Assembly (NCBI GenBank): GCA_907163375.1
Contig: CAJQUW010007310.1
Coordinates: 1-64,000 of the forward strand
Reading direction: 5' to 3'
Length of the DNA stretch: 64,000 bases
Origin: Prostheceraeus crozeri
Lineage: Eukaryota > Platyhelminthes > Polycladida > Euryleptidae
Below are positions 1 to 64,000 of the stretch, one piece after another. The position numbers and the translations under genes are program-made. The notes beneath the pieces were generated by a model, which was not told the origin of the DNA, made no database searches, and worked only from the letters and a program-made list of their open reading frames with translations. Position 1 is the stretch's first letter. The number at the start of each line of letters is the position of its first letter.

Positions 1-195
1 GCGGTGGAATAAATGCATGCATGGCAGGATTCGTAATAATGTTGCTTTTGACATTGGTCTCAAACAAATTGCACAATTATCGGACACTTGCATTGTCACC
101 AACAGTAATTTTATCAATCATCTGTGTTGGCCAATTTATACCTTAGCCTCTTGCACACTATTCGGATCTTTGTAAGCATTTTCTGACAACTGAGA

Positions 196-411
196 AGTGC
201 TTAAATTAAACTGATGCATTCTGAAATATATTTCACCGTTTCTGAAATTAAAACTTGACATCTGAATTTGCAAGTGACCAATTCTGAATGTGAAATGGGG
301 ATTTCTGAAATATAAATGATGTATTCTGAATTACTTCTAGCGTCTGAATTATAAGTGCAGATATCTCAAATTGAAATGACCGGTTCTGAAATATAAACTG
401 TAAATCTGAAA
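196..411. repeat. Degenerate tandem array, left part
   Basis: The motif TCTGAAATATAAATGA and variants of it (TCTGAATTATAAGTG, TCTGAAATTAAAACTTGA) recur about every 17-25 bases. The array resumes at 2266 beyond the Tc1-like element, so it was one array before the insertion. No coding potential is seen. The left 195 bases of the window hold nothing recognisable. Confidence 0.75.
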
Positions 412-413
412 TA

Positions 414-2263
414 CAGGGCTGGAAGATATAAACCGTAACACCGTTTTATTGAAGCTATTTTTCTGTTTATTTAGTGGATAATTGTGTATTTGGCTTTTTA
501 CGATATCATATTTTCTCTTATTATGATATATTCGCCTTTGTGGTATGCGAAAAGTTAATGATAGAATATTTCAACAGTATTTACCATAAAAATATTCTTA
601 TTACATATTTCATATCAAAAAACTACGTGATCCACAAAACCTGTGAATCATAGTGGTCTGCTTTATCCATAATGAATTGAATAATTCTGTCACAATTAAA
701 ATTAAAATTCCATATAAATTTAACAAGTTTAATAAATCCGGATACTCAAGGAATCAAATTGAACGAAATTGCGGCTGCTATCCATTACAGGGGTAGTCGT
801 GAGTCATGACTCACAAGCATTGGCTGAATACAGTCGCATACGGTATTGGGAAACACTCCATATGGCAACGGTGATGTTGGCATCCCTCTCAGAGCTCAGT
901 ATGATGTCATTGGTCTATTCGGTTCTCCAATGGTACATGTATCACTGATAAGCTCTAACGCTTTCCGTGATTAATCCAAATTCATTGACTGTGGGCTTTT
1001 ATACGCAATGCGTTTGTCACACGACCAACGTATCCAAATCGTGACGCTTCAAGAGACTGGTTGGAGCTATCGGGCTCTGGCTCAACATTTTGGGGTTCGT
1101 CCAGCTACAGTTTCCGATCTTATCAATAAACATCGAAAGACAGGCTCCGTCAACGATTTGCCACACCAGAGAAGGCCCAAGAAGACTACTCCTAGGCTAG
1201 ATCGATACATTCTTCGAGAGACTGTACGATGTCCACAGTTGAGCAGTCGCGCCTTGTCCCAGCAGCTGAACCAAGCCACAGGTGTTGAACTCAGCGCTAG
1301 ATCCATCCGTTCCCGACTTCTTCACGCAGGCTTCCATTCTTACGTTGCTCAAAAGAAACCTCTTCTGACAGCCAGACATCGTCTTGCACGACTTCAGTGG
1401 GCCCGGGAGCGAGTCAACATGACCGTTGAAGAATGGCGGGCAGTTCTTTTCAGTGATGAAACTCCACTTCACTTGATCCAGAATTCCAGACGATATTACA
1501 GAAGCAGGCGGGGTTCCGGACGTGTCGAAGATGTGGTGCGACCCAGACTCCAGGGAGGAGGCGGGAGCATGATGGTCTGGGGCGCCTGTTGTGGAAATGG
1601 ACGGTCTGTGGAATTGCACCGAGTTCCAGCAACACTAAACGCAAGCGGCTACATCGAGATCTTGGAGGACAAAGTTCTTCCCTTCATAAATGAAAATCCA
1701 GGTGTGGTGTTCCAGCAAGATAACGCGACTTCATACAAAGCTCGAACAACAATGGCATTTCTCGAGGAACATGGAATTGTGACGATGACGTGGCCCGCCT
1801 GCAGCCCAGATCTGAACCCGATCGAAAACATTTGGGCTTACCTGAAATCGGACCTGGACAAGCAAACGATTACGATTCTCGATCGCTTATTCCAGAGTGC
1901 TTTCCAGATCATGCGTGAAATCCCGCATGAAATCATCACCAATCTGATGGAGTCAATGCCTGAGCGCTGTAGACAAGTCATTGCACGCCATGGACGATCA
2001 ATCAACTACTGAGTGCGGACAACACACTTGAATTACACTCTTGATGGTGAATGCTGTTTAATCGTTTCTCAAAGCTTTAACGTTGTATTGTGTTAAATAA
2101 ATTGGAAGAAATCAAACTTAAGTTAGTTTTATATCCAATAATTAAATGTGAGTCGAAAGTAGGAAATAATTCGTTTCTTAAACATTGAAATACGACTTTA
2201 TTGTAATTAAAAGATAATATCAAAGAACAAAATAGGTGTTACGGTTTATATCTTCCAGCCCTG
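414..2263 (+). mobile_element. Tc1-like transposon, apparently complete
   Basis: The element is 1850 bp. Its ends are perfect 29-bp inverted repeats starting CAGGGCTGGAAGATATAAAC, flanked by a TA at 412-413 and 2264-2265, the target duplication expected for Tc1/mariner. It carries one uninterrupted transposase ORF (1008-2012). Identical terminal repeats plus an open frame suggest a recent insertion. It lies inside a TCTGAAATATAA tandem array, probably because each array unit offers a TA target. Confidence 0.95.
1008..2012 (+). CDS. Tc1-like transposase (DD34E), intact
   Basis: This 334-residue transposase would act in the nucleus, binding the 29-bp terminal repeats and catalysing cut-and-paste insertion at TA. 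The N-terminal third (about residues 1-115) looks like a paired helix-turn-helix region (SYRALAQHFGVRPATVSDL, then a second HTH around LSSRALSQQLN), with an RRPKK basic linker. The DDE domain follows: FSDET (first D), FQQDNATSYKA (second D) and SPDLNPIENIWAYLK (E). There are 34 residues between the second D and the E, so it is DD34E. The usual histidine after QDNAP is absent (NATSYKA). Length is typical for the family, the start is an ATG, and no frameshift or stop is present. It may be active, which cannot be proven here. Confidence 0.95.
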   Translation: MRLSHDQRIQIVTLQETGWSYRALAQHFGVRPATVSDLINKHRKTGSVNDLPHQRRPKKTTPRLDRYILRETVRCPQLSSRALSQQLNQATGVELSARSIRSRLLHAGFHSYVAQKKPLLTARHRLARLQWARERVNMTVEEWRAVLFSDETPLHLIQNSRRYYRSRRGSGRVEDVVRPRLQGGGGSMMVWGACCGNGRSVELHRVPATLNASGYIEILEDKVLPFINENPGVVFQQDNATSYKARTTMAFLEEHGIVTMTWPACSPDLNPIENIWAYLKSDLDKQTITILDRLFQSAFQIMREIPHEIITNLMESMPERCRQVIARHGRSINY

Positions 2264-2265
2264 TA

Positions 2266-2580
2266 TAAATGACACTTTCTTAAATATATATCGTCTTTTC
2301 TGGAATTCTGAAATATAAATGACTAAAAATGAATTATAAATGATCATTTCTGAAATATAAAGTCTATTTCTAAATTAGAAATGACAAAGTCTGAAATATA
2401 AGTGTTGCATTCTCAAATATAAATTATTTAAACACACGCACAAAAATTCTCTGAAATTAAAATGTTGTTGTTAAAAATATAAATGCTTCAATCTGAAATA
2501 TAAACTTGAAATGCTGAAATAAATCTGCTGGATTCTTGAATATAACTGCAGAGTTCTGTAATTAAAGTGGAAATGTTGTA
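2266..2580. repeat. Degenerate tandem array, right part
   Basis: This is the continuation of the TCTGAAATATAAATGA-type array interrupted by the Tc1-like element. Units are diverged (for example TCTGAAATATAAGTGTTGCA and TCTGAAATATAAACTTGAAA) and spacing is irregular. Confidence 0.7.
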
Positions 2581-3527
2581 GTTCTCAATTTAGTGATTAT
2601 CCAATTCACAGCAAGATACGCGTGCAAAGCTGCATTGCGTTTACAATGTTGAAGGATGAAGTTTATCAGATTTATCTCTAAGGTCAACCCTAGGCTGAGG
2701 TGAAGGCGAAAAGTCAAAAAAACGCCAAAGATCTGGGTAAGCTGGTCAATAAAACAATGATTATTAATCGCTCTGAGATTACATCATTGTATTAGATGAG
2801 GTCGAATGTCAAATCATTCAAACTTTTTGTTCAAATATCACAAAAATCGCACATTTCAGTATTTAGTTTCTGCAGGTGAAGAAACAACCCAATTCGGTTA
2901 CTTATCGGGCACTGAGGCTAAAGGCAATATACTTCTGAAAAATTCAATAATTACTGATCAGATGCAGAACTAAAAAGTACAAGAATAATAACAAAAGTCA
3001 TACTTTACATTTGAATTTCAAATTTCAAACATGCATACATAATAAGCAGATAATTTCAAATTCAAAGTGAATATTTCTATATCAGTAGGAAGAATCCTTT
3101 ATGTGATCTAAACTTATTTCATCAGGAATATGCATTATAAGTGAATGTGCACCAAAATCAGCCAAAATATTCCAAACATTCAAAGTTTAAAATAGCTCTC
3201 ACGCCAAAAGAATTGTGTGAAATTTATTATCCTTCTGTCAAAAGTTGCATAATACAAAGAACGTAAGCTACTAGAGATCCGGTGGCCATAGCTTGCTTGG
3301 TTTGAAAGATATTCAAAAAATTTGGCGGGGGAGCGTTTTTCGCACCACTGGGGCGAGAGTTAACAGTTAGTGCGGATGAATACTGTGAACGAAGCTGCTT
3401 GCCTACATTTTCTCGTTCAATGCTGTGAACGCATCACAGGAATCACGTCACACTCGCCTGTATCTACAACACTGAGACCCTGTCATTCAATTGACAAATG
3501 AGCGATGACGATCGATGGCTTACCCCT
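2581..3527. other. No gene recognised
   Basis: AT-rich intergenic sequence. No long open frame, RNA gene or clear repeat end was recognised. Confidence 0.5.
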
Positions 3528-3971
3528 CACTAGGTGACATGCCACGCTCAATTACGCGTAATTCACGCGTAATTACACATGACCTTAACATCCATGGCTA
3601 TGCGTGACATTGCGGCAACATCTGTCGGCAGTCCTGTTATATAGACTTTGCGTCTCATGTGTCTGCATGTATCAGAGGCTAAACAATGTGATAGGACCTC
3701 AATTTCATGCTAGGGGAAGACAGAACATGCTTAGCGATTCATACGTGGTTCTAACGGCAACGCAGACAACCGTAGACGACGCGCAAACTATAAACGCTCG
3801 CCCGCGCGTATTCATAAACATTCCCCATGTTTTAACAGCATCAGATCACATGATTTCTGACTCTTAGTGCAGCGCGCATGTACGCGGGTAGAAGAATAGA
3901 ATGTCTTTAACCACGGATGTTTAGGGTGTTCCGTAATTACGCGTGAATTACGCATGGCATGTCACCTAGTG
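3528..3971. mobile_element. Non-autonomous element with CACTA ends, copy 1
   Basis: This 444-bp unit begins CACTAGGTGACATGCC and ends with the inverted GGCATGTCACCTAGTG. Just inside both ends are palindromic TAATTACGCGTGAATTACGC-like blocks. A related 454-bp copy in the opposite orientation lies at 39017-39470. Flanking dinucleotides match (CT and CT), consistent with a short target duplication, although a 2-bp match is weak evidence. CACTA ends suggest an EnSpm/CACTA-type MITE. The open frame inside (3604-3867) is not conserved between copies and is not taken as a gene. Confidence 0.7.
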
Positions 3972-4640
3972 CTGACTGTTTGCGTTAACCTTACTCATTG
4001 CTTGCTATTGTCTTCAGTATGTCTAGAAAAAGTGCCCCACCAAGCTGGATGGGAAGAGAAAAAAGGCGATGCAATTGCATCAACACCAAGCTACATACAA
4101 AAGCAGATGCATAAAATTGTGCTTCATGTGACAACTGACACAAGTGAGGATCACGACATGGTCAGCTTTCTTTATTTATCTCGATGTTTCGTTGCTTAAT
4201 TTATTAACGGCATGGGTAACAGATTGCCATCTTTTGATACTGTTTTCACAAATGGCAGGTTTTGCTAACCTATAGCTCATAACCATTGCGGTGGTGAAAA
4301 GGTTCTCTTCGTGCTCTTTCTCATAAAAAGTCCGAAATTTTTATGATATTCTTTTGATATCTCTTGATATTGATCAACAACTGCCTATCGGTGCTGGCAA
4401 TTTAGAAGACTTGCTCGTTGCTTATGTTAAGAATACATGAGATCCTCTAACATCCCTCTCTCAAGCAAATATAAAGGCTAGAAGCCAAAGTAGGCCATGC
4501 ATATTTCCACAACCATATTCGACTCTGAATCTGCTGATTCGCAGGTCCCTAGATAGAGGATATTATACACTTCAGCTTTTACTGTAATAAAAATCCATGC
4601 GAAGCAAACTGATGTACGCACAAGAATTTTGAATCATGAT
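3972..4640. other. No gene recognised
   Basis: A short frame at 3954-4199 overlaps the MITE end and shows no family signature. Otherwise this is unrecognised AT-rich sequence. Confidence 0.4.
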
Positions 4641-4642
4641 AC

Positions 4643-4747
4643 CATAATTCCTTCTGCATTACTATCATGATCATTCAACTCCGTGGTAATTTCTTCAGAA
4701 CTGTAAAACTTTGCATATCTCACACTTGGTAGCAATTACCAACTATA
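4643..4747 (+). repeat. Fragment of repeat R1
   Basis: About 100 bases resemble the R1 segment at 61945-62045; both contain TTTGCATATCTCACA. R1 is also present at 39621-40485 (opposite orientation) and, interrupted, at 50876-62151. This third piece is isolated and lacks R1 ends. Confidence 0.6.
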
Positions 4748-4821
4748 TAGACTAATACGTAAAAAATGAGGGAAAGTTGCATTTTGGGATGACGACCAAG
4801 GGCCTCTTAGGTCAAAAAATG

Positions 4822-5037
4822 CCCAATAACAATGAACATCAAAATCAAAACACTTTAATAAGAACGTAATCCAAGAGCGCTTTCGTGGTCTCTTTTCATT
4901 TACAACGACCAAGTGAAATGAAATGCAACAAACGGGTCATTTCACTTGGCCTTGGCACATAAATGGAGATCACGAAAGCGCTCGTGCACTGCGTTCTTAT
5001 TAAATTGTTTTGATTTTGGTGTTTATTGTTACTGGGA
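4822..5037. repeat. Hairpin repeat of about 216 bp
   Basis: The left arm (4822 to about 4900, with AATCAAAACACTTTAATAAG and AGAGCGCTTTCGTG) is the inverted complement of 4960-5037. A second short pair (AAGTGAAATGAAATG against TCATTTCACTT) lies inside. The GAAAGCGCT element also occurs at 48200 beside Penelope-like endonuclease sequence, so a Penelope-like terminal origin is possible but unproven. Confidence 0.6.
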
Positions 5038-5356
5038 GTTGTTTTGGATTAATGAATAGGGCGACTACCTTTATTTTCAAATCCACTGGCCATCACAGCT
5101 GTTTCAAAAGCCTCCGAGGTGATTCTAATTACACATTATTTGTATTTAAAGGCAAGGAAATATAGACAACGGATGCGAATCAAATGCCTGTTACAATGGC
5201 AAAAAAAACATCCAGAGCAAGATGAAGAAGAGATTGGAAAATTGCGTATATCGAAATATCAAATTAAATATCAATATTCTCATTGGAAAAGCAATTTCCA
5301 ATCAAAATTGTCAACGTTCCTTTTAAGTGCTCATAACTCCTTCATCGGTGAAGAAA

Positions 5357-6520
5357 ATGTCGACCTTTAATAACGGAACAGATATTCTCACTTTGATTGA
5401 TAAGATAAAGCTTACTCCATGGCTCATATTCTCCGTTCTGATTGCACTTGGCGGAACCCTGTCCAACGGTTACACCATCTTTATCCTCGGATATCACAAT
5501 GAAATAAAAAAGTCCCATTATTTCTTGGTATTTGCCCTGTGCATTTCTGATTTCCTTTGTAACGGAATCTTTGTTCCCATAGAAATCTGGAAGACTTATG
5601 TCTTCTTCACTGTCTATCACATGGTCATAGATTCCGACTCCTCCTTCTGTTTCAGCAGTGGAATCATATACAATTTAGTTCTATCAATTTCTGTGTGCAC
5701 ACAGTTTCTAATAGCATTCAGCAGATTGCTCGCGGTGTTCGCGCCGATATTCTTCAAGACCAGAGTCAATCAAAAATCAATTGCTATTCTATGGATTTTG
5801 GCAGCAATTGTAGGCAATGGAATTTATTACATTATTCTCACTCTGTCAGGGTCGCTGAATTTTGCTCAGAATGAATCAATGGGAGATTGTGACCCGTCTG
5901 GAGAGAATAGTCTGATGGATTTACTTTTCCGGATGACGGCTGGCCTGTTTCCCTTGATTCTCACGATTACATTCTATACGTTCATTCTTTTCCGCATCAT
6001 TTGTGTGCGGACTACGGAAAAGAGAAAAGCAGTCATCAAGAGAGCAAGTGGATGTTTGAGTATGTTTGCTCGTGCGGCCTTGTACGCTATCCTTATTCTA
6101 CCAACCATAGCTTTGAGAGCTCCGGGAATATCGTTGGATTTATGGTTCAAATTGTTGTTTCGAATCTCTTATGCAAGTAATCCGGTAAGAACATTTCGAT
6201 GCAGATGTGTGCTTTGTTTTCCGCAGAAAATGCTTCACTCGAAAGTGAGCTCTCATTTGATTTTTGCTGTAAAGACGTGATTACATGTAATGTTGAACAA
6301 TATCTTCAGAAGATACTGAATGATGAATAACGCATCTGTCAGTGCATAATCCTTTCAGCTAAGGAGTTGGCAAAAAGCATTCATTGACGGGATTTTCGAC
6401 CTAATGAGCACGATGCACGGTGAATTCATCTCTCCATCTTTCCATAATCGAGATGGGAACTGTATGGGAATCTTAGTTATCTTTCAGTGGCAACAGGGAG
6501 GCCTGTATGGATGCATATGA
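5357..6520 (+). CDS. 7TM receptor, rhodopsin-like (two exons)
   Basis: Predicted G-protein-coupled receptor of the plasma membrane, about 329 residues, built from exon 5357-6184 and exon 6359-6520. The donor is GTAAGA after codon 276 and the acceptor is CCTTTCAG, phase 0. The ATG at 5357 (GAAAATGT context) is chosen because it directly precedes a short N-terminus with an N-glycosylation site (NNGT) before TM1. Seven hydrophobic segments are visible. TM2 carries CISDF. TM3 ends FSRLLAVFAP, where SRL replaces DRY. TM4 has a central W, TM5 and TM6 have a proline, and TM7 ends SNP, with the intron exactly after NP. Exon 2 supplies LRSWQKAFIDGIF, a typical helix-8 start. Cysteines near TM3 (SSFCF) and in ECL2 (GDCDP) could form the usual disulfide. 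The ligand is unknown. An additional 5' exon cannot be excluded. Confidence 0.75.
6185..6358 (+). other. Intron of the 7TM receptor gene
   Basis: A 174-bp GT-AG intron, phase 0. Splicing restores the NP motif of TM7 to a basic/aromatic helix-8 sequence, which supports its reality. Without it the frame runs into unrelated residues. Confidence 0.7.
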
Positions 6521-7123
6521 TGTAGCTATATGTCTGTGTAATGGGTTATCATGCCAAACACTCTTCCAGACGTGCTCAATGATTCCGAAGTCACAAATGC
6601 TCCATTTGTTTACTTCAGAGTAAATATATACACGAGTATTCGATGACTCTCGGCTCACCTTGCATGTGATTAAAATGACAAGACATATCTCGACATGCCC
6701 TCACCTCGATTGATCACCACTAGCGAAGACACCCACGGAACCACAGCGATGAAGAAGCAAACGCGAAGTGGCAATCAATGAACCAGAATAAGATGATAAA
6801 CACCGAACATGATTACGGCAGGAAATGCGATAACGTACCATAATGAGAAATTTACCGCAAAGTCATAAATTGAAATGATTCCTAAAAGCTATGTGCAGTT
6901 TATACATGTGCATCAGCATTCAGCTGCGACGAAGACTAAAATAAAATTCAATTGATCAATTTAAGATAAAATGATTCCAAATGCTATTAATTTCAGCACC
7001 AGTGTCAAGGTTGTACAGAAACTCCTTATACCCACGGATGTAGTGCGTTGTTTTTTACTTTATTTTGGAGAATTCAGTGGGAACTCTATTCAAACGAGCT
7101 CGAATTCTGGTAAACATGCACCT
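6521..7123. other. No gene recognised
   Basis: AT-rich sequence downstream of the receptor. A minus-strand stretch near 6780-6920 encodes a short hydrophobic run but carries a stop and no family signature. Confidence 0.4.
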
Positions 7124-7262
7124 AAAATCAAAACTACGGATGACGGCAAAAGCAATGAACTCTATTGTGTCAACTACAATGACTGTCATCAGTATTGCAT
7201 TGGAGAAATTGGCAGACGCTTGAGAACAGATGCATTGCTTACCTATATTTCTAAAACTATGG
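7124..7262 (+). pseudogene. Penelope-like GIY-YIG endonuclease relic
   Basis: A short open segment reads VNYNDCHQYCIGEIGRRLRT, a degraded version of the xYIGETGRRLxxR core of the GIY-YIG nuclease attached to Penelope-like reverse transcriptases. No RT domain is adjacent, and the frame ends a few residues later. It is a dead fragment. Comparable cores remain at 35960 and 47795. Confidence 0.6.
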
Positions 7263-8229
7263 TGCAATAATATAGAGTAATGGCAGATTGTACATTGTTG
7301 CCTGCTGTCGGCAGGCAGCAATATGCATCACCCGACCGTGATTTTTCAAATGCTACTTGTAACATGCATGTAGAAGTTGATGCTAAGATCGCAGACTTAT
7401 AAACTGTGGACGAATATAACTTTATAGCAGGCGTTTTAAAAGCAGAAATATGAGAAATCTGAGGCCACGCAGCGGTCGAAGATTTCTTACATACTGCTTG
7501 AAAAAAGCGTGCTATATTTCTATTGCCTCATAGTTCAGGGCATGGAAGTAGATCATAGAAATCTACATGTAGTATGGAAGTTTGATATCTTGCCTATGTA
7601 CAATGATGGCACATGGAAAAATCTATGGTTTGTAGATCAGATTCGATTTAAAACAATGTATCATAGTCAAACTATTCGCCAAGTTGGTTGTGGAACTTGT
7701 TGACAGCAAATTGCAGGATTTTCTTGAAGAGAATTTTAAGTGAGATGGTGGCATTGTTTCATGTGAAATAGCCTACTATTCCATGGATCAATATGCTGTG
7801 TCTATTTGTAGCAGTCATTGACAACTATTATGCAATTTTTCTACACTGGAATGCGAATTAAAATTTGGTTCAAAGAGTCATAATTGAAAGTGGTCGGTGT
7901 ACTGGTTGTAAGAATATCTCAAAAATTCACAGATAAAATTTCTAATTATTGGATAAGTTCTCCGTCAAGCGGTACACCCAGCGCCTGGAATAAACACACT
8001 GAAAGCTTCTCTACTACTATCATTTCTCAGATAAACAGAATGTCCCTGGAACTCTTCAATTGATCATTGAATGACGTATGTGATATACTGTGATTATGTT
8101 TTGGCAGCTGATATTCATATGCATGCATAGATTTTGAAAATTGTTCAGATATAATGTACAAGGGAGCCCTTTAAAGTAAAATGAATGGCTAAAATTTATT
8201 GGCCTCTGATTTCAAGCTAGAGTAATGTA
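7263..8229. other. No gene recognised
   Basis: Unrecognised AT-rich sequence up to the mariner insertion. No motif-bearing ORF. Confidence 0.4.
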
Positions 8230-9696
8230 CGAGGGGCGTTCCAAAAGTATCCGGATTAAGCCCATAACTTTAAGAGTAATTATCTTATGCCTCTGAAGTT
8301 TTGATATGTTGAACCCATTATCATCATTAATAAGCACAAAAAAATTTCATCCCGATATCTTTATTAGTTACAAAGCTGCAAATATTTTAGTAATGTCACT
8401 ACTTAAAATTTAATGACGACCAAAAACAATATTTTGTCAAAAAAGAAAAATGGATATTTAAACATTCTTTATCAAAAAAGAAAAAGGGATACACGTTACA
8501 AACTAACAGTCTTCTTGTGGCAGAGCAACCTTCTCAATGTAGTCACCTTGCAACATGATGCACTTCTTCCAACGATCTTCAAGTTTGCGAATGGCAGACT
8601 TGAACCATTCAGGTGAGATGGACGCCAACACTGATCTCATCTTCTGTTCCAACTCCTCCCTTGTGTCGAAATGCATTCCACGCAGAATGCTTTTCATGTG
8701 AGGAAATAAGGCATAATCCGATGGTGCCAGGTCTGGGCTGTATGGCGGATGCGGTGCGATGTCCCAACACAAATCATCTATCCTCTCCATTGTTTTCCGA
8801 GCGGTGTGGGGTCTGGCGTTGTCTTGATGGAGCAGGATCACTTTCGATTTCTTCCCTGGACGGCGATGTCGAAGATGGTGATGGACTTCTTGCAATACTC
8901 CACAGTAGTAATCCGCATTGATTGTAGTGGAGTCGGGAAGAAAGTCCAAGTGGATGATGCCTTGTTCATCCCAGAAAGCAGTCAACATGATCTTCTTTGC
9001 CATTGGAGAAGACTTTGCTTTCACGGGGGGCGTGGAACCTTCGTCAACCACTGCTTTGATGCTTCTTTGGTTTCGGGAGAGAAGTATGGCAGCCAAGTTT
9101 CATCAGTTGTCATGAAGCGTGCCCAGTATCCATCAGCTCCCTCGGTTTGAAGCGCCAGCACATTTTCTTGTGAGCATTCCTTCCTTCGAGTTCTTTGGTC
9201 TGAATTCAGCAGTTTTGGCACCCAACGAGCACACAGTTTACTCAATTGAAGATGGTCTTTCAAGATGCGGTGTACAGTTCCACGAGATAAGCCGAGCTTG
9301 ATGGTGATTTCAGAAACTGTAGACCGTCGGTCTTCCATTATCACATTCTCGACATTCGCGATTGCATGTTGGCTAGTGGCATCCGCTGGGCGACCCGATC
9401 GACTTTCATCGCTGATGTTCTGGCGACCTTCAAGAAATTGTTTTGCCGCCCATGCAAAAACCTGAGTTCGTGACAAAGCAGATGAGCCAAGTTGATTGAC
9501 TAGCCTCGAATGAATTTCTGTTGGTGTAGACCCCTCGAATGTCAAAAAGGCGATGATTGCGCGCTGGCTCTCCGGTTTCTGTATACCCGTGCTTATTAAT
9601 GATGATAATGGGTTCAACATACCTAAACTTCAGAGGCATAAGATCATTACTCTCAAAGTTATGGACTCAGTCCGGATACTTTTGGAACGCCCCTCG
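8230..9696 (-). mobile_element. mariner transposon (DD34D type), one frameshift
   Basis: The element is 1467 bp, flanked by TA at 8228-8229 and 9697-9698. Outer inverted repeats start CGAGGGGCGTTCCAAAAGTA. Inverted similarity continues for about 109 bp, up to the conserved CATTATCATCATTAATAAGC block that overlaps the start codon region of the transposase. The internal minus-strand gene is complete except for one frame break. Confidence 0.93.
8503..9620 (-). pseudogene. mariner transposase, broken by one indel
   Basis: The frame opens at the ATG at 9620 with an N-terminal paired-HTH region (about residues 1-115). It then shows the mariner hallmark WVPKLL, TTDETW (first D), HQDNARPHTA (second D) and YSPDLAPSDYALF (third D), giving DD34D. 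It ends at a TAG at 8503. The reading frame changes between about 9028 and 9040. The upstream frame stops just after a run of six C (minus strand), and the downstream frame picks up with a continuous mariner sequence. One missing base near the AAGGTTCC stretch would explain it. Apart from this the gene is complete, so inactivation is recent. Confidence 0.9.
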
Positions 9697-10185
9697 TATG
9701 TTTTGTAAATCGACATTACAAGTTGCAAATGTGTCTGATTATACTCTTGATAGATATTAGAAGCGATATTTCAAAATGATGAGCGTACAAAATGTGTTAA
9801 AGGATTTCCTTCTTTGTCTTCCTGTCACCGCAATATTTTGTAAATTCATTATTGCTTTCGTGTCCATGATCTTTGGGCAAAGGGCGACAATCCAGATTAC
9901 AAATTGGTTTGATGAATATAAATGTCATCAGAAAGCTCGGAAACCAGATCGCACAAGTTGCATTTTGCACCAACTAAGTTCCACCGACGAGTGCCATAAT
10001 TTTCATGCAATTTCCATTCTAGGACTTTCTATGGTATTGTTAATTTCTATGGTTTAGGGAGTTCATAAATCGTGCAGGAATCATGAATGATGATGACGTG
10101 CATGGTTCATACCAATTATCATGTTAATACACTTTCTTAGTACAAATATTTCAAAATTTACATGGTACCCATTTTGAATGAATTT
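9697..10185. other. No gene recognised
   Basis: AT-rich spacer between two transposons. The 93-codon open frame at 9776-10057 has no recognisable motif. Confidence 0.4.
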
Positions 10186-10193
10186 CATTATTT

Positions 10194-10956
10194 CAAGGAT
10201 GCGGAGTCCTATCATTTTGATAGGACTCCGACTCCGGGGGTTGATAGGACTCCGACTCCGACTCCGGGTGGCAAGTATATATAGCCTATTTTTTTGAAAA
10301 AAACTGGTAACCTACATCATAGATCATTATAGCCCTACCTGAACCTATTTTTGGTGATCACTGCTGTATCAATTACCAATCATTATCGATAAAAGTTTAT
10401 CAAATGTCGCTTTAAGTTGGATGCAAGCGACTCGGCTCCTCCCATCTTCTTGATGAGAGCTTCACACGGTTTTTCTGCAGTCTCTACCAGGCAGGAAAAT
10501 TCCCCATCCTTCTCCAAAAAATATGAGCACACTTTCGATTTTAATATGCGCCTTGGAGGAGCCATCACACACGATTAACGTGAGGGTAAGAGGTAATGTT
10601 CTCAAACAAACTAGAATTTCATTTTTGTCTCTGACGTGACCTTTGCTGCGCAGGTGTGGCTAGGAAGGCTTGTCTTCTCTACTAAATTACCGAGTGAAAA
10701 GACAATCATTTTATCACTATCACGGTTCATTCCCTCAACTATTACAGGCCTTGCATGCATCAGTGTCTCTGTACTTTTGTTTGATGGAGAAAGTTGACAC
10801 CAAGACAGTGACAGCTATGCACGAGAATAAATAATTTGTTTGTGTTATACTTCAAGTCTAGTTATAAGCCGGAGTCCGGAGTCCTATCATTTGATAGGAC
10901 TCCGACTGCGACTCCAGCAAAAATGATAGGACTCCGACTCCGACTCCGCATCCCTA
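10194..10956 (-). mobile_element. Non-autonomous hAT-like element with BED exon, copy A
   Basis: The 763-bp element has ends CAAGGATGCGGAGTC and GACTCCGCATCCCTA. Subterminal GGACTCCGACTCCGACTCCG repeats follow. The flanking octamers CATTATTT (10186-10193) and CATCATTT (10957-10964) match at 7 of 8 positions, the 8-bp duplication expected for hAT. Related copies are B (16895-17560, inverted) and C (46626 to about 47400). It retains a BED-finger exon but no catalytic domain. Confidence 0.8.
10383..10565 (-). pseudogene. BED-type zinc finger exon remnant of a hAT transposase
   Basis: A 60-residue frame from the ATG at 10565 contains KVCSYFLEKDGEFSCLVE and later SNLKRHLINFYR. This matches the BED layout: aromatic/SYF start, one Cys, then a KRHL...H region. 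The second Cys and last His are altered (HLINFY), so zinc binding is probably lost. Copies B and C carry related versions with other lesions. In autonomous hAT elements this finger binds the terminal repeats; here it is a leftover. Confidence 0.65.
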
Positions 10957-10964
10957 CATCATTT

Positions 10965-11603
10965 TAAGATCCGTAGAAGGAGACAGTCCGACACCAGAAG
11001 GTAACAATGATGAATTTAGACAATTTTCTAGTCGGCATGATCAGTGGAGTCGATGATTCTCTTCTTGATTTTTTCGTGAATCAATCAATCCAGTTCCAGA
11101 TTTATTACGGAACTCTCACATAGATTTGTAAATGAAATTGGAGAAATTGAACATACAGAATGTAGCGATGAAGAAAAGCACCGGTTGACACACTTAGAAA
11201 ACGAATGTATCCATTTGTCGACACAACAACAAACAAATCAACATATAAAGAAACTGAAAACTTTTAGGCTTGTGTGCAGACATCCCAATAGTGACGGAAA
11301 AGATATTCTGCGATTATCTGCGTCTATTCTACTCCGAACTAAGAACTGATAAATGCGAAATTTACTGTCCGAGAAGCTTAATATGTTTCCGTGCTCCGAT
11401 TCAACAATGCCTCACTTCTCCAGAGATCAGTAGCACAATCAATATAATAAATAGAAACAACTTCAAAAGGGCCAATGGTGTATTGCAATCCACGGTTGGA
11501 AAATATTTGTAAAGAACCCAGAAGAAAAACAGTTTATTCCAGGCAATTAATGATAAAGATATGAGCAGAATAAAACAATATTTTCGAAGAGATATCCTCC
11601 AAG
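10965..11603. other. No gene recognised
   Basis: Short open frames without recognisable motifs. It borders the palindrome that begins at 11604. Confidence 0.35.
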
Positions 11604-12598
11604 CACAGAATTAGATTGTTTAACCGTGTCACTTTGCTAGAAGTGCAGACTGATTCAAACAGATGGCACATGCAGGAGTTTACAAAGTGGGCAAAGAGAA
11701 ATTTTTAATACATTGCAGAGATACGAAAAGTAGTCGTGCGTCGCTTGCGGATTGCTCTAAATTCCTTCAAAATGCTCCGATCGCCACGACTCCTTCAGAT
11801 TCGAAGAATTCAGATCATTGCGCAAAAGTTTACTCGATAATGTTGGGTCCTCCGATCATTTTAAAAAAAGTTAGCAGGCGCATGAAAAAACGTTCACAAA
11901 CTTCTCTGTAGAACTTGACATCGTCTGTGTCTCTTTGCTCTGTGATCCGGTTGATAACAGTCACAGAAACTTTGCACAATTTGGCGTGTTTAATGTTGAA
12001 CTGGTTGCTCATTGTTCGATTGCTATGGTATTTAGTCAGGAGATTGTGCAATTTCATTAACGTTACATGTTCCAATCACAGAATTGGACAGGTCGTCTCT
12101 TCTTCCGTTTGACTAGAAGGGAAACATTGGAACATGTAACGAAAATAAAATGGCACAATGTGCTGACTAAATACCATAGCAATCGAACAGTGAGCAACCA
12201 GTTCAACATTAAACACGCCAAATTGTGCAGAGTTTCAGTGACTGTTATCAACCGGATCACAGAGCAAAGAGACACAGACGATGTCAAGTTCTACAGAGAA
12301 GTTTGTGAACGTTTTTTCATGCGCCTGCTAACTTTTTTTAAAATGATCGGAGGACCCAACATTATCGAGTAAACTTTTGCGCAATGATCTGAATTCTTCG
12401 AATCTGAAGGAGTCGTGGCGATCGGAGCATTTTGAAGGAATTCAGAGCAATCCGCAAGCGACGCACAACTATTTTTCCTATCTCTGTAAGGTATTAAAAA
12501 TTTCTTTTTGCCCACTTAATAAGTTCCTCCATGTGCCATCTGTTTGAATCAGTTTGCACTTCTAGCAAAGTGACACGATTAAACAATCTAATTCTGTG
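11604..12598. repeat. Large palindrome, 472-bp arms
   Basis: The left arm 11604-12075 is the inverted complement of the right arm 12127-12598. Both are 472 bp with only scattered mismatches, separated by a 51-bp spacer. Open frames of 74-101 codons occur in both arms, read in both directions, and match each other. No protein family is recognised in them. Part of the right arm recurs at 26310-26545, so the arms belong to a dispersed repeat. Confidence 0.85.
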
Positions 12599-12599
12599 G

Positions 12600-12656
12600 T
12601 TCCAATGCTTCCCTTCTAGTCAAACGGAAGAAGAGACGACCTGTCTAATTCTGTGC
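12600..12656. repeat. Displaced inverted copy of the palindrome spacer
   Basis: This segment (containing CTTCTAGTCAAACGGAAGAA and ACGACCTGTC) is the inverted complement of 12077-12132, the spacer of the adjacent palindrome. The spacer is thus present once between the arms and once, inverted, directly after the right arm. Confidence 0.8.
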
Positions 12657-14198
12657 CTCCAAGTCCTCCAAGATGAAGTTATATTCATTACTATTTATCA
12701 CTTCTGACTGAGAGAAAGAGAAAACCTACGAAGTTTAATGTATTCTACTTTTGAAGTGAAAACAGATGGTTCTGGAAACAAACAAAGTAAATAAGATTCA
12801 TCAAATAAGTTTCCTTGAGAGCGAATGATACCGGGTCTGTTACAAAATTAGTTGCATGATAGTGAAAAAATTATAGCAGCAGAATTAAGTTCTTCATGTA
12901 TTCAGTGATTCATTCATACGGTATATGAACACAAACCATAATTAATTGGGTTCACAGCTGCCTTTCTCCGAATTACAGCTATGAGTTCCTGCTCTTTTTT
13001 TATGTGGGACTAAATATTCTTTATCTTAATTATTTTTACTAAATAGACTTCATTGAAGTATTAGCTAAACATACAACGTTCGCTATGATTGATACTCAAT
13101 ATATGTATCTGAGGCATTATTAATTAAGTATGCTAAGGACAAAGGTTTTCAACAGATTTATTTGATATCTAATAAATAAATTTTTCCAAACTATCAAATG
13201 TGTATGCGCACTGTGATAATAATTAAATCTTAAAGATATTGACATGTGCATCACATGGAGATATAGGACAAATTTAAAGATTGTGTCCGTTTGACATAAA
13301 ACCCCTTTAATTTCTAATTTCATTGTTTACTGCATCATTCATTGTTCATTAAGTTGAATATAAAACACAGGAAGCTCTTCATGAAGTTTCTGAGATTGAT
13401 ACAAAGGAAAACTGAAGCAATTTTGTAATTCCAACTCATTGGTCATTGCCAGACCAGTCATCGTCAACATGTGTTCATACTTTTTCAGTTAGATCTTCGC
13501 ATCGACTCCTTTATGAATGTAATGTTAGCCTACTTCGGGCATACTCAATGTAGCATATTTATTGCAATTACATGCAGACGCAGTTGCACCGTCGAGCTTC
13601 TCAAAACTTTTATACCATTGTCTCAGAAGCTATGTAGTGGTAAATCTCGAGTCGCTGTTCACACTTTGTAAAAAAACGGATTACAAGAAAGGATGCACTT
13701 GTATGCTCTCTGCTAGACCAGTATCCATGTATTTGTTTTGCAATTCCGAAGTCATAAAGGCAGTGGCAGTAGAAACGCACCGCATCACCTTGACATCCCG
13801 ACAAAAATAATGGTGGACTGATTAGGCGAACAGATTTCTCCAAATGTACATATAGAGCAACAACATTTCAGCCTCACATTTGACAAGCAATTATCAAATT
13901 TCAATTTTCAACAAACAGTCGTCTAAATATTTGTTTAGCGCATCGTGAATGTCATTTTTATCTTGACATCCACTACACATTCTGTTACGTTTTTAATTTA
14001 CTTGTTTTCTTGACTGCAATTTTTCAACTGCACAAATCAAGAAAAAAAACTGCACATTTGAATTCAGAACTGTACGAAGTGTTCGGTTGCACGTTACAAA
14101 GCCCGCGCTCATTGTAATAGCAGTACGAAAAGAATAGTAGCATTTTACTAATCCTTCATGTCATGACAACCTTGGGGAATATTTAAGTTTTATTCAAA
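12657..14198. other. No gene recognised
   Basis: About 1.5 kb of AT-rich sequence with short overlapping frames on both strands and no motif. It ends at the TA target of the second Tc1-like element. Confidence 0.4.
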
Positions 14199-14200
14199 TA

Positions 14201-16727
14201 CAGCCATGGCCAAAAGTCACCGGACACTGACATTTTTATGGATATTAGTTGAAATATTCGGCGCATCGCTTCGCTTCGATACTCTAGAATAATATGTTTG
14301 TATCACTGCGTCATCTACCAACAGTAGCAAAATTTAAATCAAATTTCATTAACCCAACCTTTTTGAGCAAATTTACGTTTTGGCCATAAGTCACCGGACA
14401 ACCAAAATGTGAACATTCATTATTTTAACTGGTCCATATTTTCTGATGTAGGAACTCAATAGCTCCGTTGTTTGCTGTTTCCTATTCTTCAAGCACATCA
14501 TTTTCAATAACTGAAAAAGAAAAAATTCAAATTTCAAATTTGAAAGGGAACGGCGGCTTGGCCAAAAGTCACCGGACACTTTCTTTATCAGCTTAGTGAA
14601 AAACATGTTCTTTAGACCATTTCTGTGATAGGTTATTGTGTTTAATCTAATGGAATCTTTTCACATGCTAAATAATATCTATGAAAAACATCGTTGTTAT
14701 GTTAGATTTTCATAAAGTGATAATATTCAAATATGACTTTAAATTAACTAGACCCGAACTTATTCAAATGAAATTGATTGGGAAATAAATTCATTTTAAA
14801 GTTAATCAAATCAAAGTAGACTGTTATTTGACTGTTTTGTTTTGTCTTTGAGAAATCCCCATCTACACCCATTTACTTTGATCTACACAAATCAAAATAT
14901 CGTTTTATGGAAAAACATTTCTATTAGGTTTCTACATCAGGATTCGAAAATAAACAATCCATCACGAATTTCAGTACCTGGTAGGAAATCCCTTCGCCTG
15001 AATCACTGATCTCAGTCGTCGTTGCATGCTGTCAACCAGTTGTGTGCAAGATGCGGGGGTGATGACATGATGCCAAGCTTGAATGATGGCAGAAATGATT
15101 TCTGATCTGGATTTTGGGGCCCTCTCGTAGATTACACGTCCAACAACAGCCCAAAGATTTTCAATGGGATTGACATCTGGACTTTGACCAGGCCAATCTT
15201 GGATGTGCTCCACCTCGTTCCTTGCGAGCCATTCTTTAATAGTTTCCGCCCGATGACATGGGGCATTGTCATCTTGAAAAATTGCTCCTCCTTCGGGATA
15301 ATGCTCTTGTCGAGTACGAAGCAGCTCATTCTGGAGAACGTCAAGATAAACTTTCTGGTTTACCCTCTCACCATTTTCAAATATTCTCAGCCTGCCAACG
15401 CCTTTGTTGGAGAAGCATCCCCACACCATCACACTGACAGGATGCTTAGTCGTCGCCATTGTGCACTTTGGTAGGTAGCGTTCTCCGATTCTTCGTCTGA
15501 CTCTGAGCGACCCTCGATTACCGTGTAGATCAAAGGACGATTCATCCGAGAATATCACTCTTTGCCAGTACTCCGGGCCTTTCTCAGCATACTTTTGGGC
15601 AAACAAAACTCTTCTACGCCTTTGAAAGGCATTCACGAAAGGTTTCTTTGCTGGTCGTCTAGAGCTGAAGCCTGCATGTTGTAGTCGCCTTCTGATGGTT
15701 CGCTCACTCATTGAAGCTCCGAAGTCTCCGAGGGTCGCCTTGATTTGCTTCGAAGACAAAAATCGATTTTGTTCACAGCGCCGAATAATCACTCTGTCCA
15801 GTCTTTCAGATGAACGTCGAGGGCGACCCGTTCGTTTCTTTGTAGGAGAACCATGACCTGAGGGATTAGCAAGCCAACGACTTCTTATGTCGGAAACTGT
15901 TGATTTTGGGACACCCACTTTGACAGAGATTTTGCGAATGGCGTAGCCTTCTTTCAAGAGAGTCACAATCTCACATCTCTTCTTCGGTGAGACTTGCTTT
16001 CGCATCGCCATCACTTTCGTTAGACGATCACTTCACTTGCACAGTTCAGTCAACTTTTGAGAATGAAATGATTCAGATTTGTGACATGAACCTTGAATTT
16101 GAATTTTGAATCGGAAGTCGAGAGGTAACATAGAAATATGATTGCTTGTCAGGCGTCTCTCAAGCAAACCTGAAAATTGCAATAACTTAGTCCATAGAAA
16201 GCGAATCCCTGAAGTGGTGTAGAGTGCTGTACTGCGGTTTGACAGATAAAGCAAAGTTCAAGGTGGGATGCAAAATAGACCATAGAAAGCCAACATCTCA
16301 TACGTGCAGCTGGAAGGCACATCAACATTGTAAAAACCTGGAAACTCCGCAAAAAAGATGAAAATGTGATGTCCGGTGACTTTTGGCCAAGCCGCCGTTC
16401 CCTTTCAAATTTGAAATTTGAATTTTTTCTTTTTCAGTTATTGAAAATGATGTGCTTGAAGAATAGGAAACAGCAAACAACGGAGCTATTGAATTCCTAC
16501 ATCAGAAAATATGGACCAGTTAAAATAATGAATGTTCACATTTTGGTTGTCCGGTGACTTATGGCCAAAACGTAAATTTGCTCAAAAAGGTTGGGTTAAT
16601 GAAATTTGATTTAAATTTTGCTACTGTTGGTAGATGACGCAGTGATTAGAGTATCGAAGCGATGCGCTGAATATTTCAACTAATATCCATAAAAATGTCA
16701 GTGTCCGGTGACTTTTGGCCATGGCTG
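14201..16727 (-). mobile_element. Tc1-like transposon with long inverted repeats
   Basis: The element is 2527 bp and flanked by TA (14199-14200, 16728-16729). Inverted repeats run 14201-14578 (378 bp) and 16370-16727 (358 bp). The 20-bp difference is a CGCTT duplication plus about 15 extra bases near 14285-14310 on the left. Each repeat contains three similarly oriented copies of GGCCAAAAGTCACCGGACA: the outer end, a middle copy near 14383 / 16547 (GGCCATAAGTCACC variant), and the inner end. This is the arrangement known for Bari3/Paris-type Tc1 elements. The ORF is intact. Confidence 0.95.
14971..16011 (-). CDS. Tc1-like transposase (DD35E by count), intact
   Basis: About 346 residues. The ATG at 16011 is the first ATG; the codon before it is GTG. 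The N-terminus has two helix-turn-helix regions (YAIRKISVKVGVPKSTVSDI; SSKQIKATLGDFGASMSERT) joined by a GRPRR AT-hook-like motif typical of Tc1. The catalytic part has IFSDESSF (D), FQDDNAPCHRA (D) and SPDVNPIENLWAVV (E). Counting from the D before NAP, 35 residues separate D and E. No stops or frameshifts are present. It should bind the triple repeats in the terminal inverted repeats and catalyse TA-specific cut-and-paste. It is unlike the 1008-2012 transposase and belongs to a separate Tc1 lineage. Confidence 0.95.
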   Translation of the reverse strand: MAMRKQVSPKKRCEIVTLLKEGYAIRKISVKVGVPKSTVSDIRSRWLANPSGHGSPTKKRTGRPRRSSERLDRVIIRRCEQNRFLSSKQIKATLGDFGASMSERTIRRRLQHAGFSSRRPAKKPFVNAFQRRRRVLFAQKYAEKGPEYWQRVIFSDESSFDLHGNRGSLRVRRRIGERYLPKCTMATTKHPVSVMVWGCFSNKGVGRLRIFENGERVNQKVYLDVLQNELLRTRQEHYPEGGAIFQDDNAPCHRAETIKEWLARNEVEHIQDWPGQSPDVNPIENLWAVVGRVIYERAPKSRSEIISAIIQAWHHVITPASCTQLVDSMQRRLRSVIQAKGFPTRY

Positions 16728-16729
16728 TA

Positions 16730-16795
16730 TATGCCAAATAGTTCTTTTTCAAACTTCTTCGACATTTTTATCATTTCCGCTAAACTACACAAACA
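16730..16795. repeat. Inverted-repeat arm interrupted by the Tc1-like element
   Basis: The sequence 14175-14198 joined to 16730-16795 (TTTAAGTTTTATTC, then AAATAGTTCTTTTTCAAACT) is the inverted complement of 17565-17650. The second arm is uninterrupted and so represents the pre-insertion state of the Tc1 target. Confidence 0.7.
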
Positions 16796-16894
16796 ATCAA
16801 GGTAGACCATCGGCAGTCGTGTTCAGAGAACAAAGACATGCAATTGCTACTTGTTTTGCTTTGAACCCTCGTTCTCCTTACATTGCGTTTGTGT

Positions 16895-17560
16895 CAAGGA
16901 TGATGAGTCAGAGTCCCGGAGTCCTATCATTTTTGCTGAAGTCGGTGTCCAGACTCCAGCCTAAAACTAGACCCGAAATATAATACAAACAAATTATTTA
17001 TTCTCGTGCATAGCTGTCACTGTCTTGATGTCAGCTTTCTCCATCAAACAAAAGTACAGAGACACTGCTGCATGCAAGGCCTGCAATAGTTGAGGGAATG
17101 AACCGTGATAGTGAAAAAGGATTGTCTTTTCTCTCTGTGTTTTAGTAGAGAAGACAAGCCTTCCTAGCCACACCTGCGCACCAAAGGTCACATCAGAGAC
17201 AAAAATGAAATCTAGTTTGTTTGAGAACACTACCTCTTACCCTCACGTTAACCGTATGTGATGCCTCCTCCAAGGCGCATATTAAAATCGAAAGTGTTCT
17301 CATATTTTTTGGAGAAGGATGGGGAATTTTCCTGCCTGGTAGAGACTGTAGAAAAACCGTGTGAAGCACACACTTGATGAACTTTCATCGAAAATGATTG
17401 ATGATTAAGACAGTAATGATCATTAAAAATAGGTTCAGGTAGGGCTATAATGATCTATGATGTAGGTTACCAGTTTTTTTTCAAAACACTAGGCTTTATA
17501 TACATGCCACCTGGAGTCGGAGTCGGAGTCCTATCAAAATGAGAGGACTCCGCATCCCTG
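16895..17560 (+). mobile_element. Non-autonomous hAT-like element with BED exon, copy B
   Basis: The 666-bp copy of the CAAGGATG...CATCCCTG family is inverted relative to copy A. Flanking octamers GTTTGTGT (16887-16894) and GTTTTTGT (17561-17568) match at 7 of 8. It keeps the GGAGTCGGAGTC subterminal repeats and the BED exon at 17261-17377, and has an internal deletion relative to copy C. Confidence 0.78.
17261..17377 (+). pseudogene. BED-finger exon remnant, copy B
   Basis: An ATG-initiated 38-codon frame reads KVFSYFLEKDGEFSCLVE near its N-terminus and stops soon after EKPCEAH. The distal KRHL...H half of the finger is truncated by a deletion. It is clearly homologous to the frame at 10383-10565. 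Confidence 0.6.
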
Positions 17561-17564
17561 GTTT

Positions 17565-17650
17565 TTGTACTTTATCGGAAATGATAAAATGTTGAAGAAG
17601 TTTGAAAAAGAACTATTTGACATGTTTGAATAAAACTTAAATATTCACAC
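17565..17650. repeat. Uninterrupted inverted-repeat arm (paralogous empty site)
   Basis: This is the inverted complement of the segment split by the Tc1-like element (see 16730-16795). It reads across the point where the partner arm carries TA-element-TA. Confidence 0.65.
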
Positions 17651-18836
17651 TCCTCACCTTGCAATGATTCCGAAGATACCAAACATGAACATTTTTGATA
17701 AAAAAGTGAAAAGATATCATTTTCAGCTAAAGGAGCCATAATTTTGTGACAACTTCACGATATCACTGATTTTTTCCTAGTTTACCGATTTTGATGAGCA
17801 AGGTATCAAAAGGGAGCTCAGAAAATGCTCGTTCTCCCCAAGACTGATTCATAATCATACTCACGTCTTCTTACTGAACAATTGCGACTTGTAAATTGAG
17901 CGATTTTCATATTTTGAGCACTGCTCAGCAAATGAAGCAGCGGATACAAGTCTATCATAGCTCATTTTAAAGCTGAGAATACTAGCTTTCAAATGATGTA
18001 TGACATTTTGCACGACGCGAATGGAAGGCATGGGAATCGATTGAAATAGGTGGTCCGTTTTTTATGATCATTTCTGTAGTCCTTTACATGTACTATCATA
18101 GTATCAGATTTCTATGTTTTTCCAACTTTGAAATACTCGATACCCGTTCAATTTCGCTTTTTCCGTCGAATTCTTTTGCTTAAATAGTTTCCTGATTTCT
18201 GTTTCAGTTCTTCTATTTCACTCTTGATGGAAGGATGAGGAGGTTGTATTTGCATCCCCGAAAAGCGAAAGTCGGAGATGGTGCGAACTCAACATCGACA
18301 AAATAGGACTTCTAAGCACCATTTCCCTTCAACTCACTCTCAGTGACTTTCTCTGCACGATGTTTTACTGATGCACAGATCCTATATTCAGTAGCAAAAA
18401 TACCATGCGACATTCGTTGTAAAATATATTTCAAACTTCACACTCGTCTTTTTCACCAAAATTCTAAAATCCAGACACCTAAACGTTTCAATGATAAGAT
18501 TACGCTGTTGATGCAATAGAACGAAACATTGATTGAAATACAAGAATAAATTAATCAAGAAGCTATAAAACTGATCTGTGGAAGGACAAGTTTTACAAGA
18601 GTCAGGGCGCAACAGAAAGTTGTGTTGATGTTTGATGTGAGCCGGCGGAGGGGAAGAGCTTCTAAACCGAATAATGAGAGTATACATCATTACCAAACGG
18701 TGCCATGTGGTAATGCAGCATATCAGCATTGTCTTGTACGTGTTGCTGGTCACGTGCATTGACTATGAGCATCACTTGGACCGATGCAGCTCTTCGACAG
18801 CATCAGCACACATGCTGCTTAGAAATAACATTATTA
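17651..18836. other. No gene recognised
   Basis: AT-rich sequence. The 123-codon minus-strand frame at 18388-18759 shows no motif and is not supported as a gene. Confidence 0.4.
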
Positions 18837-19430
18837 CGACGGGCTTTGAAAATTGTGATATATCCGATGTCTTCTTGCTAGCATGCGATTCCAGCAAGGC
18901 ATTTGATTAGTTTGTTCATGATAAAATAATCGATGCACTTTTAGTTAACAGTTTTTCGAAAGGATTTTATACTGGATTGATAGCCATGCTCGTGATCGAA
19001 CTCAGTCAGTTAAAGTAGAAGAATTTATAAGTTGCCCAGCAAAAGTATTGCCAGGAGTTCTCCAGGGCTAGCTCAAGCCGAGGCATTGTTCGAACATCAT
19101 TATCGAATACATTGACGACTGCACAGTTGTTTTCCCTGTCTGCAATGTCGCGAACATCGATTGTGAAGATGAAAAGTGAATCAAATATGCTTGAATGGAC
19201 ATTTTCTAGCGGTATTACAGCTTAACCTCACAAAAGTAGATACACTTCTATGGATCCCCAACACCAGCCTAAAACTATCCACACCTTCCTGTGATAAAAT
19301 TGAAGCTGCTCGAAGTTCTTTATCGGATAATCTCAAGTGGTTGGAAAAGAGCCTCTCGACGATAATGTGCTTTAATAGTCCGGCAGCCAGAGCGAGTTTC
19401 TGCAGGCAACGAGGCCGAAACTGAGACTTT
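18837..19430 (+). pseudogene. Non-LTR reverse transcriptase relic
   Basis: Degraded RT palm sequence. ACDSSKAFD corresponds to the first catalytic block (normally DFSKAFDxVxH). It is followed, after a stop, by FVHDKIIDAL. YIDDCTVVFP lies near 19110 (Y-x-DD box). LNLTKVDTLLW follows near 19217, the usual LNxxKT block after the YxDD. Several stops and frame changes show it is dead. No endonuclease part is seen upstream. Confidence 0.6.
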
Positions 19431-21011
19431 CACAGAATGATGTACACCCTATGCCTACTACGAATCTGCACGTCTGCCGAGTTCTAGTGAGTTCCTCTTC
19501 CTGTCAGACAGGCTCAAAGAAAACGTTAATCCAATGGAACGCCGATTGCAGATTTTGGAAAAAATGTGATATATTTATATATATTATATAAATCTGAATT
19601 TGTTTTGGCTTCAAAGATAAAACCTCCTCAACATAGGAAATGACCTGCACCTCCTGCGCCCTTGTCTGAATGTCATTTATCTTGAAGCATGCATTGCGTA
19701 TTTATACGTTCATTAATCGAATATTGTTCTCTCTTCGTTGGTGGGAATGTCCACACGAACATCACTTTCCTCGAGAATCCTCATTAAGGTTCCATTGCGA
19801 ACCTCGCGAAGACGCAATTCGTTCTTTCCGACATCAATTTTGCCTGCTGTAAATACATGGCGTGACTGACTTTTTTGCACTTGGTTTGCTTCACTTTCTT
19901 GCGCACTCACATGCCACATGTACAAACCTCAGTAGTTGTAAAACTTGCGTCACTAACGGTACATCCGTGGTGTCCTCTTTCAGTCATTCAATCAGGTTAT
20001 TTTCTGATCTGTGAGATTTAATAACTTCAAATATATAAACAAAATGATGCGCTTCCGCAGTGTACATTCCTATAGGAAATTGGAACTTCCCGATGTGCGA
20101 TGCATAACATCATAATTACTGTGCGACACTGTTTTCAACAACTGTCAGCCATTATTCGCAAACTTTTGTTGATGTTATGGATAGAACAAGGGGAACTTCC
20201 AATAATCTCTTAATACATTCTTGCGATTAACTTTTCGCCATCCCTTTTTATGTATACAAAAAAGTTCGTTTTCTACTCATCTTTGCTTTTACTATATTTT
20301 TCCTGACTTTAATAAGTTCTCTCCACATATACTACTTATCTAGACTGCTCTATTTGTTGGTTTACGTTAGACCAAGCTTCCACCACCACGCATGAGTTTG
20401 GCTCTCCTGTTTGTCAATTGTGAATTTGCTTGCATCCAATGATTGCAACATTCATTCTGTCGCAGATGTTCTGTAGAGAGTTAGCGTGGCCAGAGCATCG
20501 ATAAATGATCGAATGAACTTCGATGTTCTAAATCGACATTGGCAGAATTTATGAGTGTCCATGCACTTCAAAGCACCTATCTAGGAGCCGCTATTCAATG
20601 CTGTTCAGCAGCGCTTCTTTTGGTCACTGGCTCCTTCCATGAACTACAAGAAGAACAGCAATTCAAGCTTTGTTGAAAAAATAAGAGATCGATATGTCTG
20701 CATTTATAGACAGTCCTTTCTTTGTTATCCGAGTCAAAAATTAAAAAAACCAATTAAAATTAAATAGTTTTCAATTTTAATTCGGACAGCCGAGAAATGA
20801 GACTTCTTTCGAATACAAATCATCTTTGCAAAGCGTTTTGCATGAATCTTAGCATCGAAAATCGCCTTTAATAATAATGGTAATGATATAGAAACTTAAT
20901 GGCTCACTTGTTCATGCATGTACATTCGGCAAGAGCACAACAATTTAAGAGAAAGAAGGCAATATAAAGATAAACAATGGATCACATAAACACGTACTTA
21001 TAAAAGAATGT
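19431..21011. other. No gene recognised
   Basis: Sequence following the RT relic, with no supported gene. The stretch at 19375-19490 has a diverged relative at 63505-63605. Confidence 0.35.
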
Positions 21012-21015
21012 TTAA

Positions 21016-21952
21016 CTCTCAGAGGTCTGAGGGGGGTCCAGTGGCCCCAGAGCCATATTTTTCTATTTCACTTTTTGCGCTGAGGATATATCAACAGCTC
21101 ATGATCATGTAAAATCGTCATTTTTCACATTGATTCTGTATGCGTTATTTCATTTCAATTGGATCCGTAGAAGCATGGTAGATAGGCCAAGGGGATCCAC
21201 TGGAATTCCCATTACAAAATGTTTACTATCAGATGAAAAATGAATTTGTGCGTGTCCACGGTGGTTCATGATGAGTGAAATTCATTTATTCAATGTTTAC
21301 ATCATGCTCGTGCATGTACGTTATGCTAGGAGGTCGCAAAATATGAATACTTTGTTTTCGCACATGATCGTGCATGACTGATTGGCCTACATGAAAAACT
21401 CAGCGAAAATCAATGTTCAAATGAGAATTATCATTATATTCATGCTTCAACACTAAAAACAGACTATTGGCAAAGTTTTCACAGCAGTAATTGAAGAGTT
21501 TGAGATCTCCGCAGATGTTTTGAGGGTCTTAAAATGCAGTAATTATGGCTCAGTTTAGGACTATTTCTGATTGATGCGGATAAATTTGAAAAATGGCTAA
21601 ATGTAGGGGTCATGCTGCATAGAATAAATCAATTTCATTAAAATCAACTATCTGAGGTTACATGGCGACAGTAAACATCGTAAAATCGACTCTCAGCACA
21701 ACTGATGCTGTACTAGATGTGGTTGACTTACAAAAACACCATATTTTCTCATCTGTTTGCTGAGAAGGCTGAAAGACACTCAAAGGATTAGTTATATCGA
21801 CTTGCTACACGCAAATATCATCGCTTTACTTAAAATCAACTTTCCTAATGATTTGATATCGATTCAAGCAGGTATCCAAGGAATTTGTAAAAGGGGTCCA
21901 CTGGTCCCCCCCTCAGGTATCAGAGGGTGTGAAAAGCTCAGGTCTCTGAGGG
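21016..21952. mobile_element. piggyBac-like non-autonomous element
   Basis: A 937-bp unit is bracketed by TTAA (21012-21015 and 21953-21956), the piggyBac target. Ends are CTCTCAGAGGTCTGAG and, inverted, CCCTCAGAGACCTGAG. A subterminal GAGGGGGGTCCAGTGG block is repeated near both ends. There is no transposase ORF. Assignment to piggyBac rests on the TTAA flanks and C-rich start only. Confidence 0.6.
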
Positions 21953-22139
21953 TTAAACCGATTCTTCTTAGCAAAAGGTGGTCGCAGAGGGCATACATTT
22001 CTTAGTGTGATGTTTCTGTGTTCAAGCTTCAAACATGCTGGAGCGCAAGGGATGATTCGGATAGCGCATTATTTGTCGAAAGAGTTCCAACTTATAGTGG
22101 CCCTCCATCCCAACTCGGTTGCCTACCACTGATGTAGGC

Positions 22140-22437
22140 CAACTGGTCATGCACGAGGATGATGCAAACAGTAAATCAATGAATTTCACTTACTATGCAC
22201 CATCATGGACATGCGCAAAATTTTTTCTCATCTGAAAGTAAATTTCTTGAATGGAATTGCTACAACGTCTGAGGCCTGAGGGTGGTTCCAGTGGACCCCT
22301 TGGAAAATTCAAATGAAATATGACAATCACATGCGGAATCAGTGTCAGATATGATGATTTTACATGGGCCTGAGCGGTTAATACACCCTCAGTAGAAAAA
22401 GTGAAATAGAAAAATATTTGGTCTCTGAGGGCCATGA
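22140..22437. repeat. Partial inverted copy of the TTAA-flanked element
   Basis: The segment is the diverged inverted complement of about 21020-21300 in the element just upstream (shared AGTGAAATAGAAAAATAT, CCAGTGGACCCC and GAATTTCACT blocks). Only one end is preserved. Confidence 0.6.
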
Positions 22438-22439
22438 GC

Positions 22440-23368
22440 AAGAAAGAATGGTGAGTCCTTTTTTGTCCAAGCTAAGACCTACCTCTCATCGCACAGCACC
22501 GTCCTTCCTTCGTAGCTTGTTCTTCTTAACTTTGATACTTTCCGTCACTATTGAGCTTCCACTGAATTTTCTACAGACTAAGCATTTCCATTACAGAGAT
22601 CTTCATTGAGAATGCTCTGATGCTTTGTGTTGAAAATAAGACAACGACACATTTTCCTGTCACCAGTAGCAGACAACTAAAACAAAAGCTCAGAAACAGC
22701 TGTTTTTAAGAACTCAGATTCGGTTACGGTCATATGCAGAAGAGGAAGTTATTCTACAGCTTGGAACATTATTTGTCCATCTCTAATCCACGCGGAATGC
22801 ATTTAACTCAGCAAAGCCTTCCTATTCACGAATATTTCACATTGCACACCTGTGTGAGAAATGAGTTAAAATTACGGTATTAAAGAGATCATTAATATGA
22901 ATGGTCGGTTCAATAAGGAGAACCTCTTTGCAAACATTAAATTAATCGCTGTAAATTCTGGAATTGAGTTGTAACTACCTCATAGTGACCACCCAAATGA
23001 AAGTCACTTCTCAATCCGCTTTTAGACAGTCTTAAGAACACATGAAGTCATGATTGTCTTTTTAAAATCAGACGCAAGGTTCACGTGGCAAGGTGTGTAA
23101 TAGTGAATTCTCAATGGTGCATTAAACTCTTATGTATGTTTGTAAGGACTAACAAATTCTTGTCTGTCGTGGAACTGTTTTCAGACAAAAATGCGTGCAA
23201 TATTGAGCACAGTCATGCAGGCATGTAAATCACGAAACAATTGATTTGCCATGCCCTTCTTTCTTAGCCTTTCTTTGGTTTGAGATATTGAGTTTACAAG
23301 ACAATGTTGAAAGTTAACGGATATCATTGCATGTCATCATGTTCCATTGAACCAGTTTCACTGCAATT
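22440..23368. other. No gene recognised
   Basis: No supported coding region or repeat end. Confidence 0.4.
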
Positions 23369-23376
23369 GCTTATAG

Positions 23377-24068
23377 CAGTGTTTCATGACCTTAAATTAT
23401 CGCGGACTAAGCGCTCACCTCAAGTGAAATGGATTAAGACTTATTCAAAAAAAATACGGATATGTCACACGCAACGGCGTCTATTCAATCGCTCTGAAAT
23501 GCAATTTTGCATTTCTGTCTTCAACTCAGTTTCTACAGACGATGTCCTGTATGTCCTGCATAAATAATGATCGCGAGTCAGATGTTACTAGTCATTACGA
23601 AGCACACAGCAAAACAATACTATTTATGTAGCCTATACACAAATAGCAGCATACCATACAGTAGCACGTCAACTGCGCGAGGCAATAGGAATAACGCATT
23701 CCTTAAGCAACCGTAAAAAATCGATGAACACAGTGAGTCACCCTAGTGGTGGACAACTGATGAAGACTGAATCGTACGCTCGTAATTTCCAGTAAAGTAG
23801 CGCTATCATTGACACGCATAGCAGTGTCAGCGTAGCCTCATATGGAGACACATGATCTGTGCTAATTACATTGAAGTAATACTTCGTCGACTCTGAGACA
23901 GCGTCACTGCAATAATAAACCGTGGAAAACGTCTTTGGACCAAATCCGCTATTGATTAAGCGTTTTATATAAAAAACGATCTTTAGTTCACATTAACTTT
24001 GCGGACTAAGCTGACCTGTCCCGCGGACGAATTTCAGTCCTGTCCTTTAGTCCGGTTGAGAAACACTG
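23377..24068. mobile_element. hAT-like non-autonomous element
   Basis: A 692-bp unit with ends CAGTGTTTCATGACC and GGTTGAGAAACACTG. It is flanked by perfect 8-bp direct repeats GCTTATAG (23369-23376 and 24069-24076). The CAGTGTTTCTCAACC-type terminus and exact 8-bp duplication are hAT signatures. GCGGACTAAG occurs near both ends. No transposase is present. Confidence 0.85.
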
Positions 24069-24119
24069 GCTTATAGCTTCGTAGATCTGAACATCACATG
24101 GTACACCTAAGTAATCCCG

Positions 24120-24175
24120 GGTTGGAACCAGGCAGTGGCCGACCGGTTTTAGCAGCACCGGCCGGCCATGAATTT
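24120..24175. repeat. Fragment related to the 27686-28269 hAT-like element
   Basis: GGGTTGGAACCAGGC and CCGGCCGGCC resemble the GC-rich ends of the element at 27686-28269 (GGGTTGGAACCGGAC). No clear duplication flanks this piece. Confidence 0.35.
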
Positions 24176-24459
24176 CAAAGATACACCACTCAATCTAAAT
24201 CGGATTTATGTCGACCGTTGACGACATGCAATATTGAACAGTTTTTTTAGAATAGCGAGCTTGCGGCAAACTTGGTCTCATTGCGAGAAGTTTCTGTCAC
24301 CAAAAAGTGAAAAAATTGTCAACTTACAGTGTTCATGTCCGGGTCCGTCCTGTTCCAGAACACGGCAACATATTGTGGTAGCCTCATAAATCAAATTACA
24401 TCGATCTGGCCGAGAGCGTGCAAAGACGAATGTCTAGACGATTTCTAATTTTAAACATC

Positions 24460-24713
24460 CTGAATATCGAGAAAGTTTCAAAGAACTAAATCTCTTATCC
24501 TTGACAGCTCGCCGAATTCGCTATCAGCTAATATTCATGTACAAGAGCGTTCATTGTCTGGTTGACATTAATGGTGATGACTTTTTTCATTTCATAACTG
24601 CTTCACGAACTTGTGGCAATCATCTCCGTTTATTCTCAGAATTTAGCCAACACAATTATCGACACAGATTTTTCAGTGTATTCAATCGTGAAGTATTGGA
24701 GCGTGTTGTTTGA
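24460..24713 (+). pseudogene. Non-LTR RT C-terminal relic
   Basis: Open from about 24465 to the stop at 24711. It reads ESFKELNLLSLTARRIRYQL, then IFMYKSVHCLVDING, then HNYRHRFFSVFNREV. This is the C-terminal region found after the thumb in CR1/L2/Jockey-type retrotransposons (LxxRRxxxDLxxxYKxxxG... FFxxR). The final WNxLP block is missing. Confidence 0.6.
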
Positions 24714-26309
24714 TGATGATTTGATCATCAACTCTATTTCTAACAAATAGAATAGTCATTCAAATGTTTTCATAAGACTTGATATTTTGAAACTTCTTAT
24801 CTTATATTTCATGAATGATTTTATTATCTCCCACTACGAATCATGCTAACACAACTTGGGCATCTATTTGGGCTATGTACATTTATTATATCATTATTAT
24901 ATTATTATCATTATTACTAATCTTGAAATTATAAACTTACATGTGTACACGTAGATTCAAGCCCAAGCTCATAAAGTAAAGATTCCAGAATCGTGTATTC
25001 TACCCAGTATGAATTTATATAGAATTGTGCATTCTCTAGCCCACCTATTGTGAGATTATTCCATATCATGAATAGAATATAGATGTCATTGGAGCTAAAG
25101 TGATGCTAAAAATGATGAATTTCAATGCAATCACAGTAATACCAGTAGAGCCTACTACTGGAACATGGAACGCGCAACAGTGTTTGATAAGTTAGAGGCT
25201 TGCGACAAATTGACGCTGTACAGATATACCGCTAAAAGTCTTTGAGCTTTTACTGAAATGAAAAATTGATGACGACATGCAAGGAATATCAACCCCGAAA
25301 ATTCTATGCCCTCAAAAACTCCTTGAAAAAACAGCATATTACAGGTGCAGGAACATTTAAAGATTCTCAAGGAAAAAACTTATTTATAAAGAATCATGAA
25401 CAGATGGAAACTATTCTGCTTGTCGCGTATTCCTTGTTAGAAAGTTTACATGCAATGTCATCACGACACGCTTTGTTCACTCTCTGTCGGAAAACCTTGA
25501 GAGGTAGAAATACAAAAATGCGTCACGATGAACTGAAAAATATTCCCAGCCAGTACAGAACATGTGTCAATTAAGCGAGTGAACTTCAATTGTGATCAAC
25601 AAAATCCTTTGAAGCAAAAGTCGTGTAGAGAGCAATCGAAAGTCTCGAAAAAACAAAATACACCGTATCTCGAGCACATACAGTGAAACATCAAAAAAAG
25701 TTCCGCATTTTTAGAAAATTCAGTACATCGTTCATTTGGGTACATGCACCGATAATTTGAATTATTCATTTTGGAAAAAGCCTAACTGTAGGTGTTGTTT
25801 GATGACTTTTATCGCAGAGCAACATGAGTTTCAGTAAACTTTTAGCCGTTTTGATTGACACTGAAAAGAGGCTGTCTGATGCTCTTTTAGTGTAGGATGT
25901 GATCGAACTTTACTAATCCTTATGTAAATACAACTATTGAATGAAAGCCTACTTTATTGGCTCTCAATGCATCATCTGAAGAAGCACAGTCACAGAATTA
26001 AATTCATCTGCGCGCGCTTCGGTCTCCTAGAAAGGAAGAGTTATATGTAGCCTTAATATCGAAATGCCACATCACAGACAACTTGCTCCTTCTAGAATGG
26101 ATAATCACCAGAGTGCACCAGAGTCAGTGAGAGATGCGTGTGTGTTGTGATATCACTTCGCACACACTAAAAACACACATCGATGCCTAACTTCGATTCA
26201 GCGTATGCACTATACAGTGAGAAATGCCGAGGAGTGGATGTGAAATCATCAAGTGAACTAATTTTAGTACGCCTGCCACTTTTTTTGGTAATGACCGTAA
26301 GGGCCAATA
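24714..26309. other. No gene recognised
   Basis: AT-rich sequence. The 102-codon frame at 25266-25574 has no recognisable signature. No RNA gene or element end seen. Confidence 0.4.
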
Positions 26310-26545
26310 TTGTGGAGAAAACTTGTGCGCAATGATCTGAATTCTTCGAATCTGAGGGAATTTTGGCAATCGAAGCACTTTGCTGGAACTCACATTGATG
26401 CGCAAGCGACGCACGACTTTTCCCTATCTCTGTAAGGTATTAGGAATTCCTTTTTGCCCACTTAATAGGTTCCTCGATGTGCCAGCGATTTCGTATTAAT
26501 CAGACTTCTAGCAAACCGAAGCAGATAAACAAAATATCTAATTCT
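26310..26545 (+). repeat. Fragment of the palindrome-arm repeat
   Basis: This matches 12365-12600 (right arm of the 11.6-12.6 kb palindrome) with moderate divergence, sharing GCGCAATGATCTGAATTCTT and TTTTTGCCCACTTAATA. Single arm only. Confidence 0.75.
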
Positions 26546-27230
26546 GTGTTCGAGATTCTTATTCATCAGCGTGTCAGTACAATATCTTCAGCGTCTCGTA
26601 AAAGTGGAATATTATTCATTCATTAGATCGCATACAATCGTTTGCAAATGCTACTGTATAGTATTTTCTAAGTTTTGCAATTTTTGAGGTTTGATCCCTG
26701 ATAGAAATCATGCATTTGAGTCATGTTTTCAACCAAATGCTCATGAATTTCGCGTTAATTCGTGTTAATTGATGCATAATTGGGTTTTGAATGGATGATC
26801 ACGAGTTGTAACAGCGCAAAGCATGAGAATTGTACTTGAATTATATAAAACATTTCCTCACAACCTGCGCATTGAAAACGTTTTCTTCCAACTTTAATAA
26901 TTAACAAAAACATTTCATTCAATACTGCGATGCTGCGACCACAAAATAAAGCTGAACGAGAAAATGGATTGCGATGCCAAACTGCTGAATGTGCTGAAAA
27001 GTTAGAGAGCAGAAAGAGATTAATTAAAATGGTTTGTGCATTGAATACTTCCAAAATATGCGCAAATGAAAATTAGATGATTTTCTTCCGAAAGCAATTT
27101 CCAATTTATCTGTGAAATGTTTTTCTACATTTTTCAGTAACTACAAACGTTATTATAAAGAAGAAAGACGATATGCAGATACCCAAAGAATTCAGATATT
27201 CGGAACATTTGCAGAACTGATCGCCTACAT

Positions 27231-28318
27231 CAGTGGTTCCCAAAATTTTCATATTGCTTACCCCAAAATAGAAAATCATGGGAATTTTCATTATTCCACG
27301 TAATGCCCTCACCTATAAATATAAAATTAGCAAGAATTCAATCATACTAAACTTCAATCACGCGTAGAAATATACGAAATTCGTAATTTTATAAGACAAC
27401 AAAATTTAAGTCGGCGTAGATGATGCTCGCCTGTGTGACAAAACAAGCGCAACGAAAATCAGGCTTCAACATCAAACGGGCTCTTTGTTTGCCAATAATC
27501 ATTACTATGGTGGAGAATCCGGATTCGCATAAGTATGTGGTTGAGGTCCAGTTGATGATTGCTAATTAACAGATGATGACAATCCAATGCGGAATGCACA
27601 CAAAGTTAACAGTTCAACTGACCCATGAACAGGAAAGTTATCAAAGTAAAAATGAATTATATTAAATCTCCCATATTGTGCGTACCAGGGTTGGAACCGG
27701 ACGCCGGCCGCAGGTGCTTTTTCAGGCTTTTCTGTCAATTTCTTTCGAAAGCATTCATCGTGACACCTCAATTCACATTTGATGATTGCCCCTCGCTTGC
27801 CAATCCTTCCTTCGTTGCTGCTGAGGTTGTATGCAGATCGCCCCGCGTCCTCATGTTGCCCAATATCGTAGCAACAAATGTCGGTCGCCTCGGAACTAGA
27901 GTTTGTGACCAAGTAAACAACAAGAAATGGCATCCTCTAAACTTTCCTGAGAGTGAATAATTGCGAGCAGGGTCAACATGACACAAGACAATTAAATCCT
28001 TGATGCTATTAAGAAACGTCAAGTCCTGTGATAGCCTAAATTATTATGCTAGTCCTTTATCAAGTCTCACACATCGGAGTTACATTCATTTCATCAAAAA
28101 TGTCATGCGGTTACTTTGGAACATACACGTAATAATACTTATCTACACGCTCATGATCTTCAATGACCATGAAAGCATCAGAATTTTAAATAGGCCGGCC
28201 TCCGACCAGCCAGTTTTAGATATGCCGGCCTCGGACCGGCCGCTAAAAACCCGGCCGGTTCCAACCCTGGTGCGTACCCTTCAAAAGTCCGTGGCGTACC
28301 CTAGGTTGAGAACCCCTG
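27231..28318. mobile_element. hAT-like element (outer of a nested pair)
   Basis: Ends are CAGTGGTTCCCAAAATT and GGTTGAGAACCCCTG. The flanking octamers GCCTACAT (27223-27230) and GCTTACAT (28319-28326) match at 7 of 8. The element is interrupted by a second hAT-like unit at 27686-28269. Frames inside lack hAT transposase motifs. Confidence 0.8.
27686..28269. mobile_element. hAT-like element (inner of a nested pair)
   Basis: A 584-bp unit with ends CAGGGTTGGAACCGG and CCGGTTCCAACCCTG and perfect 8-bp direct repeats GTGCGTAC (27678-27685, 28270-28277). GC-rich GGCCGG blocks lie near both ends. The 111-codon and 123-codon frames overlapping it have no recognisable motif. Confidence 0.85.
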
Positions 28319-28689
28319 GCTTACATGCTGTCATCACTAAACATTTCTATGAGAAGAAATCACAAAATCCTATGCCCATGTCACATGATAGTGATTTGTC
28401 TCATATTCATAAAATAATATAGTCTGTAGAAAATCAGTGCGCACTCCGTTCAATATCATGATTCAAAATATTTGCCTGAACGGACGTCAAACCTCAGAAA
28501 ACACTGCGTTTGAGTAGTGGTTAGGACAAGGGCGTGATAGCCATTCTTATCTTATTACTTAATTGAGGGAGACAGTAAGTGAAGCTGATGATCTTCGTAA
28601 AACTCCTCCATTTACCGATATCATTTTGACAGTTAATTTTGAAAAATTCGTTTTTGTTCTCCTGAAATTCACACTTTTGCTATAAAACA

Positions 28690-30172
28690 TAGACCCCTGC
28701 GCCGATATATTTTTTATCGGCGGCGGCTTTTATCGGCGTACATCTGTTGAGTTCATGAGAAAGCAGTTGGATCTCTCCTTACTATCTAAGTTGCGGCCTA
28801 TTCTTCGCTATTCTTCGCTTAATCGAAAGAACCGATAGTCTAAATCTCATTACTGATCAAAATTAGTACAGAAGAATTCGGTGAATATTCACCATCTGAA
28901 ATGTTGTGATGCATTTAGCATTTTTTTTGATGCATACCAAAGCATTTTTTTGGTATATTTCTGGATTCTCTTTGCATATATTTGTATACTTTTCGTATGT
29001 TATTTCAAATGTGGTATGCTTTACATACTAAAGCCATACCAGAACAATGTTAAAAGAAAGCATCAATCATATCCAAAGTATGTTGATTTAAGGCCTTTTG
29101 TCAATAGAGATCACACTAATGGTACTACTGTTTTGTAAGTAGTGAGATGATGACATTCAACAGTCAAACTTCCAATACTGAATTCGATTTTAATACACGT
29201 AAGTCTAAGGCATTTCGTGACTAATCAATAAATATTCAGCCATCAACAATTATGCATTATGTAATTTTGAAATTAAGCAAGCATATTATCAATCCGAAAT
29301 AAAAAAACACTATAATTCATGAACGCAAAAGTAGTTATGTTTGAGATATATAAGTCAACATGATTGCACAAAAGACATCGTTTGAATGAATTGATGTTAT
29401 TCAACTTGGCTCATAAAGTAGAGCTAACTAAACGTCGCTAGACAAGTTCTAAGAAGTTGCTAGACAAGTAGCAACGGCGTCAATATCGTGGAGCATAAAT
29501 TACACAATAAATCTACTTAAATAACACACTATCAAAAATATATATTCACAACTGGTATCACTGAAAAATGTTATTTGACAGTAGTATGTAATATAGACAT
29601 ATTTTTTGATATGTGACTTAAAGCTGCTCATACGAAAGACATACCAATTTGCATCGGGTCTCGTATATAAAACATACCAACAACTCGTATTTCAGTGTAA
29701 AACAGCCAATCACAGATAGAATAGTTCGTATCGCTACATACCAATCACATACGAAAGTAAGTGAGATGTGGTATGAAAAACATACCAGATCTCTGTAAGC
29801 ATACCATAATCTCGTATCAGATGTTAGTTTCAAATTGTATGTGATTTTGGTATATGTTTGCATGTAATTTTCGTATCCAGCGATTTACAGTGTACATCCT
29901 ACACTTGAATTCTAGCAAAGTGAAAGTGTTATAACTTGACCGATCGATGCCCATACAAGCTTATTCACCGACAGCTTTGTTCCTGTCAGAATGTAGGGTT
30001 ACTCTCTTGGTTATACCCAACCAGAAAGCATTTAGACTTTTCCTCAAGAACAAGCGATATGTTCATAAGTTCCAGTTAGAAATGCAGTGAAGACAAAATA
30101 ATCCACAAATTAAAATCAAAAATGTCTCCGCCGGCGCGACGCAGAAGAAGTGAACGACGGCGCAGGGGTCTA
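28690..30172. mobile_element. DNA transposon-like unit with CATACC/TCGTAT motifs
   Basis: A 1483-bp unit bounded by inverted TAGACCCCTGCGCCG repeats (28690 and 30158-30172). Octamers ATAAAACA (28682-28689) and AAAAAACA (30173-30180) flank it, matching at 7 of 8. A GGCGGCGGC-rich segment follows the left end, and CCGCCGGCGCGACG precedes the right end. Within it, 28930-29050 and 29620-29880 carry many CATACC / GGTATG and TCGTAT / ATACGA hexamers. A right-hand CACTGTAAATCGC-type edge (inverted) at 29880-29893 suggests a second element nested inside. Superfamily uncertain. Confidence 0.5.
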
Positions 30173-30180
30173 AAAAAACA

Positions 30181-31189
30181 TAATCCCCTAGCATTTTGTC
30201 CTGTTGAAATATAATGTCCCGGTTGTAGAAATAAACAACACATGAGTCAGAATTCAATGTCATCGTGGTTGGTTATGAAGAAGATCCATCTTTATGTACA
30301 AAAATATCATATGCTGACTTGAAAGTTGTATCAAAAAATATTGCGATCATGCATTTCAAGCGAACAAAGCATGTACAAACATAGACATATGTAGAGAACA
30401 TACGACTGAAAATATGTGTAGAAACTATAGAATGCCAATTCATGTAATGCAGCTTCACAAATACTCGTTTTGTAGGTGCCCATTTATATATTCCAAGTAA
30501 TAATGGAAAAGACATTCTTCTTTGCTTGGCGTTTGGTCCGTTCTCATTGAAGAGCATACACGGAACTGATTAGCATTACGTCAGGCACAGGTTCTGCAAC
30601 TGTTGAGATCTGGTCTGTAAAAGTCAATGATTTCTGTTCTCCGTCAAATGAATGAAGATTGGATGGATGTAAATTACAAAAAAACCCTTGAAATCTATAT
30701 TTGTGAATTGTTGCAGCCCCTGTGATTATCAACAGTGAAAATCGAGTCTTTCCACATGCGTTTCAGAGATATTCATTCTCCATAATCACCGAAAATCTTT
30801 TTTTCAATCAAGCTCTTTTGCACTGTGTTCTGCACATCAGTAATTTTTATCAGACATGGCAGTTGCAATGATTGACAAATGTGAATATATAGTTCACAAA
30901 AATTGTGACATTTTAACAATAGACAATAAAAGACCTTGATTTTATCGAGAAAGATTAAAGACAAAGGCGTGAAGAAGCCGAAACGTTGTCCTGCTATTTT
31001 CATGCTCAATAGTACCCGTCGTAGAATCTGGTTTCAACTTGCAAAGTCTGCGTTCGTGCTGGAGAACTCGTTTCCGTTTCCAGGACCTACAAGTATGACA
31101 TTTTGTGAAAATGTTTGAAACGCCGAAAAATGATTCGGCCTTATCATAACAGATTCTCTTCTGATAACTGATATTTCAGCTTCCAGATG
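30181..31189. other. No gene recognised
   Basis: Downstream (3') flank of the channel gene on the minus strand, with small frames lacking motifs. A 3' UTR may lie near 31100-31189 but no clear poly(A) signal was fixed. Confidence 0.35.
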
Positions 31190-33835
31190 CTACTGATCGT
31201 CTCGGAAGAACTGTCGTTTATGCTTCAGGGGATCACGGCCAAAATATCTCATTCTTATTATTGATTTTTTAGTCAGTCCTAGATCTGATGCATCGAGATT
31301 TTTTACAGCACCAGAATGTAGATGACTATTCGGTAGATAATACCATTCAGGCCTACGACACACCGTCATCCAAATACCTTCACTCCCCACCTGCTCTACT
31401 CGACTATCATAAACGTGCCCGAACTGTAATTTCGGTAGTTTTCGTTTTATCCACCAGCGCTTGATCGCTTTGATGCACTCGGAGACGCTGATAAACAGAA
31501 AAGCAATTGCAATTCCAGCTGCAAGCATGGCATTTGCACTGGCCATTTCATACCACTTCTTGCCTACGGAGTAGCTTTCGCATTTGCCTGCAAAGCTCCA
31601 AGCAGCCCATAGTTTGAAAATTCGGTTATTTTCCTTTAAGTTCATGATCACTGTATTCACTGCTTCCCCGTGGGGCCAATCATTTCTGTATGCTAATCGA
31701 GCATTCCTGGGCAAGAGAATGTCTGACCCAGCTAGTTTGCTGCAATATTGATCTGCGGCACTGCTTGTAAAGTGGAATTGGCTGATTAAGATGCTTCTCA
31801 CTCTTGTAGGAATCAATACCCGACTGAGGGCTTCAGCTACAGAGCCGACTGTTGCTCTGGTTGGCCACGTATCTTGAGCATACTTGCTCATATTGAATGC
31901 CAAATCAGGAAAGACCTCCGCTATAACATCCATTTCCGGACTGCGCCTTATAGAAAACCATTCCACTTCATTCCTGGCAGCGTAGAGCTGTTGTATTGTT
32001 TTATAGGGGTCTGGTTTGAGAATGGTCTTTGGTAGGACTGCAACTGTGTTGGCCGCATATGAAGCCACCAAAATGATAGCAGCTCCCCAGAGGAGAAAGG
32101 CGAAGATCCTAGCGGAGATCATTCTTGGTTTGATGTCCATTTTACTGATGATAAGAGAATTGAAGACAGTGAAGCAGACTTCTCCGATGGACATCTTCTT
32201 CACAGCTCTGATGATTGGCTTATCCGTTCCATCTTCATTCTTCTCAACTATATCTGCATCATCTTCATTTGCAGGCTCACTGACGTAGCTGGGACTAATT
32301 TGCTCTATCAGATACAAGGACAAGGACAACACCACGAAAGAAATGACCACCAGAATCCAAACAGTGTATTCAAAAGGTTTCAGAAACTGCAACCAATCTA
32401 TAGTTTCAACTGGCGCTGAATCTAACAAGCTGATGCCGTCCTTCAAGACATCGACGGTAAAGGAAAAATTCACACTCCGAAGGCTGGTCTGAAACAAGGG
32501 TACTCCCACCATATCGGCTTTATTGTCAGCCAAAGCTTTCAAAAGACCTTCCCACTCATTAGTTTGAGGATTAAAATACCCGAAGACAGAGTGGTTGAGA
32601 AACACCCATTCTACGTCGAAGTTAGAAAAAGCCTTTATCCTGTTAAATAGATCCACTGTAAATCCAGTGTACTCTCCATCTTTATAAAACACATAGGGTG
32701 GAACAACAGCAGCTGCAACTCTCAGCAATATCTTCTTTAATGAGATTCTTCTGCTATAAATGGTTACACGGCTGCTTGCGTCCAGGTCTGTCCACTGTCC
32801 AATCGTCTCCAATGTGTTGGTTGCTCCGATGGCTGTCGGAGAAACTAGTGGAAATATCAAATTTTCTCTTTGTCCTTTCGAGTTGAACGAAAATATACCG
32901 CTAATTCCATGGTAAGGTGTTGAACGAACCTTTGCAACCAAGTCATCTGTCGTGCCGTTTCCAACACTCTCAATCAATTGTTGAACAATATCCAGACATT
33001 TATCAGCTTTGAATCCATCTATGTTGACATTTTTTCCGTTCGGGTTCCGCAGAGTGACAATTCTTGAATACGTGGCGGCGAATTTGAGGAGAATAACATC
33101 TGGGACATGAAATGAGGCGATGACCCATAATTCATTGTTTGATAAATGACCTTTATATAATGCAGCTTCCAAGATGTCTGTAATACGCGGCATACTTTCA
33201 TCACTTGGTACGATGATAAATGCTTCTCTATCAAGTTGACTTTTAATAGCTGCCATTTCACTCAAGAGGTATTCTGATGTCGAGTTAATGCTGTACCACA
33301 CGATTTTCAATTCAATATTAGGTAATAATTTGGTTAGCCTCTCAGTAAAATGAGATTTTTCAACATCAAGAACAAGGTTCAGCAAAGTGACGTGGGGGAA
33401 GAAGGAGATGAAATCTTTCAAGGCGTGGGGAAGAAACATGTCCGTAATATCGACATCAAACATATTTCTCGGGGTTATATAATCACGCTTGAGCTGAGTA
33501 AAATAAGGAATGTTCATCCAGCTGGTTAGAAGGGCCAAGTCATAATTGAACCAGAAAATCACTGCACTCAAATTGTAAGACTGAAATTTGTCGTACGTCG
33601 AAGATGGAAATAGTTGACTCACATTGCTCCCTGTAAATTGGAAATTGATGACTTTGACACTCAAGAAAGGATAGCCAACTGTATTGAATGTTTGATTTGT
33701 TAGATTGTGACAAACCTGTTCTTTATCATCAATAATTCCAACTCGCAATTCTGTAATGTTGACTTGGGAGGAGCAGACGATAAATAATAATGGAAATTCC
33801 AGAAGGACTAACCACGGCCTAAAGGACGCAGCCAT
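31190..33835 (-). CDS. Ionotropic glutamate receptor-like channel (iGluR/IR type)
   Basis: Single-exon membrane channel subunit, about 881 residues from the ATG at 33835. That start (GACATGG context) is preferred to an in-frame ATG at 33967 because it places a hydrophobic signal peptide (LVLLEFPLLFIVCSS) at the N-terminus. An extracellular ligand-binding-protein-like region of about 340 residues follows, then S1 (about 365-465; PPYVFYKDGEYTGFTVDLF). S1 keeps the arginine of the PLxxTxxR motif that holds the amino-acid alpha-carboxylate. M1 is at about 488-512. The pore region reads NSLIISKMDIKPRMISARI, and the M3 gate SYAANTVAV corresponds to SYTANLAAF. S2 lacks the usual G-S/T-T glutamate gamma-carboxyl motif. 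M4 is at about 763-786, followed by a basic tail. The ligand is therefore uncertain: glutamate, another amino acid, or a chemosensory role. Confidence 0.88.
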   Translation of the reverse strand: MAASFRPWLVLLEFPLLFIVCSSQVNITELRVGIIDDKEQVCHNLTNQTFNTVGYPFLSVKVINFQFTGSNVSQLFPSSTYDKFQSYNLSAVIFWFNYDLALLTSWMNIPYFTQLKRDYITPRNMFDVDITDMFLPHALKDFISFFPHVTLLNLVLDVEKSHFTERLTKLLPNIELKIVWYSINSTSEYLLSEMAAIKSQLDREAFIIVPSDESMPRITDILEAALYKGHLSNNELWVIASFHVPDVILLKFAATYSRIVTLRNPNGKNVNIDGFKADKCLDIVQQLIESVGNGTTDDLVAKVRSTPYHGISGIFSFNSKGQRENLIFPLVSPTAIGATNTLETIGQWTDLDASSRVTIYSRRISLKKILLRVAAAVVPPYVFYKDGEYTGFTVDLFNRIKAFSNFDVEWVFLNHSVFGYFNPQTNEWEGLLKALADNKADMVGVPLFQTSLRSVNFSFTVDVLKDGISLLDSAPVETIDWLQFLKPFEYTVWILVVISFVVLSLSLYLIEQISPSYVSEPANEDDADIVEKNEDGTDKPIIRAVKKMSIGEVCFTVFNSLIISKMDIKPRMISARIFAFLLWGAAIILVASYAANTVAVLPKTILKPDPYKTIQQLYAARNEVEWFSIRRSPEMDVIAEVFPDLAFNMSKYAQDTWPTRATVGSVAEALSRVLIPTRVRSILISQFHFTSSAADQYCSKLAGSDILLPRNARLAYRNDWPHGEAVNTVIMNLKENNRIFKLWAAWSFAGKCESYSVGKKWYEMASANAMLAAGIAIAFLFISVSECIKAIKRWWIKRKLPKLQFGHVYDSRVEQVGSEGIWMTVCRRPEWYYLPNSHLHSGAVKNLDASDLGLTKKSIIRMRYFGRDPLKHKRQFFRDDQ

Positions 33836-33967
33836 GTCTGATGAATGACTAAGCCTGAGGTGTGTCGATGCTGTTTTAGAAGTGTGATAAAGAGAAAGAA
33901 GAATGCTTTTTTGTGTAGAGTTATGATGCAACATCATTCTACCAATGACGTCATGAGCGAGAAACAT

Positions 33968-35039
33968 TCACAATTCATTCATTTGTTGACGCACATAAAC
34001 GGTTCATTGACTCTTTCATTGATGCCAGATGATTGTAACTTAGTGAGACTGTTGTCGAAGCAATCAGGGTAAAGGAAGAAGGAATTTCAGAAGAGTCAAC
34101 TTTAAAGTGATGTTCTGTTTCGACATACAAATTTGTTTGAACTTTTCCATGAAAACCCGGCGATCTATAATAATAAAGTTATTAAGCAAAGCGAAAAGTA
34201 AGATTCCCTTCTACGGCTTTCCTATAATGAAGAGCCTCTTGTTGGCAGCAATGCCATTCAATATGGAGGCTCAATAGCAAATTGCTTTGTCTACGTATTT
34301 GGGTTTATAGATGACGTTCCTCAATGCTGCTGATCACTGTAGAACTCATAGATCTCATAAATTCTCTGTCTCTAATCTTATCAGGTTTGAGGAGAGATTG
34401 GATGGATTATCTAATAAGGTTGAATCTTTGACAAGTTTGTTACATACCATCAATAATTTTTTATTAACACCTTTAAGTCTGAATAGATTACGGAGGTACA
34501 GCCCTTGACAGATGAAGTGAATGCCGGCTTAAACGGTGTAACAGCACGTTTACAGAATAAGATGGGATATGCAAATGAAATTAAAGACGAAGAGGGAATA
34601 AAAAGCTCCAGCAACGAAAATTCTCATATTATGAATTCCTTAGAAATGAGTCAATTGCATCAATATATGGCCTCCAAATGCAAATCGCTTGGACAGAGAA
34701 TTTAAAGAAGCTATGTTTATTTGTTCCATCCGTCCCTAAATGCTTCTTAATGTCTTTTATTTAATTTATTTTGATATCTACATTTTTATGTAAATTTTGT
34801 TCAATATGTCAGTTTGCCTTGATAAGCCGCCGTGGCGGCCGAAATCGATTGGCAATAGCAAACTTTTGCTTTTGATTTTGTGTGATATAATTTCGTTTTA
34901 TCATTTCCCATTTGGGCTCTATCATTTAATTATATATACATGTATATATGTACCAGTATATACACTGGAATATTGGTTGATAGGAAAGAGACATCTGATT
35001 CCAAATAGATTTACAAATGATTTCATATTTGGAGGGAAT
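33968..35039. other. Upstream flank of the channel gene; possible Penelope-like 5' remains
   Basis: No host exon recognised. Open frames at 34311-34508 and 34505-34705 (for example NKVESLTSLLHTINNFL) lie just upstream of the Penelope-like RT remnant, on the same strand. They may be its decayed N-terminal region, but no motif proves this. Confidence 0.3.
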
Positions 35040-36300
35040 CAGCCTGATTTTGAACAATAATATCTTTACATTTGATGGAAATTTCTTTACAAATTTCTGG
35101 AACGGCCATGAGGACGAAGTGCCCCAGCTAATGTTAACTTAGTATTGGGGTGTTTGGAAATTACATATTATTCGAGAAAATGAAAGAAAGGTTAACAGAT
35201 ACTCAATGTGAGTCGTTTAAAGGAAAATGGATACGTTACTTGGACGATTGTTTCATTATTTGGCCGTGAGAATTTGGTGACATTGAATTTATATATCAGT
35301 CTTTGAACACATTACACAGCAGTATAAAATTTACAATGGAAGAAAATTCCACAAGCATTCATTTCCTCGACGTTAAAATATGTAAGAAACACAATAGAAT
35401 CCAAACTGATGTTTATCATAAACCTACAGACAACAATTTATATGTACCTTACAAGTCGTGCCATCCGAAACACATTTTGAGGAGTATTCCATTCAACTTG
35501 GCTAATCGTCTAAGGAGGATAGTTTCGGAGAGCGAGATACTTAATTTACGAACTTTGGAACTTTGAAAGTACTTTGAAATCAGAATCAAACAATAAAATT
35601 AAAAGTGTTAAATCAAATCGTTTTGTTCACACGTACAACTCGAATAACCCAAGATGTTTTATGAAAGTGATACGGCCGTCATTTAACAATTTACAAATGC
35701 TAAAGCCTTTTAACTGTTATGCTATTCAAGCCGCTTGCAGACAACCAAAATCATTGTTATCACTATTAAGAAGAAATAAGAAAGAGGAACTTAGAGGTGT
35801 AACGAAATGTCACGACAAAAAATGTAAATGCTGTTATCACATTATAGAAGGGACAACATTCCATTTACACGACACTACATTCAATATCAAGCGAAATATG
35901 AAATGCTATTCGAACATATGTACTCCGTTGTATGGACTGTCAACAATATTACATCGGACAGACTGGGGACCAACTCAAGAATAGGCTGACAGTCCATAGA
36001 CATGACATCAAACATCCTGCTCAAGCATATAGCTATCTGTGCGAAGTACTATCCCGTCAAGTTCAAAGCTATATCAATTTTCCAGCTTTCTTGGAATGCC
36101 ACTAAGTACATCAGAGAGGCTATTTTATTTCCAAATTTAAACCTTTGTTGAACTCTATGATTTCTATATGCTTTTTGGTACTTTTATCATTAGTTTTCAT
36201 GTTACTTTGACTTCCTGTGTGCATGATTAGTGTCAAAAATAGTACATCGAAACCGGTTGCACTTTACAGGTTTTTGGTTTTGATTTTTGATTTTTATTTT
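35040..36300 (+). pseudogene. Penelope-like retroelement: RT and GIY-YIG endonuclease, decayed
   Basis: In order and across several frame changes, QISGTAMRTKC then APANVNLVLGCLEITYYS is seen near 35090-35180 (RT block G-TAM-T--AP). RYLDDCFIIW (Y-x-DD catalytic box) lies near 35233. FLDVKICKKHNRIQTDVYHK and CHPKHILRSIPFNLANRLRR (Penelope-type RT/linker) follow at 35363-35520, with a cysteine cluster KCHDKKCKCC near 35805. Last is QQYYIGQTGDQLKNRL...HRHDIKHP near 35945-36020, the GIY-YIG nuclease core. Family knowledge: these elements reverse-transcribe their RNA, and the GIY-YIG enzyme nicks the target. At least three frameshifts or stops make this copy dead. A CGAAACCGG...TTTTGATTTTTG tail precedes the DD41D insertion. 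Confidence 0.85.
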
Positions 36301-36649
36301 ATATCTATATACAAGGTGTTTCAAAAGTAGGCTAACAGTTGATTTTGCCCTAGGAAATCTATGTTGACCGTTCTATTGGCGATTTACACCTGAATCAGTC
36401 GATGGATATCCATGATCAGTCCAACATGAGCCATAGACTTCGAAGTAATTGCTACTATCATTTAGAAGTCTATGCAGTAGCATTCCATTGGCAAAGGAAT
36501 TTTGAAATCTATCATGGACAAGATATAGCACCAATCTGACATTACGTACATGGATATGTTCAATTAATTTGATTTGAATCAAACACTGTTAGTTTGACTT
36601 GAAGTGAATTAAACAAGCTTGAAGCTTTTTTGAATTTGCTGCTTCTGTC

Positions 36650-37714
36650 ATGTCAGGTCATCTAAAAGATGATCAGAGAAAATGGATTTTGAAATCCTTT
36701 TGGAAAAACAAGAATGCTGAAAAGATGCGAATGGAATGGAGAGATGCCTTTCACAGCAATCCTCCATCAAGATTTGCTATTTATCGCATTCGAGATAAAT
36801 TTGAAAAGACCGGTTCGGTAGAGAATGCACCGAAGTCAGGACGCCCTCGATCAGTTTCAATAACATCAAACGAGGAGCTAGTGGCCCAAACATTTGTTCA
36901 AAGTCCGAAGAAGTCAACAAGAAGAGCCTCATTGGAGTTGGACATTTCTCTAAGCTCTACTTGGAGACTGATGAGGAAAGTTGAGTTGAAACCATACCGA
37001 CCCAGACTGTTGCAGCACCTTCTACCGGATGATGCTGAACGACGCTTGCAGTTTGCTGTGCTCATGTTGTCGGAAATTCGGGAGAACCCAGATTTGCTTG
37101 ACAAGATAGTTTGGTCTGACGAAGCCAGTTTCAAACTATCAGGTCACGTAAATAGACATAACTGTGTCTACTGGTTCCCTGAAAATCCGCACATGGTATC
37201 AACAAATGAGCTGAACCAGCCTGGCTTAACCGTCTGGGCCGGTATGTCAAGCAACGGTGTGATTGGGCCAGTATTTTTTGAAAGAACTGTGACGGCGGAG
37301 GTGTACCTTCAAATGCTCCAATCCTTTGCGATTCCTGAGATGCAGTCATTGAACAACTTCAATGAGCTGTACTTTCAGCAGGATGGTGCACCAGCGCATT
37401 TTGCAGTGAGTGTCAGAAGCCATCTGAATGACACTTTTCCAGGAAAGTGGATCGGGAGATGTGGTAGCATCCTTTGGCCTCCTCGCTCTCCCGATCTAAC
37501 TCCGATGGACTTTTTCTTTTGGGGCGTTGTAAAGGAGAAAGTGTACGGACGAAAACCTCACACACTTTCTCAACTCCGCTCCTACATCACAGATGCCTGT
37601 CAAGAGATCAGTGATGACAGGAACTTATGCAGAACTGTGTGCCACAGTGTGGCCGAAAGACTACAAGAATGTGCCGATGTCCATGGTGGACATTTTGAGC
37701 ATTTGCGTTCGTGA
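36650..37714 (+). CDS. Transposase, DD41D group (rosa/Visitor-like)
   Basis: 354 residues from the ATG at 36650. The N-terminal DNA-binding half includes an HTH-type region and a GRPRS AT-hook-like linker (residues about 60-70), followed by a second HTH (KKSTRRASLELDISLSSTW). The catalytic part has VWSDEASFKL (first D), YFQQDGAPAHFA (second D) and WPPRSPDLTPMDFFFWG (third D). There are 41 residues between the second and third D. The ending -PMDFFFWG with D in place of E defines the DDxD group related to mariner. No stops or shifts, so it may be functional. A 5' leader of about 340 bp separates the left repeat from the ATG. Confidence 0.93.
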   Translation: MSGHLKDDQRKWILKSFWKNKNAEKMRMEWRDAFHSNPPSRFAIYRIRDKFEKTGSVENAPKSGRPRSVSITSNEELVAQTFVQSPKKSTRRASLELDISLSSTWRLMRKVELKPYRPRLLQHLLPDDAERRLQFAVLMLSEIRENPDLLDKIVWSDEASFKLSGHVNRHNCVYWFPENPHMVSTNELNQPGLTVWAGMSSNGVIGPVFFERTVTAEVYLQMLQSFAIPEMQSLNNFNELYFQQDGAPAHFAVSVRSHLNDTFPGKWIGRCGSILWPPRSPDLTPMDFFFWGVVKEKVYGRKPHTLSQLRSYITDACQEISDDRNLCRTVCHSVAERLQECADVHGGHFEHLRS

Positions 37715-37785
37715 ATTTTTGCAACTTTAAGTTGATTAATTTTTTGATATGTTGAATAGGCCTTGGTTATTCATTTGTTCATTTT

Positions 37786-38098
37786 TTTGTTAGGAAACCA
37801 AGCAAACAAAATGGTAGTTGTTTTAATGTTAATACCTTTATTAATTTCAGCCTCCTCTAGGCCATCGTCAGAAGCTTCTGACGATGGTCTAAGAGGAGGC
37901 TGGAATTAACAAAGGTGAAGGACATTGGATGTCAGCTGTTCTTCCTTCTTCGCCTCCCTGTCTTGTGTTGACGACAGCGTCTTCGTGCACCAGGCTGAGG
38001 GGCGCGGAGGACATTCGAATGTCAGCTGTTCTTCCTTCTCCGCAGTAACACTGAAACAACTACTATCTTGTTTACATGGTTTCCTAATAATTTTTTTT
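37786..38098. repeat. Foldback segment in the 3' part of the DD41D element
   Basis: Outer arms (TTAGGAAACCAAGCAAAC against TTGTTTACATGGTTTCCTAA) enclose a strong hairpin at about 37830-37912, whose centre GTCAGAAGCTTCTGAC is self-complementary and whose arms include CAGCCTCCTCT / AGAGGAGGCTG. Two direct copies of GATGTCAGCTGTTCTTCCTTC-like sequence follow (37928 and 38018). It looks like an insertion carried by the transposon. Confidence 0.65.
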
Positions 38099-38444
38099 GA
38101 TAGATGTTGGATAGTTATTCGACTTCTCATGATCGGTATAGATTCAAATTGGGTTGTAGTGAAATATGTAGGCATGAAAACACTGGAGATCATGAGATAT
38201 TTTAATATGATTTACGCGATGTCAAAGAGTATTGAATTTTTGCCCCTTACGAATACAAGGCATATTAGCTATCTGTGGCATCGTGAAAAAGATTATTATG
38301 ACATAGCTTATTAATCTATAGCATTAAGACATAGCTTTTCAAGGCCAATTTCTACTGTTAGCCTACTTTTGAAACACCTTGTATATACACGTATGTATGT
38401 ATATAACAGTAAGGTAAAAGGATGGAGTAGGTCAAAATAAAAGT

Positions 38445-38500
38445 AAAATAAAAATTGAAAACTGAAAAGACGTCTTTTCAGTTTTCAATTTTTATTCTAT
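38445..38500. repeat. Perfect short hairpin
   Basis: AAAAATTGAAAACTGAAAAG and its inverse meet at GACGTC. Lies beside TA-rich microsatellite sequence (38500-38530). Confidence 0.75.
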
Positions 38501-38569
38501 TTATATATATATATATATATAAATATATATAAGAAATAAATGAAATACAAAATGGTAGATAATAATTCC

Positions 38570-38721
38570 AAATAAAACCCGGTAGAAAACTGAATAAAAA
38601 AAACCATTTTTTGTTCCCTTACCGGTTTCACCTCATGGGGGAGGCTTTTCAAAGGGATGAGGTGAAACCAGTAAGGGAATAAAAAATGGTTTTTTGATTT
38701 AGTTTTCTACTGGGTTTTATA
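38570..38721. repeat. Hairpin repeat of about 150 bp
   Basis: Arms containing AAAACCCGGTAGAAAACT and TTCCCTTACCGGTTTCACCTC pair with AGTTTTCTACTGGGTTTT and GAGGTGAAACCAGTAAGGGA around a short central loop. No ORF. It may be two Penelope-type ends placed head to head, which is inference only. Confidence 0.65.
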
Positions 38722-39016
38722 TATATACGAGTATAATGAATGCCAGGTATATTTCTTCCCTTTATGCTTGATCTAAGAGTGATACTCGTTTTCCGGATTA
38801 TATCTTTTTTGACAGAACTTACCTTAGAACGATGTTCAAAAAGAATTGTGATGTGAAATCATCTTTTCATCTTCGTGTATTTGCCGGGAAATTCAAATTG
38901 TCTTTTCAAGATGGCGCGAAGGAAATTTTCCTTTTTATTAGTTGAGAAAAATATTCAACATTGAACTTTCATGATCATTCTGTGTCCATGTCTATTTGGC
39001 GTATTTTCTATGGGTA

Positions 39017-39470
39017 CACTAGGTGACATGCCACGCGTGATTCACGCGTAATTGCGGAACACCCCAAACATCCGTGGTTAAGGACATTCTATTCTTCTAC
39101 CCGCGTACATACGCGCTGCACTAAGAGTCAGAAATCACTTGATCTGATGCTGTTAAAACATGGGGAATGCTTATGAATACGCGCGGGCGAGCGTTTATAG
39201 TTTGCGCGTCGTCTACGGTTGTCTGCGCTGCCGCTTAAACCACGGATGAACCGCTATGCATGTTCTGTTTTCCCTAAGCATGAAATTGAGCTCCTATCAC
39301 ATTGTTTAGCCTCTGATACATGCAGACACATGAGACGCAAAATCTACTCGTATATAACAGGACTGCCAACTATACTAACTAATATAACTTATATTGCAGC
39401 AATATCCCGCATAGCCACGGATGTGTTGGGGTCATGTGTAATTACGCGTGATTGAGCGTGGCACCTAGTG
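39017..39470. mobile_element. Non-autonomous element with CACTA ends, copy 2
   Basis: A 454-bp relative of 3528-3971 in the opposite orientation. Ends are CACTAGGTGACATGCC and GCGTGGCACCTAGTG. Flanking dinucleotides are TA and TA. Internal similarity includes the GCGCGGGCGAGCGTTTATAG block and ATACATGCAGACACATGAGA. No coding capacity. Confidence 0.72.
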
Positions 39471-39612
39471 TATGCACCAGTCTGATGTTCAAATTCGACT
39501 TAGTTCCGTGGCAATGCAGCAATAGGTACTGGAATATACACTGTTCAAGAAAAGTCCTCGAACAATTTTTTTAGTCCTTTTCTAAAGCAATTTTTCATAG
39601 GTTCTAACAATA
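39471..39612. other. Short spacer
   Basis: Spacer between the CACTA-ended MITE and repeat R1. Nothing recognised. Confidence 0.4.
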
Positions 39613-39620
39613 GTTTGACG

Positions 39621-40485
39621 CATAGAGTAAATATATTAGGTATAGTGGTAACTCCGCATTTATTAAATCCCCAATGTGTATACACTTTCGATTTTATTAC
39701 ATGAACTCATGGGAGTTACAAGAGGCATGCACGAGGCATTGTCACCAAATGTGGAGAGATCCAAATTTCTGTAGTTTTGAGAAAATTGCAATGGAATTGA
39801 ATGATCATGACAGTAATGCAGACGGAATTATGGCATTTCACAGACTCTCGGTGTCATGACAGTCTTGAAGATTTAATGTTTGTTGAATTAGTAATTCGAT
39901 ATGTTCCTATTACTTTCATGCTGAACCTCAAGAGTATTTTCTTAAGCGTGATCATATCACAGGCAATCTGCCACATGCAGAGCAAAATCACATAATCAAA
40001 GACAATTATTTCAAATAACTTTGAAAGATGTAAATGGGTCCATATCACTATTCAGATTCAAGAAATGAAACATGAATTTAGTGACTCATAGAATCATGCC
40101 GGTGAAAATTGAATTAAAAACTTGAAATTTCAGCCAAGAAAGCACGAACGAATAAGATCGCTACTTTTTTATGAAGACTTTCATTATGATACAATTCATT
40201 AAAAATTCCCTTGATAATCAGCTTGATTTCCGCTTAGTTGGGATGCCTATTAGCAAATATTCATTCCTTTTGATATCCAACTTGTTTCATACTACTTATA
40301 TAGGCGAGTCATCTCGGTAGTATATAAATTGGTAAATTTTGACTTTTTTTGAAACTGCTCAAATAATTTTTTGGACCACGGGAGCGTAATCTCAGCAAAA
40401 AACTGAATCTTTTGACATAAAAATTTTCACTGTATACAGATATTTGTTTGAGTCGACACTCTACCTATATATCCCTACTCTTTGG
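39621..40485. mobile_element. Repeat R1, uninterrupted copy (hAT-like?)
   Basis: An 865-bp unit flanked by exact 8-bp direct repeats GTTTGACG (39613-39620, 40486-40493). Ends are CATAGAGTAAATATATTAGG and, inverted, CAAAGAGTAGGGATATATAG, an imperfect inverted pair. The 8-bp duplication suggests a hAT-like non-autonomous transposon. A second copy in the other orientation is split by the 10.4-kb CACTA-like element. This copy reads straight through the corresponding point near 40286-40292. Confidence 0.75.
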
Positions 40486-40493
40486 TTTGACGT

Positions 40494-41184
40494 TTCTCTT
40501 TAGTAGCCTACAATTGCAGCACATACCCGAAACTTTCTCTCAGTCACTCGAATTTTCAAAAATGTCTGCTTCCCTGCCTGGTAGGTCCTTATTAATAAAA
40601 CCGGGTACTCTTTTTCTGGGCTCGCTCCTTACTAGATATCTTTAAGCATCAAAAGTTTAAAATATTGCTATGATAGATAATGATCTGCTTTATCTGATGG
40701 TGCAGAAATGGTAAAGAAAGATGAAGAAATGAGGTCAGCAGAGTTATTAGAAAATCAGTTACTTTTTGAGATTTTCAAGTTTGCAAACTTCAAAATCGCA
40801 AATTTGCAAATTTGGCAATTTTAAGGTTATGTATCAACTTTAAAGAAATATATGGCTATTCTGAGCGGCATTAGATCTTAAATTGTCTTTTCGATTGACT
40901 GTGTATGGCTAGCATGTCGAGAGAATGTTTGAATAACCATGTCATCGATATGTGGGAAGCCTGCATGAAGCAGGCAACTGTTGCCGATAGACAATTCCTC
41001 GATCCACTATTAACCCCTGGATCAAAATATTTAGCAGCGTGGACACTTGCGATTTTACAAAAGGTCTGGACGCCCACGAAAGACGTCTTAGAGGAATGAT
41101 CGCCATCTTTTATATCTTTCTGAAGTCAAACTGATTTTTTCTAATCAAGACAGCTTCATTTAGATTGGAATGAAGCAGTGATAA
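40494..41184. other. No gene recognised
   Basis: Unrecognised sequence. The 64-codon frame at 40905-41099 has no motif. Confidence 0.35.
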
Positions 41185-41320
41185 TAATAATAATAATAAT
41201 AGACGTATATTTGCATATTCCCAATAATGAGAATCGTAGGAAATCAACACGGTTACAGAAACGTAATATAAACATAATTGAAGACAAAACAAGTAATGAA
41301 AGTAAATTTGTGGCACAAAC

Positions 41321-41692
41321 TTAGATATTGAATCCACTATTTGAAAGGTTTGACATCGTGACGATGAAAGAGTTTCTCAATAATGTGGTTGCACATAATG
41401 GGATGCGATACTTCTGGGAGTGTGGTAGAATATCTGGGATTAAGTGATGTATCGGGTGATTGATGCCACTTATAATGTTCTGAAAAAATCGGAACCCATC
41501 AATCAGTCTTCGATAATCCAGCGGCAAAAAGTCTAAACACTCACTATCTGATTCAGAGACACCGCAAATAATCCTGTGGCATCTGCTCTGCACTCTTTGG
41601 AGTCTCAGTGATTGCTCTGAATTTAGGGGCATGAGAAGTGGAGATCCGTACTCAAGTACACTACGTATACAATTATTGCATATCAGAATCAA
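41321..41692 (-). pseudogene. Non-LTR ORF2 C-terminal region
   Basis: ICNNCIRSVLEYGSPLLMPL, then LRLQRVQSRCHRIICGV and FLPLDYRRLIDGFRFFQNII match the region after the RT thumb in CR1/L2-type ORF2 (RSVLEYaspvW... LExVQrRatRii... pLexRRxxxdl). Frame ends at 41321 without the final WNxLP block. Separated from the RT frame by a short frame change near 41700. Confidence 0.75.
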
Positions 41693-41719
41693 TTGGTTTT
41701 GAGGCAGAATGGGCTTAAG

Positions 41720-42891
41720 TTAGCGAAGCACAGATAGACGAGATGACGCCTTTTTGCTAACCATTTTGGTGTGCTCTTTCCAATTAAGATTTCTATCGAA
41801 AATCATTCCGAGAATTTTCAAATGAGGGTTGAGAGAGATATCGCTTATCTTAAAGTCATCATATATGAAATTTCTATTTTTCGTAATCATAAGTTGCCGA
41901 CATTTTCTTACATTGATTTCCATGTGGTTGTGTTCAACCCATTTGAGTACATCGCTATATGCCTCAGCAATAGGGCTAACGTGGTCTATTTTTCGAATAT
42001 TTGCCACCAACGTAATATCATCGGCATATTTCACTGTCATTATGTCCGCTCTGTCAATTTTAAGATCCGAAATGAAATAGTTAAAGAGGATCGGCCCCAC
42101 GCAAGATCCCTGTGGAACGCCGCTAGCCACTCTGCCGCATGAGCTTAACATTTCTCCAGACTTGACACGAATCAATCTCGAATTCAAATAATTTTTGAAA
42201 AAATGAACAATGAAGTCATCCAAATTCTCGTTCTTCATTTTTCTCAACAAGGTGTTGTGCGGAACTTTATCAAAGCCCTTTCCCAAATCAATGGTGAGGA
42301 CATGGCTCGCAGTCACATTATCATTACCCACGTTATTTACTGTACTATGAAATTTTCGATTTCTAACAGTGCGCATATCGTTGAGCTTTTTCATCGAAAG
42401 CCGTACTGTGAGCTATCCACTAAGTGATCAAACCTGTCCTTGATGCGTTTCAAAAATAACTTTTCAAAAATACGTTCTGGAATTGGAAGGAGACAAATGG
42501 GTCTGACGTCTACCAGTTTCGGCGGCGACGTTTTGGGCAGCGGGATTACATGCGCAGTCTTCCACACCTTTGGCAAGTCCCCGATATTCAAGCATGCATT
42601 GAAGATGAAGCAAAGAGGTTCTGCTAATTCAGATGAAAACGTTATTATGGCTGGTACATTATCCGGTCCAGGTGCTTTCTTTGAGTTCAAATTTTCCAGG
42701 TAGCGATGTAATTCTTCTCGTTTGAATTGAAAAGGAGCGGGTGCATGTTTACATTCTACTTGAATGTCATCACGGACATAGTGTGATACGACACCATTCC
42801 TTACCTCTTCAAGAATATCTACCGGATCTCGATTGGGTTGGCATCGAATTAGCCAGCCACTCCCTGTGGGAACGCATCTTGCTAATATCAA
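41720..42891 (-). pseudogene. Non-LTR reverse transcriptase domain
   Basis: Two overlapping frames (42891-42391, 42394-41720) give the RT in order: NSKKAPGPDNVPA, HVIPLPKTSPPKLVDVRPIC, QYGFR, TIDLGKGFDKVPH (normally DxSKAFDxVxH), SGVPQGSCVGPILFNYFISD, and VKYADDITLVA, the catalytic YADD. The frame shift falls at about 42391-42394, just after QYGFR, and the SKAF serine and alanine are altered. The reaction would be target-primed reverse transcription of the element RNA; this copy is inactive. Confidence 0.88.
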
Positions 42892-43600
42892 CAGATTATC
42901 TGGCGAGGTAGCGATTTTGTGGATAATTTCTTTAAAGGTTCATTTTCGTGTAAAAACTATCTCCGCATGTGAAAATGGTCATCATTTATCCAAAAACATG
43001 TGTAAAATTAAAAAACGATAGGTGGCGAAAAAGTTGCTATAATTAGTTGGTAGATATTTGTTTACTAATGCGAGCTGTTTTTTCACCAACCGGCGAAATC
43101 GTGGATATTGTAGCAACTAATTAGTGGTAAGTAGTCATGTTCGTATATTACCTTCACATGAAAATATATTGTATACTCAGTCTGATCTGATAAAAAGGAA
43201 TCTTTTTTAATTCACGAAGGCTTAAACTAAAAAAAGTATTTATCTTCCATAAATGTCGCAGTAAATACTATTATATTATTCAAATATTTGTCATTGTTGT
43301 AAATTATTGAATGTCAAGAGATGTTATGAAAATTGATATAAGCGGATTCTCTATAATCTTATCATTATCAAAGAATGATAGTCTGCACTTATTTCTTAGA
43401 TAGATTAGCCAAATTTGGGGGATGGTGAGGAGGTGATGGAGAAAATAGAGCCTCGGCTGTAGAGGCGGAATACTAAAGAACAAAAGAGAGAAAGTAAAAG
43501 GTGGCATATAGAGCGCGAATTGTCGCCGGCGAACTTCGCCAGCGAATATGCCGCAAATATGACTGAACTGTAGCTGACATGCGCCAGTTTTTCGCAAGAT
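42892..43600 (-). other. Unassigned segment between ORF2 domains
   Basis: No frame continues ORF2 cleanly. A minus-strand stretch near 43597-43540 (LWERILRKTGACQ in one frame) could be linker sequence, while the rest is unrecognised. Possible insertion or strongly decayed linker. Confidence 0.35.
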
Positions 43601-44498
43601 TCGTTCCCACAGTTGGATATCCTTGATTTTACATTAATTTTCGAATGAATCTGCAATACTGATTTATTTTCCGATGTCATTTTTCGTCCCAAGCTTTGCT
43701 TTGCTTCCAAAATAGATTCCTTGACTTTATCTCGAAGATAATTATAGACAACCCAATTTTTACTTCTGTAGGCTTGGTACCGTTTATTGATCAGCACATT
43801 TATGACATTGTTCATCCACGTCGTGAATTCACAAAGTAATGATTTTGCAGACATTATATTTGAATCACGTAAATCTAGCACTTTGACGGTTTTGAAATCA
43901 AACTTCAAATTATGAGCCGGCTTGATAAACACGATTGAGTGATCACTATGCCCCAACGGAGGTAATATTTGTGGCTTTGAATAATGATCCTCAAAGCAAT
44001 CTGGAATAAGTGCCAAATCCAATGTTGCTTCATTTCGAGTGGGTTGATCTACAATATTCACCAGGGAGAAATTTGATACAAATATGTCAGGTTCAACACG
44101 ATTAAAGTCACCCAAAATAAATAGATGTGAAGACGGATACTGCCTCAATATATTGTCTATAACATCTACGGCAGATAAGCATGCATATTGCTTTTGCACT
44201 GAGTTCAATTTCCCTCCGTGTCACCACCAAAATCACCCTAAATCACCACCAAAATGCAGTCTATAAATTTATGGCAAGCTCTTATCGCAAGCATTTCGGT
44301 GTTATCATCATCACAGTGTAGTGCTAAGACAATGGTTTGAAAATCGGAGCAGATCCAACAACAGATTCCTCCACCTTTACCACTTGATCTATCAGAACGA
44401 TGAAGATTATAGTTTGGAACACTAATGGAAGAATCATCAACAGAAGAATCTAGCCAAGATTCCACAACACATACAAAGTCTGGCTTATTTGAAGACAC
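43600..44498 (-). pseudogene. Non-LTR APE-type endonuclease domain
   Basis: Frames 44498-44238 and 44208 to about 43600 carry PDFVCVVESWLDSSVDDSSI (E of the catalytic pair), YNLHRSDRSSGKGGGICCWI, HLFILGDFNRVEPDIF (GDFN box), DLALIPD and LGHSDHSIVF (SDH box). That is the apurinic-like nuclease that nicks the target in CR1/L2-group elements. A frame break lies between 44208 and 44238, where a CACCACCAAAATCACC duplication is visible. Confidence 0.82.
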
Positions 44499-44750
44499 GA
44501 ATAATTTCAGTTCATCGATTTTATTTTTGATGGATCTTGCGTTGATGCAGCATAATGAGGGTAGAGGAATTTCAGTTTCGCGTCATTGAGATCCGGCCAC
44601 TCTCTGTACAATCCTACCTCTTCGTAGAACAACATCTTAACCCGCTTGATTTCTTTGTTGATATTCATCGACTAGAATTTTGTCTTCAGCTAGCTGTTTT
44701 CGTGTGAGATCATTCTTGACATAAACTTTCCTCAAGGAACCGGATGCTGA

Positions 44751-45332
44751 TCATAATTGTCGGCTATGCCTTAGGCATGCCACTTTGTGGTCAAGCGAAG
44801 AGAATCGTATTCTTAAAGGCCGTGGTTTTGGACCTCGTTTACCAATTCTAGAGAATTGCAATACATTTCTTTCATGAATACAAGCTGTCTCACAAATCTC
44901 GCCGATCTTCCTCATGTCATTTCGTGAATTCTCTTCTTGATCTTCTGACTCTGACTCCTCAATACTGAACATGATCACATTGTTTTTCTTTTCCATTCTT
45001 TCCATTTGTTCTTGAATATTTTCGCTAACAACATTTCCTATCTCTGCAACGATTTTAGAATTCAGCTGATTTCTTAAATGAGATATTTCTTTTTCTATAG
45101 CGGAGAATCTGTCCAAAATATCTGCTACATTAATTATTTTACACGCATTATATGCATATGACATGTTATCGAAAGAGGCCAAAGATTTGCTGATGTTTGC
45201 TGGTATGCTAGAGCAATCCTTTTTGTGATTAAACACCCGACGACATATTCCGCATGAAACGCTATCTCCGTCGATATTGGCATTGCAAGTGTGACAACAA
45301 ACTGGATTCTCACTTGGTCTTCTGGACATCAT
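44751..45332 (-). pseudogene. Non-LTR ORF1: PHD-like zinc motif, coiled coil, RRM-like part
   Basis: From the ATG pair at 45332/45329 the frame reads NPVCCHTCNANIDGDSVSCG, then ICRRVFNHKKDC: a Cx2C...Cx2C...HxxxC treble-clef/PHD-like motif. A heptad-rich segment follows (DILDRFSAIEKEISHLRNQL). The last part has NNVIMFSIEESES and FSRIGKRGPKPRPLRIRFSS, an RRM-like block typical of RNA-binding ORF1 proteins of CR1/L2-group elements. The frame is open to a TGA at 44751, although the C-terminus seems short. Frame upstream of 45332 is non-ATG and overlaps the tRNA-like sequence. Confidence 0.75.
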
Positions 45333-45360
45333 GGACAACGAAAATAGAACAAAATGACAG

Positions 45361-45432
45361 TCAGGATTCGAACACACCTAGAACAGACTCGAATATCGGC
45401 CTTCGTAACACTAGACCACTGCCGGGTCATCC
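45361..45432 (-). promoter_or_regulatory. tRNA-like box A / box B (pol III type) upstream of ORF1
   Basis: On the minus strand TGGTCTAGTGTTA (45418-45406; box A consensus TRGYNNARNNG) is followed about 30 bp later by GTTCGAATCC (45373-45364; box B GWTCRANNC). The intervening sequence resembles a tRNA-Glu/Asp body, but T-stem pairing is poor, so this is not a functional tRNA. It could be a captured SINE head or part of the retrotransposon 5' UTR. Confidence 0.55.
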
Positions 45433-45720
45433 GTTAATGATGCATATACACAAATTGACCTCATACAAATTGATATTTTGAAACGTATTACGGAAAGCTT
45501 TATAACGTAATGCATGCACTTAGGCTACTAATTACAGTTTTTTCAATAAAAAAATCGTCTCCAGCGAATACCACACTAATACATAAGAATTTTGATCTAT
45601 ACAAGAATCTAAATATCGACACAAAATACAAAAATGTACTTCTTTTACGTGAGTCTACTCATTTATTGAAACTTGGACTAAGCTTTGGGGTTTTGACCCA
45701 GGTTTTTGCCCAACCTTCAT

Positions 45721-46605
45721 GAAAGCAACAATACGGAATGCTGCTTCAAACTGGACACGGAAGTGCTCTCATATCAACACAATGGTCAGGATCTTTCCAG
45801 GATATGACTCCATGCAAACAACAATCCGCACGGCATCCGCACGACAAAACATCAGCGAATGTGAAAGTGGCCTGAGAGTGAGTTCGTTGTAGCATTCTCT
45901 CCTTGCTGTGGAAGTTTCATAACACGGATTATGGCTGCGTCATTCATTCATTCAACAATCATTTATTGCGTCATCATCCTAATCCGCGAGCATTTACCTT
46001 CTCTTAGATGTAATCATCTTCTCGCTCTCGAATGCATGCACTTTTTCTTTTTACAAGCGATTTAGAAGTCTGATTAGTCAGTAGTCATTAATGCATATTC
46101 GGTGCTCGGAGATCTTCAATGCTCTTCCTGACAGATGATTGTTTTGAGGGCCATTGTCATCCTCATGTTCTCACCATGCACGAGGATGAATACGAGCTTT
46201 ACCTCCATAAAGATGGATCATTCAGTGTCTGATATTGTGCAAAGAATTTTAATGTCATGAATGAAGAATCATTTAATCGGTGATTTAAATACAACAAGAA
46301 GCTAAATTCAATCTGAAGAGGAAATTTGGAGTTTCTTGCTAATTACAGCAGGCTTTTTTTGAGAGGGTGAACAGCGGCCATCCCGCCAAAAAACCCGATC
46401 TTCTCACTAGAAATTAAAGAAAGTGTATCTCCAATTTACTTGTACTCTGCATGTGCAGGTACAGAAGTGCATCGATGGTGAGAGCCTCAAAGGGGAACAA
46501 ACATCAAAAAGACGCGATCGGGTTCAGTTGCTAGTGTTTCACTCGCTGATGACATCAAGCAGCTGCTGAAATAAATAAAGGATCCAAAAAGAGTGAATTC
46601 ATTCA
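45721..46605. repeat. Segmental repeat R2, copy 1
   Basis: This copy is near-colinear with 50787-50875 plus 62152-62940 (the second copy is split by R1 and the CACTA-like element). Shared blocks include AACAATCCGCACGGCATCC, GGAAGTTTCATAACACGGAT and TGGATCATTCAGTGTCTGAT. In this copy the frame corresponding to the 62757-62999 ORF is broken by a shift and a stop. Confidence 0.85.
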
Positions 46606-46625
46606 GTGTTTGCTATAACACAAAG

Positions 46626-47400
46626 CAGGGATGCGGAGTCGGAGTATAACTAGACTTGAAGTTACACAAACAAATTATTTATTCTCGTGCATAGCTGTCA
46701 CTGTCTTGATGTCAACTTTCTCCGTCAAACAAAAGTACAGAGACAGCAGTGCATGCAAAGCTTGTAATATTTGAGTACAAGAAGCGTGATAGTGAAAAAA
46801 GGATTGTCTTTTCACCCGGTGATTTAGTAGAGAAGATAAGCCTTCCTAGCCTCGATCACACCTGCGCACCAAAGGTCACGTCAGAGACAAAAGTAAAATA
46901 CTAGTTTGTTTGAGAACATTACCTCTTACCCTCACGTTCATCGTGTGTAATTTCTCCTCCAAAGCGCATATTAAAATCGAAAGTGTTCTCATATTTTTTT
47001 TGATGAAGGATGGGGATTTTCGTGCCTGGTAGAGACTGGAGAAAACCGTGTGAAGCACACATCAACAAGATGGGAGGAGCAGAGTCGCATGTATCCAACT
47101 TAAAACGACATTTGATAAACTTTCATCGAAAATGATTGATAATTGATACAGAAATGATCACTAAAAATAGGTTCAGGTAAGCCTATAATGATCTATGATG
47201 TAGGTTACCGGTTTGTTTTTCAAAAACTGGGCTTTATATCCTTGCCACCCGGAGTCGGAATAGGGGTTCTATCAACCCTCGGAGTCGGAGTCCTATCAAA
47301 AGCCGGAGTCCTATCAAACCCCAGAGTCGGAGTAAGAGTCGGGACTTGACAGGACGCCGCTTCCGACATCGGTGTATGATTAGACTCCGACTCCGGACAT
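46626..47400. mobile_element. hAT-like BED element, copy C (right end lost)
   Basis: It begins CAGGGATGCGGAGTCGGAG, the best-preserved left end of the family. It carries the body shared with copies A and B, including a BED exon at about 46949-47130 that ends in a good KRHLINFHR-like stretch but is broken by a shift near 47000. GGAGTCGGAGTCCTATCAA repeats fill 47250-47395. The expected CCGCATCCCTG terminus and 8-bp duplication are not found; a hairpin with a hammerhead-like core begins where it should be. Confidence 0.7.
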
Positions 47401-47405
47401 GGCTT

Positions 47406-47520
47406 CCTCATCAGTCGTGGGTAGGTTAGAACCATCAACGTTGGTGCACGTCCTCTAGCTCCAACGTCGCTGGTTCAAACCTACCCACGACTGATGAGGC
47501 CCAACAGGCCGAAACATGTC
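47406..47520 (+). ncRNA. Hammerhead-ribozyme core-like motif in a hairpin
   Basis: CTGATGA (47491-47497), a GGCC-CAACA-GGCC stem-loop (47498-47510) and GAAAC (47511-47515) reproduce the conserved hammerhead core with stem II. Left of it, 47406-47432 is the inverted complement of 47475-47499, giving a long stem-I-like helix. The matching stem III 5' strand and a normal NUH cleavage site are not seen, because the inverted repeat runs through the core. It may be a Penelope-type terminal ribozyme relic; Penelope-like elements are known to carry hammerheads. Confidence 0.45.
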
Positions 47521-47573
47521 TCGTGGTGGTTACATCTGTTGAGATTTGATAAATTTATCAATTGCCAGGTTAC

Positions 47574-47763
47574 TTATATAAATATATATATATATATTAT
47601 TATATACATTATTATTATTATATATTATATATATATATATAATTACATTAATATATTCTATCTATAATTAATAATTCATAATATTTAATAATGTAATTAA
47701 TAATTACATATAATATATTATTACATTATATTATTAATACATATATATATATATATATATATA
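47574..47763. repeat. AT-rich microsatellite tract
   Basis: (TA)n and (TTA)n runs with interruptions. It separates the hammerhead-like hairpin from the Penelope-like endonuclease fragment. Confidence 0.85.
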
Positions 47764-47779
47764 CAGTATATACCACGGA

Positions 47780-48022
47780 TGCAACCAATATTACATTGGC
47801 GAGACTAAAAATACAATAAGGTGCAGAACAAGAAATCACAAACAACAGATTAACAACCCTAATTATAGACAGATAAGTTTAAGTGAACATTTAGATGTAT
47901 GTGGACGAAAATCTTTTTCTATTTTTCTTTTTTATAAGATGTTTTCTGATTGTGATGTAGAGAGAAAAAACAAAGAAAGATATTTCATTAAATCCTTTGA
48001 TCCATCACTCAATTCGACCTAA
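47780..48022 (+). pseudogene. Penelope-like GIY-YIG endonuclease fragment
   Basis: An open frame of 80 codons ending in TAA begins CNQYYIGETKNTIRCRTRNH, the GIY-YIG core (YIGET, R). SLSEHLDVCG and ERYFIKSFDPSLNST follow, the C-terminal part typical of Penelope-like endonucleases. No start codon or RT is attached. A terminal sequence AAGAAAAGAAAGCGCTTATG lies 160 bp downstream. Different from the remnants at 35 kb and 48.5 kb. Confidence 0.7.
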
Positions 48023-48278
48023 TTATCTTACCCTCAACAGAAATCTATGGTGTACATAATCCTATGACTTTGAAGATATGTTCCAAATTTCCATGTTATT
48101 TCTAATGACTAACTTTATGATGTATATTTCAAATTTTGTAAATAGCATGTTATCTAAATCTCATTACTTATAAAGCATCTGAAGAAAAGAAAGCGCTTAT
48201 GCTTATAATCGTGTTTTCAATTTTAATTTCATTATATTTTTCTCCGGTTGCTGAGTATAGTTATTAATATTTTTCTTG

Positions 48279-48281
<3 letters not shown>

Positions 48282-48315
<34 letters not shown>
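48282..48315. repeat. (TA)n microsatellite
   Basis: Uninterrupted TA dinucleotide run, directly next to the inverted repeat at 48316. Confidence 0.9.
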
Positions 48316-48317
<2 letters not shown>

Positions 48318-49243
48318 CCAAGTTGTTAACAGAAAACTGCTTGAATTTCGGCACTTAAAGTTTCATGTTATAAATGTATACAATCATCGGCCGAATGTGC
48401 AGTACATATCTCGCAAGCATCTTTAAAAGGAACAGTGAATAAGATTCAAAAAGTGCAAATCACGCGACGAAGCACCGACGCATTATGCACTAGACTGCAT
48501 GTATTTTTTCCGATGCCGGCACTTTGACACTAGCTCAGTACGTTTGTTCAGCAAATATGCACTTTGATTGTCCATGATGAAGAACTTTTCACTTAGGCAT
48601 AGATCACATCTCCTCGTCGCCGGATTATAACTCTTGCAATGTTTCTTGATTGTGCATTTAATTACCGGATTATTGCCACTTTCTTTGATTTTCCAGTACT
48701 CCTTCGACAATTCCGTATCATTTCTGTACTTCTCATGCACGAACGATTTCTTGTGGTTAGCATAGCGTAATTTAAATCTTCCTTCACAAATACCAAAATA
48801 CTTCTTCGGCAACTCGTCTGCATTTTCTTCTTTTGACATATTAGCTTCGTACACAATGTTCTCCCACAAGCATTTCCCATTCATTGGACATCTTCCCTTG
48901 TTTTGGCAATTACATTCCTTTTCTGGTTCATTTTTCTTCTTCTTTGTATCAGTTTTTAGCACTTTTCTGTTGTGGGCACTAACTATTGATTTGAAGTTGG
49001 GTACTGAACAAACGTACTGAGCTAGTGTCAAAGTGCCGGCATCGAAAAAAATACATGCTGTCTAGAGCATAATGCGTCGGTGGTTCGTCGCGTGATTTGC
49101 ACTTTTTGAATCTTATTCACTGTTCCTTTTAAAGATGCTTGCGAGATATGTACTGCACATTCGGCTGATGATTGTATGCATTTATAACATGAAACTTTAA
49201 GTGCCGAAATTCAAGCAGTTTTCTGTTAACAACTTAGCTTATT
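48316..49243 (-). mobile_element. Penelope-like element, 5'-truncated with an inverted copy of its own 3' end
   Basis: A minus-strand endonuclease ORF (48483-49031) is followed by its 3' UTR (48482-48316). Upstream of the ORF, 49008-49243 is a nearly identical inverted copy of the last about 20 codons plus the 3' UTR (48316-48552; shared GAGCTAGTGTCAAAGTGCCGG and TATGTACTGCACATTCGGC). Inverted partial copies at termini are typical of Penelope-like insertions. Confidence 0.75.
48483..49031 (-). pseudogene. Penelope-like C-terminal GIY-YIG endonuclease
   Basis: Open for 182 codons without an ATG at its start, so it is the 3' part of a longer polyprotein. It shows CNCQNKGRCPMNGKCLWENI (cysteine cluster), KKYFGICEGRFKLRYANHKK (GIY-YIG core with YFGI and an R), TELSKEYWKIKES, RRCDLCLSEKFFI and LLNKRTELVSKCRHRKKY. 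This combination is a well-known C-terminus of animal Penelope-like retroelements. The first about 15 codons come from the inverted 3'-end copy, not from the genuine protein. No RT precedes it. Confidence 0.8.
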
Positions 49244-49743
49244 TTGCTCCTACATAGTTGGGCACTCTCTTGAGTTGAAAATCAAAATTGGATTATATAT
49301 ATTAGTTAATAGTCATTACCAATAATTATAAATTAGATATATTATTAATAACATATATTTCAGTACATATGGCCCATTGCGCAGAATATGCGCAGAATGA
49401 AACCTTTATGGACACAAAAAGATTACGAAAGCTCAAAATTGAATATTTTGTTCAACCTACAAAGATGCATGAAGATGAAAAGGTGATTTCACATCACAAT
49501 TCGTGAACATCGATCTGGGTTATATCTTTCAAATAGAAATAATCCGATAAGCGAGTTTTCACTCACGAGATGCAGCATAAATGGAAGTAAGTTACCTGGC
49601 ATATAAATGTATTGCAAAGTTAATGCTTTGTTGCCTAAATATACTCAAATCATTTGTATACCGTACAGTAACAAGGACTGCTGATGCAGGCAATATTGAT
49701 TGACAGTGTGAAGAAAAGGCTTCATCATAGATTCCTAGGACGA
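49244..49743. other. No gene recognised
   Basis: AT-rich spacer between the Penelope-like remnant and the second palindrome. Confidence 0.4.
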
Positions 49744-50478
49744 GAGCTACTGACACTTTCTTCCTAAATTCGCGCACAAAAGACTTAATAGCATGGATTT
49801 GTAGAACCTGAAATGCTGAATACGAAAAATCAAATTTTTGAGTGGAACAGCCAGTCCCTTTCGGCTATAGGCAAGGTTAAAGGATTCCCTTTGGAATCCA
49901 ATGGTAAAATTCAAAAAAGAAATATCTATGGATTGTGAAACACTTGGTAATTTTCGTACATATTCTTATGCAGAAAAGAAACTATTTATCAGAATGCCAT
50001 GAAATTTGAAACATGATTGAGTTCAGAGCATCAACTTCGATATAAAAGTTGAATTGAGTCACATGATTCAGTATTTGATGTCTAAGAGCATCTACAAAAT
50101 GAGTAAAATCGTCAAACTTAAGTCAAAACATGAAATTTACTCATTTTTTAGAGGCTAACTCAAACATCAAATACCGAATCATGTGACTCACTTCAACTGT
50201 TATATCGAAGTTGATATTCTGAAGTCAATCATGTTTCAAATTTCATGATTTTCTGACAAATAGTTTCTTACGAAAATTGCCAAGTGTTTTACAATCCATA
50301 GATATTTCTTGAATTGTGCTATTGGATTCCAATGGGAAACGTTTAACCTTGCCTATTACCGAAAGCGACTGGCTGTGACACTTAAGAATTTGATTCTTGT
50401 ATTCAGAGTTTCAAGATCTGCAAATCCATGCTGTTAATCCCTTTGTGCGAGAATCTAGAAAGAAAGTGTCAGTAGCTC
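49744..50478. repeat. Large palindrome, about 350-bp arms
   Basis: Left arm 49744-50107 and right arm 50136-50478 are inverted complements (about 364 and 343 bp, with small indels) around a 28-bp loop. Shared blocks include AGCTACTGACACTTTC, ATAGATATTTCTT and TGATTCAGTATTTGATG. No coding potential; possibly a foldback or MITE-type element. Confidence 0.82.
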
Positions 50479-50786
50479 CCGGACTGTCTATACAGGGCGA
50501 TGAAAAGTAGGCATCATACATTCCGCAATCACAAGGCCATTAATCAGAGCAGTGAGGGCGGTCTCTACAACTCTGCCAGAAACATGCATGCTATCTCGTT
50601 AAACAGAAGAAGAAATGAACGTACTGACATATTAGTGAAGTAAACGATGTATGAACTGATCGACTAGCCCATTTTTTCAATGATCGGCAAGCTGAGTGAA
50701 ACGATACAATTGCCTTGTTCGAATGCACTGAATTCAACACTTTAGAAATCAAAGTTTTTTCTCCACATAGAATCGGTTCTGCGTAA

Positions 50787-50875
50787 TGAAAGGTAACAAT
50801 ACGAAATGCTGCTTCAAGCTGGACACGGAGATGTTCTCAGATGATGCTCAGGATCTTTGGAGGATATGACTCCAT
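50787..50875. repeat. Segmental repeat R2, copy 2, left part
   Basis: Matches 45723-45812 (AATGCTGCTTCAA, TCAGGATCTTT, ATATGACTCCAT). Repeat R1 begins at 50876. R2 resumes at 62152 with the same GGACATGACTCCAT, a 14-bp direct repeat of 50862-50875 with one mismatch. Confidence 0.8.
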
Positions 50876-51077
50876 CATAGAGTAGGGATATATAGGTAGA
50901 GTGTCGACTCAAAAAGTATCTGTATACAGTTAGAATTTTTGTATCAAAAGATTCAGTTTTTTGCGGAGATTACGCTCCCGTGGTCCAAAAAATTATTTGA
51001 GCACTTTTGAAAAAAGTTATAATTAGTCAATTTATATACTACCGAGATGACTGTCCTATATAAGTAGTATGAAACAA
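50876..51077. mobile_element. Repeat R1, interrupted copy, left part
   Basis: Inverted match of 40285-40485, starting CATAGAGTAGGGATATATAG. It ends at the AA that forms the target duplication of the 10.4-kb element. Confidence 0.8.
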
Positions 51078-51545
51078 CCCACCCAGAACCGAACGTTCAT
51101 AAACCGAAAACGAACTTGAGTTGAACGTTCAATCAAAGTTGCGAACGTTCAATAAGTTGCAAGAACGTTGAAGTAAAGTTCGTGTACGCGCTTCATCTAG
51201 AAACGTGCGATAAACGTAACTAAAACGTTACGATAGTGACAGTTCAGTTTAAAACTTCCAAGGAACGTCTCAATGAAAATTAAATAGCAGAAATGTTTGG
51301 TTTGCACAAGATCGTACGTAAGTGAACGGTGATCTCGCGTTCACCTACAAACGATTCTATTGTAACGTTTCCGACACGTTTGTATAGAAACTGCTGATGA
51401 ACGAATACCTCTATAAACGTTAGGATCTTGACGTTTCTGTTTCAACGTTATCGTGACGTTGGTATGCAAGCCTTGGACATGGCTGATTAGACTCGTTTCG
51501 TTCAATATGTCAAAACGTCTCACGATCATGTGACGTTGACCATAG
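51078..51545. promoter_or_regulatory. Left subterminal repeat region
   Basis: More than 15 copies of AACGTT, GAACGTTC or AACGT-like motifs in either orientation within about 470 bp. Examples are GAACGTTCAATAAG, AACGTTACGATAG, AACGTTAGGATC and GACGTTGGTATG. By analogy with plant CACTA elements these may be binding sites for an element-encoded protein. This is inference. Confidence 0.6.
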
Positions 51546-51770
51546 CGGATCAGGCTTGACAACATCATTAAAATTATCCGGATATTTTTAATGATATTGT
51601 CAAATCGGTTTTGAATTTTATGCCGTCACTCTCAGTTTGTGGGTGCGATCTTCGATGAGAATCCGTTGACATGTGTATTTATATTTAATAGCTTCATTCC
51701 AGGCAGTCATAACGATATATATATATATACATTAATAAAAATTTTCGCCATTGACCAAACATAAAGTTTT

Positions 51771-51979
51771 GAATAGAAAGATGACACGGTCAATAAACAA
51801 GATCTTATAATTGGACTGTCTTACTTCGACTGTCTCCTTATGAGTTATTAAGGATGTTACGATGTTATTAAGGAATAATAATATAACAACTCAATAACAT
51901 CGGACTCATAAAGAGACAGTCGAAGTAACAGTCCAATTATAGGATCTAATATTTTGTTGACCGTGTTATCTTTTTATTC
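51771..51979. repeat. Hairpin repeat of about 209 bp
   Basis: Arms containing GACACGGTCAATAAACAAGATCTTATAATTGGAC-like and TACTTCGACTGTCTCCTTATGAG-like sequence pair around TTATTAAGGATGTTACGATG. Possibly a small MITE inside the large transposon. Confidence 0.75.
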
Positions 51980-54315
51980 AAAAAAATATATATATGTAAT
52001 CAATGAAGTGCTCCAAACAATTCTTGTGTTCCTTGCAAGTTTGAAGAACAGCACAATGCATGCATATATTTTTATTGTGCCATGATTCACATTTGCAAGG
52101 AACATAGGAAGGAATGTTTTGAACATTTCATTGATAAAATTTCCTCTGCTCAGACACTTGTACAATAAACACTTACTGTGTGATGAATACACTGAGATAT
52201 ATGTCTATATAGAATATGTCATTTGTTGACATCGTTTCCAAGCAATCAGCTGTTTTTAAAAAATGCAATATTTTAAACAAACTTTAATTAAAAAATTGCC
52301 TGTTCAACAATCACAGTGTATTGGATATCCTGTCACCTCTCTATTTGATGTTTGCTTCATTGATGTCATGTGTGTGCCATCTTAATCTGTGGAATGTAGT
52401 TACTTTAACTTAATAATGTAATCCAATGAAAATGTAAGCATTTCAAAATGATTGTGAAGTTTTAATTCCGTGTCAATAGATCTATTGGCCCCCAGTATAG
52501 AGCCATTAGCCCATGCATGCTAGGCATGCCATCAACGGTGTATGTTTCTTGCCCACTGATGTCCATCAGTCCCAATTCTTAGAAATTTTGCCATTTCACG
52601 TCTTGGATAATGTGAATATACTTGAATATGTGAAGAATTAATTAACAAGCTTGAAGTTATAGAGAATGTTGACGATTGATAACCCCAGATGATCATATAC
52701 ATCATATACTAGCTGCATCAATGGTGTTTTTGTCATCATTGATGCTACCTTCTTTCTTCCCAGAAATAAGTAAGTAGCTGATTTAATAAAACTTATTTGG
52801 AGGTGCGCATCGTTTTGCACAAACATATGTAAGTACATGCCATGCACGCATGCGTGCTCTACTCGCACTGATGTAAAATGTAATCATAGTAAAATTTTCT
52901 TCATTTGATAGCTGCAGTCAAAGATATTTAATATTATGCTATAAAGGCATAATAACATACACGTATATTATGCTCCCTTTATGTACATTAAATATCTTTG
53001 GCTTCAGTTGCTGGTCATGCTTCAAGCCATCGATATTTTCAATGTAGACTGCTTGTAGATATGCAAAATCACACACATATCAGATGTACAAAATGAAACT
53101 AAATAAAGGAAGCAACAGTTGAGGTGAGAAATATTTTCCTACACATTCTATTCCTACGAACAATTTTGTGTTGTTGAATTTCTTACTTTACAACACTAAC
53201 AAGATAATGGTAATGGCAAAAGAGCAAACCAATTTCCGAATAGCATGTGTTTCATGTGTTACGTATAACTTCAGTGAAATACCTCATGTCTGAAATGGCT
53301 GAAATGTTGGATTTATTATTAGAGTTCATATAATCTCGATGACAGATGCTCGGCATTTGACATTTCCAATCACTACAATAGTCAAGGTCCTGTAAGTTTT
53401 GAGTATTAATTTTGTTATAATATTATTCAATTCAAATAATTTGGACACTTTCCAATACGGGAGATTTGCAATTTGAGAGGCAATTGATAGATCTCTCATC
53501 TATCGATATTTTTTAATTGCTAGTGTCGTGTTGTCGTGGAAAACTAATTTGAAATAATAATAGATTGAGAGGTTCTGAATATCATGTTATATCTAACTAG
53601 GATCCATCCGAAAGTATTATTTAATCCAAGAAACCGTCTTCATTAGCCAAGTAAAGAGCATGTGCGATATAGAGATAATAGATATCATATCTAAATTTGA
53701 AACGTTGATACAAATAAGAGGTGCTATGTTAACGCGACTCATTTTTTATAGTTAAAGACGTTCACCTGCCCCATTGCGTGTGTGGTTCTGTTAGAATTTT
53801 GCAGCTGCTATTGCGCCGGCCGATCCGGTTCATTTTTGGCCTCCCTGCCATCACTATCTTCGTTCTAAGTTCCGGTTTTAAATTTATATTGCAACTTGCA
53901 CACTGAAATGTTATAAATGATTGGTCCAGTAAGTTTCTTATCTATCAGCCAATATTTCTGAGACATTACTTTTGCAAACTTAAAACTCTTGAAATACCTG
54001 GAATCTGTAGGCCTAATCAAATGTTTATGATTTTTGTTACTAGCAACCCCCGTTCTTTTAACTGAACATCAAACATGTAGAAGTGCGATTTCTCTTATTT
54101 ACTAGGTATGACAACATATTTAGTAATGTATAATTTCCGCCGGTCAATGGTCGAAAGACCAAAAGTACCGGTTGGGCCGTTGCAGTAGCCACCAGACTAT
54201 TAAAGTTCGATTTCTAGATGTAATTTCTTAACATCCCTAACACCCTACCAGTCTTGTACGCAGGATTATAGGATTCACTCGACATAGAACTGAAGATATG
54301 ACTCGGAAGCTTTCC

Positions 54316-54317
<2 letters not shown>
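51980..54317. other. Non-coding part of the CACTA-like element
   Basis: No motif-bearing ORF. A further hairpin (52910-53013: CAGTCAAAGATATTTAAT against ATTAAATATCTTTGGCTTCAG) lies within. Confidence 0.45.

Positions 54318-54358
<41 letters not shown>
54318..54358. repeat. (TA)n microsatellite
   Basis: About 20 TA units, followed by a short ACATACATACAT run. Confidence 0.9.
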
Positions 54359-54359
<1 letters not shown>

Positions 54360-54688
54360 GGTATATACGTAAACATACATACATACATTTACAGTATCCC
54401 TGGATTCCCCAAATTAATAACTCTCGCTAAATCCTATTTGGGATGAATTAGAATTAGCGATTTGTAATCATTGTTCTTTCAAGCCACACATGTTTCCAAT
54501 GACCACTGTCATGGTCAGTTGGATCTTTCCCGTTTCATTCGAGAAAGTTCCATTTCCAAGCAGCCAAAATCTCGCATCTCTCAAGTCAGCGGATTACTTT
54601 ATTCTTCCATCCACTTCTTCAGAAGTACATAAATGTCTTTTCGAACATTGACGACTTCCTGGCAACTCACCAGTCATTTTGATACTCA

Positions 54689-54875
54689 GGGAGGTGTTTC
54701 ACCAACCTCCGTTAGTGATTGTAACAGCGCCGTTAAACGGAAGCATAACGGGGGTAAACGGATACCCATTTAAACATTATCCGTTAGAGCTCCATTTGAC
54801 TTACTAACGGTGATCTCTCTCCGTTAGTCGAAAAGCTGCCGTTAAGACGATGCTACCGTCATCATGACGTCGGAC
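54689..54875. repeat. CCGTTA-motif cluster, possible transposon end
   Basis: It starts GGGAGGTGTTTCACCAACCT (locally palindromic GGTGTTTCACC) and holds six CCGTTA/TAACGG hexamers in about 180 bp. This looks like a terminal/subterminal region of another DNA transposon whose partner end was not found. Confidence 0.45.
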
Positions 54876-56351
54876 CCTGTCACCGATGACTATTCCATCG
54901 TCATTTCTGATGCAGTGGTCGCGTCTTAAATAATTACACGATGAGTTCAGCCAATTAGATGTTGTCAATCAATGTTAGGTCTCGTTTCATTCTCTCGAAC
55001 ATGGATATGTGGAATGTCACAGTACATGACATGTACACGACAATGTAGAGTCCGACAAACAAAATCATCACATGAACAATTGTAAACAGCTGATATTGTT
55101 CAACAATTATATAAAAGTGAAATGGAGGCGCAGTGTCTAGACACAATAACCTACAATCTGCACGAGATAATAAATTAATCAATAATAACTCGCAAAAATT
55201 AATGTATACATGTATATTTAAAATTGCTTCCTGAACGGACGATTTTTGAGATGCTTTCACATGATTTCAGGAATTGTTTTATATTTGAAGATGGTTTGAG
55301 TTTGTAGACTGCAAATTTATTTAATGGCATATCTTTCCAACCGGTTGTATGGTTATGATCGCTTAACACCTGCCTAAATGACTAACTAAAAGTGTGCATT
55401 ACAAGGTCGATCAAAATCATTGTGTAGAATTGAACAATAAATGGTTGGGATCATAGTGTACCGGTACTGCACGGTTAGAATTCGACTTAATTATGTATAC
55501 AGTACAATACATTAATTGAATTTTGCTAGGTTAGATTAAGTAATATTACCTTGAATAAATCAAGTTTTTTATTTTGACTGTCAACTGACTTGAAGAATAT
55601 GTCAAAAAAGGTTAAAGTTCATATGAGCACATCTAATTATCTTCCCTAGTTATGTTGGCAATGTTCTGACAGACAAAGTCATCTTATGATGAGTGATTTA
55701 TATTGTATTAAACACGATCATCAAGAATTCAACCTGAATGAGTGCAGATTATATTCTGCTGATGCTGTGAGGCCTGTTGAAGTTAGGTTTATCTTCAGGT
55801 CATAAGCCCAGTAGACCTACATTTTGATGTTTTAATTATGCATGAGATGCTAAATTCGATCCCAAAAACGTCCGCAAGGTGGTCTTCAATATAAAAGGTT
55901 GATAGGCACGAAAAGTTCTCAGCACCCGCTGATAACACGGGCCGTATTCACAAATGTTGCTTAGCCATTAGCATAATTTCTATTCTCACACGGACGTAAA
56001 CTGTGTTTAGCGCTAAACAGCCCTAGTGAAAACGGCTTAAATGTAGGAGTTTCTCCGTACATATGGTTTATTATCGTCAGTATTTTTGAAACTCTGGTCT
56101 GATCTGACAGACGCACATTTTGGCAGTTGGCAAGCGATGTTCATCAAAGTTTCGTGTACGACTGCGCAGATTGGCACTAGCTCTCGGATTTTAACTTTTT
56201 TGTTACTTACAGGTAGGCCAGATAAACCGCCCTTTTTAGATTTTTTAGAAAAATTAAGATAGTAATATATCGTTTCTTATTTCAGGCACGCAATGTTAAT
56301 ATAGTAATATACACTTACATCACTAACTGATAACTTGAAACTATATCGCTA
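54876..56351. other. Upstream region of the transposase gene
   Basis: No supported ORF. It includes GGGCCGTATTCACAAATG (about 55938), which resembles the end of a small DNA transposon. The transposase promoter presumably lies in the last few hundred bases, but no TATA or initiator could be fixed. Confidence 0.35.
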
Positions 56352-58606
56352 ATGGATGAAGAACATATCGAAGATCTAACTGCTGGAGTTTCCCTGAACG
56401 TTACACGTGCTGACAGATGCAAACGAAGAAAAGAGTACTCGCGTGAGTGGGTTCGATCGAAGCGTAAAAGACATTCATATCGTGCCAGTGACGTTTGTGA
56501 CGAACTTTTTTCTATCAGTGACTCGGAAATCGACGAAGACCAGGCTTCCATATCTGTCCCGGATAATCTCAAACTTTCGAATATAACAGAGGCTGATGAT
56601 GATTTTGGAAATCGTATTCACGGTTTCTCCGAACTTCATGAATTCAAAGATGAAGATCTTGAGCTAATAGAGCTAATAGAAGAAAATTATGGAGTAGATT
56701 TGTTTGACCCCACTGGAGAGGCTGTGACTGACTCAGAAGAAGAAAGTGATGAAACACATGATGCAGATGACTCAGTTCAATCAGATCAGGATGTTGAATC
56801 AGATATGCAGGATGTATTTACGCTGCATTGCTCATCTAGCGTTCAAACGGCATCCGTCTCATTGTTACACGATTTGTCTGCAACTTTCATGAAATGCAAC
56901 ATGACAACAGTTATGATGGATGAAGTTTTGAAATGTCTTGATCGTCATCGTGATGTAGTAAAAACCCAACTACCCTTAAGCTATAAAACACTTTTTCTGT
57001 TAACAGATATTCACTGAAGAGTCAAATAAGAACGATTTCCGGTCATTCTTACTTCTACTTCGGGTTGCGAGAGCAAATCTTACGTCACCTTCCTTTGTTT
57101 GCAAAAACCGAATTATCTGATTTGACGGAACTTCAATTAGTTTGGAATACAGATGGATTATCTTTATTTAAAAGTAAACGCCGAATGAATGCGTGGCCGG
57201 TGTTGGCTTATATTGCAAATATCAAACCTAGAATAGTATTTGAAGTTGTGTTGAGCGTAGGATTGGGGAAGCCGAATAGCTTGCAATTCATCGAGGAATT
57301 TGTAGAGGAAATGAAAAATGTCATGGAAGAAGGTATTGATTTCGAAGGTAAAAGAATGAAAGTTACTCACAAAGCGTGTGTTTGTGATGCACCAGCCCGG
57401 GCTTTCATAAAGAATATGGTACAATTTTCAGGAAAGGCTGGTTGTGATCATTGTGAACAAGAGGGACATCACGATGGTAAACGCATGGTGTGGACAGGTT
57501 TTAACTTAGGAACACCAAGAACCAATGAAAGCTTCAGATCAAAATCACAACTTTTGCACCATAAGAAAAATTTACTAAATTCACCTCTGCTTAAGCTTGA
57601 CGTCGATATGATTACGGAATTCCCTGCTGATTTCATGCATCAGGGAGGTGGTGTGACAAAGAAATTATTGGCGTGGCTTACTGACGGACCAAAAAGAAGT
57701 GGTAATAATAGATATGCTTGTAAGATGAGTGCTACAAACATACGAATTCTGGATGAAAGGATTGCATACATCTCAAAGTTCATTCCCAACGTGTTCTCAC
57801 GAAAATTGAGACCTATAAATGAACTACCAGATTATAAGTATACGGAATTAAGACAGGTGCTGTTATATACGGGAAAGCTTTTACTATATAATATTACAGC
57901 AACACAGCTGCAGTACAATCATTTCTTGTACCTTAGTACAGCTTGCAATTTGATGGTTGATCATGATAAAGCAAAAAGTTCTTTTGAAACAACATCACGC
58001 CTCATGGAACGTGTTATCTTGGGATTCGCCGAATATTATGGAAGGTCCTTCCTCACGTATAATGCCCATGTTTTACAACATTTTCCGAGTATTGCAATGC
58101 ATCATGGAAGTCTTGATCATATATCAGCATATCCTTTTGAAAATCATCTAGGGATGATGAAAAAGTATATCAAATCATCGCATGACCCAATGATATCTCT
58201 GCTTCAAGGTGTGCGTCGTAGTCAAGTAAACCTGAAGCTCAAACAGGAAATTGGAAAACCGGCTGTTGTTATACATGCAGATCCACCGAACAATGTTTAT
58301 GTCGACCGTGTGCGTCATAAAGTGTATGAAGTTATACGTCTTGAACGCGATAGTGCATTTGTAAGGGAACATCTACGACTCGATGATTTCTTTTCGGATC
58401 CCATACCTTCGCGTGTTATTGGTTGCTATTTATCGAAAACAAGTAAATTCCGTTACACACAATGTCAGAGGTCAGAGCTATTGAATTTCAGGCAAGGAAT
58501 GAAAATTGAAATGGATGGATTTCCGGGTATGCTGGATCCACGTTTGATCAGAGATCGTGCGTTGATAATTTCGTTGCTCCATAATCTTGATGAATCATTG
58601 TTCTGA
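56352..58606 (+). CDS. CACTA/EnSpm (Tnp2-like) transposase, apparent frameshift
   Basis: About 750 residues in two frames: 56352-57017, then about 57017-58606, open without a start codon. The N-terminus is basic (CKRRKEYSREWVRSKRKRHS), followed by a very acidic stretch. After SYKTLF the frame changes near 57000-57025, and the second frame continues ISGHSYFYFGLREQILRHLP. The catalytic region has VWNTDGLSLFKSK...WPVL (first D), CVCDAPARAFIKNM (second D) with a zinc-like CDHCEQEGHH, and EFPADFMHQGGGVTKKLLAW. Then TELRQVLLYTGKLLLYN and YNAHVLQHFPSIAMHHGSLD / AYPFENHLGMMKKY follow. These blocks are characteristic of animal EnSpm-type transposases. One indel separates it from a full ORF. A tiny intron is less likely. 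Confidence 0.85.
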
Positions 58607-58752
58607 CCTTAGCGCATTGAAGTATAATCAGTTAAATGATGTAGGTGTATGTTATAACAAAATTGCTGAAATCATGCAGTAAGTGATTCAGACATGCGTG
58701 ATGCATTTCTATATGAATAATGAAACAATTTCTTTTTGATTTTATAGAAGAT

Positions 58753-60469
58753 ATGATTGACAGTGACATGGAAGATAATGTTGGAACCACCGCATCAAGC
58801 AAACGGAAGTCTGAACGAAGGCGTAAACTTCCACCTCCAATTGTGGTAAGTAAGTCCTGCCTGCTACTTCACATCGGATCAAGTTCAGGAAACCAACTTA
58901 GTTATGTATGTCGGGCAACATTTTACATTTTTAACACATTTGATTTTCTCCTGGAATATTAGGAATTTTGAGAAATGAAAGCCAATTTAGGAAACTACAG
59001 CGAATGGCCTTTCCTGTTGATATACTGAAGTTTTGTGCATCATTTCTGTTTTTTATTTATCTTATTTGCAGGGAAATACCTTACTGAAAAGAGGTTGTGT
59101 TGTGACTTAATTATAAGGTTACAACAGGCTACGTTTGCTTCAAACTAGGGATCAATACGATTTTTGAGTTACGATTCTAAAAAGCTTGACCTAAGTTACT
59201 GGTACATGTTTTAAACTAAATGAAATTTGCTTTTTAGGATGAGTGGGTTCTGTTCAATTTCAATGATAACTCTCTGTTGAATGTTCCCAAATCATGGATT
59301 ACGACTAGAGACAAAAATGGAAATAGAAGTGATTGCCATTATTGCTGGTGGCCTAATGTTCAAGATGATGCTAAGAATCTCATTCGCAGTCGATCGGATC
59401 CCGATAGAAAACAATGGAAACGAATAAAGGGGAAGAAATTGGGTACATTCAATTCATTAGAAGCCGCTGAGCGAAAGTTGAAAAGACGAGACGGACTGTT
59501 CCTACGGGAGATGAGGAAAATTCCTGTAGTACTCCACAATCGCAATCCGTGAATGACGCTGGAAGAGTCTCGACTTGGTTTGAAGGCTTTTCTACACCTA
59601 CAAGTAAGTGAATACCAATGAATTTGTGTTAAGCAATTTGATGCACAAATTATAAACTAGGCCTACATCACTCAGTATCAGCACTTCGCAAGAATTTGAC
59701 AAGATATTAACTAGTTTTGAGTAAATGTTAATCAATAAAAGGCTAGTCATACCTCATTGTCTTCACGTTCAAGTGCCATATCCCCGCGATCTAAGTACTC
59801 GTGTACTGTAAGTACAAGATGCCCATAATTAACTACAGATTTTGGTGGGAGAGACCATGTTTTTATTAAATGTTTGAAGTCATTTCAGCTATATCTACAT
59901 ACATTAACCTCGTCAGTCGCCAGTCATGCTGCCATTTCCTTTAATTTTTTACTGAGATTGATGAGACAAATCGATCGTCGTTTTTCATTTTACTTGTCTG
60001 TCGATTTTCAGTTCCATTAGAAATATATTGTAAAAAAATATTTGAAATTCATCTAATAACGGCAGTGGATATTTGCATGAACCGGTGTATCTGTGTTTCA
60101 GGTCCCAAAGTCAGCCGAACAGTCACCCCAAGCAGTAGTCAACCTATTGATCAGCATGTCATTGAAAGTCCATCTAATGATCAGCAAATTCAACATGTCC
60201 TGCAGCAGCTTGAAAGTCAAAACAGGAAGATAGAGCTTGTACTATCAAGGATCAATGAAGTGCAGGAGAAGCAAAACGTCATTTTAGGCAAAATCGGTCA
60301 TATCCAACCGATTGAAGATACGTCCCTATGTTCGACAGGTGATGCTCGATCACCGATGACAACAACTGTACGAATGATGTCAAGCTCGAAGAAAGAAGTC
60401 CGTGCTGCCGTCAGTGCCACTAGATGTCTGCTCGATCTTGGGTTTCCAGTGTCATCATCCACAGACGAA
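58753..60469 (+). CDS. Accessory protein gene of the CACTA-like element (DUF4806-like), spliced
   Basis: It starts 146 bp after the transposase stop. Exon 1 is 58753-58845 (31 codons, acidic then KRKSERRRK; donor GTAAGT). Exon 2 is 59238-59603 (acceptor TTTTTAG, donor GTAAGT). Exon 3 is 60102-60469 (acceptor TTTCAG, donor GTAAGT). Phases are compatible (0, then 1). Exon 2 encodes DEWVLFNFNDN...VPKSWI...CHYCWWPNV and KKLGTFNSLEAAERKL, the W/SWI/CxWP pattern of animal proteins usually labelled DUF4806. Exon 3 carries a coiled coil (IQHVLQQLESQNRKIELVLS). The exon 2 frame meets a TGA at 59550 unless one base is lost or gained near 59520. The downstream exon is unknown. It may bind the subterminal repeats, by analogy with TnpA. 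Confidence 0.6.
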
Positions 60470-61254
60470 GTAAGTTGTGGTAGCGAAATTAAGAAGAAAA
60501 TTGTTCTATGCCAATAAGTCGTTGATGCTAGCATCAACACTAGCATTATTTTTTCAAAATAATTTGCCCACATCTGGCCAATTAATTTTATTGGAAAGTG
60601 CATTTCTGTGTTGAAGTGGCATTACATCAAGTGATGATACAGATTTAGTGAATAGTGATGAAACAAACTCATAGTGCACTTGTGTGACATTGCAGAAAGA
60701 GTGACTTAGACGTGCAATTACGCATGCCGATTTTGTATTATCTTGTGTTATATACTGCAATAGTGTTGACAGATGATATTCCTTGCCATTTTTCATGCAA
60801 CTCATCTATGTAATTATGTGCGATTTTATATTTGCCTTGTGAATAATCCTTGCCAATTAATTTTATTGGAAAGTGCATTTCTGTGTTGAAGTGGCATTAC
60901 ATCAAGTGAATTTCTGGTACTCAGTTTTATTTGATATTTTTCTTCTTGATAATGTGTTTACTATTTGTAATCCAAGAGTATGTATGCATGTACGAATTTG
61001 TGTTATATTCTAGTCATTAAATCCATAAAAATGCATAATCGTTTTTACCCTTATAGACGAGTAGATAATTAGCTGCTATGTTCATGCAAACACATAAGTG
61101 AATGTGACTCTTAGATTCAGTCATTAGCGTGCAGCTTCCAGATGAGCACATTAGGTGATGTGTATTGCGTTTCATTATCATAGCTCGATGTTTAAGGAAG
61201 GAATGAAGAACTTCCCAATTTAGCCTTATTGAAAATTATGTAAATGCTTTCGCA
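60470..61254. other. 3' region of the CACTA-like element
   Basis: A 60-bp stretch is directly duplicated (60576-60634 and 60851-60909, CCAATTAATTTTATTGGAAA). An acceptor-like CCTTATAG near 61056 could start a short last exon of the accessory gene. No other ORF. Confidence 0.4.
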
Positions 61255-61509
61255 ACGTTAATTTCTGATGGTTAAATCAACTATCATCGTCGACAAACGA
61301 TCGTTTATATGTACACTAAGTACAAACGTTGCGTAGAAGTTAGCCCCCTGACGTTGAAACTACGGTAGTCGCGGAAGGTTTAAGAAACGTAGCGCTTCCG
61401 CCCTAACTTGTCGACAAATGAACGTTCGGATTCGGTTTGTCCTAGGCTCTTGAACGTTCAAGACCGAACAATATCCTTCCGTTCTCAAAACGTTCGTGTT
61501 CTGGGTGGG
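61255..61509. promoter_or_regulatory. Right subterminal repeat region
   Basis: At least eight AACGTT-type motifs (CGCAACGTTAATT, CAAACGTTGCG, GACGTTGAAAC, GAACGTTCGG, TTGAACGTTCAAG, AAAACGTTCG) lead to the GTTCTGGGTGGG terminus. They mirror the left subterminal region. Confidence 0.6.
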
Positions 61510-62151
61510 AAGTTGGATATCAAAAGGAATGAATATTTGCTAATAAGCATCCTAACTAAGCGGAAATCAAGCTGATTATCAAGGGAATTTTTAATGAATT
61601 GTATCATAATGAAAATCTTCATGAAAAAGTAGCGATCATATTCGTTCGTGCTTTCTTGGCTGAAATTTCAAGTTTTTCATTCAATTTTCACCGACATGAT
61701 TTTATGATTCACTAAATTCATGTTTCATTTCTTGAATCTGAATAGTGATATGGACCCATTTACATCTTTCAAAGTTAAATGAAATCATTGTCTTTAATTA
61801 TGTGATTTTGCTCTACCAGTTGCAGGTTGCCTGTGATATGATCACGCTTAATAAAACACTCTTGAGCATGAAAGTAATAGGAGCTCATCGAATTGCTAAT
61901 TTTGCAAGCACTACACCTCCAAGGCAGTCATGAGAATCTGTGAAATACCATCATTCTTTCTGCATTACAATCATGATCACTCAATTCCGTTGTAATTTCT
62001 GCAAAACTGAAAAAATTTGCATATCTCACATTTGGTGACAATACCACCTGTATCTCCCTTGAGTTCATTTAATAAAATTGAAAATGTATACACATTGGGG
62101 ATTTAATAAATGCAGAGTTGCTTACCATTCTACCTAATATATTTACTCTAT
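61510..62151. mobile_element. Repeat R1, interrupted copy, right part
   Basis: Inverted match of 39621-40290 (AGTTGGATATCAAAAGGAAT, GTGCTTTCTTGGCTGAAATT, CACATTGGGGATTTAATAAA). It ends with an inverted CATAGAGTA. The small frame at 61745-61933 is not conserved as protein. Confidence 0.8.
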
Positions 62152-62940
62152 GGACATGACTCCATTTAAACAACAATCCGCACGGCATCCACACGACAAA
62201 ACATCAGCGAATGTGAAAGCGGCATGAGTGTGAGCTCAAAGCAGCAGCTTCTCCTTGCTGTGGAAGTTTCATAACACGGATTATGGCTGCGTCAATCATA
62301 CATTCAGCAGTCATTTATTGCGTCATTATCTTAATCCGCGAGCATTTACCTTCTCTTAGATGCAATCATCTTCTCGCTCTCGAATGCACGCACTTTTTCT
62401 TTTTACAAGCGATTTAGAAGTCTGATTGGTCAGTAGTCATTGATGCATATTCGGTGCTCGGAGATCTTCAATGCTCTTCCTGACAGATGATTGTTTTGAG
62501 GGCCATTGTCATTCTCATGTGCTCACCATGCAAGAGGATGAATACCAGCTTTACCTCCATAAAGATGGATCATTCAGTGTCTGATATTGTGCAAAGAATT
62601 TTAATGTCATGAATGAAGAATCGGTGATTTAAATACAACAAGAAGCTACTTGTACATATGTAATTCCATTTCGTTGCTGTATATTGTCGTTTTTGAAAGG
62701 GTGAACAGCGGCCATCCCGCCACAAAACCCGATCTTCTCTCTAGAAATAACTGAAGATGCTAGTTATGCATCTTTACATTACTCGCACTCTGCATGTACA
62801 GGTGCAGAATTGCGTCAATGTTGAGAGCCTCAAGGGAGCACTGGGCATAAAAGAGACGCGATCGGGTTCAGTTGTTGGTGCTTCACTCGCTGTCATCAAG
62901 CAGTTGCTGAAAGAAATAAAGAATCCAAAGATGGTGCACG
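62152..62940. repeat. Segmental repeat R2, copy 2, right part
   Basis: Colinear with 45800-46605, with small indels and substitutions. It contains the 80-codon frame described at 62757-62999. Confidence 0.8.
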
Positions 62941-62999
62941 AATATGCTAACAGCAGGGTGTCGGAGCCGAAGCTGGAAAATACCACGGCTCCGTCTTGA
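62757..62999 (+). other. Possible coding exon in R2 (unrecognised)
   Basis: An 80-codon frame from the ATG at 62757, or an exon beginning after TACAG at about 62803. It reads VESLKGALGIKETRSGSVVG, then ASLAVIKQLLKEIKNPKMV. The R2 copy at 46.5 kb encodes a similar KTRSGSVASVSLADDIKQLL before a stop, so the peptide-level similarity survives in two copies despite indels. No family recognised. Confidence 0.3.
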
Positions 63000-64000
63000 A
63001 GTTTTATATGTATTAAGAATTCAGTCACTTTGCAAGATAAAGTGATATTTGACAGTGTTTCTGAATGCAAGTGTGTCATTATTGTAGGTGATCGTCTGTA
63101 GACCTCCTAAAGCCTGCTTCATCTCCTCTCAATACATAGCCGTCTCCGAATCACTTGCAATTTGGATTTTAAAGGAAGTCGCGGACTTTCTTAAGATTGT
63201 GTTCCAGCCGAAAACGCAGCTGTCGGGTGAAAGGCGATTGTCAAAAAACATGCGCATGCACTCTATCCTCAAATTTGATATACACTTATCATTCAAGCAC
63301 ATTATTGATTCTTCATTATCATTCCCTAAAAACGTATGGCGATAGGTGTCTCATTCACAATAAAATAAGTCTATGAACTATTAAAATACTTCTGAAGAAG
63401 TAATTTTGATATTAAAATTTGAGTTCAATGTAGAAATATGTTTTCTTGATTGATGAATATGAAAGCCGCGACAGCTAAGTGGTTGAATCATCTCGTTCGA
63501 CCGGCAGCACCTGTTTCTGCAGGGAACGAGGCTGAATAAATTGGAGTTTCAGAGAATACAGTGCTCCCTATCCATGGCTGCTGCGAATCTGCGCGTCTGA
63601 TAAAAAGTGCACTTGCATTTCCAACAGTGTGCGGATTGAAGCGTTGGCTTTCTAAAATTGCAAGCAGACTGTTTGTACATTTTCTTCAAAAGATGACCAA
63701 CCGTGGAGTGACCGTGAAGCGTTTTCTCTTTTCTTTGCGCACAGATTTGACTTCGTGCTCACTTAATGCTGATGCTTATAAAATGATCTGTAGAGACTTA
63801 ATGACCTTGAAATTAGTGTTTTCTGAAGATTTCAATTTGATCAATAAAGTCAGTTGTTCCACCAGGTGAAAGAATGCTCTTGACAAAATTGGGATTGATG
63901 ATGAAGAATTCTTTATGAACAGGCATCATGTATCTGTCCACACTTGAGCACGTCTCACCATCTGACTTCAAAATACTTTCGTGAATCACGTGCCTCTCGG
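63000..64000. other. No gene recognised
   Basis: The region holds short frames (63088-63345, 63561-63869) without motifs. The stretch 63505-63605 (GTTTCTGCAGGGAACGAGGC) resembles 19375-19490 beside the RT relic and is probably a dispersed repeat. Confidence 0.35.

Follow-up and report, generated by a model that had tools for sequence, protein, structure and literature searches.

Animal transposons related to CACTA (TRC elements; EnSpm in Repbase) belong to a group that DeMarco et al. (2006, PMC1636069) founded on the Pfam family Transposase_21. Their report describes elements beginning with CCC from Schistosoma mansoni, Aedes and Tribolium. Direct repeats of 2 bp flank the Aedes and Tribolium elements and seven of the 14 S. 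mansoni copies analysed there, and three S. mansoni TRC copies are shown with empty paralogous repeats. Schistosoma also carries a second spliced frame downstream of the transposase, SmTRC-PrA, which the same report proposed as an analogue of TnpA. The Hydra element Spongebob, which likewise starts with CCC (CCCAGCCAAC...) and makes a 2-bp duplication, was put in TRC in 2015 (PMC4298943). The transposases of the CACTA/Mirage/Chapaev/Transib/RAG1 clade have D, D and E residues together with two C and three H (PMC12730594).

Here, we analysed a stretch of 64,000 nucleotides from the polyclad Prostheceraeus crozeri (the window), in which a 10.4-kb insertion matches the description of animal TRC elements in its ends, target duplication, size and gene order. 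Taken whole, the evidence is best explained if the insertion is a copy of a TRC-type animal DNA transposon, of the cut-and-paste class, a reading to which we give a probability of roughly 0.9.

The TRC element of Aedes aegypti (9.2 kb) resembles the present one in its 10-bp inverted repeat beginning CCCA (CCCAGTCAAC), its 2-bp direct repeat and its TRC transposase. It differs in the end sequence past CCCA, and the description of the Aedes element considered here includes neither a second gene nor a subterminal array (PMC1636069). S. mansoni SmTRC1 shares the CCC ends, the 2-bp duplication with empty paralogous repeats and a gene order in which a second spliced frame comes after the transposase, whereas its ends are 54 bp long and it measures only ~4.5 kb; its second protein, reportedly without detectable relatives in other TRC elements, can be set beside the present one by description (PMC1636069). 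Hydra Spongebob_HMa (EnSpm-4N1_HM), a TRC element according to its authors, has the ends CCCAGCCAACATTGAC and a 2-bp duplication, but is 5.8 kb long, and its exact transposase is unreadable owing to stops or frameshifts (PMC4298943). Maize En/Spm also encodes two proteins, a transposase and a smaller spliced one. Plant ends, however, read CACTA...TAGTG and the plant duplication is 3 bp (PMC1636069, PMC4158355), in contrast to CCCAC...GTGGG and 2 bp here.

Limits of the element and its target site

The 12-bp terminal inverted repeat CCCACCCAGAAC has two perfect matches in the window, which are the two ends of the element (Table 1), and each of the other four of its six matches carries two mismatches. 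After a one-base gap, the inverted repeat continues for eight further matching bases. The ends alone are weak evidence, because perfect inverted 12-mer pairs are abundant in this repeat-rich window: at least 2142 lie 2-20 kb apart and at least 675 of them pass a complexity filter, counts that include many consecutive 12-mers from longer repeats. The element's own 12-mer, with six different dinucleotides, does not pass this filter.

The flanks of the element are the two halves of one repeat, with 202 bases on the left (50876-51077) and 643 on the right (61510-62152). An unbroken copy of this host repeat in the same window constitutes a paralogous empty site, and it aligns with the joined flanks without a gap at the insertion point (Table 1). 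On the minus strand, the empty site reads TATGAAACAAGTTGG (longer reading, TATGAAACAAGTTGGATATC). In the filled site, TATGAAACAA precedes the element and AAGTTGG follows it (longer right flank, AAGTTGGATATC). The dinucleotide AA at the insertion point is thus present once in the empty copy and twice in the filled site. The empty paralogous site therefore proves the exact ends: the insertion comprises 51078-61509, 10,432 bp, with AA duplicated. A CAC-ended reading, with the outer CC excluded, was ruled out: the empty site lacks CC/GG, so these outer bases came with the insertion. What lies here is a one-unit insertion with exact CCC ends and a 2-bp AA duplication, in a repeat that interrupts another repeat. 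The sequence-only reading had placed an element with 12-bp inverted ends and non-CACTA termini at these positions; the exact matches and the empty site agree with it on both points, and no ends at other coordinates emerged from the comparison.

Table 1. Positions in the window of the features of the element and of its empty site
Feature	Position	Strand	Basis
Host repeat, unbroken copy, single AA at 40282-40283	39621-40484	-	759/868 columns identical to joined flanks
Target duplication AA, left copy	51076-51077	.	Empty-site comparison
Left 12-bp terminal inverted repeat CCCACCCAGAAC	51078-51089	+	Pattern match; boundary from empty site
Left subterminal array, GAACGTTC-like (<=1 mismatch) at 51091, 51123, 51143, 51163	51091-51170	.	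Motif search
Imperfect palindrome, 217 bp, inside element	51767-51983	.	Repeat and self-comparison
Transposase N-terminal frame, 221 aa	56352-57014	+	Open reading frame
Transposase catalytic frame, 539 aa	56987-58603	+	Open frame, ordered residues, weak DUF4218
Second gene exon 1, 31 aa, basic cluster KRKSERRRK, donor GTG/GTAAGT; start codon guessed	58753-58845	+	
Second gene exon 2, containing the DEWVLF...VPKSW...CWWP region; change of frame within 59471-59549	59238-59603	+	
Second gene exon 3, including QIQHVLQQLESQNRKIELVLSRINEVQEKQ (by eye, coiled-coil-like); donor GAA/GTAAGT	60102-60469	+	
Right subterminal array, GAACGTTC-like (<=1 mismatch) at 61420, 61452, 61488	61420-61495	.	Motif search
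Right 12-bp terminal inverted repeat	61498-61509	-	Pattern match; boundary from empty site
Target duplication AA, right copy	61510-61511	.	Empty-site comparison

The same comparison bears on whether the insertion is a composite, in which a large non-autonomous or unrelated element supplied the ends and the transposase gene is a nested relic. The ~5.3 kb that separate the left end from the start of the transposase would fit such an origin, as no gene was recognised there (the longest frame from stop to stop has 103 aa) and the imperfect palindrome lies in this part, and so would the interrupted gene frames described below. Everything between the CCC ends is, however, insertion according to the empty site. 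The end type is also that expected for this type of transposase, and the window holds no second CCCACCCAGAAC end pair. We therefore consider a composite very improbable and treat the insertion as a single element. The 217-bp palindrome within it is probably a nested miniature element.

The host repeat itself interrupts a second repeat (50786-50875 and 62152-62929), and this one too has an unbroken copy, in direct orientation, at 45719-46588. Most simply, the second repeat was in place first, followed by the host repeat and then by the 10.4-kb element. The nesting has three levels, and each host layer is accompanied by an unbroken copy in the same window (45719-46588 and the empty copy of Table 1). 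The filled host repeat has the ends CATAGAGTA...TACTCTATG. By eye, the second repeat contributes ~14 bases on either side of it, GGA[T/C]ATGACTCCAT, and ~8 around the other copy, CGTCAAAC.

The window also contains a Tc1-type element at 14195-16733, in which a 353-aa frame is open and the inverted repeats, ~384 bases long, are 94% identical, and a Tc1/mariner-like element at 36306-38387. The latter has an open 363-aa frame (DUF4817 helix-turn-helix and DDE_3) between 59-bp inverted repeats (36306-36364 and 38329-38387, 88% identical). A palindrome of ~1 kb at 11604-12601, which matches its reverse complement at 91.5% identity, is a foldback-like element. Two receptor-like frames were found as well: an ionotropic glutamate receptor-like gene on the minus strand (31190-33967; one open frame, 925 aa) and a rhodopsin-type seven-transmembrane receptor frame on the plus strand (5327-6280; 317 aa). 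Genes of these kinds, like the transposons present, suit an animal source for the window.

A probable divergent TRC-type transposase

The catalytic residues occur in the order NTDGL, CDAPA, CDHC, DFMH, HVLQH and PFENH, with codons at 57152 (D), 57386 (D), 57443 (CxxC), 57638 (H of DFMH), 58067 (HxxxH) and 58139 (E). The two D residues are separated by 77 residues, and the second D and the E by 250. This is the CMCT-clade order D, D, C(2)C, H, H(3-4)H, E, which goes with a target duplication of 2-5 bp, here 2 bp. Among the 44 open reading frames of at least 100 aa in the window, one fits the ordered pattern; none of 20,000 protein shuffles did so, a figure that overstates the support because the pattern was composed post hoc, after inspection of the protein itself.

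DUF4218 is a companion domain of plant CACTA transposases. The Pfam model of this domain matched the HxxxH...E stretch weakly (E 0.004-0.008, under the curated cut-off). For Transposase_21, hmmscan returned no match in the transposase at E up to 1 or up to 10, in searches whose HMMER filters can drop weak matches. The spacing between the two D residues compares with 80 residues reported for TRC, and CxxC is present. Relative to the motifs given by DeMarco et al. (PMC1636069), TRC motif I, DG...F(8)WPV, is present with one hydrophobic position altered. Box A, [LVI]-D-x-[LM]-H-x3-L-G, appears in the eumetazoan sequences of that report as an observed motif and not as a stated criterion. In its strict form it fails in the present transposase, where the core DFMH is kept and the flanking L and L-G are absent. 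The weak DUF4218 match, the undetected Transposase_21, the single change in motif I and the unfitting box A together point to a transposase that appears to be a divergent member of the group.

A rival placement is in a different branch of this clade (Mirage, Chapaev, ESTA, Lanisha or one as yet unnamed), with CCC ends and a 2-bp duplication shared by coincidence. The missing report of Transposase_21 and the failure of strict box A are compatible with this, and the catalytic and zinc residues as well as duplications of 2-5 bp are common to the whole clade (PMC12730594). On the other hand, CCC ends combined with 2 bp are the feature pair described for animal TRC elements (PMC1636069, PMC4298943), and the WP motif agrees with TRC, as does the D-D spacing. 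Termini in the clade begin with CA in most, but not all, cases (CA..TG; PMC12730594), in contrast to CC..GG here. Another branch is accordingly improbable, and we retain the TRC assignment.

Searches beyond these motifs returned little. The structure predicted for the catalytic frame alone had a mean pLDDT of 33, too low to be of use, and a search of solved structures gave no credible match (best E 0.44). In viral and prokaryotic collections, transposase patterns gave 3 matches among viral contigs and 20 among genome contigs, none of which was confirmed. A degenerate pattern built on CDAPA(R/K)AF occurred in 3 and 78 stretches of these collections, respectively; when all 81 were searched by tblastn with the catalytic frame, the best E was 0.70, and so we took all of them as chance. 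PHROGs and NCBIfam yielded no match for the three proteins searched. Weak Pfam matches of the element's proteins to DUF5886, HR1, Arm_2, NUMOD1, COG4_N, PLCB1-4-like_EFh and GIIM fell under the curated cut-offs and were set aside.

A second spliced gene and subterminal sites

Downstream of the transposase and on the same strand lies a second, spliced gene, for which three exons were recognised (Table 1). The donors of exons 1, 2 and 3 (GTAAGTAA, GTAAGTGA and GTAAGTTG) are of the GTAAGT type, and the two acceptors are pyrimidine-rich. The features of its protein, namely the basic cluster, the DEWVLF...VPKSW...CWWP region and the coiled-coil-like stretch, were all read by eye, and no Pfam family scored above cut-off. 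Past exon 3, no last exon was recognised by eye in the three forward frames up to the right end. DUF4806 presumably occurs in animal proteins whose N-terminal motif resembles that of the second protein; a last exon of this type was not seen by eye in the three downstream forward frames, nor was there a Pfam match in the two pieces scanned. Inside the element, past exon 3, 61 bp are directly duplicated (60574-60634 and 60849-60909; 98% identical, 275 bases apart).

Both ends of the element are rich in short motifs. The first 500 and last 300 bases (lengths picked by eye) together contain 13 copies of AACGTT, whereas 2000 dinucleotide shuffles averaged 1.26 and never exceeded 7; another 16 copies lie outside these stretches in the window, and on the left side the motif continues to 51449. 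The palindrome GAACGTTC has five exact matches in the window, all of them inside the two end stretches. When one mismatch was allowed, 23 matches were obtained, of which seven form the end arrays, three are in the element interior and 13 lie outside. Counted from the left end, the sites of the left array stand at 13, 45, 65 and 85 bases, and counted from the right end, those of the right array stand at 82, 50 and 14, so that these candidate binding sites stand at nearly mirrored distances. A tandem repeat of period 20 spans 51123-51180 within the left end region. Maize En/Spm has many short subterminal binding sites, to which the present arrays can be likened. Dense subterminal motifs at both ends and a spliced same-strand accessory gene, each proposed earlier for this locus, are thus borne out, with the qualification that the frame of the second gene, as assembled, is broken once.

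State of this copy

As assembled, each gene shifts frame once without a clear intron, and neither forms one continuous frame. In the transposase, the change falls within 56987-57017, where two long open frames overlap by 31 bases. With both reading frames interrupted and the last exon of the second gene not found, this copy may be dead or unable to move by itself.

The frame changes might instead be introns or assembly errors, with the element still autonomous; this alternative concerns only whether the copy is dead, and we regard it as possible but the less favoured of the two. Many GT-AG pairs would join the broken frames (intron lengths of 30-400 bases were allowed for the transposase, and of 30-250 for exon 2), and the transposase change lies where two long frames overlap. 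Split frames also occur in other transposons of the window, perhaps through decay or assembly error (mariner, 8503-9629; non-LTR, 41321-45377). However, none of the candidate donors bridging either change is a GTAAGT donor like those of the second gene's three clear introns, and the failure to find this gene's last exon downstream also speaks against autonomy. Long frames elsewhere in the window are unbroken, including that of the glutamate receptor (925 aa) and those of three Tc1-type transposases (345, 353 and 363 aa). As the window holds both unbroken and split long frames, assembly quality is unsettled. A worn copy is more likely than an active one, although this falls short of proof.

Classification and possible mechanism

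The inverted ends begin with CCC and the target duplication is 2 bp, AA by the empty paralogous site, as in TRC. We class the element as an ordinary new member of the known animal TRC group, although Transposase_21 was not detected; it leaves the known picture of the group unchanged. The sequence-only reading holds in so far as it saw a CACTA/EnSpm-like element whose linked ends enclose a transposase and a second, spliced gene. Its suggestion of a possible new animal lineage with its own architecture does not: the non-CACTA ends are not new, because CCC ends with a 2-bp duplication have been known for animal TRC elements since 2006, as has the second spliced frame of Schistosoma (PMC1636069), and Hydra Spongebob followed in 2015 (PMC4298943). 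A narrower version, in which the element represents a distinct animal TRC sub-branch whose own second protein and palindromic GAACGTTC array at mirrored distances are a separately evolved counterpart of the maize TnpA/subterminal-site system, is in our view doubtful.

By analogy with its clade, the DDE enzyme encoded by 56352-58603 would cut at CCC...GGG and stagger the target by 2 bp. It would adopt an RNase-H-like fold, with a CxxC...HxxxH zinc site ahead of the last E. The second protein, with its basic cluster and coiled-coil-like stretch, may bind the palindromic GAACGTTC sites as a dimer, and might pair the element ends as TnpA does for maize En/Spm. A TnpA-like role for an animal second protein was proposed by DeMarco et al. 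(2006, PMC1636069), who left it to experiment. The locus presents a cleanly delimited animal relative of CACTA, with exact ends, a target duplication and an empty site in one window, together with a candidate binding-site array. It offers a starting point for finding other copies and for asking whether the second protein of an animal CACTA relative acts like plant TnpA.
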